Below are positions 1 to 64,000 of a stretch of DNA of 64,000 bases, in pieces (position 1 is the stretch's first letter; every line of letters starts with the position of its first letter). Source of the DNA: Diprion similis (Eukaryota > Arthropoda > Insecta > Hymenoptera > Diprionidae); contig NC_060106.1 of NCBI RefSeq assembly GCF_021155765.1, positions 193,501-257,500 of the forward strand, in the 5' to 3' direction. Both the position numbers and the translations under genes were made by a program. The notes beneath the pieces were generated by a model. It was not told the DNA's origin, made no database searches, and saw only the letters and a program-made list of their open reading frames with translations.

Positions 1-1206
1 TCAACAAGGCCTTCATATTCTAAAACTTGCGAGCTAGAGGTCTGGGCATTCCCGAATCCTCTTAGTGTCCTTAACTGACTATTCGTATTATGTATTATGA
101 CTTTTGGTATACAGTGCTCTTTAATCAAATTTAGGGTACTACCTGTGTCGATCAAGGCAGACAACATGCCTCCTTGAACTTTAATGGTTTTATAATACCT
201 CGAGGTGTCCCTTGGATAGTCCGCAGTTCGAATATGCATCATTCCTGTTCTTTCTGAAGTTGAGACTGTTGATGGGTTGGTGCATAATCTTGAGATGTGT
301 CCTTCTTGTCCACATTTAAAACATGTTGGCGGTCCACGTCTGTTGTCCTTGCTTTGTCTCCAATGGCATCGGTCGCTTGTGTGGTTCTCCTTTTTACAAA
401 TCTCACATCTCAGCAATGTCTTCTTCTTAGCGTCGATTCTAATATCTCTAAAATCTCGTCCATCTTTCGGATCCTTTGGTTTATCCCAATTGGACATCTC
501 AATCGATAAAAGTCTTAAATCTTTAAAAAGGGATGTAGGTGTGACATGTCGGGCGGCGACAAGCTGCGTTCGTATCGTGAAATTGTCAATTCCCCTAATG
601 ATATACGAAATTATTTCAGCATCAGTCATTTTGGCTTTCTTTGTCAGATTTAGTTTGTCCAAATAATAGCCTTCGAGTCGTTCTCCTTTTCTCCATCGTC
701 TGTTTTTTATCTTATCCATCAATCGGACTGGGTCTTGGTCTTCGTCGAACATCTGTTTCACTTCTTCACGAATAGTAGCCCAGTCTTTGCCACACGCGTT
801 CTCACATGTCTCGTACCACTTCCGTACGCCGTCAGTAAATTTATTAGTCGCGAGAATTTTCACGGTGTCGTCAGAGAGGTTATACAGAGTTTGTATTTCG
901 TCAATTCGCTTTAACCACATGTCTAGGCTCATAAGCCTCATTTTCTTTATTACCGAAAGGAGGTACCTGAGAAGCAATTTCTGTGTACGGGATCCTGTAA
1001 TTTGTCTGTTGCTCTTCACTATTTGTAGTATTAACTAGTTGAGCGTCCGCTCGATCGGCTCGCTCCCGCAGGGTGACTATTTCTTTGTCGCGATCTCCCA
1101 ACAGCTGGGTCATTTGTGTTAATTGAGCCATCATATTGTCCAACACGCGCTGGTATTGTGTACGTTCGGCCCGAAACTCGACCAGTAACGTTGTCGGGTC
1201 GGTCAT
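1..1206 (-). pseudogene. Ty3/gypsy-like gag-protease, partial, frameshifted
   Basis: Reading the minus strand, an open frame starts with Met at 1206 and runs to a stop at 901. The frame of the homologous continuation (starting MWLKRIDEIQTLYNLSDD near 919) is then open to the window edge, so a one-base shift lies near 905-925. Order of parts: N-terminal coiled-coil-like segment, gag core, two CCHC zinc knuckles (CEICKKENHTSDRC and CFKCGQEGHISRLC, about 390-275), then a retropepsin-like aspartic protease motif LIDTGS near 150. Two knuckles followed by a DTGS protease is the gag-pro order of Ty3/gypsy-class LTR retrotransposons. Gag would form the particle, and the protease would mature it. RT and integrase would lie outside the window to the left. 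The shift makes this copy unlikely to produce normal Gag. Superfamily is inferred from motif order only. Confidence 0.8.
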
Positions 1207-1964
1207 CGTTTCAAAACAAATCCAATACTACACTTTTCTCGCCACGAAGTGTTTATTGTTTTCTTTTGAACGCGTTCGCACCCACTCGTCGATAACCGTC
1301 GTTTAGCGCGTGTCGTCAACGACGCTTCTTCCGAGATCGTGGCTGCGTTCAAAGTTCAAGATTTAGTGTGGCAAAACTACACACACACACACGCAACGCG
1401 GTACGCGGGACCTCGCGGGGTCTATCTATCTCACTCAACTATCCAAGATGTCTACCCAAGTTCCGCCACGTTTTGCCTCGTGGACACAGGGAACCGGCTT
1501 TCCTGATTTTTACTGTTCTAGGTCGATCACAAGGAGTTTTCGTAACTCCGTCAACTTCACACAAAACAAATGCTTCTCCGCTACACACTTTCGACTTTCT
1601 AAATGATGTAGTCACATGGAAAAGTTGTTATCAAAATTGCTAATTTCCGTTCACGCGACAAGTTTCTGAGATTCATCCCACTTCTGAAATCTGTAGGAAT
1701 CCTGTTATAGGTGGGCGGTCGGGGTTAAATAAATGGGTTCTCTCAGATATCACGTCCTATTTTATAATGTTGTTTGTATAGTTTTATTATTTAGTGGAAT
1801 TTACAGTTCTGCCCTTCTGGCTCGTCACGATTTTACACCCCTTTTTTACTCAATTTGTCACTGCCTTCTGCCTCTTGCTACTCTACTATTCGCGGTAGGC
1901 GGCGTACCTGTCTTCCTATATCTAAGTAATTAAATGTGGAGGAAAGAGAGGGGGGGAAGATGTC
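1207..1964 (-). other. Leader/5' flank of the gypsy-like element; no gene
   Basis: This stretch lies immediately upstream of the minus-strand gag start, so it should contain the untranslated leader and possibly the 5' LTR. I could not find a convincing TG...CA LTR pair or primer binding site. A (CA)n run is at 1380-1396. Small open frames here have no recognisable motif. The A1 retrotransposon begins abruptly near 1965, after a purine-rich stretch (about 1934-1960). Confidence 0.4.
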
Positions 1965-1972
1965 TACAGGTG

Positions 1973-4786
1973 ATAAGTTTAAGGCCAAAAATATTGAGTG
2001 TGACAGAGACTCACGTAACAGAGGATATAGATGATGAAGAGTTAAAAATAGATAATTATGAGTGTATACGATGTGATTCGACAAATAGTAGAACGGGTGG
2101 AGTAATGACCTTTATTCAACGAGATATAAAATATAAAAATGTTGCAATAAAAAATATTGAAGAAAATACCTGGATCAGTACTGTTCAGTTATTGGGAATA
2201 TATAAAGGCTTAATAATTTGTAATGTGTACCATTCACCAAATAAAAGTGATGGAGAATTTATACAGAAAATAACGGAAGAATGTGAAACAATAGTTGATA
2301 GAGGACACATAATAGTGTTGGGAGATTTTAATATTGATGTGAGCAAGGAAGGTCATTACTCTAAGCGTCTTATTCAAAATTTACGATGCCTAGGGCTGAA
2401 ACAATATGTAGATAAATATACAAGAATAACAGAAATATCTAAAACTCAAATAGATTTAGTATTCTCAAACTTCTATGTAAAAACGGAAGTGTTAATGGCA
2501 CCCAAAATTACTGATCATCAGATGATACAGATAGACATTTTAACAAATGAGACATCGAAGAATAAAATGATAAAATATGAAACAAGAGATTTTAAGAATT
2601 TAAATGAAGAACGAATAACAACTATTTTACAAAATATGATAAATAATAACTGTGATAGAAACAGTGACACAAATGAGTTAGCAAACAGTATTATAAAATG
2701 TATGGTTGAAACGATAGACATTGTAGCACCAAAAAAAGTTAAAATAATACCGTTACGGTGGAAAGAAAAACCGTGGATTACAAAGGAAGTGAGAGAAGCA
2801 AACAAACAAAAAGACTTGGCATACAAAAACGCAGTATGGACAAATTTACGATGGAAGTGGGACGAATTTAAAAGAGTGTGAAATATAGCAGTAGCATTAT
2901 CTAGAAGAAGTAAGAGAAATTTTTATGAACAAAATATTGACGAGGTAAAAACAAATCCTAAAAGAATGTGGAGTTCATTAAAAGAACTAATAGGAAATAA
3001 GAAGAAAAAGGAAAATACAAAAGGTGTGAGTTATAATGGACAAATATATACTGACGATGCAATAATAGCAAACAAATTTAACAAGTATTTCCTAAAAAGT
3101 ATAGATGATATAGTAAAAGAAACGGAAGCGAGGGAAAATAATGAAATAGAAATAGAGACAGAAACAACGTTCGAAAATTTTAAACAGGTAACTAAAAAGG
3201 AAATAGATTTGATAATACGAAATTTGGAAAATAAGAAAGGAACAGATGAAGGGATTAGCACGAAATTTATAAAACTAGCATGGAAAAGTATTGGGGATAT
3301 AATGTTAACGATGGTAAATAAATCTTTAAAAGAAGGAATTTTTCCAGAAAGGTGGAAAACATCAACAATCTTACCGATCCCAAAAGTAGCGAGAAGTATA
3401 AAATTAGAAGATCATAGACCGATAAATATGTTACCAATTTATGAAAAAATATTAGAAGTAGCAGCAAAAAATCAAATAATAGAGTATATTGAAAGCAACA
3501 ATATTCTTATTGATGACCAGTCTGGATTCCGGAAAAATTATTCTTGCGAAACAGCGTTGCAAAATACGGTAATTGAGTGGAGGAAAGCTTTGGATGAAAG
3601 TAAATTTATAGGAGTGGTATTTTTAGATTTTAAGCGAGCATTTGAAACAATAAATAAGGAGGTATTGATGAAAAAACTGTATAAATATGGCATAAAAGGT
3701 AAAGTTTATAAATGGATAAAATCTTACCTAACAAATCGAAAGCAAGAGGTAAAATTTGGGCATAGTAAATCTGAGAAAAAAAATACGAGACATGGGGTTC
3801 CACAGGGATCGGTCCTTGGCCCTTTACTATTTGTAATATATATAAATGACATTATAAAGAAATTAAAGTTCGCGTCGTGTAAGTGTTTTGCGGATGATAC
3901 AATAATATACGTAAGTGACAAAGATAGCAGTATTATAGAAAATAAGTTAAACAAAGACTTGGAAAGAATAGCGAAGTGGTTACAAGTAAATGCACTCACA
4001 CTAAATACGACAAAAACAAAGTTCATGATGATACGGGATGAGAGGAAAAAATATATACAAAATAGCTGTGATATAAGAGTAAAAGGTGATAAAATGAATG
4101 AGGTTACGGAAATGAAGTACCTTGGTATAATATTAGACAAGAATATGAGATTTAATAATTTGGCGGCATATATGGTTAAAAAAATTGCGAAGAAAATAAA
4201 TTTTATGTATAGAGTAAGTAGATATGTAAGTTCGAATACACTAGTTATAATATATAAAAGTATTGTTGCACCACACTTCGAATATTGTAATACATTGTTA
4301 CTGAATGTCAATAAATATTGGATGGACATTTTACAAAAAACTCAAAATAGGGCCATGAGAGCCATTTTAAAATGTGACAGATATACAAGAATAGACGATA
4401 TGCTGGAAGCACTAGGTTTTATGAATGTACGACAGAGGATGGAATATAATGTGTGTTTATTTGTTTTTAAAACAGTAAATAAAATGATGCCAAGGTATTT
4501 GTGTGAGCAAATAAAATTAATAGAGGAAAGACATAAGTACAATACGAGACAGAAAGGTAATATAAATGTAAAATTTAGCAGAACGAGTGAAGGGCAAAAG
4601 AGCTTGACGTACAAAGGATTTGAAATGTACAATAAACTTAGTGAAGAGACAAAAGCCGCACGAAACATATTAGAATTTAAAAGATTATTGAAAGTAGAAA
4701 TAAGGAGAGTTGCGCAACAATATATAAATTTATGTAAAACTAGAATAAGAACAAGCGTTAATGTAAGATTAGATGATGTAAAGTAG
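1973..4786 (+). pseudogene. ORF2 (endonuclease-RT) of A1, one nonsense codon
   Basis: The polyprotein-type ORF2 carries an endonuclease/exonuclease/phosphatase (EEP) domain that nicks the target, and a reverse transcriptase that copies element RNA at the nick. Seen: TETHVTED, the GDFNIDV motif near 2320 and TDHQ near 2510 (EEP); RT motifs VVFLDFKRAFETINK near 3615, HGVPQGSVLGPLLFV near 3793 and the catalytic FADDTIIYVS near 3888. The C-terminus (APHFEYC...QKTQNRAMRAIL) is conserved among A copies. No RNase H domain is seen. A TGA at 2879-2881 interrupts the frame between EEP and RT; the frame is otherwise open to the TAG at 4784-4786. The N-terminal part of EEP is lost by 5' truncation. Homology to A3 ORF2 is clear throughout. 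Confidence 0.85.
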
Positions 4787-4810
4787 AAATAATGTATGTA
4801 AAAATCAAAG

Positions 4811-4822
4811 TAGCGAAAGCTA
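4811..4822 (+). other. 3' hairpin of A1
   Basis: TAGC-GAAA-GCTA, a 4-bp stem with a GNRA-type loop, just before the tail. It corresponds to hairpins at the same place in A2-A5 and is a probable 3' recognition signal for target-primed reverse transcription. Confidence 0.6.
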
Positions 4823-4841
4823 GTAAATCTCTTAAATCAAT

Positions 4842-4844
<3 letters not shown>

Positions 4845-4888
<44 letters not shown>

Positions 4889-4947
4889 CCTCCCTCCCTC
4901 CCTCCCTCCCTCCCACCCTCCCTCTCTCTCTCCCTCTCTCTCTCTCT
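4845..4947 (+). repeat. (TC)n/(CCCT)n microsatellite between A1 and B1
   Basis: About 100 bases of pure pyrimidine TC with an internal CCCT block. It joins the ATCAATC tail of A1 directly to the truncated 5' end of B1. Confidence 0.98.
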
Positions 4948-5696
4948 GAGCAAAATCTAATTCTCCAGCGTCTCATTAACTGCGCAATAAGATTCATTTT
5001 CAATCTGAGACGTGATGTGCATATAACACCTTATCGCAGACAACTAGGTTGGCTTACAGTAAGATCGAGACGGCTTTACTTTCTCGGTATTATGACATAC
5101 AAGATCATTCAAAACGATGCACCGGCCTACTTGTCTGAACTCTTCATTCGTCACCAGCCTTTAGTACAACGCCCACACAGACATGGAAACCAAAATTTAT
5201 TTCATATTCCGCAACATCGCACAGTAACATATCGAAATTCATTCCACCTATCTGCTATATATTTTTGGCACTCACTCCCGGCTGAAATTGTCTCATCTTC
5301 ATCCCTCCCCATCTTCAAAAGCCGACTCTTCGCCTCCCTTTTTGCTTCTGACACTGAATCAACTTAAATACCAATCATGACATAACGTACAGAACAAACA
5401 TGTTCTCAGCGTAAGCGTAGATTAAAGTGAGCACAACGCGAGCTGTGAATTAAATTTAAAACGAGCGAAATACCTCATATCTATATTAACATCACTTACC
5501 ATATAAACTATAATAACAAAAATTTTGTCAAATTGAAACTATTATGTATCTACATTTAGTAACAAAACCGAATATCATACTGTATAAGCACATAGTAGCG
5601 TAAGAATTGAATTATTCAAACTATATTTTTATTCTCTAATTATAAACTGATATTGTTCATTTGCCTCAGGGTTTACCAAGGCATAAATAAACCAAT

Positions 5697-5699
<3 letters not shown>
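4948..5699 (+). mobile_element. Non-LTR retrotransposon copy B1 (family B), 3' fragment
   Basis: A 5'-truncated family B copy retaining only the last part of ORF2 (open in frame to the stop at 5365-5367) and the 3' UTR. The peptide LQRLINCAIRFIFNLRRDVH and later YFLGIMTYK, YRNSFHLSA and WHSLPAEI match the C-terminal region of B2, B3 and B7. The frame begins inside the CT tract, so it has no start of its own. The 3' UTR (5368-5699) ends in a hairpin, AAATAAA and CCAATCAATC, then (TC)n. Confidence 0.85.
5662..5683 (+). other. 3' hairpin of B1
   Basis: TGCCT (5662-5666) pairs with AGGCA (5679-5683), directly upstream of TAAATAAA. The same position and fold occur in other B copies, with T-A to C-G exchange at the last pair. 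Confidence 0.55.

Positions 5700-5754
<55 letters not shown>
5700..5754 (+). repeat. (TC)n microsatellite between B1 and A2
   Basis: Pure CT dinucleotide run of 55 bases. The next base starts A2 with GAGAACTGC. Confidence 0.98.
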
Positions 5755-5757
<3 letters not shown>

Positions 5758-5892
5758 AACTGCACAAAAGCTGCGGATAAATATAATCTTAATAATATGG
5801 CGTCCAACCACGAGGCAACGGATCCCAACTGCGAATCGTACAAAAGAGAGGTAAACAGAAACAGAAAAAATATATTATACGGTAGAGAATAG
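5755..5892 (+). pseudogene. ORF1 C-terminal fragment of A2
   Basis: About 45 codons ending in NHEATDPNCESYKREVNRNR and a TAG stop at 5890-5892. The same C-terminal signature (D/NHEATD..C.SY) ends ORF1 of A3, A4 and A5, where it is part of the zinc-knuckle region of the nucleic-acid-binding ORF1 protein. The rest is lost by 5' truncation. Confidence 0.8.
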
Positions 5893-5895
5893 CAA
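5887..5895 (+). promoter_or_regulatory. In-frame ORF1 stop, readthrough context GAA-TAG-CAA (A2)
   Basis: ORF1 ends with TAG and ORF2 continues in the same frame; the EEP Asn motif (LNAQG) is 17 codons downstream. Codons on both sides, GAA and CAA, are the same in all four A junctions. UAG followed by CAA resembles the start of the known UAG-CAR-YYA leaky context. Readthrough is inferred, not shown. Confidence 0.6.
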
Positions 5896-7804
5896 CGAAC
5901 GAAAAACAAAATATATCAGAGTCACCCGTTTATGTTAGTCCTAAATGCACAAGGCTTTTTACATAATAAAGATGAAATAGAAGAACTGATAATAGAACTA
6001 AGACCGAAAATTGTTTGTCTAACCGAAACACATGTAACGGAGGAGATTGATATTTCTGAACTAAAAATATTAAATTTTGAGGTAATAAGATGTGATTCCG
6101 AAAATAGAAGGAACGGCGGGATTTTAACATATATTGACGAAAATTTGGAATACAAAATAATTACAATAAAAAACATAGAACAACGAACTTGGATCAGCAC
6201 AATTCAATTGATGGGATCATATAAAGACATTACAATATGTAATGTATACCATTCGCCGAGTAAAAGCACAGGGGCATTTATCACGGATATAAGTGATGAA
6301 TGCGAGAAAATAATTGACAAAGGACATGTATTAATAGTAGGGGATTTTAATATAGATTTAAAAAAAGAAAATGACTATTCCAAAAGATTAATACGAAACA
6401 TGACTTGTATAGGACTTAAACAATATGTTAAGGGATATACTAGAATTACCGAAACATCAGCAACGTTAATTGACTTGGCTTTTTCAAATTTTAAAATTGA
6501 TGCTCATATACTCTCAACTCCAAAAATTACTGACCATAGCATTATAAAAATTGACCTGCACGAAAATGAGAAAAATGGAGCAAAGATAACGGAATTTTAC
6601 AGAAGAGACTACACTAATTTTAAAGAACATGATTTTAACAACCGGATAATCAACAACATCGAACAAACTTGTAATGTAAATAGTAGTGTAGATGACACAG
6701 CGAGTAATATAGTGATAGGGATTACCGAATCAATGAACATATTTGCACCGATTATAAAAAAGAGATTACCAAAAAGATGGCAAAGTAAACCATGGATCAC
6801 AAATGCAGTGAGAGAAGCAAGTAGACAAAGAGACCAAGCATATAAAAGAGCAACGAGCAGTAAATCAATCGACGATTGGACACAATACAGGACGATGCGT
6901 AATAAAGTAGTTTTAATAACAAGACAGTGCAAAAGACAGTTCTACGAAGAAAATATTGACTCGGTTAAAGCAGACCCGAAAAGAATGTGGAAAACGTTGA
7001 AAACAGTACTGGGAGGGAAAAAAAAGAAGAAAATTACAAAGGAATACAGTTTGATGGAAATATATGCAAAAACAAAAAGGATATAGCCAATAAATTCAAC
7101 GATTTCTTTTTAAACAGTATAGACGACATTCTCAATCATGGACAAGATGACGGTGGATACGACATTGACACTGATATAAACATAAGCATGCGAAATACAG
7201 ATATAATATTTGAAAACTTTGCAGAGGTTACAAAAGAAAAAATTGATAAAATAGTGACAGGATTAAAAAACAAAAATGGAACAGAAGAGGGGATTAGCAC
7301 GGAGATATTAAAGATAGCGTGGAGAAGCATAGGGAGTAAAATGCTTATGCTTGTAAATAAATCAATGCAAGAAGGAGTCTTCCCGGAAACGTGGAAAACA
7401 TCGACAGTAGTGCCGATCCCAAAAGTAACAGGCAGTAAAAAGGCGGAAGAGCACCGGCCCATAAACATGCTGCCAATGTATGAAAAAATTCTAGAAATTG
7501 CGGTAAAAAACCAAATTATTGACTATATTGAAAGGAACAATATACTAAGGGATGAACAGTCGGGTTTCCGGGAAGGCTTCTCTTGTGAAACTGCATTACA
7601 AAACGTGATAATCGGTTGGAAAAAAAGTACAGATAAGAACGAAAAGGTCGGAGTAGTATTCCTAGATTTTAAGAGAGCATTCGAAACGGTCGATCGACAG
7701 AGGTTGCTTATAAAAATGGAAAAATATGGAATCAAAGGAATGGTATTAAAATGGTTCCATTCCTATTTAAGTACACGGACGCAGCAAGTTAAATATGGAG
7801 ACAT

Positions 7805-9052
7805 TGTCACATCCTCGATGCCCTCTGCCCCTACTCATTAGTTTTATTTCAGTTTCGATTAAATTCATTTATATCTCATGTTTTTGAGTCTCCGTATGCA
7901 TTGTATGCATACGGCTTTCTTTATCACTTTTTACGGCTCTGGGAAATAACCACCCCCAGCTTATAATAATCTTACTCATTAAATAATGTTACGGGATAAT
8001 CCTTATCTAAACAGACTAGAATATACAAACTCTCTAAGAGTAACCAGATGACCGGAAATCGCTTCTCGATATTTCCAGGTATGCAGAATCTGGCACGCAC
8101 GTGCAACGGATTAAAATCCATATATCCATCTTTGAAGTGTCTGTTTGGACAGGGTCATCCCGAACATACAGTAGAATATTTTTTATCATGTACCAAAACA
8201 AGCACGGCAATTCCCACCCGCACTCATGGAAGAGGCGGGATTAGTTGAGATAGTTTTGCATGCTACACCGTACCCAAAGGGCGGGGGTAGTTAATAGCGA
8301 ATGGGAAATTCAAAATCTTATCAATACTTCCTTATTGGACAGCTCTCTCAAAGATGCTGGGAACCAATCAGGAAGTAGTTTTTCTCAATTCTCAATTCTC
8401 AGTTTTTCTGAACAGACAGTTGTGGGATAGTCGTCAGACAGTTGTGGGATAGTCGTCAGACAGTTGTGGGATAGTCGTCAGTGAGTCGTGACATAGTTCA
8501 GCAGTTCTTACCGTTTCGTCAAGCAGTCATTACATAATTGTCAGACAGTCTTTAACAGAATTTGTTCTCTCAGTTTTAGGCAGATCAATCAGACCAGAGA
8601 ATCTGTTAGAAATTCAAAAGGTCTTTTATTTTATTTAACTCAACAAACTAAAGCGCTAAAAGGGAATTCCGTGACTTTATATTTAAAACCTTTCATCTTT
8701 TATAATTAAAATCATTATAAGAATTTTCTTTAAACCTTAATTGAATAAACAAATATCGTGTGTTAAACTTACATCGCGAGTTGAACAATTAATTACCTTT
8801 AACGCCTAATATAAATTAAGCGATCAGTAACTTTAACCAATTTCACCACCGGCCGAACACGCAGAGCCGCCCACATAGCCCGAATCAACGGTCACCAGCA
8901 AAAGGTAAGTGACCATTTTATTATCAAAGTCGGTTCAACCAAGAGGGAAAACGACATCAAATTCAAATAATTCACCATCCGGGAGAACTAGTCCGAGCCA
9001 AGCGTTATATTTTTGGGAGTGGTTTGGTCATCAACTAACCCAGCCCATAACA
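7805..9052 (+). mobile_element. Solo LTR (about 1.25 kb) inside A2
   Basis: The element starts TGTCACATCC and ends CCCATAACA, giving TG...CA ends, and is flanked by ACAT at 7801-7804 and 9053-9056. Deleting it plus one ACAT restores the A2 reading frame exactly, which fixes the ends. No gag, RT or integrase is inside, so it is best read as a solo LTR left by recombination; a 4-bp duplication suits Ty3/gypsy. Strand cannot be assigned from TG...CA ends alone. A possible 5' splice site (AAAGGTAAGTGA) is near 8903. Short open frames such as 8048-8248 have no recognisable product. Confidence 0.8.
8417..8480 (+). repeat. Three 22-bp tandem repeats in the solo LTR
   Basis: Unit CAGTTGTGGGATAGTCGTCA plus GA, at 8417, 8439 and 8461; the third lacks the last two bases. 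It may be an enhancer-like block of the LTR promoter region. Confidence 0.9.
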
Positions 9053-10162
9053 ACATTATGTCAAAAAAACGGGTGACAAAACATGGTGTACCGCAAGGCT
9101 CGGTGCTCGGTCCAATCCTTTTTGTGTTGTACATAAATGACATTGTAAATCAATTGGAATATTGTAAATGTAAAATGTTTGCTGACGATACTGTGATTTA
9201 TGTAAGTGGTAATGACGAATGCGAAATAGAAAGAAAATTGAATGACGATTTAAAAAATATAAGTCGGTGGTTGTACAAAAATGGGTTAAGATTAAACACA
9301 AACAAAACTAAATTCATGATAATACACGACTATCGAAAGCCTCATAGAATTAATAACTGTGATATAAAGGTAGAAAACAAACAAATAGAAGAAGTTAAAG
9401 AAATAAAATATCTTGGTGTAATAATCGATAACAACCTAAAATTTAACGAACTGGCGATGTATATTGTCAAAAAAGTCGCGAAGAAAGTAAATTGGATGTA
9501 TAGGTTAAATAAGTATGTATCATTACCCACATTAGTCACTGTGTACAAAACCATTATCGCGCCTCATTTCGAATACTGTAACACACTAATGCTAAATATG
9601 AGTGAGTACTGGTTGTATATAATGCAGAAAACACAAAATAGGGCAATGCGTGCAATTTGACGATGCAACAGGTACACGAGAATTAGAGACATGCTGGATG
9701 CGCTATGCTTTATGAATATAAGAGAAAGAATGAAATATACGGTTTGTTTATTTGTTTACAAAATGAAAATGGGACTCATGCCTAAATATCTAAGAGAAGA
9801 AACGAAAACAGTAGGGAGTAGGCACGGATATAATACACGACAGCGTGAAAATATACAAATCATGTATTGCAAAACAACGGCAGGACAAAAGTGTTTAACG
9901 TACACGGGCTTCGATTTATATAATAAATTACCAGCAGAATTAAAGGAAGCGAAAAGTGTAGAGGTATTTAAGAGACTACTGAGAAAACATGTAATGGACG
10001 AAAGGAGAATGTGAAAGAGAAGATGTTTATATTAAGGGGAGGTAGAATTGAATCAGATGAACGTAACTATAGATGTAAGTTAAAGATGTAAGATAAAAAT
10101 GTAAGTTATAGATGTAAGATAAAAATGTAACTCTAAATGTAAGCTCTCAGATAGAGCAATAG

Positions 10163-10175
10163 TAGCTTAAAGCTA
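10163..10175 (+). other. 3' hairpin of A2
   Basis: TAGCT-TAA-AGCTA, immediately followed by AATAAA. Equivalent to the A1, A3, A4 and A5 hairpins. Confidence 0.65.
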
Positions 10176-10194
10176 AATAAAGCATATTCATTCA

Positions 10195-10199
<5 letters not shown>

Positions 10200-10282
<83 letters not shown>
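10200..10282 (+). repeat. (TC)n microsatellite between A2 and A3
   Basis: CT run ending TTTCTCT. The end forms a palindrome TTCTCT-GTC-AGAGAA (10277-10291) with the first bases of A3. Confidence 0.97.
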
Positions 10283-10570
10283 GTCAGAGAAGTCGTGTTC
10301 TATATCGCTCTAGACATTATTACACATGTACGTTGAAATCAGTGATGTAAAATTTATTGGATAAGTGCATATTAATTATAAAAACAATGTGTACTAAAGG
10401 CCGGAAAATGGCACACGTGGATTTTTTACTTTAGTGGATATTTTAAAAATTCACAAACTCAGGGAATACCAAAAACCTCGCAATATAACGGCTAAATCAT
10501 CGTGTGAACACTACGCAGGCTCACCGCGCATCGTTATGTGTGTGTCTCTTCATAAACGTCAAAACCAACA

Positions 10571-12428
10571 CATTGTAACGTGGCATTTTTTTTGATGCTC
10601 GTTACAAGTGGCTCCCCGAACCTTAGGAGGGACTCTAACAAGGGATTTCGCGACAAGAATGATTATCTAATTCGTAAAGAGCGCCAGGACAAGGGTCACG
10701 CATCCGAAACACTGAGAGGGGACCCTTTACAGGCTAGCGAATAGAGTATTACAGGGTCTTTTTGTTTAATTTTGTTTTGAGTATTTGCGACACCAACCAG
10801 GGAGATAGACGACGAATTCGAGAGTGTGGAACCGGCCGTAAAGAGAGACCTCAACGGAGGATACACCGCGAGCGAAGGGTCTCACACGAGGCTACGGAGG
10901 GAGCGCCAACGCCGAGCTCTGCCGCGAGGGAAACCAAGGCGGACGAGATTCCCGCTGTTGGCCAGCGAACCGTAGCCTGCCTTCCTCGCGATACACCATC
11001 ATGCCAACGATCGTGCTGCCTCTACGCCACTGACGAGGACTGAACACCGGAGAGTCCAACGACCAATCTGCGAGCCGTGACAGCGGAAACCGACGTTAGC
11101 GATAAGCTAGAATTTAAGAGACGCGTAATTGGATACCCAATAAGATTCGTCAAATTTCGGAAACGACAACGCCTCGGTTGAAATTCTTGGCTCGGTGTGA
11201 CGGAGCAGGACACTTGCGTCCTGGTGCTGAATCTAGCGAAGGCTGCGAAAATTTTGTAAAGATAGTTTTTTTTTTGGGTTATTGAGAGAGTTGAGCGATT
11301 GGTGTTAAAATTTTGGGATTCGCGGAAGACGGAACCATTGTCCAATTATCGTGACGGAGATTTTTCTGGTCTGGATTCATTGCGGTAAGCGCTATCGCTT
11401 CTTTGCGGACAAATTTCGAGAACGGTTTAGGTCGGCGCACCGGGTAACGGTTGGCCATGTTGAGTTGCGTCAAACAATACTCGAAATTCGTTTGCCGATT
11501 TCCTTGGTTGGTGGCCGGAGCTTGATTTTGTTTTTTTGCGATAACGTATCGAGTCAATTTTGGCTATTGTACATGTTAAGTAGAGTCATTCGTTTCATTA
11601 TTTGCGAGCAGCCCAAATTCCGCTGCACAGGGTCAAGTCGCGTTTGCGTGTTCAGAAAGTGTCACCTCTCGTGTAGGTCGCGTATCGCTAAGTGTGAGCG
11701 CTCTGTTTGGCTGGGTTATTATCTCTAGTTTCCTTGTTTGATTTGTTTCGGAAGATAGTGAAGTTTCGGATGCGTCGCGATTAATCGCTTCGATTTAAGT
11801 TGTTAAGTAAGAATTACTGTCGAGTACTTGTAGGGTATGTTTTGCGATTAGCGCGATAATTCTGTTAGGGTTTGGCGAATAGCGCCGATATTTATAATTA
11901 AGGGAAGGACGATCACGAGTAGCGTGTCCGTATAGTTGTCGATTTTCTGTATTTTGATTTTTGTTTTGTTGATCCCGTTGAGACGAGGAACGCGACTAGC
12001 GCACGTAGATTTAAGGTTTAATTAAGATTTGATTTTCTTTCTATTTTGTTTGTGGAATCGCGGGAGGCGAATTGAGTATCTGTTTCTTTTTCCTTTTGTT
12101 TTGTATCGCTTCGAATTTTTTTTCTCTGAATATATTATTTTATTTTATTTTGGTAAATTCTGTATCGTGTCGAGTGTCCGTTCTTTCTCTCCGCAAAATT
12201 ACCCACCCCCCTCTCCGCGGTACTGAGCTACCTGGCATAGAGAAGGGTAGCCGAGGAATTGCGAAGGTAAAGATTCGAGGCGTGTTTATCACGCCAGGCG
12301 CCCAACAAAATTTCGCGATAGCTTTGGTAAGCTGCAGAGTGCATCGCGGGTTGCCGAATCATTGTGCACCAGGTGAACTCTTGGGAACTTCTCCGGGTGA
12401 ACAAGAGCGGCGAAAAACCACGTCACAA
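10571..12428 (+). mobile_element. Solo LTR-like element, copy 1 (1.86 kb)
   Basis: The ends form an 11-bp near-perfect inverted repeat (TTGTAACGTGG / CCACGTCACAA) and the element is flanked by AACAC at 10566-10570 and 12429-12433. It is collinear with 50099-51946. A motif GGCGCCCAACA (12297-12307), similar to retroviral primer binding sites, lies 121 bases before the end in both copies. No protein domain is seen; frames at 10762-11043, 11351-11728 and 12072-12461 lack motifs and are not conserved between copies. Most likely a solo LTR of a long-LTR retrotransposon; alternatively a short non-autonomous terminal-repeat element. Confidence 0.65.
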
Positions 12429-12433
12429 AACAC

Positions 12434-12797
12434 AAGTGTTAAACTGTGTACTGTTTACTAAATAGCCTCACCGACCAGCTCGGTTATGTGTGTTTCGGTG
12501 TGAGTGGTAAGAAACGTTGAGACAAATACATATGATTACGGAAGTGTCACACTCTGGACGGTTTGATAAATACTCTCATCGACCAGCTCGGTTAGGTGTG
12601 CGTCGTGATGATGTTATGATAGTGCCCACTGTGTGATAAGGCGTAAGGTGTACTGATGGTACGCGGTCGTCTGATACATTGAAAAGTATATGTATAGCCA
12701 ACAACGACGATATTTGTTTATAGCTTATTACAGCTGTAGACCGTGGGCTCGCCAGCTGACGTTTCTTCTCTTATCACTAATGCTCAGCTGTGCTGCC
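12434..12797 (+). repeat. 5' UTR piece of A3 with about 108-bp tandem repeats
   Basis: The block around CGACCAGCTCGGTTA occurs at 12472 and 12580, a period of about 108 bases, with degenerate similarity on both sides (TAAATA..CTCA.CGACC, GTGTG). Tandem repeats are common in 5' UTR promoters of non-LTR elements. No coding potential. Confidence 0.5.
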
Positions 12798-12843
12798 TAT
12801 ACCGGGACCATCTCTAGAAACTAAACAGGAACTGCGCATGCGC
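12798..12843 (+). repeat. Left terminal inverted repeat of the 2.7-kb DNA transposon
   Basis: 46 bases, perfect reverse complement of 15448-15493; the inner end contains the palindrome GCGCATGCGC. Confidence 0.95.
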
Positions 12844-15447
12844 GAATTTAAATCCGCCGTCCGTGCAGTCTGGCCACCCCGAGACGCTGTCAAACTCTGT
12901 TTCTGTCGGCGATGTAGTTCACATGCATTTTTGAGGTTAGAATCTCAAGTCATTTAGATAGTCACTCGGAAAGGCTTGGGAAGCATTTGTTATTGAAAAT
13001 TGATTGTTCAAAGAACGGTCGGAATTTAATGCTGATGCTCTTTGAAAATTCGTCCTATTCGATTGAAACAAGAAATCTGTTCAAATGTTGGGTGCTTGGA
13101 AGAAACGAAGCAGGTAGGTGGGGACAAGTTATTCAATCATTTTCATTACTTCATACATTGAGAATAACAATGAAATTTTTTTCTTTCAACAGAAAATACA
13201 GCCAAAATAATAGCATCTCTGCTGTTCGCTGATGTCTTCTCTTCCCATTCAATTCATGACACATGCAGAGATCATCGGCCACTTCTGTTGGTTGGAAAAG
13301 GAAGTTGTAGATCTTACGGTTTCTTTCAATTTCAAATCTAATCTAAAGAAATCTAATCCCAAGAGTAAAACTCAGAAACATTCTGTGACACAAGTTAAAA
13401 ATCAACATTTTCAAAATGTGCCTCAGTAATTAACTTTAGGGATAATCATGTTTTAGAGTAATGTTCAGAACATTCATATGAAAATATTGACTTATCGGGT
13501 TCAACATTGTACCCCTTGTTCCTTTGAAACAAATGAATATCTAATTTTCACTGAAGTTCATGAAAATATTTACTCAAACCTAAATCCAATACAATATCTT
13601 GTTCATAGTGCTCCGAACATCATCCAGTAACATGAATGTCCGGAAGGAATCCCTCTGTCGCAGAAACCGTTATAAGGTTCTTTGTTTTTAACTTGTGCCA
13701 CTAGATAACTTTTGCATTGCAGATTCCATTTCCAATCTTAGGATGAGATTTTTTGTTTCGAACAGTGTTAACATGGGATGCAGAATTAATTGTAATAAAT
13801 GGAGATTCACAAACTCTCAGTTTCAATGAAGGACCATTGTAAGAGTATAAAATTGAATCTGGTTTCAAGCTTTCAATAAGTTACCGGATGACTCCCTGAT
13901 AAAGATTCATCATAAAAAAGTTAGCCAGCAAGTAAGTCCTATTGTAGACAAAGTGATCATTTGTAACGTGTACTAGTAAGTGAATGCATTCCTTAGACCT
14001 TGCTGGGGTTGAACGAGGCTCAAGCACGGATGATAGCTGCAACTAGCTAGTCAGATGATACTGTCGATTAATATTGACTTTAAAGACATTTTCAACTGAA
14101 GTTATCCAACATTTTTAGATTGAGATTGGTTCAGTTTACACATCAAAATTCATCCTTGGAATTTGATTTAACACTTGAAACACTATTCATCTGAATTGAA
14201 TACCAAGAGAGTGAAAAATAAAATATCAAAACTGCCGATAATAAAATTTGAAAAATAATGTGGGCCAATAATACTGCTTGGATTACAATGGTGCACGGAA
14301 TGATTGCTCTGTGAAATTAGTTAGCAGCAATTGTTGAATAACAAACTTATTACTATTGGCTCGATAGATCTAAAATAATGGAATATTCAAACACCATGAT
14401 CTGTAGCGTGTCGTGCTCTTCAATTTTGCCACGACTGATGTTCAGAAGGTGGCGATGACCAGAAGAAATTCCTTCGGATACCTGTTGTCTAATGGAACAA
14501 CGGAACAACCAGGTTCGATGGTTGGAACGGTGGCACCAATCGAGAAACTAGGGTCCTAGCCACCAAAACGTTTTGACCATCAGGTAAGGTATGATTTTCA
14601 TCCTATTATCCAAACTTGAAACTTTAAGTCTGTCAGAACAAACGAATTTTATCATTGAATACATGTGAAAATATTGTAATATGCAAATATCATAGCATCA
14701 GAAATTTACTTACACGCTTCAACGCCTGACAACTTTAGTCTCGCTTCGATGATGGTTGTTTCCCACCTGAGAATATTAAAAGATATTATCATCAGACAAG
14801 AGCTTCTAATTGTTTTGGATACCACTAATTTTCAATAAATTGCGACAGAAAAACGAATTGCTACTTTTTGCACTCCTAAGCTCTGTGTTTCAAGATACAC
14901 TATTTCTTTTATTCCTTGTTACTGATTTTATTTTAATATTTCATGTTCATCGGCACTGATTACTGGCTTCCGGAGCACTGCACTGTAACAAATCTACTCT
15001 GGAGCAACCTTCTACTGGGTTTCAACAATCCATTTATTTTTAATTTTATGTAAATAAAGAATCTGTTTGAAATAAACAATATTTTTACTTACCTGCCTCA
15101 GTTTGTCTAGACTCCCACTCGTTGATGACGTTCCACATTTAATTTCAGTTTTCTTCTTTCAATAAATAACTGATCCAATTTCTGTAGCTTTTGATATTTG
15201 TTTCTCCATTGACGCCTTTATTGTGTCGATTAAATATCTGCTAATATCAACTACGGTATTGCTGAATGACACTTTTCTTAGAAAATTCACGATAAGTAGG
15301 AATAAATATCAACATAACCTCAATACGCTACTTTACGCGCGAGATATTCAGAGCCTTGTCACATTTCGTGTACGTTGGTCGCCTTGGTTAGCTGACGAAA
15401 ATTACTCCGCGGGGCAATTTCGCTGACCAATGAAATTGAATCATTTG

Positions 15448-15493
15448 GCGCATGCGCAGTTCCTGTTTAGTTTCTAGAGATGGTCCCGGTATA
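15448..15493 (-). repeat. Right terminal inverted repeat of the 2.7-kb DNA transposon
   Basis: Perfect match in reverse to 12798-12843; sequence diverges immediately inside the repeat. Confidence 0.95.
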
Positions 15494-15498
15494 ATACA

Positions 15499-16965
15499 AT
15501 GTATTCAAGCGGTATAGCAAGCGAAATAATAGCATGCTATGGGTGCGCAAAGCCAATCAAGACTATCAGGCATGAATGTGAATTGTGCCTCAAAGCATAT
15601 CATCCAAGTTGCGCCAAACTCCATAAAATCTATAATGAATACCTTCAACTGGTGCCGTGCACTGCTAAAATTAGAGAAACGAAAATAAAAAAGATAGAAA
15701 GTACAAGCGAAAAAATTGATGATGAGTGGGTGAATGAAAATGATGAAAAAGAAAATGGACGAGAAATAATCCAAACAAAAATAAAAATGCTGGAAACAAC
15801 AAAAATCAATGAAAAAGGACAAGGAGCTAAGAAAAAGCAGAAACAAAGTACAAACGAAGAAATAGATGAGGTGTTTGCGACTGGAAGTGAAGAAAAAGAA
15901 AATAGGCAAAAAATAATCGAAGCATCAAAAACGGACTTAATGGTAGAGATGAAGAGGGATATTATGGCAGAGATTATGGGAAGTGGATTTAAAAACACCA
16001 TTAAAGAGATAGTTGCAAATGAAGTAAAGAAGGTGACAAAGGTGCTTAAAGAGGAAATAAAAACGTTAAAAATGGAAATACTAAAGGTTAACCAAAAATC
16101 GGAGAAAAATAATGCAAAAATGGAAGTAAGGGAACACGAAAGAAACACAAATATACAAAAAAGAAAGGATGACATATCGTATGCACAAGTTGCACGAAAA
16201 AACAAAAGAGAGGAAATAATAATTGAACCTGTCGAAATACAAACAAGCACTGAAACGGAAGGTGAAATGAAAAGCAACGTGGATATTATGGAACTAGGTG
16301 TAGGAATAAACAATATCGTAAAAGGACCAAAAGGGAAGATTATACTTCAATGTCAAGGAAGAAGGGATCGAGAGGTGCTAACGGGAGCCCTAACTCAAAG
16401 CATGGGAACTCAATATAAAGTCTATGCACCAAATAAAATATTGCCGAAAATAAAAATCGTTGGGATAGAGGAAGACGTAGATAGAGAAAATGAAAAAAAG
16501 TTTATTGAAAGAGTGGGTGCACAAAATGAAATAGACGTCGATAGCGAATCTTTTATGATGAAAATCATTAAGAAAACAGAAGGAAGAGGTGGAGCGACCA
16601 CAGTGATTATGGAAGTAGATCCGAAGACTCACAAGTATTTTGTGGAATCGAGGAAAGTTAAAATAGGATGGAAAATATGCTCGGTATACGATTACGTGAG
16701 CGTTAAAAGGTGCTTCAGATGTTGGGGATATAATCATACTTGGTCTGAATGTAGAAATAAACAAGCGTGTCGTAAATGCGGTGAAGGTCATGATGTAGAG
16801 GGATGCCAAGCAAATCACAAAAAATGTATAAACTGCTCAAAACTGAAAGAAAAATTTCAGCTACAAGAATTGTCGTGTGATCATGAAGTAACAGACTACA
16901 GGTGTGAATCGTATAACAGAATGGTAAATAAAAATAGAAAAAATATATTATATGGAGAGGAATAG
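15499..16965 (+). CDS. ORF1 of A3: PHD-like finger, coiled coil, CCHC-knuckle RNA-binding protein
   Basis: 488 codons from ATG, the first codon after the DNA transposon. Residues about 12-50 form a cysteine/histidine finger (CYGC...CELCLKAYHPSCAKLH) of PHD type. A long Lys/Glu-rich coiled-coil region follows to about residue 240. The C-terminus carries knuckles CFRCWGYNHTWSEC, CRKCGEGHDVEGC and CINC, then DHEVTDYRCESYNR. In non-LTR elements ORF1 proteins coat the RNA and chaperone reverse transcription; the knuckles support RNA binding here. It ends GAA-TAG and is followed in the same frame by ORF2. Orthologous ORFs are in A4 (29094) and A5 (38060). Whether the PHD-like finger binds chromatin is unknown. 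Confidence 0.85.
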   Translation: MYSSGIASEIIACYGCAKPIKTIRHECELCLKAYHPSCAKLHKIYNEYLQLVPCTAKIRETKIKKIESTSEKIDDEWVNENDEKENGREIIQTKIKMLETTKINEKGQGAKKKQKQSTNEEIDEVFATGSEEKENRQKIIEASKTDLMVEMKRDIMAEIMGSGFKNTIKEIVANEVKKVTKVLKEEIKTLKMEILKVNQKSEKNNAKMEVREHERNTNIQKRKDDISYAQVARKNKREEIIIEPVEIQTSTETEGEMKSNVDIMELGVGINNIVKGPKGKIILQCQGRRDREVLTGALTQSMGTQYKVYAPNKILPKIKIVGIEEDVDRENEKKFIERVGAQNEIDVDSESFMMKIIKKTEGRGGATTVIMEVDPKTHKYFVESRKVKIGWKICSVYDYVSVKRCFRCWGYNHTWSECRNKQACRKCGEGHDVEGCQANHKKCINCSKLKEKFQLQELSCDHEVTDYRCESYNRMVNKNRKNILYGEE

Positions 16966-16971
16966 CAATTA
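16960..16971 (+). promoter_or_regulatory. In-frame ORF1 stop, context GAA-TAG-CAA-TTA (A3)
   Basis: TAG at 16963-16965 followed by CAA TTA, the exact leaky UAG-CAA-UUA context known from tobamovirus replicase. ORF2 continues in frame. The EEP Asn (LLNAQG) is 21 codons downstream and no ATG lies between; the first in-frame ATG is at 17083, after the motif. Readthrough is inferred. Confidence 0.7.
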
Positions 16972-19830
16972 GTCAAAGAGATAGAAAATGAAAAAAAATG
17001 CCATAAAGGGTCTTTTATACTACTTCTGAATGCTCAAGGATATCTACAAAATAAGGACGAAATAGAGAATTTAGCCGTACAAATGAAACCAAAGATATTA
17101 TGTTCAACAGAAACGCATGTAACGAGCGAAATAGAAGAAAATGAACTGAATATTGATAACTATGAATTGGTAAGATGTGATACAAAAAATAGTAGAACAG
17201 GAGGAGTAATGACATTTATAAATAATGAAATAAAATTTAAAGTTATAAGCACGGAGAATATAGAGCAAAATACCTGGATCAGTACAATACAGTTGATGGG
17301 AAATTACAAAGACATCGTAGTGTGTAATGTAAACCACTCCCCGAATAAAAGTGATGGTACATTTATTGATGCGGTACTAGAAGAATGTGACAAAATAATA
17401 GAAATGGGACATATAATGGTAATAGGGGATTTTAATATTGATGTAAACAAAGAGAACCATTATTCCAAAAGAATAATACGAAGCATGAGAAGGTTAGGGT
17501 TAAAGCAATACGTGAAAGAATATACCAGGATTACCGAAACATCGAAAACAATTATCGACCTTGTGTTTTCAAATTTTTATACTAATGCAGAAGTATTATC
17601 AACACCAAAATTGACAGATCACCAAATAATAAAAATAGATAATTTAATGAAAGACGAAGGGAAATCCGGAATGACTAAATTTTACGCGAGAGATTATTCA
17701 AATTTTAATGTGGACAGTTTTAATGAAATACTGACGAATAAAATAGAAACAATATATGACATGGAAAGCAATGTTGATAATCAAGCAAATGTGTTAGTAA
17801 AATGCGTTACAGATACCATAAATGAAATAGTACCGATAATTGAGAAAAAAATACCGACGAGGTGGAAAGAAAAGTCGTGGGTTAAAAACGAAGTCAAAGA
17901 AGCAAGAAAAAAAAGAGACCAAGCGTATAAAAAGGCAGCTATGACAAACACAGGACAAGATTGGGAAGAATATAAAAGATTAAGAAATATGGTAGTAACA
18001 CAAACAAGAAGAAGCAAACGAAATTATTATGAAGAGAATATTGATGCAGAAAAATCAAATCCGACGAAAATGTGGAAAACATTGAAAAAAATAATAGGAA
18101 ACGAGAAAAAAACAGTAAATATGAAAGGAATAAGTTTTGATGGGGTAATATGCAATGAAGAAGAGAAAATAGCCGACATGTTCAACAAATTCTTTCTGCA
18201 TAGTATAGATGAGATAGTGGGGAATGACAATGGCGAGAAAAATATAGATATAGAAATAGATATAAGAGTAGAATCACGATTTGAAAAATGTAGGGAAGTA
18301 AATCGAGAGGAGATGAATAAAATCGTGAAGAATTTAGAAAACAAAAAGGGAACAGACGAAGGTATAAACACTAAATTTATACAGATGGCGTGGGTAGTTG
18401 CAGACGAAATAATGTTAAATGTGGTTAATAAATCTCTAAAGGAAGGAAGATTTCCCGAAAAATGGAAAACCTCGACGGTAATACCAATTCCGAAAGTCAC
18501 AGGAAGTATAAAAGCGGAAGAGCATCGACCAATTAATATACTACCGATGTATGAAAAGATTCTGGAAATCGCAGCAAAAGAACAGATAGTGGATTATATT
18601 GACAATAACAATATTTTAAGAAACGAACAATCAGGCTTTCGAAGGGGTTACTCATGCGAGACAGCAATACAAAATACGATAATAAGTTGGAAAAGAAAAA
18701 TAGATAAAAAGGAAATAGTAGCAGTTGTCTTTTTGGACTTTAAAAGAGCATTTGAGACAGTAAATCGGAAAATTCTAATGCAAAAGATAAAGAAATATGG
18801 TATAACGGGACAAGCACACAAATGGCTGGAATCATACCTAAGAAATCGGAAGCAAAAAGTAAAATTCGGAAATAGCACATCAAGTGAAATAAACACGATC
18901 CATGGTGTTCCGCAAGGATCTGTAATGGGGCCCTTACTATTTGTATTGTACATAAATGACATAGTTTCTCAACTTAAGTATTGTTCCTGTAAAATGTTCG
19001 CTGACGACACAATTATTTATGTGAGCGGTTATGATATTTGTGAGATTGAACGAAAATTAAATTACGATTTAGAAAACGTTATACGGTGGCTTGAAATAAA
19101 TTCCTTGAGACTAAATACAATGAAAACAAAGTTTATGGTGGTTCATGACCCGCAAAAACTGAACGTAACGGACTGTTGTGAAGTAATAATAGAAGGTATA
19201 AAGATAGAAGAAGTAAAAGAAATTAAATACTTAGGGGTGATAATAGACAATAATTTAACACTAAATAGTTTAGCCGAATATATAGTAAAAAAGGTAGCGA
19301 AAAAAATTAACTTTATGTACAGAATAAATAAATATGTAACAACAAACACACTCGTGACAATATATAAAACGATAGTGGCACCACACTTCGAGTACTGCAG
19401 TACCCTATTATTAAACGTTAACCAATACTGGATGGATATGTTACAAAAGACTCAAAATAGAGCAATGAGAGCAATTTTACGAGCGGACAGGTATACGCGA
19501 ATACGAGATATGTTGGATGTATTGGGTTTTATGAATATTAAACAGCGAATGGTACTAAATGTGTGTGTATTTATATACAAAATTAAGAACGGAATGATGC
19601 CAAAATACCTCAGCGATGAAATGATGATTGTAGGAGAAAATTACAAGTATAATACAAGACAGAAAGAAAACATAGCCGTGTATTACTGCAGAACCACCGC
19701 AGCACAAAGATGCTTAACGTATACGGGATATGAAATGTACAATAAGATACCGCGTGAGATCAAGGAGGCGCAGGGTCTACAGGTATTCAAAAGATTGCTG
19801 AAGGAATATGTAAAGGCGGAAATATTATAA
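16966..19830 (+). CDS. ORF2 of A3: EEP endonuclease and reverse transcriptase, open
   Basis: The frame is open from the ORF1 stop to TAA at 19828-19830, 954 codons. EEP: LLNAQGYLQNKDE at the start, STETHVTSE (17105), VIGDFNIDVN (17421), TDHQ (17619). RT: HRPINILPMYEKILE (18525), NEQSGFRRGYSCETA, VVFLDFKRAFETVNR (18724), HGVPQGSVMGPLLFV (18901), catalytic FADDTIIYVS (18999). The C-terminal region with APHFEYC and TQNRAMRAIL is of unknown role and lacks RNase H. An ATG-initiated product from 17083 would lack the EEP Asn motif, so initiation probably depends on ORF1 translation. With intact catalytic residues in both enzymes this copy is a possible source of active protein in trans. Confidence 0.85.
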   Translation, partial: QLVKEIENEKKCHKGSFILLLNAQGYLQNKDEIENLAVQMKPKILCSTETHVTSEIEENELNIDNYELVRCDTKNSRTGGVMTFINNEIKFKVISTENIEQNTWISTIQLMGNYKDIVVCNVNHSPNKSDGTFIDAVLEECDKIIEMGHIMVIGDFNIDVNKENHYSKRIIRSMRRLGLKQYVKEYTRITETSKTIIDLVFSNFYTNAEVLSTPKLTDHQIIKIDNLMKDEGKSGMTKFYARDYSNFNVDSFNEILTNKIETIYDMESNVDNQANVLVKCVTDTINEIVPIIEKKIPTRWKEKSWVKNEVKEARKKRDQAYKKAAMTNTGQDWEEYKRLRNMVVTQTRRSKRNYYEENIDAEKSNPTKMWKTLKKIIGNEKKTVNMKGISFDGVICNEEEKIADMFNKFFLHSIDEIVGNDNGEKNIDIEIDIRVESRFEKCREVNREEMNKIVKNLENKKGTDEGINTKFIQMAWVVADEIMLNVVNKSLKEGRFPEKWKTSTVIPIPKVTGSIKAEEHRPINILPMYEKILEIAAKEQIVDYIDNNNILRNEQSGFRRGYSCETAIQNTIISWKRKIDKKEIVAVVFLDFKRAFETVNRKILMQKIKKYGITGQAHKWLESYLRNRKQKVKFGNSTSSEINTIHGVPQGSVMGPLLFVLYINDIVSQLKYCSCKMFADDTIIYVSGYDICEIERKLNYDLENVIRWLEINSLRLNTMKTKFMVVHDPQKLNVTDCCEVIIEGIKIEEVKEIKYLGVIIDNNLTLNSLAEYIVKKVAKKINFMYRINKYVTTNTLVTIYKTIVAPHFEYCSTLLLNVNQYWMDMLQKTQNRAMRAILRADRYTRIRDMLDVLGFMNIKQRMVLNVCVFIYKIKNGMMPKYLSDEMMIVGENYKYNTRQKENIAVYYCRTTAAQRCLTYTGYEMYNKIPREIKEAQGLQVFKRLLKEYVKAEIL

Positions 19831-19953
19831 AAGAAATGAATGTGTGAAATATAATAGTAATGTAGTATAAATGAATGAGAAAGAACATAGATGTAAGTAG
19901 AATAGAGAATAGAAATAGTGTAGATATGTAAGAGAAATGTAACGGAGAAAAAG

Positions 19954-19966
19954 TAGCTAAAAGCTA
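19954..19966 (+). other. 3' hairpin of A3
   Basis: TAGCT-AAA-AGCTA, immediately followed by AATAAA. Confidence 0.65.
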
Positions 19967-19984
19967 AATAAATCGCAAATCAAT

Positions 19985-19987
<3 letters not shown>

Positions 19988-20047
<60 letters not shown>
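19988..20047 (+). repeat. (TC)n microsatellite between A3 and B2
   Basis: Sixty-base CT run joining the A3 tail to the truncated ORF1 of B2. Confidence 0.98.
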
Positions 20048-20050
<3 letters not shown>

Positions 20051-20383
20051 CAACAGCCAACAGCCAGTACAAAGAACGCAACTGTCTCTTTTGTTGTTAC
20101 ACTCAAATCAATCCCCGTTCGTGATTTTGTCATTGACAAAAAAAGAACTGTGCCTAATCTCAAAGTCGCAGATGTGTTTTCCATTAACACTCCCGGATTT
20201 ATCTATGTGAATGAACTTTTACCGCAAGAAACATATAAACTTTTATTACGTACCAAAGCCAAAGCAGCTTCCACCGCTTACAAATATGTCTGGCATAGGT
20301 ACGGGCGTATTGCAGTTCGTCGCGACAACGGTCACCCAATTATGTTTATCGACTCGGGCAGCGACCTTGACAAGCTCATCTGA
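20048..20383 (+). pseudogene. ORF1 C-terminal fragment of B2 (FP-like domain)
   Basis: Open from the TC tract to TGA at 20381-20383 (112 codons). It matches the C-terminal domain of B5 and B7 ORF1: VRDFVIDKKR, FIYVNELLPQETYKLL, YKYVWHRYG and a final SDLDKLI. This pattern resembles the baculovirus FP-like ORF1 C-terminal domain of many insect non-LTR elements. N-terminal finger and coiled coil are lost by truncation. Confidence 0.75.
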
Positions 20384-20386
20384 CTA
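20381..20386 (+). promoter_or_regulatory. In-frame ORF1 stop, context TGA-CTA (B2)
   Basis: UGA-CUA is a classic leaky stop context (alphaviruses, several animal genes). ORF2 continues in frame, with the EEP Asn motif QFNANS 28 codons on. No in-frame ATG occurs until about codon 320 of ORF2, beyond the whole endonuclease. Confidence 0.7.
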
Positions 20387-23308
20387 CAACCTCCATTGGA
20401 TTCAAATACATCTGCATCTCTTTGTACTGAAAAGTCATCTCAGTCACAACTACGTGTAGCTCAATTCAACGCCAATTCTCTATTGGCGCACATCGACCTC
20501 GTCCGACTGTATTTCCAAGCTAATAAATTTCATATAATCGCTGTGTCGGAAACATGGCTACACTCACATGTGTCAGACGAGCTTGTCAAGATCCCTGGTT
20601 ATTTTCTCATTCGCAATGATCGAGAGGGCAAAATCGGAGGAGGTGTTGCTTGCTACATCAGCAACACGTTAACTGCGAATATTCTAGCTGCATCTGCGAG
20701 TGAGTTCGACAATAAACCCGAATTCTTACTCCTGGACGTGCGTGCGTCTAATCGCAATGCTTTACTTTTTGCCTCGATTTATCGACGCCCTAAAGGTTGT
20801 CTTCTCGAAGAGTTTAACGTCAAGCTCATTTCGCACTTGCAGGCGTACAACAACATTATAATAGCCGGCGATGTTAACTGCAACCTACTACGTTATAACT
20901 TCGAATCTAATTATCTTCGTGACTTTGTCTCGTCTCTATCTTTACATATTGCTAACTTTGAAGCCACTCATCACACGGCTACATCCGATTCCTTGTTAGA
21001 CGTGATCATAGTCGATAGCCTCGAAAAAATTGTTAATATCTCCAAAACTAGCTCTCCGTTTATTGCGGGCCATGATCGCTTAGAATTAACATACTGTTTC
21101 GATCTTCCGACAAGGCTCGAGCAAAATTTAGTGCGTCGGAGTTATAAAAATTTTCAACTACCTGTGTTTCTCGAATCGGTGCGGTCCTTCTCATACTCGG
21201 TCAACATCAGATCCAAGCTCAATTGTGTAACGCCTCTCGACTTTAATAACCTCGTATCTTCGCTTTCAAGTGTAATTCTCTCCGCGTTAGACTGTCACGC
21301 TCCTCTTAGATCATTTAGAGTCAGCAAACCCCCAGCTCCATGGCTAACTAACGAACTCAAGCTCCGTATGAAATACCGCAATACCTTATACAAGCGTGCG
21401 AAACGCGCCAATAGTCTGCTAGGCTATGTAGTCTACAGAGATTTCAGAGACAAACTCACGAATGACATTAAAACAGCCAAGGCCACCTTTCAGTTCAATT
21501 GTCTTAGAAATATTAATGATCCCGCTAAGATTTGGAAAGAACTTTCTCGACTCGGTCTCGTCAAATCCTCCTTATCCTCCCCTCTTCATTTCTTTACAGC
21601 CGATCAACTGAATCTCTACTATTCCTCTGTTTCTAACTCTTCTCCAACCTGCTCGTTAGAGGATCTTGCCGTGGCAATCTCTTCCAGTGAGCCTACACTT
21701 CGCGTTTTTTCCCTAGAGCAAGTCACGAGAGAAATGGTGCTCAAATCCATCAATAGCTTGCCAGCGCAATCCTTCTCCTCTGGTGTCGATGGTATCCCTC
21801 TCTTCAGCATTCACAGTGCACTTCCAGAAATCGTTGAATTTCTCACACTTATTTTCAACAAATCAATCGAACTCTCTGTTTTTCCCAGTGCCTGGAAAGT
21901 TGCTCTAGTACGTCCTCTGTCCAAAATTCGTTCTCCCATATCACCATCGGATACCAGACCTATCGCGAATTTATCAGAATTCTCCAAAATTTTCGAAAAA
22001 ATCGTACACAAACAACTTTCCGATTTTATCACACGTCACAATATTCTCGATCCACGTCAGTCCGGGTATAGAACCAGTTACAGTACACAAACGGCCTTAC
22101 TCAGAGTTTGTGATGATATCAGAAAAAACATTGACGAACGTAAAATCACCATTCTCATTCTCTTCGATTTCAGCAAAGCGTTCGACACTGTTTCTCACCC
22201 TCTCCTCCTCGCAAAACTGCGTAAAATTGGCTTCTCAAGTTCCACCTTGACATGGTTTTTCTCCTACCTAACTGGACGTTCACAAGTGGTTGCCAGCGAT
22301 ACCAACGACTACTCCTGTCCACAGCCTATCTCTTCGGGAGTACCGCAAGGCTCCGTTCTGGGACCCCTGCTCTTTTCCTTATTCATAAACGACATCCCAA
22401 ATTCTCTTCAATACTCGAACCACATGATCTTTGCCGACGACACTCAAATTTATCTTAGTTGCTACCCATCAGAACTCGCCCATGGTCTCTCTCTTATTGC
22501 AAAGGATGCAGAAGCGATTGCGAGATATGCGTCTCAGAACGGTCTTTCTCTTAATCTCTCTAAATCCAAGGTAATGATCTGTGGTAGTACTCCGCTTGTA
22601 AATTCCTTTGATCTTGAGTTACTCTCACCTATAACAATTAATGGTACCAAACTTCCGTATGTGACCGAGGTGCGCAATCTTGGTGTACTCATGAAATCGA
22701 ATTTATCATGGACGAGTCATATTTCTCTAATCTCTCAAAGAGTACATTTTGCTCTCTTTAGACTAAAGCATCACAAAAATTCATTATCATGTCAACTCAG
22801 GATTAAACTTGTAACATCTCTCATTTTTCCGTTAATCGACTACTGCTGTCTTGTGTACCACGACGTCACTTCAGAACTCGATATAAAACTGCAGCGACTT
22901 GTGAATTGTGGTATCAGATTCATATTCGACCTAAGACGCGATGAACACATAACTCCCTATCGTAGGCAACTATGTTGGCTGAGCGTCACTAGCAGAAGAC
23001 TATACTTCCTGGGATGCTTTATGTATAAAGTATGCAACCTGACCTCTCCATCCTACATCTCTGAGCTTTTCGTCCGTCCTCGTGTCACCCGTCCCAACCG
23101 GATTGTGGCGCCATCTCCTCTCTTCCTCATCCCTCATCATCGGACCGTCTGTTATCGCAATTCTTTTCTCCTATCCGCTATCAACTTCTGGCATTCACTT
23201 CCTCCCGAGCTCATTGCGGCTACCTCTTTCACTTCCTTCAAATCAAACCTGTATTCCCATCTCTTCTTACTCGAGACCGGCGAGACTCCAGAACCGGAAA
23301 TCACGTAG
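20384..23308 (+). CDS. ORF2 of B2: EEP endonuclease and reverse transcriptase, open
   Basis: 974 codons open from the ORF1 stop to TAG at 23306-23308. EEP: QFNANSLLAHID, VSETWLHSHV, GGGVACYI, ASIYRRPKG, IIAGDVNCN (20860; GD.N motif), GHDRLE. RT: DTRPIANLSEFSKIFEKIV, DPRQSGYR, ILFDFSKAFDTVSH (22158), SGVPQGSVLGPLLFSLFINDI (22335), catalytic FADDTQIYLS (22431). The C-terminal block LIDYCCLVYHD...NCGIRFIFDLRRDEH...CWLSV and WHSLPPEL is shared by all B copies. No AUG is available near the start, so expression as an ORF1 fusion is likely. It belongs to the Jockey/CR1 group of apurinic-like endonuclease LINEs; exact clade not assignable by eye. Confidence 0.88.
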   Translation, partial: LQPPLDSNTSASLCTEKSSQSQLRVAQFNANSLLAHIDLVRLYFQANKFHIIAVSETWLHSHVSDELVKIPGYFLIRNDREGKIGGGVACYISNTLTANILAASASEFDNKPEFLLLDVRASNRNALLFASIYRRPKGCLLEEFNVKLISHLQAYNNIIIAGDVNCNLLRYNFESNYLRDFVSSLSLHIANFEATHHTATSDSLLDVIIVDSLEKIVNISKTSSPFIAGHDRLELTYCFDLPTRLEQNLVRRSYKNFQLPVFLESVRSFSYSVNIRSKLNCVTPLDFNNLVSSLSSVILSALDCHAPLRSFRVSKPPAPWLTNELKLRMKYRNTLYKRAKRANSLLGYVVYRDFRDKLTNDIKTAKATFQFNCLRNINDPAKIWKELSRLGLVKSSLSSPLHFFTADQLNLYYSSVSNSSPTCSLEDLAVAISSSEPTLRVFSLEQVTREMVLKSINSLPAQSFSSGVDGIPLFSIHSALPEIVEFLTLIFNKSIELSVFPSAWKVALVRPLSKIRSPISPSDTRPIANLSEFSKIFEKIVHKQLSDFITRHNILDPRQSGYRTSYSTQTALLRVCDDIRKNIDERKITILILFDFSKAFDTVSHPLLLAKLRKIGFSSSTLTWFFSYLTGRSQVVASDTNDYSCPQPISSGVPQGSVLGPLLFSLFINDIPNSLQYSNHMIFADDTQIYLSCYPSELAHGLSLIAKDAEAIARYASQNGLSLNLSKSKVMICGSTPLVNSFDLELLSPITINGTKLPYVTEVRNLGVLMKSNLSWTSHISLISQRVHFALFRLKHHKNSLSCQLRIKLVTSLIFPLIDYCCLVYHDVTSELDIKLQRLVNCGIRFIFDLRRDEHITPYRRQLCWLSVTSRRLYFLGCFMYKVCNLTSPSYISELFVRPRVTRPNRIVAPSPLFLIPHHRTVCYRNSFLLSAINFWHSLPPELIAATSFTSFKSNLYSHLFLLETGETPEPEIT

Positions 23309-23778
23309 TGCCCTTATTGGTTATTTTAATGTCTCTACGTTTAAATTTATGTACAACCACTAAAAATGCGTTATTATTACTATCTCATGTCATCATCTCA
23401 ATGCACGCAAGAGTGAGTTGCTCTATTTATTTATTCATATATTTACATATGTATTCAACTGTATTTTACTTTATTTTATTTTTACATTAGTAATTATCAT
23501 CTTCATTTTACCCAGTTAGTCTATTTTACATAACTTACTATTCATGGCGGTTATTCTTCCGATTTCTACCTCCGCCCGTACTATTCGCTTTTGCTGGACC
23601 TATGCCATTGTATCCCCGCTCGTTAATATTAAGACATCATGCGTACTCATGCTTATCTTTTGCTGTATTTTTGCCATTGTATCCCTGCTCGTTAGTATTA
23701 AGTCATCGTGCGTACACACGCTTATCTCTACTCTATGTATTGAATATTCACCTTTATATATTGTAGCTTTTACTTCTA

Positions 23779-23800
23779 TGCCCCAAAGTTCGCTAAGGCA
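23779..23800 (+). other. 3' hairpin of B2
   Basis: TGCC (23779-23782) pairs with GGCA (23797-23800) just before TCAATAAA. Confidence 0.5.
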
Positions 23801-23829
23801 TCAATAAATTTAATCAATCAATCAATCAA

Positions 23830-23842
23830 TCTCTCTCTCTCT
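23830..23842 (+). repeat. Short (TC)n tract between B2 and C1
   Basis: Thirteen bases of CT after TCAATCAATCAATCAA; C1 begins AGGAGGCAC. Confidence 0.9.
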
Positions 23843-23844
23843 AG

Positions 23845-25002
23845 GAGGCACTAACCAACGATGACGATCCCGACTCGCCGGGCGGCTCTCGTCCGATTTC
23901 ACCGTCGCTGCCTACACATTCCACCGACTCCAGCTCCTTACGAAAAAGGGGGCGCCCTCCGGCCGACGACGGTGACAACTTTAAAAACCCGCCAAAAAAA
24001 CCCGCGGCGTCGAAGCCCACACTGGCCAACGTTATGGCCTGCCTCGGAGGAATCAATGAGTCCCTCAACGCCCAGAACCTTGTACTGAAGACCCAAGAGG
24101 TCAGTCTTGGAGCCATCGAGGACTCACTATCGAGACATGGTGCTCTCTTGCAGACACTCCCGGTTATGCAGGCTACTCTCGACTCGGCCAGCACCGATCT
24201 GGTATCCCTAAAGGATACCACTGATCGCCTCACTCAGACTACTGACGCCTTATCAAAAAAGTCCGACCTTCATGATCGAAAGTACGCTCAGCTCGAGCAG
24301 GCGCTCAGTCAGCTCACTGCTCGCGTCGATGGACTACCGCTTGAGCCTGGCCCCAGCACTTCCGGCACTGCAGAATACACCAGGCTCACTGCTGCGTTGA
24401 ACGCAAATTCCCTACGCAACTTGAGGACTTCAGCCGGTCAATCACTCGACGCCGAGATCACTATCTCTGGCTTTACATTCGCGACCGTCAACGAGGAAAC
24501 CCTCTTCACTCTTACTAAAGCCGTAGCCAACGCAGTCAGGCTCAAGCACTCGCCGGACGATTTCTTGAGCGCACGTCCACTTCGTAAAAAGTCAGCGGTG
24601 TCACCCTCTGAGCCGTCTACATCCACGGCCACGACCATCGCCACGAGGACCACGTTCGCTGTGGTATGCAGTGACCCAACGCTCGCTGGTCGCTTCGTCA
24701 GTGCCAAGAGGAGGTTTGGAACCCTCAAGTTCTCCCAATTGGATAACGCGCTGCTCCCTGGTGTCGACCTGCCGACCCCGGCGGGTGATTTCACTATCAA
24801 TGTGAACGAGATGCTGCCTTCTCACGTTCTCAGGCTGCTCAACGATGCAAAATCGACACTCAAGCCAGCCGGTTTCAAGTATGTGTGGTGCACTAACCGT
24901 ACTATCTACGCGAAATTCAAGGACGGCGACATAGTTCAAATCATCAACTCTCATACAGATATCACCGGGACCATCAAGCTATACGCCGGTGCTCCTCAAT
25001 AA
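23845..25002 (+). CDS. ORF1 of C1 (partial at N-terminus): coiled coil and FP-like domain
   Basis: Open from the truncation point; the first ATG is at 24034. Segments: acidic and basic low-complexity N-terminus (RKRGRPPADD), a coiled coil from about 24090 to 24330 (heptad-like leucines), a Ser/Thr/Pro linker, then the C-terminal FP-like domain (EITISGFTF, RRFGTLKFSQ, FTINVNEMLPSHVLRLL, FKYVWCTNRTIYAKFKDGD). The domain order matches B5 and B7, though no PHD finger remains. Probable RNA-binding chaperone of the element. It ends with TAA and is followed in frame by ORF2. Confidence 0.8.
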   Translation, partial: EALTNDDDPDSPGGSRPISPSLPTHSTDSSSLRKRGRPPADDGDNFKNPPKKPAASKPTLANVMACLGGINESLNAQNLVLKTQEVSLGAIEDSLSRHGALLQTLPVMQATLDSASTDLVSLKDTTDRLTQTTDALSKKSDLHDRKYAQLEQALSQLTARVDGLPLEPGPSTSGTAEYTRLTAALNANSLRNLRTSAGQSLDAEITISGFTFATVNEETLFTLTKAVANAVRLKHSPDDFLSARPLRKKSAVSPSEPSTSTATTIATRTTFAVVCSDPTLAGRFVSAKRRFGTLKFSQLDNALLPGVDLPTPAGDFTINVNEMLPSHVLRLLNDAKSTLKPAGFKYVWCTNRTIYAKFKDGDIVQIINSHTDITGTIKLYAGAPQ

Positions 25003-25005
25003 CGT
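25000..25005 (+). promoter_or_regulatory. In-frame ORF1 stop, TAA-CGT (C1)
   Basis: ORF2 continues in the same frame; the EEP motif LNVNS is 23 codons downstream and no ATG is between them. UAA is usually the tightest stop, so readthrough is less sure here than in families A and B. Confidence 0.5.
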
Positions 25006-27876
25006 TCCCGCCCCGCGCACCCTCCTTTACCAGGCCCCCCCACCCTTACAGTCTTCAGATCTTGCTGCCTTAACGTCAATTCTCTCCGCTCCCACCTGGA
25101 TGTGCTCAAACTCCACCTCGACTCCACACCCGTATATCAGCTTATCGCCGTGACTGAGACTTGGCTCTCGCCTGAGATACCTGACACCGTTGTCCACATC
25201 CCGGGATACTTTCCCCTCCGCAACGATCGTAATGTGCATGGCGGCGGAGTGGCGCTGTTCATTCACGAATCGATCTCGGCAAGGGTTATCGCGAGCTCGG
25301 CTCGGACCGGTCTACCCGGCTCGTTCGAGTACATCATGTGCGAACTTCGCGGCAGGGGTTCCCCACCAGTTTTTGCTGCTGTCGTGTACCGCCCGCCTCA
25401 TGTGCCGTTCACAACCCCCACTGACTTTGGCCATCTGCTCTCAACCTCAATGGAGGGGTATAGTCACAAGATCATCATGGGCGACTTTAATGCGGACCAG
25501 CTGAGCAATAATTTTGATGCCCAGTATCTCAGACACTTGTTTCGGGATCAGTCTCTCCGCCTCATCGACCATGGTTTCACTCATTCTTCTAGAACATCCG
25601 AAACGTGGCTCGACTTATGCCTGATCGACGAATCTGACGAAGTGGTCTCGTTCGGTAAGTCTGATACCCCCCTCGGCGCTGGGCATCATCTAATCTTCGT
25701 TGAGTTATCTATCCTCGCTATACGGCCCGCGCCGAAGGTTATTACCACGCGTCAGCTTGGTCGTTTGTCGCGACCGGAGGCACAGGAGGCGCTCGCCGCG
25801 GTCGACTGGCTCGCACTGGCTGATCGCCCTCCGTCCATCGACGCCGCATTGAAGCAATTCTACGAACACTTTTTCGACATCCTCGATCGCTTTGCACCAG
25901 TATCTCGCATCCGTGTCAACTCGGCAAAAACCGCCCCCTGGATCTCGGACGAACTTAAGAAGGCTCAGCGGACTCTGAGTGCAATCTATCGCCGCTATCG
26001 CCGTAACAGGCGAGCGCGCGATCTTCAAGCTTACCGCGGGGCGCGCGACGAACTCAGAGCCCGCCTGAACGCTGCAAGAATCGAGTACTACAAATCGAGA
26101 CTCCTGGGATTATCCCCAGAATCAATGTGGCACGAACTCCGCAATCTCGGCCTCACCAAGGAACGCGTCTCTCCACCGCTTGTGATCCCCCCGGAGGAAC
26201 TCAACTCTGCCTTAGCCGAGGTCTCCATCTCTCGCCGCCCACCTGGCGATCCCGACGGGGACCTACCGGTTCCCCCTCTCGATCGCCCGGAGTTCTCTTT
26301 TATGCCGGTCACTCCGTCGGCTGTCACCAAGGCGGTCCAGTCGGCTCACTCAAATGCTACAGGATTTGATGGGCTCAACTTGCGTATGCTCTTACCGGCC
26401 TTTACGACGTTGCTTTGTTTTCTGGTCGCCATTTTCAACCGGTCCATTAGGGAGTGCTGCTTCCCTGCCATCTGGAAGAGAGCCATCGTGGTCGCCATCA
26501 ATAAAGTAGCTACACCAAGGGCTCCTGGAGACTATCGACCGATCTCCTTGCTAGCCACAACCAGCAAGATCTTGGAGCATCTCATCCACGACCAGATTTC
26601 GGCCTACATCGAACGCTTCTCGATCCTCGACCCGTGGCAGTGCGGTTTCCGTGCGGGATACAGCACGTCCACGGCTCTACTCAAGCTGCTCAACGACGTC
26701 TGGTGCGGGATGGACAGAAGACAGGTCACCATCTCGATCCTATTCGATTTTTCAAAAGCGTTGGATACTGTTTCCCATGAACTGCTCCTGGGCAAACTGC
26801 GACGAATGGGGTTCTCCCCGGAGGTCATCGCATGGCTACGTTCATACCTGGAGGGCAGGCAGCAGGCCCTAAAACACGATGATGCACTTACCAGCTGGAT
26901 TCCCACGAACAAGGGTGTACCGCAGGGCTCAGTCCTCGGCCCCTTGCTGTTCTCGCTCTTCATCAACGACATCGGTTCTGCCATCCAATTCGGGAGACGC
27001 TTGCTCTACGCCGACGATCTTCAGATCTACGCCACTTGTAACCCGGGAGAGCTGGCTACTTGCGTCCACGGCCTAAATCAGGACATCAGGAGAATCCGAG
27101 ACTGGGCACGGAGAAATCACCTGCAACTGAACCTCCTCAAAACTAAGGCAATCATCCTGGGAAATAACAGGCTGATTAACCAAATCAGCGCCTCTGAGCC
27201 CCCGCCTCTGGGAGATGGCCATATAGAGGTGCCTTACGTCTCGTACGTCAGGAACCTTGGTGTAGTGCTCGACTCCAAGCTCTCGTTCCAGAAACACATC
27301 GCCGGCGTCTCATCCAGGATCAACGGCATTCTCTACAGGCTGCAACAGTTGCGCGATTACACCGACACGAGCTTACGGAGAAGTCTGGTGACCGCTCTAC
27401 TCCTACCTCAGATCAACTACTGCTCCTCGGTGCTATTAGGTGCCGGGGTTGTCAACGACCTCAGGCTCCAGCGCTTGGTCAATAAGGGCATTCGCTTTAT
27501 CTATAATCTCCCTCGCGACGCACAAATCTCCCACTATCGGCGCGGACTCGGTTGGCTCAGCGTCGGGAATGCGAGGAAGGTCTCCGTGGCCTGCCTCGTC
27601 TACAACGCTCTTCAGGGGATGGCACCTTCCTTCATCCAAGAAATGCTCATCTTACACGCACCGTCCCGCACTACTCGTCACGCGCGCGCGGACGCTTTGG
27701 TTGTGCCTCACTATCGCACTGAAGCCTACCGCCACTCCCTTGCCATTACTGCGCCGACCATCTGGAACAGCCTTCCTGCGGGAGTTATCGAGGCCGATTC
27801 GCTGCCTACCTTCAGAGATCGCCTTAAAGAGCACTTGCTCGCGCTCGAGGCACCGACACCAGCGCCGTTGGCTTAG
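25003..27876 (+). CDS. ORF2 of C1: EEP endonuclease and reverse transcriptase, open
   Basis: 957 codons, open from the ORF1 stop to TAG at 27874-27876. EEP: CLNVNSLRSHLDV, VTETWLSPEIP, GGGVALFIHE, AVVYRPPHV, IMGDFNADQLS (25480), AGHH. RT: DYRPISLLATTSKILEHLI (26530), DPWQCGFRAGYSTSTALL, ILFDFSKALDTVSHE (26737; Leu where sister families have Phe, catalytic Asp kept), KGVPQGSVLGPLLFSLFINDI (26912), catalytic YADDLQIYAT (27007). C-terminal HYRRGLGWLSVG and WNSLPAGV correspond to the B family ends. The first in-frame ATG lies well inside EEP, so the protein is probably not made from its own AUG. Long frames in other registers here are GC-rich shadows. Confidence 0.88.
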   Translation, partial: RSRPAHPPLPGPPTLTVFRSCCLNVNSLRSHLDVLKLHLDSTPVYQLIAVTETWLSPEIPDTVVHIPGYFPLRNDRNVHGGGVALFIHESISARVIASSARTGLPGSFEYIMCELRGRGSPPVFAAVVYRPPHVPFTTPTDFGHLLSTSMEGYSHKIIMGDFNADQLSNNFDAQYLRHLFRDQSLRLIDHGFTHSSRTSETWLDLCLIDESDEVVSFGKSDTPLGAGHHLIFVELSILAIRPAPKVITTRQLGRLSRPEAQEALAAVDWLALADRPPSIDAALKQFYEHFFDILDRFAPVSRIRVNSAKTAPWISDELKKAQRTLSAIYRRYRRNRRARDLQAYRGARDELRARLNAARIEYYKSRLLGLSPESMWHELRNLGLTKERVSPPLVIPPEELNSALAEVSISRRPPGDPDGDLPVPPLDRPEFSFMPVTPSAVTKAVQSAHSNATGFDGLNLRMLLPAFTTLLCFLVAIFNRSIRECCFPAIWKRAIVVAINKVATPRAPGDYRPISLLATTSKILEHLIHDQISAYIERFSILDPWQCGFRAGYSTSTALLKLLNDVWCGMDRRQVTISILFDFSKALDTVSHELLLGKLRRMGFSPEVIAWLRSYLEGRQQALKHDDALTSWIPTNKGVPQGSVLGPLLFSLFINDIGSAIQFGRRLLYADDLQIYATCNPGELATCVHGLNQDIRRIRDWARRNHLQLNLLKTKAIILGNNRLINQISASEPPPLGDGHIEVPYVSYVRNLGVVLDSKLSFQKHIAGVSSRINGILYRLQQLRDYTDTSLRRSLVTALLLPQINYCSSVLLGAGVVNDLRLQRLVNKGIRFIYNLPRDAQISHYRRGLGWLSVGNARKVSVACLVYNALQGMAPSFIQEMLILHAPSRTTRHARADALVVPHYRTEAYRHSLAITAPTIWNSLPAGVIEADSLPTFRDRLKEHLLALEAPTPAPLA

Positions 27877-28165
27877 TGCCAAGGCACTACTTGCTTGGAT
27901 TTTCCGGAGTGCGCAGGGGCACCTCCTCACTCACTTATTTCTCTTTTTTCATCACTTTTCCATCACCTTTTCATGTCTTTATCATCACTTTCCCACCACT
28001 TTCATCCACATTATTCGCGCGCTAGGCTTGAGAGAGTGAGCACGCTATCATGATCTACATCTACATTCTCATAAACATCTCACCGTCGCAATTTCTTATG
28101 CTACCTACGGCTAATTCGATATTAACTCTAGTTATAAGTTTAAATAAGCACCTGCTTGCTCTTGT

Positions 28166-28181
28166 AGCTCGTCCACGAGCT
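28166..28181 (+). other. 3' hairpin of C1
   Basis: AGCTCG-TCCA-CGAGCT, a 6-bp perfect stem in the 3' UTR, about 40 bases before the AATAAAAAT signal. Confidence 0.5.
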
Positions 28182-28239
28182 TCATATTTTGTTCAACACT
28201 GAATAATAAAAATACATTTTCAATCAATCAAAAAATCAA

Positions 28240-28267
28240 TCTCTCACCCTCTCTCTCTCTCTTTCTC
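28240..28267 (+). repeat. (TC)n tract between C1 and A4
   Basis: CTCTCACCCTCTCTCTCTCT followed by CTTTCTC; slightly imperfect CT tract. Confidence 0.9.
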
Positions 28268-29093
28268 GAGTTGAGAGGGTGCTCAAATTGTTGCTCTGTA
28301 GAAAGTGCGACTACCAGGTGGATAGTGCGTCATTGTTCATAATAAAATAACGTGAATGTGGGGGAGGAAGTGACGAACTTTTTGAGAGGAGTGAAATAAA
28401 CTGTGGTAAACTTTTTGAAAAGTGATAAAGAAAATTGCGAACGAGATTTCCTAACCTCAAAGTAACTTAGTCTGATATATTGATTGTTTTCATCGATCGC
28501 GGCTGCGTTCAACGTCGCACTAGATATCTGTCAGCTCTCTGAAGCTGGCAAATCACATCGAGCGTTTTCCGAAAATACGCTTATTAAACGAGTGTCGGAG
28601 TACAGTCAGGTGTTACTCACCGAAGAAATATCTTGTAGCGCTTGAGACAACGAGGAAATCAATAGCGGGAAAATTGTGAAGAGGCTTATGGAGATCGGTC
28701 ATCACGACAGTGCATAGCGGGCACACGACGACGAGTCGGACACGGGGAACCATCTATCACTATCGCCACCTGGCTCTAACAAGTTATTGATCTTCCATCG
28801 ATCACTTAGGTCAATTATCATAACACAAATGGTGGCAATAGGGGGTACTTTAATACCGACGGCGGATGATTCTTTCTAACGTGCTAAAGCAAACCAACGG
28901 ATAACAAGTAAATATCACGAAGGATCGATACAAATTGATATCTGAAGCAACGACGTAAACAACGTACACTGGTCAATAAAGGTATTGTCACTTCCCCATA
29001 TATGACGGTCGGTATTAAAGAGCACTATCTGAGGGTGTAATAAAAATAAGTAAATAAATAAATAAATAAAATAGAAGAAAGCAATAATGCAGT

Positions 29094-30497
29094 ATGTTTT
29101 CCAGTAAAGAATGGAACTGTCAAGCCTGTAAGAAAGAAATACAAACAGAAGTGACAAGATGTATACCTTGTTTGAAGAACTTTCATCCAGGGTGTACACA
29201 AAAGCACAGAGTTTACAATAGAGATAATGAAATGGTTATGTGTACAGGAAAGAAAGAATCAATTATAAGAAATAAAGGGAAAGATAAAACGGAAAGCGTA
29301 GGAGGTAACAATAGCATAAAAAATGACAAGGAGGTGGATAAGACAAAGGGAACAACAAACAAGGAGCAGAAAACAACAGTAACAACATCGATGGAAAAGG
29401 AGAAACGGGAGGAGAGGGATAGGGAGGGTGGGAGGGAGAGAGAAATGAGAGCAGAAGGGAACGGAATAATTGAAGAGAGCATCGAAAAAATCCTCAAAAT
29501 TGTACGTAACATAAAAGATGAGGGAATAAGCAGAAATGAAATCAAAAAGATTGTAGAAGATACTATAGGAATACAATTATTACAACTAAAACAAGAAATA
29601 TTAGAAATAAAAAACACGCTAGAAGTAATAACAGCAAACAGCAATAAGCCAATCGAAAGAAGTGGTGAAACACAAAGTTACGCAGAGGTAATAAAAACAA
29701 AGAAAAGAGAAAATATTCTCATAGTAAAACCAAAGGGAAACCAAGAGAGTCAAGCGACGAAAGAGACGATGCTCAACAAAGTAAATATTAAAACATTACC
29801 AGTAGGAGTATCAAGAGTAGCAAAAGGAAATAAGGGAACGATCATAATAGGATGCGAGAGTGAAAGAGAGGTGAGACAATTAAAAGAATCAGTGGAAGAG
29901 ACGATAGGGGACGATTTTCAAACAATAATACCGAAGCAAAAGCAGCCAAAAATAAAAATAGTAGGGGTTGACGAAGAAGAAATGGAATTAGCTGACGAAT
30001 CGATACTAGAAACAATTAAAGTGCAAAACGAAATAAACGGCGAAAGGGAAGGATACCACATGAAAATAGTGAAAAGATATACAATAGAGAAATTAAATGA
30101 AGTAAAAAGAAAAAAATATACTGAGGGAACACTAATCATTGAAACAGATGCAGAAACTCATAAGAAATTAGTAAGAAAAGAGAAAGTCAACATAGGATGG
30201 AGAAAATGCAAGGTGTATGACTTTATCAGTGTACTAAGATGCCTCAGATGCTGGGGATTCAATCATATGGCAAAATACTGCAAGAAAGAGGAAGTTTGCC
30301 GATACTGCGCGGGAAACCACAACGACGTAGACTGTACGTCAGGAGAAAAGAGACGTGTGAACTGTAGAGATAAAATTAGGCGATACAATAATAAAAACAT
30401 CAAGGACGATCATGAAGCGACAGACAAAGACTGCCCGACGTACCGCAAAAAAATGGAAGAAGAAATATCAAAAAGGTCCGTAGATGACACAGAATAG
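29094..30497 (+). CDS. ORF1 of A4: PHD-like finger, coiled coil, CCHC knuckles
   Basis: 467 codons from ATG. N-terminal finger CQACKKEIQTEVTRCIPCLK then FHPGCTQKH. A strongly charged, Arg/Glu-rich coiled coil occupies residues about 60-200. C-terminal zinc knuckles are CLRCWGFNHMAKYC and CRYCAGNHNDVDC; the third knuckle seen in A5 (CINC) is degenerate here (RRVNC). It ends DHEATDKDCPTYRKK and GAA-TAG. Same expected role as A3 ORF1: binding of element RNA. The frame is intact. Confidence 0.85.
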   Translation: MFSSKEWNCQACKKEIQTEVTRCIPCLKNFHPGCTQKHRVYNRDNEMVMCTGKKESIIRNKGKDKTESVGGNNSIKNDKEVDKTKGTTNKEQKTTVTTSMEKEKREERDREGGREREMRAEGNGIIEESIEKILKIVRNIKDEGISRNEIKKIVEDTIGIQLLQLKQEILEIKNTLEVITANSNKPIERSGETQSYAEVIKTKKRENILIVKPKGNQESQATKETMLNKVNIKTLPVGVSRVAKGNKGTIIIGCESEREVRQLKESVEETIGDDFQTIIPKQKQPKIKIVGVDEEEMELADESILETIKVQNEINGEREGYHMKIVKRYTIEKLNEVKRKKYTEGTLIIETDAETHKKLVRKEKVNIGWRKCKVYDFISVLRCLRCWGFNHMAKYCKKEEVCRYCAGNHNDVDCTSGEKRRVNCRDKIRRYNNKNIKDDHEATDKDCPTYRKKMEEEISKRSVDDTE

Positions 30498-30500
30498 CAA
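30492..30500 (+). promoter_or_regulatory. In-frame ORF1 stop, context GAA-TAG-CAA (A4)
   Basis: TAG at 30495-30497 with CAA CAA ATG following in frame. Here an ATG is seven bases after the stop, so reinitiation is an alternative to readthrough. Confidence 0.6.
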
Positions 30501-33500
30501 CAAATGAAAGAAAAGAATAATATCATCATGTGCTCAAACATAAGGAGCCTAATTGCCCACAAAGATGAATTAGAAGTACAAGTGTTCAAAGCATTTAGTC
30601 CATTAATAGTAGCCCTCACAGAAACGAGATTAACAGAGGATATGGAGGATTCAGAAATTAATATGACAGGGTATAGTGTGGTAAGATGTGACGGGGAATC
30701 GAGAGCAATAGGGGGAGTTATAATATACATTAAAGAATCGGTTAAGTATAAGGTAATTTATAAGAAAAAAGTAATAGGGAACTACTGGTGCGTGGTTATA
30801 TGGATAAACGAGAAAAAATGTATATAGGATCGATCGCGGTAGTTTATCACTCGCCAAGTGCGTCGGATGCAGAATTTGTAAAGCTTATAGAAGAAATGGG
30901 CGATGAGCTAAATATAAAGGGAGAATGTGTAATAGTAGGAGATTTCAATAGAGACATGACAGCGGAAACATTCTATGCAAGAAAATTACGAAAAGATTTA
31001 CTAGCACTAGGCATAAAACAATATGTGAGAAAGGCGACGAGGATAACAGAAAGAAGCCAGACCATGATAGATTTAGTGTTTTCGAATAAAAAAATAGAAG
31101 TAAGAGTAAAACAGTCACCCGTAATCACAGATCATGAATGGATACTAATACCAATAAAAAAAGAGAACGGCGCTAAGGAAAAGCGAAAAGAAATTATAAA
31201 AAGAGACGAGAAAAAGCTTACAACGGATGAGTTCAAAAAAACATGGAGAAATGTCAAAGAAAGTGTAACAAGGAGAAACAAAGAAACAGTGGATAACAAA
31301 GCAAATAGTTTAATAAATGATATAGTATGTACTCTGGATTTAATAATACCAAAGAAAAAGTTCACAATACCAACTAAATGGATTGAAAATAAGTGGTACT
31401 CACAGGAGATCAAAGAAGTCACAAAAGCCAGAGACAAGGCATATAAAAAGGCTACAAGAACAAACGGGAAAACAGACTGGGAAGAATATAAAACATACAG
31501 AAACTTGAGTGTTATAATGATTAAAAATAGTAAAAGATCATACTATGAGGAAACTATCGATAATAATAAAAACAACCCTACACAGATGTGGAAGACTTTA
31601 AAAGAAATAATTAACGGGAAAATGGAGAGATTTAAGGCCCCGCTGACCTGGCATGTCATATATATATTTCGTGACGTCAGAAGCGGGGAAATTGGGTGAA
31701 AAAGCCTATACGAATCCTGCGATAACGAGAGTATGAATCTTATTTGGAAATATTTTAAATCGTAGCTTGAATAATAGTGTACGTGTGAATCTCAGTCACT
31801 GCTCAGGCAAATCGCTGATAATGTTTATAATAAAGAATGATGAAGTGAATAAAATCACGCGACAACAAACATGGCCGATCGGAGCTACCGCATGTTGAAT
31901 ATTCACTGATTGCACTGTTCCACAATTTCTTTCACCCTCGCCAGGGAGATTCACACGTACAAAAGCACACACGTTATCCGGGAAAACTTATACTATCAGT
32001 TATATTTTTGTAAACATGGCTCGATTCGTATACGCGTTTTTTATGTGACAGCAGCCCGTTTATGGTCCACAAGAAGTATGTTTCGATCTGTAACTGACAT
32101 CATTGGTTGGATCTAACAGAACAAGCCAATGAAATCAGCGGTCTTAGTTCACCGTTCAACGTTCAGAGGCGCTGCACGTATTTATGACGTCACGATTTGA
32201 TATTTTCAAGTCAGGTCAGCGGCACCTTAATAGATATGATGAAATCAAATTTGAAGAGGAAGAAAACGATGATGAAAAATTGGAGGTGGAGGATAGAATA
32301 AATAGATACTTTATTGGTAGTATCAAGGAAATCGTTATGAGTATCGAGAATGGAAGAAGCGTAAACTATGAGAGAGGAATGGAGGATAATGGCATGAGGA
32401 AATGGGATAAATTTGACCGAGTGACAGAAGAAGACCTTAAAAAAATAGTGCAAAAGATGGACAGGAAGAAAAAAGGCACGGATGAAGGGATATCAACAGT
32501 AGTTTTGCAGGAAATCTTCGACATAGTGGGAGAAGAAATGACAGAAGTAATAAACTCATCGCTCAGAGAAGGAGTGTGTCCAAAGGACTGGAAAGTATCA
32601 ACAGTGATTCCAATCCCAAAAGTTGCAAATACGCTCAAAGTGGGCGAATTTAGGCCAATAAATGTACTTCCTATTTACGAAAAACTGTTAGAGCAAGTAG
32701 TCAAACAACAACTAGACAAATTTATAGAAGATAACAACATACTAATAGACCAACAATCGGGATTTAGAAAAGGACACTCGTGTGAAACGGCGATACAGTC
32801 TGTACTGGATGAATGGAAAATAAAAATTAGTGAGAAAAAAATTATAGCAGTTATATTCATGGACCTGAAAAGAGCGTTCGAGACGATTGACAAACAAAAA
32901 CTTGTAAGAAAGATGGAAAGGTATGGTATGAATGGGAAAGTGTTGAGATGGTTTGACTCATATGTAAACGATAGGTACCAGAAAGTTAAGATTGGCGAAA
33001 AAATATCAGCGAAAGAGATGACGGAATATGGAGTACCACAAGGATCAATCTTGGGACCGTTATTATTTATATTATATATAAATGATATCACGAGAGTGGA
33101 AATAAGTGAGACGAAAGTAAAACTATTTGCAGATGATACCATGGTATACGTAAGTGGAGAGAGTATAGAGGAGATAGAAGTAAAACTCCAAAGAGCACTG
33201 CACGCACTAGAAGACTGGTTAAAAGAAAATAAATTAAAGATGAATGCAAAAAAAACGAAGTATATGGTAATAAGGAGCATCAAAAAAAATATAAGCAGAA
33301 ATCTAAAAATAGTAACGAAAGATAATATCGAATTGGAGAGTGTTGCAGTCATGAAGTACCTAGGCGTGATAATAGACGATCGTTTACTGTTCAAAGATCA
33401 CTGTGAGTATGTAATAAAAAAGATTGGGAAAAAAACGAGTTTTCTGAACAGAATAGGGAAACATATTTCAGCGTACACGCGTTGCGTGGTATACAAAACC

Positions 33501-33956
33501 ATAATTGCACCACATTTTGAATATTGTTCAACAGTGATGATAAATATGGGCAAAACGGAATTGGAAAAACTGCAAAAATCGCAGAACCGAGCCATGCGAA
33601 CAATCTTACAAGTAAATAGATATACGAAAATTAGAGATATGTTAGAAGCACTAGGTTTTATGTCCGTAGAGGAGAGAATAGAATATAACACAAGTATTTT
33701 CATATATAAAATCGAAAACAACTTAATGCCAAATGAACTACGCAATAAAATACAGGTAATTGGAGGAGAAATGGGTAGGAGAACAAGGCAGGAGAGAAAT
33801 GTAAGAGTTAGCATGAGAAGAACAGCGAGTGCGCAAAAAAGTATCATGTACAAAGGTGTAAAAATATATAATAATATTCCGCGAGAAGTAAAGGACAGTA
33901 GAAATGTAAATAGTTTTAAAAAAGCATTAAAAGAATATATTATTAGTAAAAGGTAA
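30498..33956 (+). pseudogene. ORF2 (endonuclease-RT) of A4, frameshifted and interrupted
   Basis: EEP starts IIMCSNIRSLIAHKDE and LTETRLTED. The frame shifts by one base in an A-run near 30813-30820 and continues as YIGSIAVVYHSPSASDAE, VGDFNRDM (30937; Arg replaces Ile) and TDHEW. At 31636 a TTAA element is inserted; removing it joins the two parts exactly in frame. RT resumes with FRPINVLPIYEKLLE, VIFMDLKRAFETIDK (32852), YGVPQGSILGPLLFI (33029), FADDTMVYVS (33127), then the family A C-terminus to TAA at 33954-33956. The frameshift and insertion make it non-functional; the RT portion itself is open. Confidence 0.85.
31636..32226. mobile_element. TTAA-target non-autonomous element (piggyBac-like), 591 bp
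   Basis: Flanked by TTAA at 31632-31635 and 32227-32230. Termini GGCCCCGCTGACCTG and, reversed, GGTGCCGCTGACCTG match at 13 of 15 positions, and GTGACGTCA recurs in inverted orientation inside both ends (about 31672 and 32188). Exact removal with one TTAA restores the ORF2 frame of A4. TTAA duplication is typical of piggyBac and Kolobok transposons; no transposase is encoded. The interior has only short frames. Confidence 0.8.
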
Positions 33957-34244
33957 AAGGAAAGAGGTACAATATATAAAAATATAAAAATATTGGGAAA
34001 AATATATAAAATGCTATAAAATGTATGATATAAATATATAAAAGGATAGAGAATAAGAATAAGAAGGTTAAAGTAAAAATGTACTAAGTCAAATATAATA
34101 TAATATAATTAAATACAATATAATATAAAAAAAATCAATCAACATGAATAAGTAAATGTAACACAACAATATAATATTAAGGAAGATAGATATAATAAGT
34201 AATAGTGTAAACGTATAGCAAATAAGTAAACAATGTAACACGAA

Positions 34245-34259
34245 TAGCCGAGAAGGCTA
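34245..34259 (+). other. 3' hairpin of A4
   Basis: TAGCC-GAGAA-GGCTA followed at once by AATAAA. The C-G pair at the stem top replaces the T-A pair of A2, A3 and A5, a compensatory change. Confidence 0.7.
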
Positions 34260-34287
34260 AATAAACGAGTATCAATCAATCAATCAA

Positions 34288-34314
34288 TCTCTCTCTCTCT
34301 CTCTCCCTCCCTCC

Positions 34315-34386
<72 letters not shown>
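34288..34386 (+). repeat. (TC)n/(CCCT)n tract between A4 and B3
   Basis: About 100 bases of CT with a short CCCT block near its start. Confidence 0.98.
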
Positions 34387-34389
<3 letters not shown>

Positions 34390-36296
34390 ATACTTTATAC
34401 ACTCGAGCGAGGCGTTCACAGAACGCCTTAGATTTAGCAATCTATCGAGAGTACAGAGACGACCTCACGAAAAAATTACGACAAGCAAAAAATACGTTTT
34501 ACATTGAGAGAATCTCCACCATTACTGACCCGAACAAATTATGGCTTGAGCTAGCCAATCTCGGTCTAGCCAGGTCGACTTTCCCTTCACCACTCCATTT
34601 CTTTACCGCCGCAGAGCTTAACGAATTTTATTCCCAGGTTTCCAGTCAACTACCACCATGTCCTTTCCAGACGTACCAGGAAACGTGTGCGATTATTCAA
34701 CCATGTCGACGACCCTTCAACTTCTCCGAAATAACATCTGAACAAATTCAACAACTTATATCTACCCACTCGGTTACATCTTACTCAGCAGGCCCTGACC
34801 AAATCTCTCTCTTCTCTATTGCGAAAGCTTTGCCTCTAATCTGTCAACTGCTTGCCTACGTATTCAATCTCTCACTCAACACATCAGAATTTCCACGCAG
34901 CTGGAAACGAGCATATCTTCGACCTTTGTCCAAGATTAACTCTCCTCTAACCCCGTCTGACACCCGACCCATAGCCAACCTCAGCGAACTCTCGAAAATT
35001 CTTGAACGAATTGTTCACCAACAAATTTCCAACTGGGCCGAAGAAAATAATGTCTTCGATCCCCGCCAATCAGGTTTTCGTTCAAGGCACGGTGCACAGA
35101 CAGCCCTCTTGCGAATTTCTGATGATATAAGAAGGAACATCGACCAACGACGTATTACCATCCTGATACTGTTCGATTTCAGCAAAGCTTTTGACACAGT
35201 TCCTCACCTTCTGCTTCTTTCTAAACTAAAGAAGATCGGTATTGTTGACTCGGCACTCGATTGGTTTCATTCGTACTTAACCGGAAGAACTCAGGCGGTT
35301 GTTGATGACAATAGAAACTGCTCCCCGTGGCTTCCTACCTCGTCCGGGGTTCCTCAAGGATCTGTTCTAGGCCCTCTTCTTTTCTCCCTTTTCATCAACG
35401 ACATAGGGTCGGTGCTGCGCCACTCTGACCACATGATATTCGCTGATGACACCCAAATATATTTAAGCTGTCTCCCGCTCCAGCTATATCAATCTATCCA
35501 ACTTATAACTGAAGATGTTTCTGCCATAGCCACTTTCGCTTCTGATAATGGTCTAAAACTAAATGTACTGAAGTCTAAGGTTCTACTATTAGGTAGCAAT
35601 GCCTACATCCGACAGATTGACTTCTCTTCACTTCCGCCTGTGTCTGTGGACAATGTCGTTATCCCGTATGTTAGTGAAGCTCGTAATCTGGGAGTAACGT
35701 TTGAGAGCAGCCTCTCTTGGAAACCACACGTGAAACACATTTCACAAAAAGTTCACTTCACCCTCCATAAGTTGAAATTTCATCGAAACGTTCTTTCTCG
35801 TGAACTTCGAACGTCCTTAATTGTTTCCCTTGTCTTTCCCATTCTTGACTACTGCTGCCTTGTCTACAACGATCTCACGGAGGAGCTTAACTTAAAAATC
35901 GAACGCCTAGTTAACTGCTGCATTCGATTTATATTTGACCTTCGGCGTGATGTTCACATCACGCCCTTCAGGCGACAACTCGGCTGGCTAACTGTGAAAT
36001 CTAGGCGTCTTTACTTCCTCGGCATAACTATGTACAACATTACTCGACAAAAATCACCGTCGTACCTCAATGAGTTATTCACTAGAGTCATAGACAATCC
36101 TAATCACTCTCAAAGAAGAACGCCTCGTTCTTTCCTTATTCCTATCCACCGAACCTCGACCTACCATAACTCTTTCTCCCTGTCCGCTGTTTACCTCTGG
36201 GATTCTCTACCGCTAGAGGTTACATCTGCACCAAATATTGAAATGTTCAAAACTCGTCTCTTTGCTCTCTTATTTTCCCGCGATCGTATAGCCTGA
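34387..36296 (+). pseudogene. ORF2 C-terminal two-thirds of B3 (RT domain), open frame
   Basis: Open from the truncation point to TGA at 36294-36296, without a start codon of its own. Begins with the linker NTLYTRARRSQNALDLAIYR, then LWLELANLGL, RT motifs DTRPIANLSELSKILERIV, DPRQSGFRSRHGAQTALL, ILFDFSKAFDTVPH (35167), SGVPQGSVLGPLLFSLFINDI (35344), FADDTQIYLS (35440), and the B-type C-terminus (LDYCCLVYND, FDLRRDVHITPFRRQLGWLT). No lesions are seen after the truncation. EEP is absent, so the fragment could make at most a free RT. Confidence 0.85.
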
Positions 36297-36680
36297 GCAG
36301 TATGAAGTATTTGCACTCCTATGATTAATCTTAACGCTACTTGCTTTATTAATTATAATATAACTATGCTCTTAGTTTTAATTTAAATTGCGATATTCGT
36401 ATCTCTAATTCTATTCTACCATCTTATACTCTTCCTTAGTATTAATATTACACCCTCGTCTATCTTAAATGTTTACTCTTGTACGGGTGTTTATTTATGC
36501 TATTTACCATGTGTATTCTCGAGGGTGCATCACGAACTACGGTATGCTCTAATCCTATGTGCGAAAAATTGTACTCACGATATGCTTTAATTTTAATATT
36601 ACTCTAATTTTAGTTTATTCATTTCCTCATTCAGCTATAATCTATACCACAATTTAATATATACAATTGTTATCTCTTTT

Positions 36681-36701
36681 TGCCAATGGCTTGCCAAGGC
36701 A
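36681..36701 (+). other. 3' hairpin of B3
   Basis: TGCC (36681-36684) pairs with GGCA (36698-36701); an alternative stem with an inner TGCC copy is possible. Confidence 0.45.
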
Positions 36702-36725
36702 TATTTAATAAATCAATCAATCAAT

Positions 36726-36728
<3 letters not shown>

Positions 36729-36792
<64 letters not shown>
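36729..36792 (+). repeat. (TC)n tract between B3 and B4
   Basis: Pure CT run of 64 bases. Confidence 0.98.
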
Positions 36793-36795
<3 letters not shown>

Positions 36796-37639
36796 TTCGC
36801 GAGTGAGGTCAAAAATTTAGGTGTTTACTTCTCATCAAATCTCTCTTGGGGCAGACAAGTAGCTGATATTTCGCGTAAGGTTTATTCGACACTCCACAAA
36901 CTCAAATTCCATCGAAATTCTTTGTCTGTTGATCTAAGGATCAAGCTAATCACGACGTTAATATTCCCTCACCTGGATTATTGTTGCGTAGTCTATCACA
37001 ATTTAACAGAGGAACTAAATTTAAAAATTCAAAGGTTGATCAACGTGTGTATTCGGTTTATTTTCGATCTCCGACGAGATGTTCACATTACGCCTTACAG
37101 GCTCAGGTTAAATTGGTTATCAGTCAAAAATCGGCGTCTCTATTTTCAATGTATATTTGTTTATAAAATGCTTCATGAGAGTGTGCCAAATTATGTTCGA
37201 GATCTGTTCGGTACAATTAATGAGCTGAGTCTTAGAACTCTTCGACGGCCTTCGCAGACTTTTACTATTCCTCTACATCGCACTGTCACTTACCGTAATT
37301 CTTTTTCTTTATCTGCACGTTACTCTTGGCACACTCTCCCTATTACTATAACCTCGGCACCTTCACTAGAATCATTTAAATCTAGACTAATGGATTATCT
37401 CTTAAGAACCGAAGGCAAGCGAACCTACTGGAAACATAAAATAAGTTAAATTAAGTTAAAATTAAGATTTTTATAAATGTCGTTCATTATAGTTATAAAG
37501 AAAGTATTAACATTATCAATTGCTTCTTATAATTTTAGTACTTAATTCTTACTAAATTGAGCACTATTATTGCTATTGTAATATATTGTATTTGCCCCAA
37601 AGCATTGCTAGGGCATAATAAATTTATCATATCATATCA

Positions 37640-37641
<2 letters not shown>
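36793..37641 (+). mobile_element. Non-LTR retrotransposon copy B4 (family B), 3' fragment
   Basis: Keeps the last 219 codons of ORF2 (36793-37449) and the 3' UTR. The frame is open from the tract: TFASEVKNLGVYFSSNLSW, LDYCCVVYHN, FIFDLRRDVHITPYRLRLNW, WHTLPITI, ending at TAA. It corresponds to the post-RT region of B2. The tail is ATATC-repeat (TATCATATCATATCATATC) rather than TCAA, then (TC)n. Confidence 0.88.
37593..37615 (+). other. 3' hairpin of B4
   Basis: TGCCC (37593-37597) pairs with GGGCA (37611-37615), then TAATAAA. Compared with B1 and B6, the last pair is C-G instead of T-A. Confidence 0.6.

Positions 37642-37686
<45 letters not shown>
37642..37686 (+). repeat. (TC)n tract between B4 and A5
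   Basis: CT run ending CTTTCTCTCT, which forms an inverted repeat with the first bases of A5. Confidence 0.97.
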
Positions 37687-38059
37687 AGCGCTAGTGAGAG
37701 AAAGACGTGTCAAAGTAACGCTCTGTAAAAGACAAATTACTTAAGCGCAAAAAGTAAATAGTAATGTTAATCATCGATCAGAGTGACAGTGTGTGCGAAT
37801 GTGAACTATAAAGACACGAGATACCCTAAAAAGAGGACATATATGAGAAAAAACCAGTAGTTTTGTGCTTGTGTTATTGGAATTCCCCGACAAGGAGTAA
37901 TAGGGACGACCATTACCTTAGTCACGGTAACACATGTTTAGAGTGATTAGCAGCGCGAGAGGGGAGGCGTGTTGATTACAAGAACTGTGTGACAAGAATC
38001 TACCGGTATAAGTCACCAACATGTTGGTAACTTATCAGCTATACTGATTCGACGTCGAT

Positions 38060-39346
38060 ATGAATACGACAAAGGAATATGACGAGTACAGATGCTCAGC
38101 GTGTAAGAAAGCGATTAAGAGTCAGGTAGTGCAATGCAAAGCGTGCCCAAAGCTGTTTTATCACCCGGGATGTGTAATCAAGCATAAAGTATTTGATAGA
38201 AATCGGGAATTAGTCCAGTGTGCTGGTCCGTTTATGAAATTCATGATCGATGAAAATGAGACGGTGAGGTCAGGAATACCAATGGCAGGTGGCAGTAGTG
38301 ACAGAAGAGGCTCAGTGGAGGTGAGTAACAGTAACAAAAGCTCGGTCGAAATGAAAATAGACTGGATGGTAAAGACAATAAAGGAAATGAAGGAAGAAAT
38401 TGCTTGCAAAAATGAAGTGAAAAATATAATTCAAGAAATAGTGCAAGAGGAAATGCAAGGGGTGAGACAAGAAATTGATGAACTCAGAAGAATAATACAA
38501 GGAGAAGGAATAACTACGGCAAGAGATATCAGAGAAACATACAGTGATGCAGTAAAAAAAAAGAAAAGAGAGAAAGTCATTATTGTTAAACCCAAGGTGC
38601 AACAGGAAAGTGAAGTTACAAAAAAAACAATAAAGGAAAAGGTTAATATAAAAGGTATGTCGGTGGGAGTTTCCAAGCTGAAAAAAGGTAGTAGAGGGTC
38701 AGTGATACTGGGCTGCGAAACGGAAGCAGAAATAGAAACACTGAAGAATGCAGTACAAGAGCAGTTGGGGGAAAACTTTAATGTTGTAGAGACAGCACAA
38801 ATTAGACCGAAGATTAAGATTGTCAACGTGGGAGAGGAGGAGCTAGAGATGGAAAATGACGAATTGATTGAGACTATTAAAATACAGAATGGGTTGGAAG
38901 AAAACGAACGGAGCAAGATGAAAATTGTTAAAAAAATAACCAAGGCGAGGGAACAAACACGTAGTAGGGGAGGACAAATCGAGGGATCGGTGATTCTCGA
39001 AGTGGATGAAAAAACGAATGAAAACATAATAAGCAGAGGAAAGCTCAACGTTGGATGGCGTAAATGTCCAGCTTACAGCCACGTCAACGTTAAGCGATGT
39101 TTCAGATGCTGGGGATACTATCATATAGCTAAGAATTGCAAAAGGGATGTAACATGTACGGAATGTGCAGGAAATCACAACGCGAGAGAATGTACATCGA
39201 CACAGAGCAAGTGTATAAACTGTATACATAAAAATCAATCGTTTAACCTCAATATTAATGTTGAGCATAGCGCGCTCGATCGCGATTGCCCAACATACAT
39301 ACGAGCATTACAAGAGGAGAAAAAGAGAGCAGGATGGATGGAATAG
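38060..39346 (+). CDS. ORF1 of A5: PHD-like finger, coiled coil, CCHC knuckles
   Basis: 428 codons from ATG. N-terminal finger CSACKKAIKSQVVQCKACPK then FYHPGCVIKH; coiled coil about residues 90-150 (KEMKEEIACKNEVKNIIQEI...); a conserved middle domain with KVIIVKPKVQQESE and SVILGCETEAEIE also seen in A4; C-terminal knuckles CFRCWGYYHIAKNC, CTECAGNHNARECTS and CINC. It ends GWME-TAG. Expected to bind and package element RNA. The SYADA/YSDAV-type motif before the middle domain (AQVARKNKREEI in A3, YSDAVKKKKREKV here) is shared by all three full A ORF1s. Confidence 0.87.
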   Translation: MNTTKEYDEYRCSACKKAIKSQVVQCKACPKLFYHPGCVIKHKVFDRNRELVQCAGPFMKFMIDENETVRSGIPMAGGSSDRRGSVEVSNSNKSSVEMKIDWMVKTIKEMKEEIACKNEVKNIIQEIVQEEMQGVRQEIDELRRIIQGEGITTARDIRETYSDAVKKKKREKVIIVKPKVQQESEVTKKTIKEKVNIKGMSVGVSKLKKGSRGSVILGCETEAEIETLKNAVQEQLGENFNVVETAQIRPKIKIVNVGEEELEMENDELIETIKIQNGLEENERSKMKIVKKITKAREQTRSRGGQIEGSVILEVDEKTNENIISRGKLNVGWRKCPAYSHVNVKRCFRCWGYYHIAKNCKRDVTCTECAGNHNARECTSTQSKCINCIHKNQSFNLNINVEHSALDRDCPTYIRALQEEKKRAGWME

Positions 39347-39349
39347 CAA
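39341..39349 (+). promoter_or_regulatory. In-frame ORF1 stop, context GAA-TAG-CAA (A5)
   Basis: TAG at 39344-39346. ORF2 continues in frame; EEP Asn (YTNAQS) is only 11 codons downstream with no ATG before it. The first ATG (39428) lies beyond the motif. Confidence 0.7.
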
Positions 39350-42199
39350 CGACCCAAATTAGAGAACATATGGTATACCAACGCACAAAGTCTTCTGGCG
39401 CATAAGGACGAGATTCAAAACCAAGTGATGGACGAAATTAAGCCAGCAATCGTAGCGTTATCCGAAACGCGAGTTACGGTTGATATGGGAGATTGTGAAG
39501 TATACATGCCAGGGTATACTATAGTTAGATGTGACGCAGAAAGCAGAAATACAGGTGGCACAATTCTATACATAAGAGGTGATATTAAATATGAAGTATT
39601 AATGATTAGAAAAATTGAGTCTAATTGCTGGATTACAGCAATAGAAGTAAAAGATAAAATTTTCAAAGGAGTTATCATGACTGTGTATCATTCTCCAAGC
39701 TCGTCAGATGGAGAATTTTTAAGATTTTTGGTAGAAGTGACTGAAGAGTTGATAGTGAAAGGAGACTGTTTGATAATTGGGGATTTCAATATAGATATCT
39801 CAGAGAAATCATTTTACAAAAAAAAATTATTAACGGAAATGTCGTGCTTGGGAATGAAGCAGTATGTAAATGAAATGACAAGAATTACCCGAGAAAGCCA
39901 AACGATGATAGACTTACTATTTGCGAATAAGAGAGTACAATTGCGGGTGAAACACGAACCAAAAATAACAGATCACGCGTGGATAATAGTTGACCTGGGG
40001 ACAGTCCACAAGGCCAATGAGTATAGAGAATTTGAAACGCGGAATTATAGTAAAATTAATGGTGATGATTTTAAAAGAGCTTTGAAAAAAAATGTGACGC
40101 AAAACCAGGGTATGGAGTTGAATAAAAGAGCCAAATTATTTGTAGAAAATATTGTCACCACGTTGGACAGATTTGCGCCAAGAAGAATATGCAAAATCCC
40201 TAAAGTATGGGAGGGAAAAAATTGGTTTTCTGATGATATAAAATTAGCGGCGAGTAGAAGGGATCGAGCATATAAAAACGCAACACTCAGGGGGTCAGAA
40301 GAAGCCTGGAAAATATTCAAAATAGAAAGAAACGCGGTAGTAAAAATGATAAAGGCAAAAAAGAAAGAATATTATGAAAATATGATACATGGTAGTGAAA
40401 ATGACCCGAGTAGAATGTGGAAAACCTTAAAAAGATTAATCAAAGACCCAATAGGCGTGGAACGAATTGTGAAAATTGATTTCGAAATACTGAGTGGTAT
40501 GACGGAAGATAAGTTAGCTGATAAATTTAATTTATTTTATGTGCAAAGTATTAGCGAAATAGCAAATTCTATACAAACTGGTGTGACGAGCAGATTGTGT
40601 ACAGCAAACACACGGGGAGTAGGTACTGAGAATGAAAATACCATGGAAAACTTTAAGACTGTTGAAATAGAAGAACTAGAAAAGATAGTTAAGGAACTTC
40701 CTAAGAAAAATAAGGGTACGGAAGAGGGGATATCGAGTGAAATATTGAAACTATCGTTTAGTGTGATTAAACAGGAATTCGTTGAAATCATTAATGGCTC
40801 GCTGAGAGAAGGGTGGTGCCCAGAGAGTTGGAAAAAGTCCACGATCATACCTGTTCCGAAGATAAATAAACCAAAAAAAGCGAGTGAATTTAGACCAATC
40901 AATATGCTGCCACTATATGAGAAGGTGTTAGAACTTGCTGTGAAAAGACAAATTGAGATATATCTAGAGGAAAATAATACCATTACAGAGCACCAATCGG
41001 GTTTCAAAAGAAAATTCTCGTGTGAAACGGCGATACAAACGGTTGTTGATGGATGGAAACTAGGGATAAGTGAGGGTAAAATGGTAGGGGTAATATTTAT
41101 GGATCTTAAAAGAGCCTTTGAGACGGTAGATAGAAATATACTCATAGAAACATTTTATAGATATGGAATCAGAGGTGTAGTATTAGAATGGATATGTTCG
41201 TACTTAAGAGGCAGAAAGCAACAGGTTAGATTTAATAATGAATATTCTAATGTTATTGATACGGAATACGGAGTTCCGCAAGGATCTGTATTGGGACCAT
41301 TGTTATTCATTATATACATAAATCATGTAATCAAAATATGCCCGAGAGATTGCGCAATAAAAATGTTCGCTGATGATACATTAATATATGTAACTGGAAA
41401 GAGTAGTGCAGAATTAGACCGAAAAATGAATGAGGCATTGGGAAGAATAGAAGGATGGATGAACGACAACAGATTGAAAATGAATGCGTCAAAAACAAAA
41501 TTTATGGTTTTAAGAAGCACAAGAAAAAAAATTGGTGAAAATGTTACGGTGAAATGTTTGGATGGAACAGAGCTAGGGCAAGTGAAAAGTATGAAATACT
41601 TGGGAATAATTATTGACGAGAAGCTGCAATTTAAAGAACATTGTGAATATATGTTGAAGAAGATAGGTAAAAAAACAAGTTTTTTAAACAGAATTGGACA
41701 ATATATATCAGCATACACTAGATGTATAATATATAAGACGATCATTGCACCTCATTTCGAGTACTGTGCAACTCTGCTTGTAAGCATGGGAAGCACGGAG
41801 ATAAATAACCTACAGATTGCGCAGAACAGAGCGATGCGAGTTATTCTACAATGCAGTAGATACACGAGAGTAGAACACATGTTGAAAGCGTTGCAGTTCA
41901 TGTCAGTGAGACAACGGTTATATTTTAATGTGTGTATATTTTTCTTTAAAGCTGTAAAAGATCTATTGCCGACAGAAATAAAGAACAAGCTGAAATGGGT
42001 AGGGATGAGGAGTGGGCGAATTACACGGCAGGCTGGAGACATTATAATTGAATTTAGAAGAACGAGAAATGCGCAAATGGGTATGTTTTATGATGGAGTG
42101 AAAATGTATAATGCTCTACCAGCGGAGATAAAAAACTGTGAAAGTTTAAATCACTTTAAACGTATGTTAAAAGAGTATGTTATATCTGTTATTCGATAA
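39347..42199 (+). CDS. ORF2 of A5: EEP endonuclease and reverse transcriptase, open
   Basis: 950 codons open from the ORF1 stop to TAA at 42197-42199. EEP: WYTNAQSLLAHKDEIQN, LSETRVTVD, GGTILYI, VYHSPSSSDGE, IIGDFNIDIS (39776), TDHAW. RT: FRPINMLPLYEKVLE (40889), EHQSGFKRKFSCETAIQ, VIFMDLKRAFETVDR (41091), YGVPQGSVLGPLLFIIYIN (41269; followed by His where sisters have Asp), catalytic FADDTLIYVT (41367). C-terminal region as in other A copies (APHFEYCATLL, QNRAMRVILQCSRYTR). AUG initiation would remove the EEP Asn motif, so the functional enzyme is probably an ORF1-ORF2 fusion or arises by non-AUG initiation. Confidence 0.87.
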   Translation, partial: QRPKLENIWYTNAQSLLAHKDEIQNQVMDEIKPAIVALSETRVTVDMGDCEVYMPGYTIVRCDAESRNTGGTILYIRGDIKYEVLMIRKIESNCWITAIEVKDKIFKGVIMTVYHSPSSSDGEFLRFLVEVTEELIVKGDCLIIGDFNIDISEKSFYKKKLLTEMSCLGMKQYVNEMTRITRESQTMIDLLFANKRVQLRVKHEPKITDHAWIIVDLGTVHKANEYREFETRNYSKINGDDFKRALKKNVTQNQGMELNKRAKLFVENIVTTLDRFAPRRICKIPKVWEGKNWFSDDIKLAASRRDRAYKNATLRGSEEAWKIFKIERNAVVKMIKAKKKEYYENMIHGSENDPSRMWKTLKRLIKDPIGVERIVKIDFEILSGMTEDKLADKFNLFYVQSISEIANSIQTGVTSRLCTANTRGVGTENENTMENFKTVEIEELEKIVKELPKKNKGTEEGISSEILKLSFSVIKQEFVEIINGSLREGWCPESWKKSTIIPVPKINKPKKASEFRPINMLPLYEKVLELAVKRQIEIYLEENNTITEHQSGFKRKFSCETAIQTVVDGWKLGISEGKMVGVIFMDLKRAFETVDRNILIETFYRYGIRGVVLEWICSYLRGRKQQVRFNNEYSNVIDTEYGVPQGSVLGPLLFIIYINHVIKICPRDCAIKMFADDTLIYVTGKSSAELDRKMNEALGRIEGWMNDNRLKMNASKTKFMVLRSTRKKIGENVTVKCLDGTELGQVKSMKYLGIIIDEKLQFKEHCEYMLKKIGKKTSFLNRIGQYISAYTRCIIYKTIIAPHFEYCATLLVSMGSTEINNLQIAQNRAMRVILQCSRYTRVEHMLKALQFMSVRQRLYFNVCIFFFKAVKDLLPTEIKNKLKWVGMRSGRITRQAGDIIIEFRRTRNAQMGMFYDGVKMYNALPAEIKNCESLNHFKRMLKEYVISVIR

Positions 42200-42260
42200 G
42201 TATTGAAATCATGTATTTTTATAATGAAATTTAAAATTGAAATTATGTACCAAACAAAAA

Positions 42261-42275
42261 TAGCTGAGAAAGCTA
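42261..42275 (+). other. 3' hairpin of A5
   Basis: TAGCT-GAGAA-AGCTA, directly followed by AATAAA. Same loop as A4 with a compensated stem pair. Confidence 0.7.
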
Positions 42276-42292
42276 AATAAATCTCATCATCA

Positions 42293-42308
42293 TCTCTCTC
42301 TCTCTCTC
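42293..42308 (+). repeat. Short (TC)n tract between A5 and B5
   Basis: Sixteen bases of CT after CATCATCA. Confidence 0.9.
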
Positions 42309-42805
42309 GGTGAGTACGTCTTGACGCATGTTTTTCGGCTCTGCTTTTTCGAACATTTTCTCTGCTGCATTCTGCCCTCGGGCGTTTTGTTGCAGGTACA
42401 AAGCACGCAAACATTGCTTTTCATCCGTCGATTGCATCAATTTTCTCAAAATTGACAACGCTTGCTTATATCGTGGATGAAAAGTTTTGGAAATTTTTCT
42501 AACCTCTATCGTTGGTGGCCATATACAGTAGGAAGACTCGCCTCGCTTGATTCTGTAGCGCATGCGCCTGCCTTCGCTCTTCTACGCATGTCAGCTTACA
42601 CCAATACACATATTCATCTATTCAAGTAAGCGAACTGACAGTGCCATCTCCGTGTGACAGCATGTGCAAATTCTCACTGTGAGAAAAAGCGTGTGACCAG
42701 TGAGTCAAGACTTTGAATTTGTGCTCAATTGGTACATTACCATCAGTCGGTAAATTGCCATCAAACTACCTATCACCATCTACCGGTATATTACCTTTGA
42801 TCTGC

Positions 42806-43834
42806 ATGTCGGTAAATTGCTTTAAATGCAAGAAAACAATAGCAAACTGTCAATTCGAGTGCCGAGACTGTGGACGTGCATTTCATCCTGGATGCTGTAA
42901 GAGTCACTTTATTACAAAGTCGGCGAACGAGTGCTGTATCAATAATTTGCCTGTCCTTGCGAGTAATTTCGCAAACTTAGGAAATTCAACGAGCGCTCAG
43001 CAAAACGATCAAATCATGCCTAAAGATCTGATCTCTCTCGATCCAAAATCACCAGATGCTTCGCAAAAATCTAGCTCGGATCAAATGTTGGAAAAAATAT
43101 TTGCTAAGCTTGAAAGCACTGAATCAAAAATTGATAAAACTGAAATGAAAATTACAACATTCAGTGAGAGGCAAGATAAAACTAATGATGAATTTCGATC
43201 TCTTCTCGAGCGCATTCCAGAAATCGACAAAATTATAAACGAGCATGCTGATCAAATATCGACGTTACAACTAGCAAACCGGAAATTACTATCAGAGGTT
43301 GATGCGTTAAAGGCGTTAGTAAATACTTCACGCAATACATATGTAAACACTGGTGAAATCATACTATCAGGGTTACCCTCGGATTCTGACGTTTCACCTG
43401 AAGAGATGACAAAGAAAGTTTTCGAAGTGCTTGGCATCGCTGAATTATTACCGCACATTTTATCTGTACGAAAGCTCACCAGGAAAGGAAATTCCACTGC
43501 TGGCACACCGCAAAGATCTACCGTATCATATATTGTTGCGCTAACGTCAAACTCCGTACGAGACGTAGTGTTGAGCAAAAAACGTGCTAAACGCGACTTG
43601 AAATGGTCAGAAGTCATTGTGGGATGTCCTCCAGCATCGAAAAATTCAAACGTTTTCGTAAACGAAATGCTATCAGCTTCAACTTATAATCTATTGAGAC
43701 AAACGAAGAAAAAAGCTGCGGAGACTGCCTTCAAACACGTCTGGGCCAGACAAGACACTGTATTCGTAAGAAAGGAAGATGGTTCACTGAGGCTTACGAT
43801 TAATTCACTGGATGATTTATCAAAATTGGCATGA
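42806..43834 (+). CDS. ORF1 of B5: PHD-like finger, coiled coil, FP-like domain
   Basis: 342 codons. The start is set at 42806 because B7 ORF1 has the same ATG context and begins MSV.CFKC; an upstream extension in frame to 42713 lacks ATG. Residues 5-48: CFKCKKTIANCQFECRDCGR then AFHPGCCKSHF and CC, a PHD-type finger. Coiled coil about residues 95-170 (LEKIFAKLESTESKIDKTE..). The C-terminal domain has IILSGLPSD, VLSKKRAKRDLKW, VFVNEMLSASTYNLLRQTKKK, FKHVWARQD, VRKEDGS and a final SLDDLSKLA, similar to baculovirus FP-like ORF1 ends. Intact; likely an RNA-binding chaperone. Ends with TGA and is followed in frame by ORF2. Confidence 0.85.
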   Translation: MSVNCFKCKKTIANCQFECRDCGRAFHPGCCKSHFITKSANECCINNLPVLASNFANLGNSTSAQQNDQIMPKDLISLDPKSPDASQKSSSDQMLEKIFAKLESTESKIDKTEMKITTFSERQDKTNDEFRSLLERIPEIDKIINEHADQISTLQLANRKLLSEVDALKALVNTSRNTYVNTGEIILSGLPSDSDVSPEEMTKKVFEVLGIAELLPHILSVRKLTRKGNSTAGTPQRSTVSYIVALTSNSVRDVVLSKKRAKRDLKWSEVIVGCPPASKNSNVFVNEMLSASTYNLLRQTKKKAAETAFKHVWARQDTVFVRKEDGSLRLTINSLDDLSKLA

Positions 43835-43837
43835 CGT
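43832..43837 (+). promoter_or_regulatory. In-frame ORF1 stop, TGA-CGT (B5)
   Basis: ORF2 continues in frame, with EEP motif QFNANS 33 codons downstream. No methionine codon occurs in frame anywhere in the 393-codon EEP region of this copy. Confidence 0.6.
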
Positions 43838-45234
43838 CCCTGTACATCAACGGATGATCGTCGTTCTTCTATTCATCGACCTTTAGCAAATTCACAGGAC
43901 TTACGCCATCATACTTTCAAGATTGCACAATTTAATGCCAATTCCTTAATCGCACATATCGATCAAGTCAGATTGTTTTTCTCTAAAAATTTTTTTCATG
44001 TTATTTCAATAGCTGAAACCTGGTTACACTCGCATATACACGATTCTTTAGTCAACATAGAAAATTATTTTTTAATACGAAATGATCGGGAGGGTAAAGA
44101 AGGCGGAGGAGTTGCATGTTATGTTCATCGAACTCTCAAAGTGAAACTTCTCGCGTCCTCTCCCAGCGCTTTTTCAAATGCTCCTGAATTCATATTATTT
44201 GATATATATAATGACTCCACGGACTCGCTTTTATTTGCGTCGATCTATAGAAGACCTAAAGGTCTTCTGTTACACGATTTTTCGAATATTTTCAATAATT
44301 TCTCCTATGCTTATAAAAATTTCATAATCTGTGGAGATCTAAACTGTAATTTACTATCAAATAATTTTGAAGCTAGTTATCTTCGTGATCTCATATATTC
44401 CTCGGCTTTTCATCTTATCGAGTCAAATGCGACCTTTCATACCGCCACGAGTGATTCTTGGCTCGATGTTATCATTGTTGATAGCTCGGACAAAGTATTG
44501 TCTTTCTCTAAATCGGATACACCATTCATAAATGGTCATGATCTACTTGAAATCTCATATAAATTTGGAAATCAAACTGATATACCACAGACAATTGTAC
44601 GACGTAGTTTGACTCGGTTTAACGATCAAAGGTACGAAAACACTGTCGCTTCACTGCTCCCGAACATTGATACGTACACAATTCGACCTGAACTTGTCTC
44701 CGCTGATTTCGACGAGGTCGTTAACACTTTTTCTCTGTCTCTTGCAACTGCCTTAGATACTCATGCACCGCTTCGTTCCTTTAGGGTTACAAGACCACCC
44801 TTACCGTGGCTAACGGAAGATCTCAAGGAAAGGATTCGACATAGAAATTTATTATACAAAAGAGCTAAACGTGCAAACAGCTTACTTGGATTTGCTTTGT
44901 ATCGTCACCATAGGGATGAGCTTACTAGAGACTTAAGAAAGGCCAAAAACGATTTTCAATTCCAAAAACTAAATTCCGTTAATGACGCGACGAAATTATG
45001 GAAAGAATTGGCAAATCTGGGGGTGTTGACGAAGAGCTACGGAGGTCGATCAGAGTTCCTGCTCATACTTTCAGCATTCGTGCTCATCGTACGACTACGT
45101 ATCGAAATTCCTTCTCTATTTCCGCTTGCCACTTATGGCATTCGCTCCCTGTAGCTGTTACGTCAGCTCCCACATTAACGACATTTAAAACTCTTCTCTT
45201 TAATTATTTCTTTGCGCTTGAGACGGTAAACTAG
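43835..45234 (+). pseudogene. ORF2 of B5: EEP only, RT deleted
   Basis: EEP is intact: QFNANSLIAHIDQV, IAETWLHSHI, GGGVACYV, ASIYRRPKG, IICGDLNCN (44334), NGHDLLE, and the linker to LWKELANLGVLTK near 45020. There the sequence jumps to the extreme C-terminal part of ORF2 in another frame (RVPAHTFSIRAH, TYRNSFSISACHLWHSLPV, stop at 45232-45234). The missing part equals roughly 1.6 kb in B2 and includes every RT motif. After the junction the original frame runs on to 45154. The result could still encode an ORF1-EEP protein. Confidence 0.85.
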
Positions 45235-45472
45235 ATCTTCCTTATACGATTTATATTTTAAGTTTATATTTTAAGTTATATTTTAAGCATAAGTTCATGA
45301 TAACTACCAAATTCAGAAATGTAATCTTTAATCACATCATATTTTATTTTTATTTTTATTTTTAATTTTACTCTTATATACTTATTCAACACTTAATCTA
45401 TGTACTTATCTAAATTAATCTTAAGTTACTATTATGCACAGAGCAATGTTCTTCACATGTAATACATTCATT

Positions 45473-45496
45473 TGCCCCAAAGTTAACACTAGGGCA
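45473..45496 (+). other. 3' hairpin of B5
   Basis: TGCCC (45473-45477) pairs with GGGCA (45492-45496), then TAATAAA, as in B4. Confidence 0.6.
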
Positions 45497-45506
45497 TAAT
45501 AAAATT

Positions 45507-45540
45507 ATCTATCTATCTATCTATCTCTCTCTCTCTCTCT
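45507..45540 (+). repeat. (ATCT)n tail and (TC)n tract between B5 and B6
   Basis: Four to five ATCT units merge into CT repeats. It shows that the tail unit varies between copies (TCAA, ATATC, ATCT, ATC) but always ends in ATC before (TC)n. Confidence 0.95.
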
Positions 45541-45701
45541 TTATATTTTAATATTATTATTATCATTTATTTAATATATATAGTTCTTATCACTAATACA
45601 GACTAATCTAAATTTAGTTTTGTTAATTTTCACTTTATAATTTACATTTGCCTAAGGGTATCTACCAAGGCATAAATAAACTATATCAATCAATCAATCA
45701 A
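45541..45701 (+). mobile_element. B6: 3' UTR-only fragment of a family B copy
   Basis: About 160 bases, severely 5' truncated, containing only a 3' UTR end with hairpin TGCCT (45649-45653)/AGGCA (45668-45672), AAATAAA and a TATCAATCAATCAATCAATC tail. No coding sequence. Confidence 0.8.
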
Positions 45702-45710
45702 TCTCTCTCT
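45702..45710 (+). repeat. Very short (TC)n tract between B6 and B7
   Basis: Nine bases of CT; B7 begins GCCTAGGCCTGCC. Confidence 0.8.
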
Positions 45711-45904
45711 GCCTAGGCCTGCCTATAGCGACAATTTGGGTGTGTGTATTTATGCGTATGTTATCTCGATTCGTATTTACAGCGATTGAAACTCTTACTG
45801 TGGCTTTATCACTTTAATCACATTATCACCGTTAGCGCTCTCTCGTGTAATTCATATAATCCGGTATTGCTCTTACTTAGTCGGTAATCCCAATAACATC
45901 TTGC

Positions 45905-46825
45905 ATGTCAGTTGCTTGTTTTAAATGCCGACGGTCGGTCGCTGGTGGGAAGCTTGAATGCGCTACTTGCCTTAGAATTTTTCATCCAGGGTGTTATAAA
46001 CATTACATAAGTTATAGAAATTCTAATCGCTGCTGTATCAACAACCTTAGCAGTATGCCTACGAATGCAACTCTGAGTACTGGTGACACTCAATCTGGTG
46101 GCACTTTAGATTCAATATTAGCTCTTCTCAATAAAAATGATGCGACGCTCAATGCTTTCATTAACCATCAAAATAAATATAACAACGATATGGCGACTAA
46201 AATTAATTCTATTGAAAATATTGTTAAAACTGTGAATGAGTATGGCGACAGAATAGCTCAGCTAGAAGCTAATAATGTGTCACTTACTAGAGAGATTGAG
46301 TCTTTGCGTGCGTTGATAACAAACACACCTATAATATCCTCAGCTGAGATTACAGTAGCGGGAATACCGGTTGCTATTACAGATAGTCCGCAAGTTATGA
46401 TAAATAAAGTTCTGACTGCGCTAGGTGTTCCGGAACTCACTTCGGACATTCTCGATATTCGCCATATTACTCGCAAAGCTCCAGAACACCAAAATCAAGA
46501 AACTAGAGATACTCGAGAATGGTCAAAATCGTTTATTGTATATTTTAAATCTTCGCAGATCAGTAATCATATTATTAGGAAAAAACGTTCTCATGGTGTT
46601 CTAACTGTTAAAGATGTTTTATCGGGCGAACATCAAGGTAATATCTTTGTCAACGAGATTTTACCCACGATTGTATATAAGTTGCTATGTAAAACTAAGG
46701 GAGTTGCGAGAGAACGCGGCTGGAAGTATGTGTGGACGAGTGAGTGTCAAATATACGCACGTAAGCAAGATGGTTCGCAGTCGATTCGGATTTCTACCGA
46801 TGCCGATTTATCAAAATTGGATTGA
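45905..46825 (+). CDS. ORF1 of B7: PHD-like finger, coiled coil, FP-like domain
   Basis: 306 codons from ATG. Finger: CFKCRRSVAGGKLECATCLR, then FHPGCYKHYI and CC. Coiled coil about residues 65-140 (LDSILALLNKND... through IAQLEANNVSLTREIESLRAL). The C-terminal domain carries EITVAGIPVA, RKKRSHGVLTVKDVL, IFVNEILPTIVYKLL, WKYVWTSECQIYARKQDGS and a final DADLSKLD. It aligns along its length with B5 ORF1 although overall sequence has diverged. The frame is intact despite the decayed ORF2. Ends TGA-CTA, in frame with ORF2. Confidence 0.82.
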   Translation: MSVACFKCRRSVAGGKLECATCLRIFHPGCYKHYISYRNSNRCCINNLSSMPTNATLSTGDTQSGGTLDSILALLNKNDATLNAFINHQNKYNNDMATKINSIENIVKTVNEYGDRIAQLEANNVSLTREIESLRALITNTPIISSAEITVAGIPVAITDSPQVMINKVLTALGVPELTSDILDIRHITRKAPEHQNQETRDTREWSKSFIVYFKSSQISNHIIRKKRSHGVLTVKDVLSGEHQGNIFVNEILPTIVYKLLCKTKGVARERGWKYVWTSECQIYARKQDGSQSIRISTDADLSKLD

Positions 46826-46828
46826 CTA
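46823..46828 (+). promoter_or_regulatory. In-frame ORF1 stop, context TGA-CTA (B7)
   Basis: Same UGA-CUA context as B2. The EEP motif is 25 codons downstream without an ATG between. Confidence 0.6.
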
Positions 46829-49727
46829 AATACTGCTAAAAACAATCAAACAGTAACAAATTCAAACAATCATACTACTTTCTTAAAAATTTGTCAATTC
46901 AAAGCCAACTCATTACTAGGACATATCGATTATATTAAATCATTTCTTGCTGAAAACTTTTTCCATATTATTTCGATATCAGAAATGTGGCTCAAACCTG
47001 AAATCTCAGATGACCTAATCAGAATCCCTTATTACTTTATCATACGTAATGACCGAAATCGCAAACGAGGGGGTGGTGTTGCGTGCTATATTCATAAGAC
47101 ACTGAGGGTGAATGTGCTGGCTGCCTCTCCTACTGTTTACTCGAATCAACCTGAGTTCCTCTTACTCGACATTCATTACCCTAACTTAGACTTGCTATTA
47201 TTTACGTCTATATACAGACCACCCAAAGGCCGGTTATTAAAAGATTACGTTAATAATTTTTGTGAATTTTCACATGCTTACAAAAATATTATAATAGCGG
47301 GTGATCTAAATTGTGACCTTTTGTCCAATTCGTTTGAATCTAACTATCTAAAACATGATTTCGGCACTTTCATTGCATTTAGTTGAGTCTCAGGCGACTC
47401 ATCACACGTTAACTTCAGATACCCTTATCAATGTGATGCTCATGGATGATAAAGAAAAAAATATTGCATTTGTAAAGTCGGAGATTCCGTTCATTGCGGG
47501 ACATGATCTTCTTGAACTCTCTTATAACTTTAATGAGCCGCGGAATGCTGATCGCACGATTGTCCGCTGCGATTTTCGAAATTTTTATTTATTGTCCTTT
47601 AGTAATACAGTACAATTGTACTTAACTGACATGGCTGAACTAACACTTATGAATTTCACAAATGACGAAGAAATTGATAGGTCGCTAGGTACCTTAGAAA
47701 GCAAGTTACTCTCAGCTCTTGATTTTCATGCACCTTTCAGAACTTTCGAGTACGTAAACCTATCGCACTGTGGCTCACACCTGAATTGAGATCTAGTATT
47801 AAAAGACGAAATGTACTTTATAAGCAAGCCAAGAGAGCGAATAGCTTACTAGCTTAAACTAGCTTTTGCAATTTATCGCAAATTTCGGGATGATCTGATG
47901 TGCGAATTGAAGCGTGTAAAAAATGAGTATAATTTTAGTCGGTTAGTCAACATTGATAGTGTTAGCAGGCTTTGGAAAGAGTTGGCGGCACTCGAATTAG
48001 TAAAAACATCTCTAGCATCCCCGTTTAATTTCTTTACGCCGGAACAATTAAATTCTCATTATGTAACGATTTCCTATGCTCTGCATGATTTATGCGAACT
48101 TAAGAGCTCTGCAATCGTAGTGAATCACACGTTTCAATTCGACCGAGTTACGGAGAACGATGTCCTCTAGTTGATAAATACGACTATTTCAAATTCACAT
48201 TCGTCTGGACCTAATAGAGTTTCTTCATTCGTAATTGAAAATGTAGCACAACTACTTGTTCCCCTACTTACGAAAATATTCAACTATTGCTTCGAAAATT
48301 CTTATTTCCCACGAAGCTGGGAACGTGCGTTCATAAGACCACTCTCAAAAATAAATTCCCCTTTGTCTCCGTCGGATACGCGTCCGACAGCAAATTTGAG
48401 TGTACTCTCTAAAATTTACGAAAGCATAGCTCATAGTCAAATCACAAAATATCTTGTGAATAACAATATTTTGGATACTCGTCAATCTGGATATTGGAAT
48501 GCTCATGGCACCCAGACTGCCATGCTTCGGCTCTGTCATGACATTAGAAAGTCTGCTGATGATAGACAAGTTACTATTTTAGTATTATTCGATTTCAGTA
48601 AAGCTTTTGATACTGTTTCTCATTTCCTACTATTGAAAAAACTTCGTGATATTTGGTTCTCTGACTCGACATTAGATTGGGTGTACTCTTACCTCGTTGG
48701 GGGAACTCAAGCGGTAATTGATGAGGATAAAACATCAGATTGGCTACCAACTACTTCGGGAGTCCCACAAGGCTCTGTCTTAGGACCTCTATTATTTTCT
48801 ATCTTTATTAACGATATTGGTGCCACTCTTAGATATTCCAATCATATTATTTTTGCTGACGATACGCAAATTTACTTGAGCTGCTACCCGTCGGAACTTA
48901 ATGCAGGTTTAGCTAAAATATCTCACGACGTTAATCAGATATCTGAATCTGCTGCTAGAAATAGTCTAAAACTAAATCTCGGGAAATCTTCTATTATGAT
49001 CTGTGGTAGTGCAGCCTATGTTCAGAGCATCGATCTAAATCGTTTACCGGCCATCTCAATTAATCAAATTACGGTACCGTATGTTCAAGTAGCACGTAAT
49101 CTTGGGGTGATGATGCAAGCCAATCTTTCCTGGGCCAGCCATGTGTCAGCCATATATCGTAAAGTGAACTTCACTCTCCATAGGCTCAAGTTTGACAAAA
49201 ATTCTTTAACGACTGAACTTCGTATAAAATTAGTCTCTACTCTTATTATTCCCTTGATTGACTATTGCTGTGTTGTCTATAACGACCTAACGAACGAATT
49301 GCATCTGAAACTTCAAAGGCTTGTAAATTGTGCAATACGATTTATTTTCAACCTCCGTAGGGTTGAACATATTGCCCCGTATCGATTAAGACTAAGGTGG
49401 CTTTCGGTTTCCAACCAAAGGAAGTACTTTTTAGGCTCTATCACTTACAATATTGTACACACCAATGCTCCGTCTTATCAACGTGAGTTATTTACTCCAC
49501 GTGATAACACTACGCCCCACTCGTCACGTCTAGGATCAGCTCATACTTTCCAAATCCCACTACACAGGACCAATATGTATCATAATTCTTTTCATCTCAC
49601 GGCTGAGTATCTATGGCATTCACTTCCAAACGATATAACTTCTTCACCCTCTATCATCGTGTTTAAAGAGCGATTATATAATTATTTACTATCGTCTGAG
49701 TTATCTGCCTATGGCGTTATTAATTAA
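46826..49727 (+). pseudogene. ORF2 (endonuclease-RT) of B7, multiply broken
   Basis: EEP begins CQFKANSLLGHID, with Lys replacing the catalytic Asn, and contains ISEMWLKPE, GGGVACYI and IIAGDLNCD (47291). Lesions: frameshift near 47350; frameshift near 47757; a short duplication CTAGCTTAAA near 47850 that shifts frame again; and an in-frame TAG at 48168-48170. RT from 48171 is open: ILVLFDFSKAFDTVSH (48578), SGVPQGSVLGPLLFSIFINDI (48757), FADDTQIYLS (48850), then the B C-terminus (LIDYCCVVYND, WHSLPNDI) to TAA at 49725-49727. Clearly a dead copy. Confidence 0.85.
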
Positions 49728-49808
49728 CCTTTAGATTAATTTAGATTATATTAGATCATTACTTACTTATTGAATAAGTCTCTATTGATTTTTATCTATA
49801 TTTATATG

Positions 49809-49889
49809 GAAAATGTGAATTTCGTCGCAGAGGCACAATTTGACTGTGTCTGTAAGATGTTATAGACATGCGACGAAATTCACATTTTC
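49809..49889. repeat. Foldback element with 21-bp perfect arms
   Basis: GAAAATGTGAATTTCGTCGC plus A (49809-49829) is the exact reverse complement of 49869-49889, around a 39-base loop. AT-rich flanks (TATATG / TATATA) allow a TA-type target. Probably a small MITE or hairpin relic. Its arms make short frames on both strands that are not genes. Confidence 0.75.
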
Positions 49890-49962
49890 TATATACAATA
49901 CGGCACACAAAAACAAACATTTCGAATACAGGTTAATGAGAGAAATTAATGACACTGGTGTC

Positions 49963-50043
49963 AGGGCGGCTAGGTGATCTAGTGGAATAAGTCTTCGGCA
50001 AAGCATCTCTAGATACCAGGTTCGATTCCTGGCTCCGTCGTTA
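49963..50043 (+). repeat. tRNA-like SINE remnant
   Basis: A perfect T-arm, CCAGG-TTCGATT-CCTGG at 50016-50032, contains the pol III B box GGTTCGATTCC. Upstream, GGTGATCTAGTGG resembles a tRNA A box. No acceptor stem or clear anticodon arm can be formed, so this is not a functional tRNA gene but probably a tRNA-derived short element. Confidence 0.4.
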
Positions 50044-50098
50044 ATTTTTCGAGTCAACCAATTAATATTCGAAATTACATTTTTCTATATTTATACAT

Positions 50099-51946
50099 AT
50101 TGTAACGTGGCATTTTTTTTATGCTCGTTACAAGTGGCTCCCGAACCGTAGGCAGAGTCTAAATAGGGAATTCGCGATAGATATCGTTAACCAGTTCGTA
50201 AAGAGCGCCAGGACAAGGGTTACGCATCCGAAACTCTGAGAGGGGACACTTTACAGGCTAGCGAGTTAAGTATTACAGGTTCTTTTGTTTATTTTTTTTT
50301 CGAGCATATACGACACCAAACAGAGGAATGGACGACGAATCCGACCACCTCGAGACCGTCACGAAGGAGGACCTCGACGGAGGGTACATCACGAGCGGAG
50401 GGTCTCACACGAGGCTACGGAGGGAGCGGCAATGTAGAGCTCTGCCCCGAGGGAAACCGAGGCGGACGAGATTCCCGCTGTTGGCCAGCGAACCGTAGCC
50501 TACCTTCCTTGCGACACACCATCCCGTCGGCAACCGCACGGTCCACACGTCATTGGCGACGGCGGAGAACCTGGGAGACGGACGGCCAATCAGCGATCCG
50601 CGACAGCGGAAACCTACGTTAGCGATAAGCTAGATTTAAGAATTGCGTAACCGAACACCCAATGGAATGCGAGGAATTTCGAAAACGAGAAGGCTAAGCT
50701 GGAATTTCGGCTCCGCGTGGCGGAAGCACGGCACTTGAGTCCTGGCGACGAAAGCTAAGAGAGAATAATTACGGGTGTCAGAAAATTTAGCGAGTTCGAA
50801 AGACGTCACAGGTGGAGTGGAGAAATACGTTGTTGCGAGACACGGAGAAAACGGGAGATGTCCAACTGTCGCGTCGGGGAGTTCTTGACGTGGCTTCGTA
50901 GTGGTAAGCGCTTATAAATTTCTGCGGACAAATTTCGAGAACGATTTAGAACGGCGCACCGAGTAACGGTTGGCCATTGTGAGACTGTATTGCGAAATTA
51001 CTCGAAATTCGTTAGCCGACTTCCTTGAATGGTGGCCGGAGCTTGATTTTTTTTTTGGCGATAGCGTATCGCGTAAATTTTGGCGATTGTACATGTTGAG
51101 TAGAGTCATTCGTTTCGTTATTTGCGGGCAGCCCAAATTCCGCTGCACAGGGTCAAGTCGCGTTCCCGTGTTCAGAAAGTGTCACCTCTCGTGTAGGTCG
51201 CGTATCGCTAAGTGTGAGCGCTCTGTTTGGCTGGGTTATTATTTTTAGTTTCCTTGTTTGATTTGTTTCAGAAGATAGTGAAGTTTCGGATGCGTCGCGA
51301 TTAATCGCCTCGATTTAAGTTGTTAATTAAGAATTGCTGTCGAGTACTTGTAGGGTATGTTTTGCGATTAGCGCGATAATTCTGTTAGGGTTTGGCGAAT
51401 AGCGCCGATATTTATAATTAAGGGAAGGACGATCACGAGTAGCGTGTTCGTATCGTTGTCGATTTTCTGTATTTTGATTTTTGTTTTGTTGATCCCGTTG
51501 AGACGAGGAACGCGACTAGCGCACGTAGATTTAAGGTCTAGTTAAGATTTGATTTTCTTTCTATTTTGTTTGTGGAATCGCGGGAGGCGAATTGAGTATC
51601 TGTCTCTTTTTCCTTTTGTTTTGTATCGCTTCGATTTTTTTTTTGGAATATATTATTTTATTTTATTTTGGTAAATTCTGTATCGTGTCGAGTGTCCGTT
51701 CTTTCTCTCCGCAAAACTACCCACCCCCCTCTCCGCGGTACTGAGCTACCTGGCATAGAGAAGGGTAGCCGAGGAATTGCGAAGGTAAAGATTCGAGGCG
51801 GGTTTATCACGCCAGGCGCCCAACAAAATTTCGCGATAGCTTTGGTAAGCTGCAGAGTGCATCGCGGGTTGCCGAATCATTGTGCACTAGGTTAACTCTT
51901 GGGAACTTCTCCGGGTGAACCAGAGCGGCGAAAAACCTCGTCACAA
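50099..51946 (+). mobile_element. Solo LTR-like element, copy 2 (1.85 kb)
   Basis: Collinear with 10571-12428. Starts ATTGTAACGTGG, ends CTCGTCACAA; flanks TACAT and TATAT are an imperfect 5-bp duplication. GGCGCCCAACA at 51815-51825, 121 bases before the end. The last 850 bases are nearly identical to copy 1, while the first kilobase is clearly more diverged. No coding domains; frames at 50970-51248 and 51668-51895 have no recognisable motif. Confidence 0.65.
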
Positions 51947-51967
51947 TATATATATATATATATATAT
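51947..51967 (+). repeat. (TA)n microsatellite between two LTR-like elements
   Basis: Pure TA run that serves as right flank of copy 2 and left flank (TATAT) of the third LTR-like element. Confidence 0.9.
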
Positions 51968-52536
51968 ATTGTAACACGGCGATTTGCACCGCGTTATATG
52001 ACCTCCAATATCCCCGTTATCGTGAAAAGGCAGCAAGGATTATTGGCAGTCGATATGGTCCTATATGTAATCTTAATTACTATTACTAATTTCTTTCGAT
52101 TTTGTTTCCCTTTCTTCCCACCTATTCCGAGCTATCCTGAGCGATAAAGGCGGAGAGAGAGAGGAGGGAAAAGAGCAGCTATCGACAATCCGACTTCGAG
52201 GGTACATCTACAAGGATGAAACCATCCTAGCAGGTGGCTCAACGCCTCGCAGTTAGTACCCGTGCCTTCCCCGCATACGTTCCCGAGAGCTACGAGGCTG
52301 CCGCTAACAACATTATCCACGGAGCCGAGTAATGCGAGCGAATCTGCTCGCCTGAACAATATGCCCACTCAGCTGTTTCGTCGCCCTGGTCCGAAGAAAT
52401 TAAAATTCGGCCAGATCATTCATGAGGGATGTCCACGGCCGTAACACGATGATTACCAACAACCTCGGGAACATTGAAGAGCCCTCTACTGGCTCAGTAC
52501 CGCTGAAAGTACCGCCCACGCATCTTGAAGGGGTTA

Positions 52537-52544
52537 GGCACGGC
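52537..52544 (+). repeat. Target site duplication of the P element, left
   Basis: GGCACGGC, identical to 60718-60725. Eight bases and GC-rich, as known for P elements. Confidence 0.92.
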
Positions 52545-52575
52545 CACGGTCTTACATACAGGTCCTGCAACGAAC
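52545..52575 (+). repeat. Left 31-bp terminal inverted repeat of the P element
   Basis: Starts CACGGTCTTAC and ends TGCAACGAAC; an exact reverse complement of 60687-60717. Confidence 0.95.
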
Positions 52576-52750
52576 TGAAATTTGAGTGGTGGGGGTAGCC
52601 GGGTTAGTGTCCAAGTTTTTTATGCCACTACTGGCCACTACGCGGCGCCGTCAGTTATTCATAGGCGCGGTCGGCACGTTCTTACTTCATAGCAAAGTAA
52701 GGTTATATTCGAATAGCGTATGACTGTGATTAAAATTAATAACACGAGAG

Positions 52751-52996
52751 ATGAGTGCAATGACGACTAATTCCTGTGCGGTTCCGACCTGCAACACGGG
52801 TCGAAAATTAGCGAAAGAAAAGTGCTCCGCGTTCAAAGTTCCATCGAATCGTGAACTGCGTGAAAAATGGATTGCTGCGATTCCTGGAATTTTTTACCTA
52901 AATTCGTCACAATTTGTCTGTGAAAAACATTTTCCGGAGCGATTCATCAGAAGGAAGTGGATAAAATATGACGCAAACGGTCGGATTATCGCAGAA
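52751..52996 (+). CDS. P transposase exon 1: THAP zinc finger
   Basis: 82 codons from ATG. The THAP C2CH signature is CAVPTC, an invariant W (KWIAAIPG), then CEKHF, with the following FI and KW. THAP domains bind the transposon ends specifically. Donor GAA-GTAAGT. The start is chosen because the finger begins only nine residues later and the C-terminal THAP motif (LDPLAVPSEF) follows in exon 2. Confidence 0.9.
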
Positions 52997-53114
52997 GTAA
53001 GTTTATTCGTTGCATTTTTCCCACAGTTTTAATCAGTATGAGTTTTAATAATAATTTTTGTGACTTAGCATTGATTTTTTTGTAAATTGAAAATGACAAT
53101 AACTGCTTTTTAAG

Positions 53115-53280
53115 GCGCCGTATTCCCGTGTTCGTCTCGATCCTTTGGCAGTGCCTTCTGAATTTGACAATATCAATGAATTGGGCAATGTCAATGTTGC
53201 CGATGGCTTCATCGAACAACACAATAGGAAGGAGCACGATTATTGTGTCACAAAAGAGACTCCAACAGTTGAAGCGGAGA
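53115..53280 (+). CDS. P transposase exon 2: end of THAP domain and acidic linker
   Basis: Starts APYSRVRLDPLAVPSEF, the AVP motif that closes THAP domains. The donor is uncertain: GTACAC at 53281 is the best phase-compatible site; an alternative is at 53245. The frame stays open to 53387. Confidence 0.65.
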
Positions 53281-53694
53281 GTACACCGGTTGCCATAGCA
53301 ATTGAAACTCCGTCATCTTCAGATCACGACGCCATTGAAAGATCTTCCATACAAGGAATACATATATTATATATAATGTGCTTATGAAAATGTGCTCTTA
53401 TGTTTATAATTATATAAAATACCATGACACGAAAACTTAAAGGACGTGGCTATACTCAGCGATGATGCCTATGTTAAAAGCGCAGGAACTTTTAAAAAGC
53501 TTGGAATATAATAAAGAAAATGTTGTCTCCATAATTGATGCTAAAGAATGTTATTACAAAATTTTATTAACTTTCTACAAAATCCCTAACAGAAAGAAAT
53601 GGTTCAAATGCGAATGAACTCGCAATAATATGATCTACAACTCTAATAGATATAAAGGTGGGTGATTATATAAACGTTTGTTTTATTTTCACAG

Positions 53695-53832
53695 ATATTT
53701 CAACCAACGAAATGGCATTGGATCCCGTAATGAACGATTCAGCTGAGCCGATGCAGGATGAACCAATACAAGATGTTCGCACCCCCCAAACGCGTGGCTG
53801 CAAATTTAACTTTTCAGAAGTTACTTTGAGCT
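53695..53832 (+). CDS. P transposase exon 3: linker
   Basis: Acceptor TTTTCACAG, donor GAGCT-GTAAGT. Encodes an acidic linker (STNEMALDPVMNDSAEPMQD...). Phase 1 on both sides. No known motif. Confidence 0.65.
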
Positions 53833-53871
53833 GTAAGTGTTTCCAGTTAATTGAACTGTAAAATAAGTAAG

Positions 53872-55215
53872 TTTTTTTTTTTTTTTTTTAATATATGCTT
53901 TATTAACTTCTCAAGTAAGTTATTTAGCTACAGAATTAGTAAAGAAAGAGTATAACATTATATTATATAGTATACATGGTGCTAGATGCAAAGGAACTTA
54001 GAACTAATATATCCTTTGTTTTATTGATCACGTTAGATTCGCAACTTGCATTTATTTAGATAGTTGTGTATGACTAGCATTACTTTAATATCAGGTGTAG
54101 ATAAGTAGCATTCTACATTGAATGGGGGAAACTGTTTCATCTTAGCCAGGTCTTTTAGTAGTGCAACTCTCTGTGCATCGTATGTCGGACACTGCCATAT
54201 TACATGATTTAGGTTCTGGGATGGGCAGCCACAGTCACAATTTGCATTAGGTATGACTTTTATCTTGGATAAGGATTCATTAAGGTTAACATGCCCACTG
54301 CGACACCTGCAGAGTGTAACTATAGAATCTCTACTATGCTTCAGTCCTTTGAACCAAGGTCTCATGGTTGGTTTATAAAAGGATGAAAAGTATGTCAGGC
54401 CTTTGTTGGTACTTTGGTTTATCGTCATTTTAATTGTTTCATTTCTGTCAAGTTGTCTAAAAAAGGGTTTGAGGTCCGTATAGGGCAATTTCAATGATGA
54501 TGGTCGTTGGTTTGCAGCTACTTTTGCTTGTTTATCCGCAATTTCATTACCCTCTATGCCGACATGGGCAGGTATCCAGTGTATATTGACCATACATTTG
54601 TCAACACTGTTGTTGAGGAAAGAAACGATTTTACTCCGTATCTCGAGCGTAAATCTATTAATTTCAGCTTTGTTTGTAGGGTTCTTGAGGGTTTGAACAG
54701 CGCTTAGTGAATCAGTAAATATGTGTATGTGTCTGTTGGTGTGGCGAAGTGCAAGATCCATAGCATCAGCAATTGCGATTAACTCTGCGGTGAATATTGA
54801 GGTTTTATTGTTGACACTTCGTGTTTTCTCGAATTTTAACTCAGGACATATACAAGCAGTACCTACCGATAGGCTGTTAGTACTTTTGCTGCCGTCAGTG
54901 AAAATTTTTATAGAGTCTTCAGAACCATATATTTCCTGCCATAGTTCATATGGTTTGTCGCTTTTTTGGAGCCTTTTACCTATGTCAATGTCAGTACTGA
55001 TACCCGTTTTTATAATTGAATAATCGTAAGTGTAAATTCCTCGTGATTCATCAACGTGGATCAGGTGTTCAATACTAACTACACTTTTAATACATTCCGT
55101 CAGTAAATTGACTTTTTTTCTGCGATCCTTAATAAGTAAGTTAATGAGGTCCAGTGGATATTGTGTGCATTCTAATGTGCTATGAAAGAACCCCGTTAAC
55201 GATGTGTGAGTCGAA
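53872..55215 (-). mobile_element. LINE fragment with RNase H, inserted in P-element intron 3
   Basis: A minus-strand copy with an 18-base poly(A) tail (poly-T at 53872-53889), a short 3' UTR and the 3' part of ORF2, 5' truncated near 55215. Poly(A) rather than ATCA/TC tail and an RNase H domain distinguish it from families A-C. A target duplication was not identified. Confidence 0.8.
54033..55212 (-). pseudogene. ORF2 C-terminus with RNase H (RNase-H-bearing LINE clade)
   Basis: Reading the minus strand, the frame is open from about 55212 to the stop at 54033. RNase H catalytic motifs: FTDGSKST near 54905, TAELIAIADAM near 54795 and FTDSLSAV near 54720, then HWIPAHVGIEGNEIADKQAK near 54570 with the His/Asp cluster. 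A Cys/His motif CDCGCPSQNLNHVIWQCPTY (near 54240-54180) ends the protein. RNase H would remove element RNA from the cDNA hybrid. EEP and RT are absent through 5' truncation. RNase H at the C-terminus suggests an I/R1/Loa-type LINE; the clade is not settled. Confidence 0.8.
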
Positions 55216-56035
55216 CCGTTTCAATAAAAAATTCGCCATACTATGAACATCAGTGACCAACAATAATATCGTCTAATACTTTTTGATAAATTATTTAAAC
55301 ATGTAATTATTCAACAATTAATCAGTTGATTTTTCTATACTATAATCGAGTGTAATGATTTTATAGAAAGCTAATGAATTTGAAAAAACAATCATAAGCG
55401 TTGGAAAAAATTACCATACTCGACTAGTGTAATAAGGACAAGAAAAACTAACAGATTAATTGTTGAATAATTTATAATTTCAATAATTCATCAAAACCAT
55501 TGAACCATATTATTGTTGATCATTATTCGAAGCATGCCTAATGTTACTGATTTTCATCAGATTTTTAGTGAATCGCTGTGGTACGATAATTATTCCAATT
55601 AGGTACAATTTTTGGCTGGAACTATTCAACTCGTACATCCTTGACCCTAGACTGGTCACCCTGTGAGCGTGGCGCCGCATTCCGCTGTTTTTTTCAATGA
55701 CCAATCGGTTAATTGGAAAATCTTGAAAAAAAATTTATTTTTATCGTTGAGATGTTTAAGAAACTATTATATTTTTTCAATTACGTATCCTGCAAATGTT
55801 GAAGAAAAATAAAATAAATTCTAGGAACTGATAGCATTTTTCTGATGCTAAATGAAATTATCTAATGAGCGGCGTTGCCAAAAACATGCTCAACGCGCTT
55901 GGCCAGTGTAGAGAGAGATAATACGGCTGCGAATCCCTCATCACCCGACCAAAATCGTTAGGTCGCTTATGGTGACCAGTCTATGGTTAAATGTGTTATT
56001 TATTCTGGAATTTCAGTTTATTTCTGTTTGTACAG
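55216..56035 (+). other. Remainder of P-element intron 3
   Basis: AT-rich, no coding potential with motifs. Ends with acceptor TTGTACAG before exon 4. The intron is 2203 bp in total, about 1.34 kb of which is the inserted LINE fragment. Confidence 0.6.
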
Positions 56036-57468
56036 GTACTACTGAAGGAAGCAATGAATCCATCTTGATACCGAAGTCGTGGACTGTTAGTGAATTGAGC
56101 ACAGATAACGCTGGTGTTCTTTTTTCATACGCTACATCTAAGGTCAACAACGGCGAAAATGTACCGGTCATACAAAGACTGGTCAAGCTGGACCCCAACA
56201 AACAGCTGCGTTATTTTGTATACGGGCGTGTCGTGGACGTGCATGAATGTAAACTCCCGCAAGTCTTGGATAGCATGGACTTACTACCGCAAGCTTTGGA
56301 GAACTTCAAGAATATGATTTTGTGTAATGGTCTCGGCTCTATCAACGAGCATCACCTATCATTAAACAGCGTCTTCAAAAATGGTGTCGACCATTGGCAT
56401 GCCCGAGATTGCACTTTGATCTCGAAAAGGAAAAGATGTGCTTGCTGCATTAAAATGAGGGCTGTAGTCCTAAAGAGAGAATCGAGATCGAAAACGGAAA
56501 AATCATTGAAACGTGTCCATCAAGCTTCCAACCCTATTGACCAAAGGAAAGTAAACGCATTGCGGAAAAGAAATGAACGTATCAGACGAATTCAGCAAAG
56601 AACCCGCAAACGTATCCACCTATTGGAGGGAAGTTTGAAAGAAAAAGCTGCTGAAATTGCTCTCATTCATAATCAAACTTTAATCGATAGATGCTCAAAA
56701 CTAAAAATTCCAGCCACTCAACAGACTGCACTTCAGGAAATAATTGCGGCTGCAGGGAAGAACGGCAAGAATCGTCGATACGGGGAACAGTGGATCATGC
56801 TTTGTTTATTGATGAATATAAGGTCGCCGAGTTTTTACGAATTCCTTCGCACGAACAGTGTTCTGCCACTGCCTTGTTCTCGAACCATTCGTGAATATTT
56901 TTCACTGATTGACCTGAAGTGTGGTTTCGATAAAAACTTCGCCAAATTGCTTCAAAAACATTTCGATAAAAAAACGCCTTTGCAACGACATGGGGTGATT
57001 TTGCTGGATGAAATGAACTTGAGGAAGTCTGTGGGCGTATCTTCAAAACATTTGAGTTACGTCGGGTTGATTGACTTTGGTGATGATGGTCCGCAGTCTG
57101 TTAACATTGAAGATCAAGCGACACATGGGCTAGTCATCATGTTCCATCCTCTTGCGGATTCATATTCGCAACCAGTTGCAGTTTTTGCATCGAAAAATTC
57201 AGTCAAGGGTGAAGAACTCGCAAAGCTGGTCGTTAAAGCCATCGAATATTTGGAGAAAGCTGGTGCGAAAATTCATGGGGTCATCGCCGATGGTGCAGCG
57301 ACAAACGTCAAGATGTGGTCATTATTGGGTGTCTCAGGTTCGATGGAGGATACAAAGACCTGGTTCACGCACCCCGTTGATGAAAAACGAAAAGTTTTCG
57401 TATTCTCTGATGCACCTCACGTCATTAAAAATCTTCGGAACAGGCTTTATAACAGAAAAAAGTTGCGG
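56036..57468 (+). CDS. P transposase exon 4: Cys-rich segment, coiled coil, first catalytic residues
   Basis: 477 codons plus a shared codon. N-terminal part with WHARDC...KRKRCACC, then a basic coiled coil (NALRKRNERIRRIQQRTRKR) and the start of the RNase-H-like core. Family landmarks: GVILLDEMNLRKSV (about 56996; first Asp), YVGLIDFG, GVIADGAATN (about 57280; second Asp) and VFSDAPHVIKNLRN (about 57406; His). It performs the cut-and-paste strand transfer in the nucleus, and GTP use is known for Drosophila P. Donor CGG-GTAAGT. No lesion within this exon. Confidence 0.9.
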
Positions 57469-57885
57469 GTAAGTTTTGAGCAGGTCGTTTTTATTTGTAA
57501 TTATGAATATTTGTCGAATTCGTTCCATTGTCAGGTGTTTTTTTTTATTTAGGAGGATATTTAAAAACCGATCTATATTATATATAATACGCAAAGGTTT
57601 ATTTTCTAACATCCTCTTCAATATTAAAACATCTGGCATCCAAGACTGAAACAAGAAAAAATTATAAAAGTTCGTATTTGTGATGGACACATTTTAAAAA
57701 TTTTTGATACTACTTACTATTATAAATATGAAATTAATCGGAGGATGCCTTCACCTGTCACGGATATATAACATCCGTGTAAATCCATCCTGTGCATTTT
57801 TATTCATTGCCCAATAAATCATTTGCAAATCTTACTTATCGCACACATTATTATAAAGATAATGTTAATATCTCTGAATCCTTAG

Positions 57886-58044
57886 GTGGATTCGTCGAAG
57901 GATTACATACGTTGGGACTACATTAGCAGTCTGTTCAACCTTGACACGCGGCATCCTGGAAATGCAAGAGCATGTCCAAAGTTAACGCAACGGCACGTTG
58001 TATTGGACAGCACTTAAAAAATGCGCGTTCGACTCGCAACTCAG
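57886..58044 (+). CDS. P transposase exon 5, with premature stop
   Basis: 53 codons: KDYIRWDYISSLF, PKLTQRHVVLDST, then TAA (58015-58017), then KMRVRLATQ. Acceptor CCTTAG, donor CAG-GTAAAT. One base change (TTA to TAA) would explain the stop. Confidence 0.85.
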
Positions 58045-58053
58045 GTAAATATC

Positions 58054-58159
58054 TTCCAACTAGCGCACTGTGCGACACAGTGCCTACATTTCCGATGTAT
58101 TCGGACAAAGGAATACACTGGAAATAGAGGCACTGTATCGCATAGTGCGCTAGTTGGAA
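58054..58159. repeat. Foldback element in P-element intron 5
   Basis: 32-base arms (58054-58085 and 58128-58159) with two mismatches: TTCCAACTAGCGCACT...; the loop contains a second imperfect palindrome (TTTCCGATGTATTC / GAATACACTGGAAA). It lies ten bases inside the intron and could form a stable hairpin next to the splice donor. Confidence 0.75.
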
Positions 58160-58254
58160 AACCCCTATCTTTTTCATTCTTTTTTTTCACTTTGCATAAC
58201 TATTGTCTATTTTGGTTATAATATTATATTCTTATTTTATGCAAACTGTTTCAG

Positions 58255-58431
58255 GTGTTTAGTAACTCCGTTGTGCAAGGACTACGCTTCTACCTATCTC
58301 ACAATCCGGAAGGTCCGCTTAAAGGGTGCGAAGAAACGATGGAATTTTGTAAGCGCATGAATGATATGTTCGATGCTCTGAATCGGAAAACTCCAAATGA
58401 AGGGCTTACTCCTGGGAATAAGGATTTCAAG
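58255..58431 (+). CDS. P transposase exon 6
   Basis: 59 codons, VFSNSVVQGLRFYLSH to CEETMEFCKRMNDMFDALNR, matching the family pattern Q.FSN.V...L......T..F....ND.FD..N. Acceptor TTTCAG, donor AAG-GTGTGC. Confidence 0.88.
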
Positions 58432-58785
58432 GTGTGCATTTAACATTTATCTAAGGGGCGCGCGAATATTATTGAGGCTAAAAAATTTACGATATTTGTG
58501 GTTTTTTTATATTAATTATTTATATGAACCAAACTTTTTATAAAATATAGGGCAACTCAATGTTCACTAGAATTTTTTTTTCGCCGTTGTAACAGATATC
58601 GACATTAGTCTAAAGTTTTTTCTTAAATATGTATGTGTTATATAAATACATATACATATATTTATGCATTGTAATAAAATATGAAAAAGTAGACAATTTT
58701 TAATAAGACTGTTTCTGATTTTTGTGATTTAAACGATTTTGTGCTACACATTTATTTACGACGTAGAAAAAAAAATTTCTTCTAG

Positions 58786-58992
58786 ATAATACAAGATTGC
58801 CTGCAATGGCTGAACGACTGGGAGAGGGTTGTACGCAAAGGTGAGATACCGGCTGAAGAGTATTTAACAACAGAAACATCCAGGGCGTTACGAATATCTC
58901 TCACATCAACACTGGATATGTGCTGCTACCTCATCGAAAATTTCGATTTTCAATATCTTTTGACAGGAAAAGTCAATCAAGATAATTTGGAG
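58786..58992 (+). CDS. P transposase exon 7: catalytic Glu
   Basis: 69 codons ending FQYLLTGKVNQDNLE, the family motif that holds the third catalytic acidic residue (Glu). Acceptor TTCTAG, donor GAG-GTACTT. Confidence 0.88.
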
Positions 58993-59068
58993 GTACTTTT
59001 CTTCATAATACATTTATAAATCAAACAATTGATTTCCATAAATTTACAACTCTACAGAATATTCTCAG

Positions 59069-59470
59069 AAATTCTTTGGAACCATTCGTCAAGCCGCTGG
59101 GAGCAACGACCACCCGAACAGCCCAACGTTCTTGCAGTTGTACAAGTTGTTGTCAGTGTACAGGATCTTGAAACCTCCGAAGTTTGGGAATTGCACTGTA
59201 TCAGAAAACCATTCGCCTAAAATACTTATATCGCTGAACGATCTGAAGACAGCTTACGGCCAGAAGTCTGAGGGAAAGCTTTCGGAATATCGACAGCAGG
59301 TTCAGGCGAAACTGAACGATATCTTGGAGCACAGCGAATGGGAGGCAGATGATGTCATCGAATATAATCTTGGCCATGACTACTCCTTATCCCCTATCAT
59401 GGACTGTATTATTTACTACGTGACAGGTCTATCATTTTCAGATTTAATTCACTCCAACATTACTAATCAG
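59069..59470 (+). CDS. P transposase exon 8
   Basis: 134 codons, KFFGTIRQAAGSNDHPNSPT onward, the conserved stretch following the catalytic Glu. Acceptor TTCTCAG, donor CAG-GTGTGG. Confidence 0.88.
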
Positions 59471-59847
59471 GTGTGGGTATCTGCATTATACTAGCTTTCT
59501 TTCTCGTGTTGCCCTGCTTTAAACCTCTAATGCATGCATTAGTTGCACTTGTAAACATTGACTGACAGACAGACCGTGCAAAGCTTATTATTTTTGGATA
59601 TAATTCGCTAAAACATAAATAAAATCTGCTTGAGGTGTATTGCACGAACTTTTACTTTCGTATTACCCTCTTTTGAATCTTTCATGTATGCGTATTAGTT
59701 ACACTTGTGGATATTGTTGGGTGGGACATTCGGCTTCGTTGGGCATCATTTTACCTCTACAGGTTTTGTTTAACATACTGGTATGGATTCAACAGGTTAC
59801 CTATGCAAGCATAGTTGAAACTGTACAATAAATGTACCCTTTGCCAG

Positions 59848-60201
59848 GAAGCAATCAGATCACACTCTTCAACTAGGCCTTCAGTGTCGCAATTAGTCGA
59901 CCTGAAATCCAAAGGAGGATTGATCCACGCTAACTTGCGATTTTTCCATCTTATTTCTTACGTAGAATCTTGTTTCGCCAAACATTCGTCGCAGGCCGAC
60001 GTTTTTGATAGTACTCTCGATGAAGTTTTGTCTTCCTATAAATTTACATTTCCATGTTCCAAGCATGCCTCTGATATCCTGTCATATGCCATTGTTTATT
60101 ATGTTCGACTACGGATGAGGCAGAATGCCCATCATCAAAATTTGAAACTTGTCAAGAAATTCGTCGTTAAAAAGAAATTGTCAAAATTGACCAATCAATA
60201 A
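59848..60201 (+). CDS. P transposase exon 9 (C-terminus)
   Basis: 118 codons including TAA. Contains LVDLKSKGGLIHANLRFFHL and a basic C-terminus (LKLVKKFVVKKKLSKL). Acceptor TTGCCAG. AATAAA at 60197-60202 overlaps the stop; 3' UTR continues to the right terminal repeat with a short (AAT)n near 60590. Confidence 0.85.
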   Translation, partial: EAIRSHSSTRPSVSQLVDLKSKGGLIHANLRFFHLISYVESCFAKHSSQADVFDSTLDEVLSSYKFTFPCSKHASDILSYAIVYYVRLRMRQNAHHQNLKLVKKFVVKKKLSKLTNQ

Positions 60202-60686
60202 AATGGTCCAACTCCAATTTCAATCATGCATTATATATTTCATCCTTTCACATTTGTCCCGCAGTTAATAGTAATGTACAGATGTTACTGCACTTCCAAT
60301 CACTGCACTAGTACCTTGTCGCCGAACCAATTCGCTAAGGAAGCTTCAAGACATTAGTGAAAATAATGATACATGTTTATCAGGGTCGCTTGAGGTTTAA
60401 AGCTATCTTGAATACGTAAATGAAATAAAAATTTGTATTTATTATATTCAAAAAAAAAGTAATCAATTTCTCTCAAAGCTGTTTGTATTTCGCCGTAAAC
60501 ATTCATATACATGTATGACTGTGTGTGACTCACGGTATGATATCAAAATATGGATGAGTATCAAAAAGATGGGTTAGGGTTCCGCCAAATAATAATAATA
60601 ATAAGCTTATCAATAACTCGTTGCGCCGCTCTTGTGGCCACAATTTGTACTTTTGTTTGGGACGAGAACTGACCACCCCCCACCAC
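60202..60686 (+). other. P-element 3' flank
   Basis: Non-coding DNA between transposase stop and right repeat; contains (AAT)n at about 60587-60602 and the GTGGTGGGGG complement next to the terminal repeat. Confidence 0.6.
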
Positions 60687-60717
60687 GTTCGTTGCAGGAC
60701 CTGTATGTAAGACCGTG
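60687..60717 (-). repeat. Right 31-bp terminal inverted repeat of the P element
   Basis: Exact reverse complement of the left repeat; followed directly by GGCACGGC. Confidence 0.95.
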
Positions 60718-60725
60718 GGCACGGC
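60718..60725 (+). repeat. Target site duplication of the P element, right
   Basis: GGCACGGC, identical to 52537-52544. Confidence 0.92.
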
Positions 60726-62603
60726 GAAAGCTGCGTGTGCTGCGAGGCCTGCCAGAAATAATGCCCACGAGCTGCTGCCAACTAACGTCCCGCTTAGAAG
60801 TTCGGCAAGCAACGCCGCTGCAACAACGACGCTGCGCGGAAGAGTCCCCCAAGGACTTACTTCTGCATCTTGACTTGGTCCGATCAGACGTGTTTTTGTA
60901 TTTTGCTGCCTTTGTCGTTAGCGTTCCTTCTTATCGTTTCTTTCTGTTATCGTAATCCCTTTTATCGTTACCGAACTTTTCTCTTTTATGGTTTTGTGTC
61001 GTTCAGTGAGCCTGTGTCATAAACTATTAACCAGGACTCAAATTATTGTGTTTGAGACACCGATCCCGTTCTACTAACGTAAGTGAGCTTTTGTTACCGC
61101 TCGAATTCCCGAGACGCAATTGCTTATCTTTTGTCTTGGTGACCGTTTGGGTCGTAATTTTCCGTATCTCGGGTTTTCGTGTGGCTTATTAATTTATTTA
61201 ATGACCATTCCGACGTGCCTAACTAATTACTAACGTCCCTAATTTTGTTACTGAATTTTTCTGTTAATTTTACCCCGCATGACCCCCTCTCCCCGCGTCC
61301 GCGTGGCGACGGCGTCATTCTAGTTCTTTGTGTTTTCGGGTAATTTAACTGTTATATCGTGAAGAAATATTGTTTCGATTATCGTTCTCGTTCAACTAAA
61401 TATTGTATTTGATCTCGTTATCGTGTTAACGTTCATCAAAAATTGTATCTTGTATAATTGCGCAACAATCGTGTAATATTGCGCAATAGCGTCGGTTGCG
61501 GCCATTTTTGTGGCGTCGTTGTTTGAATCGTCCCCGCGCTATCTCCCGCTACCGCGTGGCGCTGAATTCGATATATCGAAATATCACGGTGAACCGAAGC
61601 CGCGCCACGCCACTGTGCCGTTCGAGAGCTGTCGAGTTATAAATCGAGCGCTCCCTGGGTGGTTACGCCACCGTACCTTCTTCCTGTTGTGCCGTGAGCC
61701 GCGTAACCGTACGCTCCTCTCTAATGTAGATTCAGTGCGTGCGCAATAAGGAGTATATCTCGTATTGTTTAAAATATCGTTACCGGTTATAATTTAACGT
61801 TAAGACTTTTGTTACTATTATTTGGTAATTAGACGAGTTCTAGTCTTGTGACCGCTGACTCTGTATATCCCGTTTACGACTCCTTTGTATTATATCGAGT
61901 CTTTCGTTACGAGCTGTCACGTTGCGTTTATTCCGTACCTTATTCCGTTAAGCTTTCTTGTATCTCACTTATCGAAGATTGTCTTTCAATTTTAGTTATC
62001 GTTATTATTCTCGCGTTGTATTAAGTTTAATATTACTTGTATCTCGCTTATTGAAGATTGTTTATAGCCATTTAAGTTACTATCTTTATTTTGTAACGAG
62101 TTTCTTTTCATCGTCCGTGTATTTCGATCAGAGAAGATTGTTTTATTTTCGTTACGCTATTATTTCCGTTTCCTGTATCGAGTCTTTTAAATTATCTTTT
62201 CTTTGTCACCACTCTTCCTCAAGGACTGTGTACGATCTAGGTAATTTTGAGACCTACTTCCGTCCCTATTAATAAACTAACATTTCGTTACCTTTACTCT
62301 TGGGCAATTTTTATAATAGAAAAGTGTGTTGTCCGTTCACTATCCGGCCACTCCCCTCCGCCAAATACTGAGCTACCGAGTTCCCTTTTCCCGTTTTCCC
62401 TATTATCTTTCAGATTATCGTGGTACAGCGTATCTGGCGCCCAACAAATTTTCCTCCTGTTTATTTCGGAGAATTATTATTTTGCAGCCTGATTCCCCGA
62501 TTTAACAATTCCTTAATTTCGTGACGTATCGTAAGCCTCATTTTTCCTCATCCTTGCTGCTGACACGATCCTCAGTAGGCGTGCATCGATTGACGGGTCG
62601 CAA

Positions 62604-64000
62604 TATATATATTCATATACACCTTAAGGTGGCTCACTCTCGAATTTCTCAATGGTATAAAGAAAAAGTAGGGTTGACGATTAAAATTTTCAAAAAAAGG
62701 CAAATGAAAAACGCTACGTTTAACACGGTGTCTTATGGGAGTGCGACAAATAATTCATTACAACGTCACTATAAATTTATATTTCAGCGTATAAAAATAG
62801 AAGGTTATTGATTAGATATCCAACAATCTGCTAAACTCAACAAAAGTGTACCTTGACGAATAAATATTTCTGAAAACGGTGATTATTAGTGATGATGCAT
62901 GGTCTAACTTGGGTCTAACCTTCTTAACGCGCATGTCCATGAGACGTGGCAACGCCGCATGGCTCGTTTGAAATGCTGACCAAGCGCGTGCTTGATGCGT
63001 ATACCTATGATAAAAATCGCAATATGTAAAAAGCTTTTTTCTTATTCCTGATAACGAACTTATGTATGAAAAGTTTTGTATTGTAAAACAGTAACTTCCC
63101 GCACAGCACAAAACATTGTAGCAACATTTCACCAATATTGCAATATTGCGATTGCGGTTGCAACGTTGCAGATACATTGTAGCAATATTATAAAAACTGC
63201 TATCGTAAGAGATATTGCAAAGAGGTTACTGCAATATTGCAATTGTCACACCTTGCAAGTAATAATTTCAGTAAGATTGCAACAACATTACACAGCTGAT
63301 CTACAAAGATTATAATTTTTTACGAAATAAGGCAATGTTTATATTATATATAGTTATCGAAATGGGTGGCTGCAAGGTGGGACGAGACACAACTCCTTCT
63401 TTTAGGCTTCTCGACATTTTCAGGATGTCTAACAAAAATTTATCCAACTCGTCAATATAAAGTAATCTGGAAATTTTTTTTTCGCCTCATTTAGAAAATT
63501 TTTATGTTTTCCTACGAATGTGCTTTATTCCAATATCAATTATTTTGACACATCAATAGCAAAATATATTTATTGAAGACAAATTATGAATCCTTATTTT
63601 CGTGCTGGTCACATTTTGAAATTCCCGCCATTCGCACTTTGCGTCTGCTTTCACTTAATTGCGGTTAATCGGTTCTCCCCATGGATACGGGATCGCTATG
63701 GGCCGCAGAGGCTGCGCTTGTACCCATTAGAAGCTTGGAATGCGATGTGCACGCTGACTGGCAGTTAGTCACGGTACTACGCTCACACGCGTTGCTTACA
63801 TCAAATAAGTAATCAATTTCAATTTCTGCAGCTGCTATTCACTATTGACACGATAAAAAACATTTTGAAGTTCATACTTTTACGACTGATTTTAATTTAC
63901 TAACATCATGTTCAAGATTCTAACAATACTATGTTTATTCTCATTTTGTTAATGCATACGTTGACTGAAGTAGTCAACGTACTTTACTCGCTGTTTGTAG
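62604..64000. other. Non-coding right flank
   Basis: No frame with a recognisable domain. Mostly AT-rich unique-looking DNA apart from the GCAATATTGC-rich patch. Short frames (62521-62811, 62812-63177, 63586-63768) have no motifs or codon pattern that would support a gene. Confidence 0.5.
63105..63300. repeat. Degenerate GCAATATTGC-type repeat patch
   Basis: Many variants of ATTGCAATATTGC and GTAGCAATATT (and palindromic TTGCAATATTGCAA forms) within about 200 bases. Looks like a decayed short satellite or a palindrome-rich element. Confidence 0.55.

What the first reader, a model, noticed from the sequence alone, without database searches (positions are those of the whole stretch)
16960..17000. 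Family A: ORF1 and ORF2 in one frame across a conserved GAA-UAG-CAA stop (4 of 4 copies)
At 5890, 16963, 30495 and 39344 ORF1 ends in TAG with GAA before and CAA after, and ORF2 continues in the same frame. Spacers from stop to the endonuclease Asn motif are 17, 21, 13 and 11 codons with unalignable sequence, yet all indels keep frame. In A3 and A5 there is no ATG before the Asn motif, so AUG-initiated ORF2 would lack an active endonuclease. A3 has UAG-CAA-UUA, the known tobamovirus-type leaky context. Readthrough giving an ORF1-EEP-RT fusion explains frame, codon context and missing AUG together.
Basis: partly seen in the sequence, partly recalled or inferred. Interest (0 to 1): 0.88.

Follow-up and report, generated by a model that had tools for sequence, protein, structure and literature searches.

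The report
Leaky stop joins two retrotransposon genes
In a sawfly genome, jumping genes of one large group keep a weak stop signal between their two genes, which suggests that ribosomes now and then read through it to make one fused protein, as some viruses do.

Summary
The window lies in the sawfly Diprion similis; its elements are EEP-RT non-LTR retrotransposons.

All four "family A" junctions read GAA-TAG-CAA with ORF2 in frame. Genome-wide I compared 42 lineages of two clades.

- Clade A: TAG-CAR 11 of 11, A at +9 11 of 11, CARNBA 10 of 11.
- Clade B: TGA 28 of 31, C at +4 30 of 31.
- Control: ORF2's own stops have +4 C in 2 of 21, ORF1 stops in 41 of 42 (p = 7e-13).
- Frame: all 19 copies with ORF2 of at least 930 codons and a recognised ORF1 end are in frame; seven decayed copies are not.
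- Spacer stops by frame: 0, 44, 34.
- In 33 of 40 lineages no in-frame AUG precedes the endonuclease's catalytic Asn.

No local stem-loop was found. Best explanation: programmed stop-codon readthrough giving an ORF1-endonuclease-RT fusion, type-I-like in clade A and UGA-C in clade B. Translation was not measured. Readthrough is known in retroviruses, LTR elements and RNA viruses; the (capped) literature listings I saw showed no report for non-LTR elements.

The parts
15478..16962 (+). ORF1 of the clade A copy in question (stop-to-stop frame; PHD-like N-terminus by eye, zinc knuckles near the C-terminus)
   Evidence: no Pfam hit
16961..16971 (+). Proposed readthrough signal: AA-TAG-CAATTA
16966..19830 (+). 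ORF2, 954 codons open from the stop: 21-codon spacer, EEP endonuclease, reverse transcriptase
5890..5892 (+). Clade A junction stop GAA-TAG-CAACGA (ORF1 mostly lost; ORF2 frame 5893-7086)
29088..30497 (+). Clade A copy: ORF1 ending GAA-TAG (30495-30497), followed by CAACAA; ORF2 broken by a frame change near 30800
38048..39346 (+). Clade A copy: ORF1 ending GAA-TAG (39344-39346), followed by CAACGA
39347..42199 (+). Its ORF2 (950 codons); EEP beta-1 = residues 7-12 after the stop, Asn = residue 12
20381..20383 (+). Clade B junction TGA-CTACAA; ORF1 3' fragment upstream, ORF2 20384-23308
25000..25002 (+). Clade B junction TAA-CGTTCC between ORF1 (23845-24999) and ORF2 (25003-27876)
43832..43834 (+). 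Clade B junction TGA-CGTCCC between ORF1 (42704-43831) and partial ORF2 (43835-45154)
46823..46825 (+). Clade B junction TGA-CTAAAT between ORF1 (45881-46822) and a following ORF2 whose catalytic Asn is replaced (FKANS)

Best explanation
The stop between ORF1 and ORF2 is a programmed leaky stop. Most ribosomes end at it and release ORF1 protein. A minority insert an amino acid at the stop and continue in the same frame, making an ORF1-spacer-endonuclease-reverse transcriptase fusion; this gives much RNA-binding protein and little enzyme, as retroviral Gag/Gag-Pol does. In clade A the signal is AA-UAG-CAR-NBA (type-I-like). In clade B it is mainly UGA followed by C, usually CUN or CGN. Shown: position, frame, context conservation, open spacer, lack of AUG. 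Inferred: that readthrough happens, its rate, the inserted residue, and that the fusion is the working enzyme.
For: (1) Frame: a profile of the ORF1 end, searched in all three forward frames, hits 60 of 80 loci examined; 52 are in ORF2's frame (4 of these are second fetches of one place and 3 belong to a control family), 8 are not. All 19 clade A/B copies with an ORF2 frame of at least 930 codons and a recognised ORF1 end are in frame. Stop-to-Asn spacers take 21 different lengths from 11 to 41 codons. (2) +4 C in 41 of 42 ORF1 stops against 2 of 21 ORF2 stops, p = 6.6e-13; TAA in 2 of 42 against 12 of 21, p = 7e-6. (3) Clade A, 11 lineages: -2 A 11/11, -1 A 10/11, TAG 11/11, CAR 11/11, +9 A 11/11, while the codon at +7 to +9 varies (CGA, TTA, CCA, AGA, CAA), so the constraint is on nucleotides. 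Clade B: +4 C 30/31, TGA 28/31, while positions +6 to +18 carry at most 0.42 bits each. (4) Spacer stops by frame 0/44/34 over 40 spacers, 933 codons. (5) No in-frame AUG before the catalytic Asn in 33 of 40 lineages; in some the first Met is 88 or 123 residues after it. The Asn sits at the end of beta-1 in a confident model (pLDDT 86.5) that matches LINE-1 endonuclease structures. (6) Four copies on four contigs with identically scoring endonucleases (L015-L018) kept the stop, so it was present in a recently active source. (7) The literature assigns these contexts to readthrough: UAG-CARYYA and UGA-CUA/CGG, with stimulation by AA before the stop (PMC3542737, passages); CARNBA in yeast, and UGA-CUA alone about 1.5% in human cells (PMC4132726, passages).
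Against: No translation data. No local stem-loop downstream (mean z +0.09 for 11 clade A, +0.47 for 30 clade B lineages; 2 of 30 below -2), although type II signals often have one. Only 3 of 11 clade A lineages match CARYYA strictly, and one (30495) misses CARNBA too. Two clade B lineages use TAA, the least leaky stop in the human test, and one (L075) has A at +4. Seven decayed copies are out of frame and one non-representative copy (L098) has a TAA inside the spacer. Spacer pN/pS is 0.52 over 8 usable pairs, resting on few pairs, with one pair (L089/L090) at 4 nonsynonymous and 0 synonymous changes. No fused relative of clade A was found. The Candida LTR element Tca2 has gag-UGA-pol, yet its junction alone did not direct readthrough in S. 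cerevisiae (PMC2194720, abstract). Lineages share ancestry, so the p-values are indicative only.
Confidence: 0.9

Rival explanations
1. Termination-reinitiation or internal initiation: after ending ORF1 the ribosome restarts at an AUG of ORF2, as shown for SART1 and proposed for human L1.
For: Known for non-LTR elements (PMC2881922, passages; PMC5972666, passages). A third family in this genome (L107, L110, L111) looks built for it: two TAA stops followed by T and A, then ACAACAACATGG. Seven of 40 lineages have an in-frame AUG between the stop and the Asn.
Against: 33 of 40 lineages have no AUG before the catalytic Asn. Reinitiation does not need ORF2 in frame, a C at +4 or CARNBA, and does not explain the absence of stops in spacer frame 0.
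Confidence: 0.05
2. Non-AUG initiation at a near-cognate codon in the spacer.
For: Would not need an AUG. Some clade B lineages have CUG directly after the stop.
Against: Spacers differ in length and sequence and no near-cognate codon was seen at a shared place (by eye). The context around the stop and the frame would be unexplained.
Confidence: 0.02
3. The stop is removed from the RNA by splicing or by A-to-I editing (UAG or UGA to UGG).
For: NCBI's model for the copy at 5890 (P0015) lacks the stretch over the stop, as if an intron lay there. ADAR editing of UAG is known from hepatitis delta virus (recalled).
Against: That gap also removes beta-1 and the catalytic Asn, so it looks like an annotation artefact. 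Editing one A cannot open UAA, used by two lineages, and would not select for C at +4.
Confidence: 0.02
4. No function: the frame and context are inherited from a common ancestor without selection.
For: All lineages are related, so they are not independent trials.
Against: Junction regions have diverged to a median 0.60-0.64 nucleotide identity and spacer lengths take 21 values, yet the +4 base is nearly fixed while its neighbours are not. ORF2's own stops show no such bias.
Confidence: 0.01

Closest known systems
Type I viral readthrough (tobamovirus UAG-CARYYA)
   Same: UAG, CAR after it, A at +9, AA before it (PMC3542737, passages)
   Different: Mobile DNA in an insect, not a plant virus; 8 of 11 lineages lack YY at +7/+8 and most fit the yeast-defined CARNBA instead
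Type II / UGA-CUA readthrough (alphaviruses, tobraviruses; mammalian UGA-CUAG genes)
   Same: UGA followed by C; 9 of 31 clade B lineages have UGA-CUA and 1 UGA-CGG
   Different: Other triplets after UGA are common; no local stem-loop
Gag-stop-Pol LTR retroelements (murine leukaemia virus; fission yeast Tj1/Tosmo)
   Same: Gag ORF, in-frame stop, polymerase ORF; the Schizosaccharomyces elements have GAA-TGA-CTA or CTG (PMC10085805, passages; murine leukaemia virus: PMC5009743, passages)
   Different: Those are LTR elements that encode a protease; here an EEP-RT non-LTR element with no protease family hit in the 9 ORF1 and ORF2 proteins scanned
SART1 and L1 ORF1-ORF2 translation
   Same: Non-LTR, bicistronic RNA, ORF2 translation dependent on ORF1 translation
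   Different: They use stop-start coupling or reinitiation at AUG (PMC2881922 and PMC5972666, passages); most lineages here have no AUG before the catalytic Asn

Membership tests
Type I readthrough signal | UAG stop | tested here: met
   11 of 11 clade A lineages
Type I readthrough signal | CARYYA directly after the stop | tested here: inconclusive
   CAR 11 of 11 and +9 A 11 of 11, but YY in only 3 of 11; CARNBA 10 of 11
Type II readthrough signal | UGA followed by CUA or CGG | tested here: inconclusive
   10 of 31 clade B lineages; UGA-C of any kind in 27 of 31
Type II readthrough signal | 3' RNA structure starting about 8 nt downstream | tested here: not met
   80-90 nt windows from +9: mean z +0.47, 2 of 30 below -2; one lineage too short; long-range pairing not tested
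Programmed readthrough | Measured fusion product above background | not testable with these tools
   No expression data
EEP-RT non-LTR retrotransposon | EEP endonuclease and RVT_1 in ORF2 | tested here: met
   RVT_1 in 4 of 4 window ORF2s scanned, E down to 4.7e-34; N12, E40, D146, N148, H210 invariant in 14 of 14; fold model matches LINE-1 endonuclease
CR1/L2 lineages of the Jockey superfamily | ORF1 with PHD and RRM or CCHC domains; RT phylogeny | tested here: inconclusive
   Zinc knuckles in clade A; PHD-like motif by eye, no Pfam hit; Baculo_FP_2nd in the two clade B ORF1s scanned; no tree against named clades was built
SART1-like stop-start coupling | AUG overlapping or close to the stop | tested here: not met
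   No AUG overlaps the stop in the 42 lineages; 33 of 40 have none before the Asn

The most novel reading that the evidence does not exclude
Stop-codon readthrough is the standard, long-conserved way in which a whole superfamily of insect non-LTR retrotransposons makes its endonuclease-reverse transcriptase, as an ORF1 fusion. Sister clades in one genome have settled on different leaky codes (UAG-CARNBA and UGA-C), so LINE-type elements reached the retroviral Gag/Gag-Pol solution on their own.
Probability: 0.6. Interest if true: 0.82.

Novelty: new variant of a known kind. Interest (0 to 1): 0.73.

Why it matters
How the second ORF of non-LTR elements is translated is unsettled for most clades; the worked cases use reinitiation. 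A readthrough route would set the ORF1:ORF2 ratio by codon context, make the enzyme an ORF1 fusion (bearing on RNA binding in cis), and tie retrotransposition to host termination efficiency. The 42 natural contexts are also a ready set for measuring insect readthrough rules. Gene annotation mishandles such loci: one NCBI model skips the stretch over the stop.

Tried and rejected
Local RNA structure as the stimulator: rejected, z-scores near zero. A recoded nuclear code with UAG as sense: set aside because intact ORF2 frames of about 950 codons hold no in-frame stop while the junction stop is kept (inference). Fused ORF1-ORF2 relatives: the clade A search gave only one protein, distant and of 919 aa (candidates capped at 7984). 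The clade B search gave 50 matches covering at most 70% of the query. Two distant proteins, P0029 (1307 aa) and P0034 (1138 aa), carry PF00628 (recalled as PHD) with EEP and RT in one frame; they were not placed in either clade. Relatives on genome contigs (clade A) and viral contigs (clades A and B): none confirmed. PDB sequence search for the EEP: no hit at E 0.01 for the clade B copy, three weak partial hits (E 0.06-0.97) for clade A, hence the fold model. Spacer pN/pS: weak. Cross-species DNA: not available. Among clade A relatives P0001-P0021, mostly from unnamed sources, 8 predicted proteins start 1-4 residues before the Asn and 10 start after it (Diprion's own P0005 and P0015 and P0021 left out); this fits a missing upstream AUG but may be truncation or gene-caller choice. 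tRNA scan of the window: none.

A first frame tally took the last in-frame stop upstream of ORF2 as the junction, which is partly circular; one search replaced it with a profile search in three frames. Its 8 out-of-frame loci: L024 and L100 (weak hits), L025 (same element as L030, past the frame change), L026, L070, L086, L103, and L078 (ORF1 end split over two frames). Its 20 loci without a detected ORF1 end: L014, L027-L029, L031, L037, L064, L065, L067, L082, L087, L089, L090, L093, L095, L097, L101, L102, L106, L108; of these L087, L089, L093, L097 and L101 are lineage representatives in the context counts, where the in-frame ORF1 rests on reading by eye or, for L097 and L087, on little.

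Rows dropped before the context counts: L031 (same element as L032), L067 (same family as L089), L026 (script failed to parse it; context TAG-CAACCA), L070 and L086 (TGA-CTC and TGA-CGC), L014, L024, L025, L027-L029, L035, L037, L065, L082, L095, L100, L103, L106, L108 (5' truncated, decayed, repeat fetch, no readable junction or other family), L107/L110/L111 (other family, used as control), and L039-L063 and L066-L068 where they repeat earlier places. L093 and L087 carry an extra stop within ORF1. For L105 the Asn match is probably false. Four ORF2 frames of at least 930 codons are not in the 19: C2:74668 (not fetched) and L082, L065, L037 (no ORF1 end found).
Full report
What it is. The window is G000:C2:193501-257500. 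Protein matches named Diprion similis lie on contigs whose lengths equal those of C2 and C13, so the host is this pine sawfly. The window is packed with non-LTR retrotransposons of two clades. Clade A ("family A") has ORF1 with zinc knuckles; in clade B the two ORF1s scanned end in a Baculo_FP_2nd domain. Both have ORF2 with an EEP endonuclease and a reverse transcriptase.

Check of the observation. The stated coordinates, codons, spacers and missing in-frame ATGs are correct.

Genome-wide survey. Four searches of the window's own genome with endonuclease regions gave 30, 58, 90 and 75 matches, overlapping between searches. I tabulated 56 loci and 4 window copies, grouped them at 80% nucleotide identity around the junction, and dropped L031, L067 and L026, leaving 42 lineages: 11 clade A, 31 clade B. 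The four window copies of the finding are L011, L009, L030 and L021 there.

Frame. Because one search took the last in-frame stop as the junction, frame was tested again without that assumption: a profile of the ORF1 end, built from seven window copies, was searched in all three forward frames upstream of ORF2 in 80 loci. It hit 60. In 52 the ORF1 end is in ORF2's frame (4 are second fetches of one place, 3 belong to the control family below); in 8 it is not (7 places, all with ORF2 frames under 700 codons or stops inside). Among clade A and B copies with an ORF2 frame of at least 930 codons and a recognised ORF1 end, 19 of 19 are in frame (8 clade A, 11 clade B; four of them gave seeds of the profile).

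Context. Clade A: TAG 11/11; A at -2 11/11; A at -1 10/11; C at +4 11/11; A at +5 11/11; R at +6 11/11; A at +9 11/11. The second codon after the stop is CGA, TTA, CCA, AGA or CAA: the amino acid changes but the last base does not, so the constraint is on the RNA. Third-position A in the rest of the spacers is 76 of 182. Ten of 11 fit CARNBA, 3 of 11 CARYYA. Clade B: TGA 28, TAA 2, TAG 1; C at +4 30 of 31; T or G at +5 27 of 31; little information beyond. The exception, L075 (TGA-ATA), has a TAA inside its endonuclease match.

Internal control. The stop that ends ORF2 in such elements (9 in the window, 12 elsewhere, two of these one lineage) has C at +4 in 2 of 21 and is TAA in 12 of 21. ORF1 stops: C in 41 of 42, TAA in 2 of 42 (p = 6.6e-13 and 7e-6; lineages are related, so indicative only). 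A second control is another family (L107, L110, L111): its ORF1 end is in frame too, but at a TAA followed by T, then a second TAA followed by A, then a Kozak-like ACAACAACATGG. That is what an AUG-started ORF2 looks like here. It also shows that frame alone is not proof.

Spacer. Over 40 measured spacers (933 codons) there are 0 stops in frame 0, 44 in frame +1 and 34 in frame +2. The zero is partly by construction; one copy that is not a representative, L098, has a TAA in its spacer. pN/pS over 8 usable close pairs is 0.52, weak support for coding.

Why an AUG start does not work. EEP residues N12, E40, D146, N148 and H210 (numbered from the stop at 39344) are invariant in 14 of 14 sequences; their match to the catalytic set of APE1 and LINE-1 endonuclease is recalled. 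The AlphaFold model (pLDDT 86.5, pTM 0.84, 14 sequences) puts N12 at the end of beta-1, residues 7-12, and Foldseek's best matches are LINE-1 ORF2p and its endonuclease domain. Of 40 lineages in which the Asn was found, 33 have no in-frame AUG before it; in L036 the first Met is 123 residues after it, in the 25003 copy 88. Translation from an AUG would lose part of the enzyme.

Activity. L015-L018, four copies on four contigs with identical endonuclease scores, are a chimera: ORF1 and the first endonuclease residues resemble the 30495 lineage, the rest resembles the 16966 lineage, and a duplicated endonuclease start lies in frame between them. This chimera multiplied with the TAG-CAACGA junction intact.

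Mechanism and certainty. Shown: position, frame, context, open spacer, missing AUG. Inferred: readthrough by a near-cognate tRNA at a low rate, and function of the fusion. No downstream stem-loop was found, so the signal is probably the short context alone.

Literature. Passages seen: PMC3542737 (readthrough types), PMC4132726 (CARNBA, UGA-CUA), PMC10085805 (LTR elements), PMC2881922 and PMC5972666 (reinitiation), PMC4120745 (ORF1 types; [quoted passage not shown] abstract and outline: PMC2194720. Searches for readthrough in non-LTR elements listed 25 of 55, 20 of 46, 20 of 23, 15 of 84, 13 of 13, 20 of 84 and 2 of 2 papers; none of those listed reports it, judged from titles, abstract starts and the passages named. 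Kojima 2005 and Kapitonov & Jurka 2003 are not held, and Repbase could not be searched, so an earlier remark on this layout cannot be excluded.

Verdict. It is a new setting for a known recoding mechanism, strongly supported by comparison and untested at the bench.

Noticed in passing
window 4786, 19830, 23308, 27876, 33956, 36296, 37449, 42199 (ORF2 ends): Eight of 9 ORF2 ends examined are followed within 58-521 bases by short ATC-type repeats running into a (TC)n microsatellite; elements of both clades seem to insert into (TC)n tracts. The R1-clade element Kibi is recalled to target (TC)n.
   Followed up: partly
L015, L016, L017, L018: Four copies of a chimeric element with a duplicated endonuclease N-terminus in frame, apparently a recombinant of two clade A lineages that then multiplied.
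   Followed up: partly
window about 5800-7086; probably L018: NCBI models LOC124413536 (P0015) and LOC124413848 (P0005) mishandle the junction: one skips the stretch over the stop and beta-1, the other starts at a Met inside the spacer.
   Followed up: partly
L107, L110, L111: Another non-LTR family in the same genome has its ORF1 end in frame, two TAA stops and a Kozak-like AUG for ORF2, the opposite design.
   Followed up: yes
window 10631-12416 and 50155-51934: Two copies of a repeat about 39.5 kb apart, 81-97% alike in the matched blocks.
   Followed up: no
window 54033-55220 (-) and 55912-57552 (+): An RNase H domain ORF and a transposase-like ORF with a TNP-like RNase H domain.
   Followed up: no
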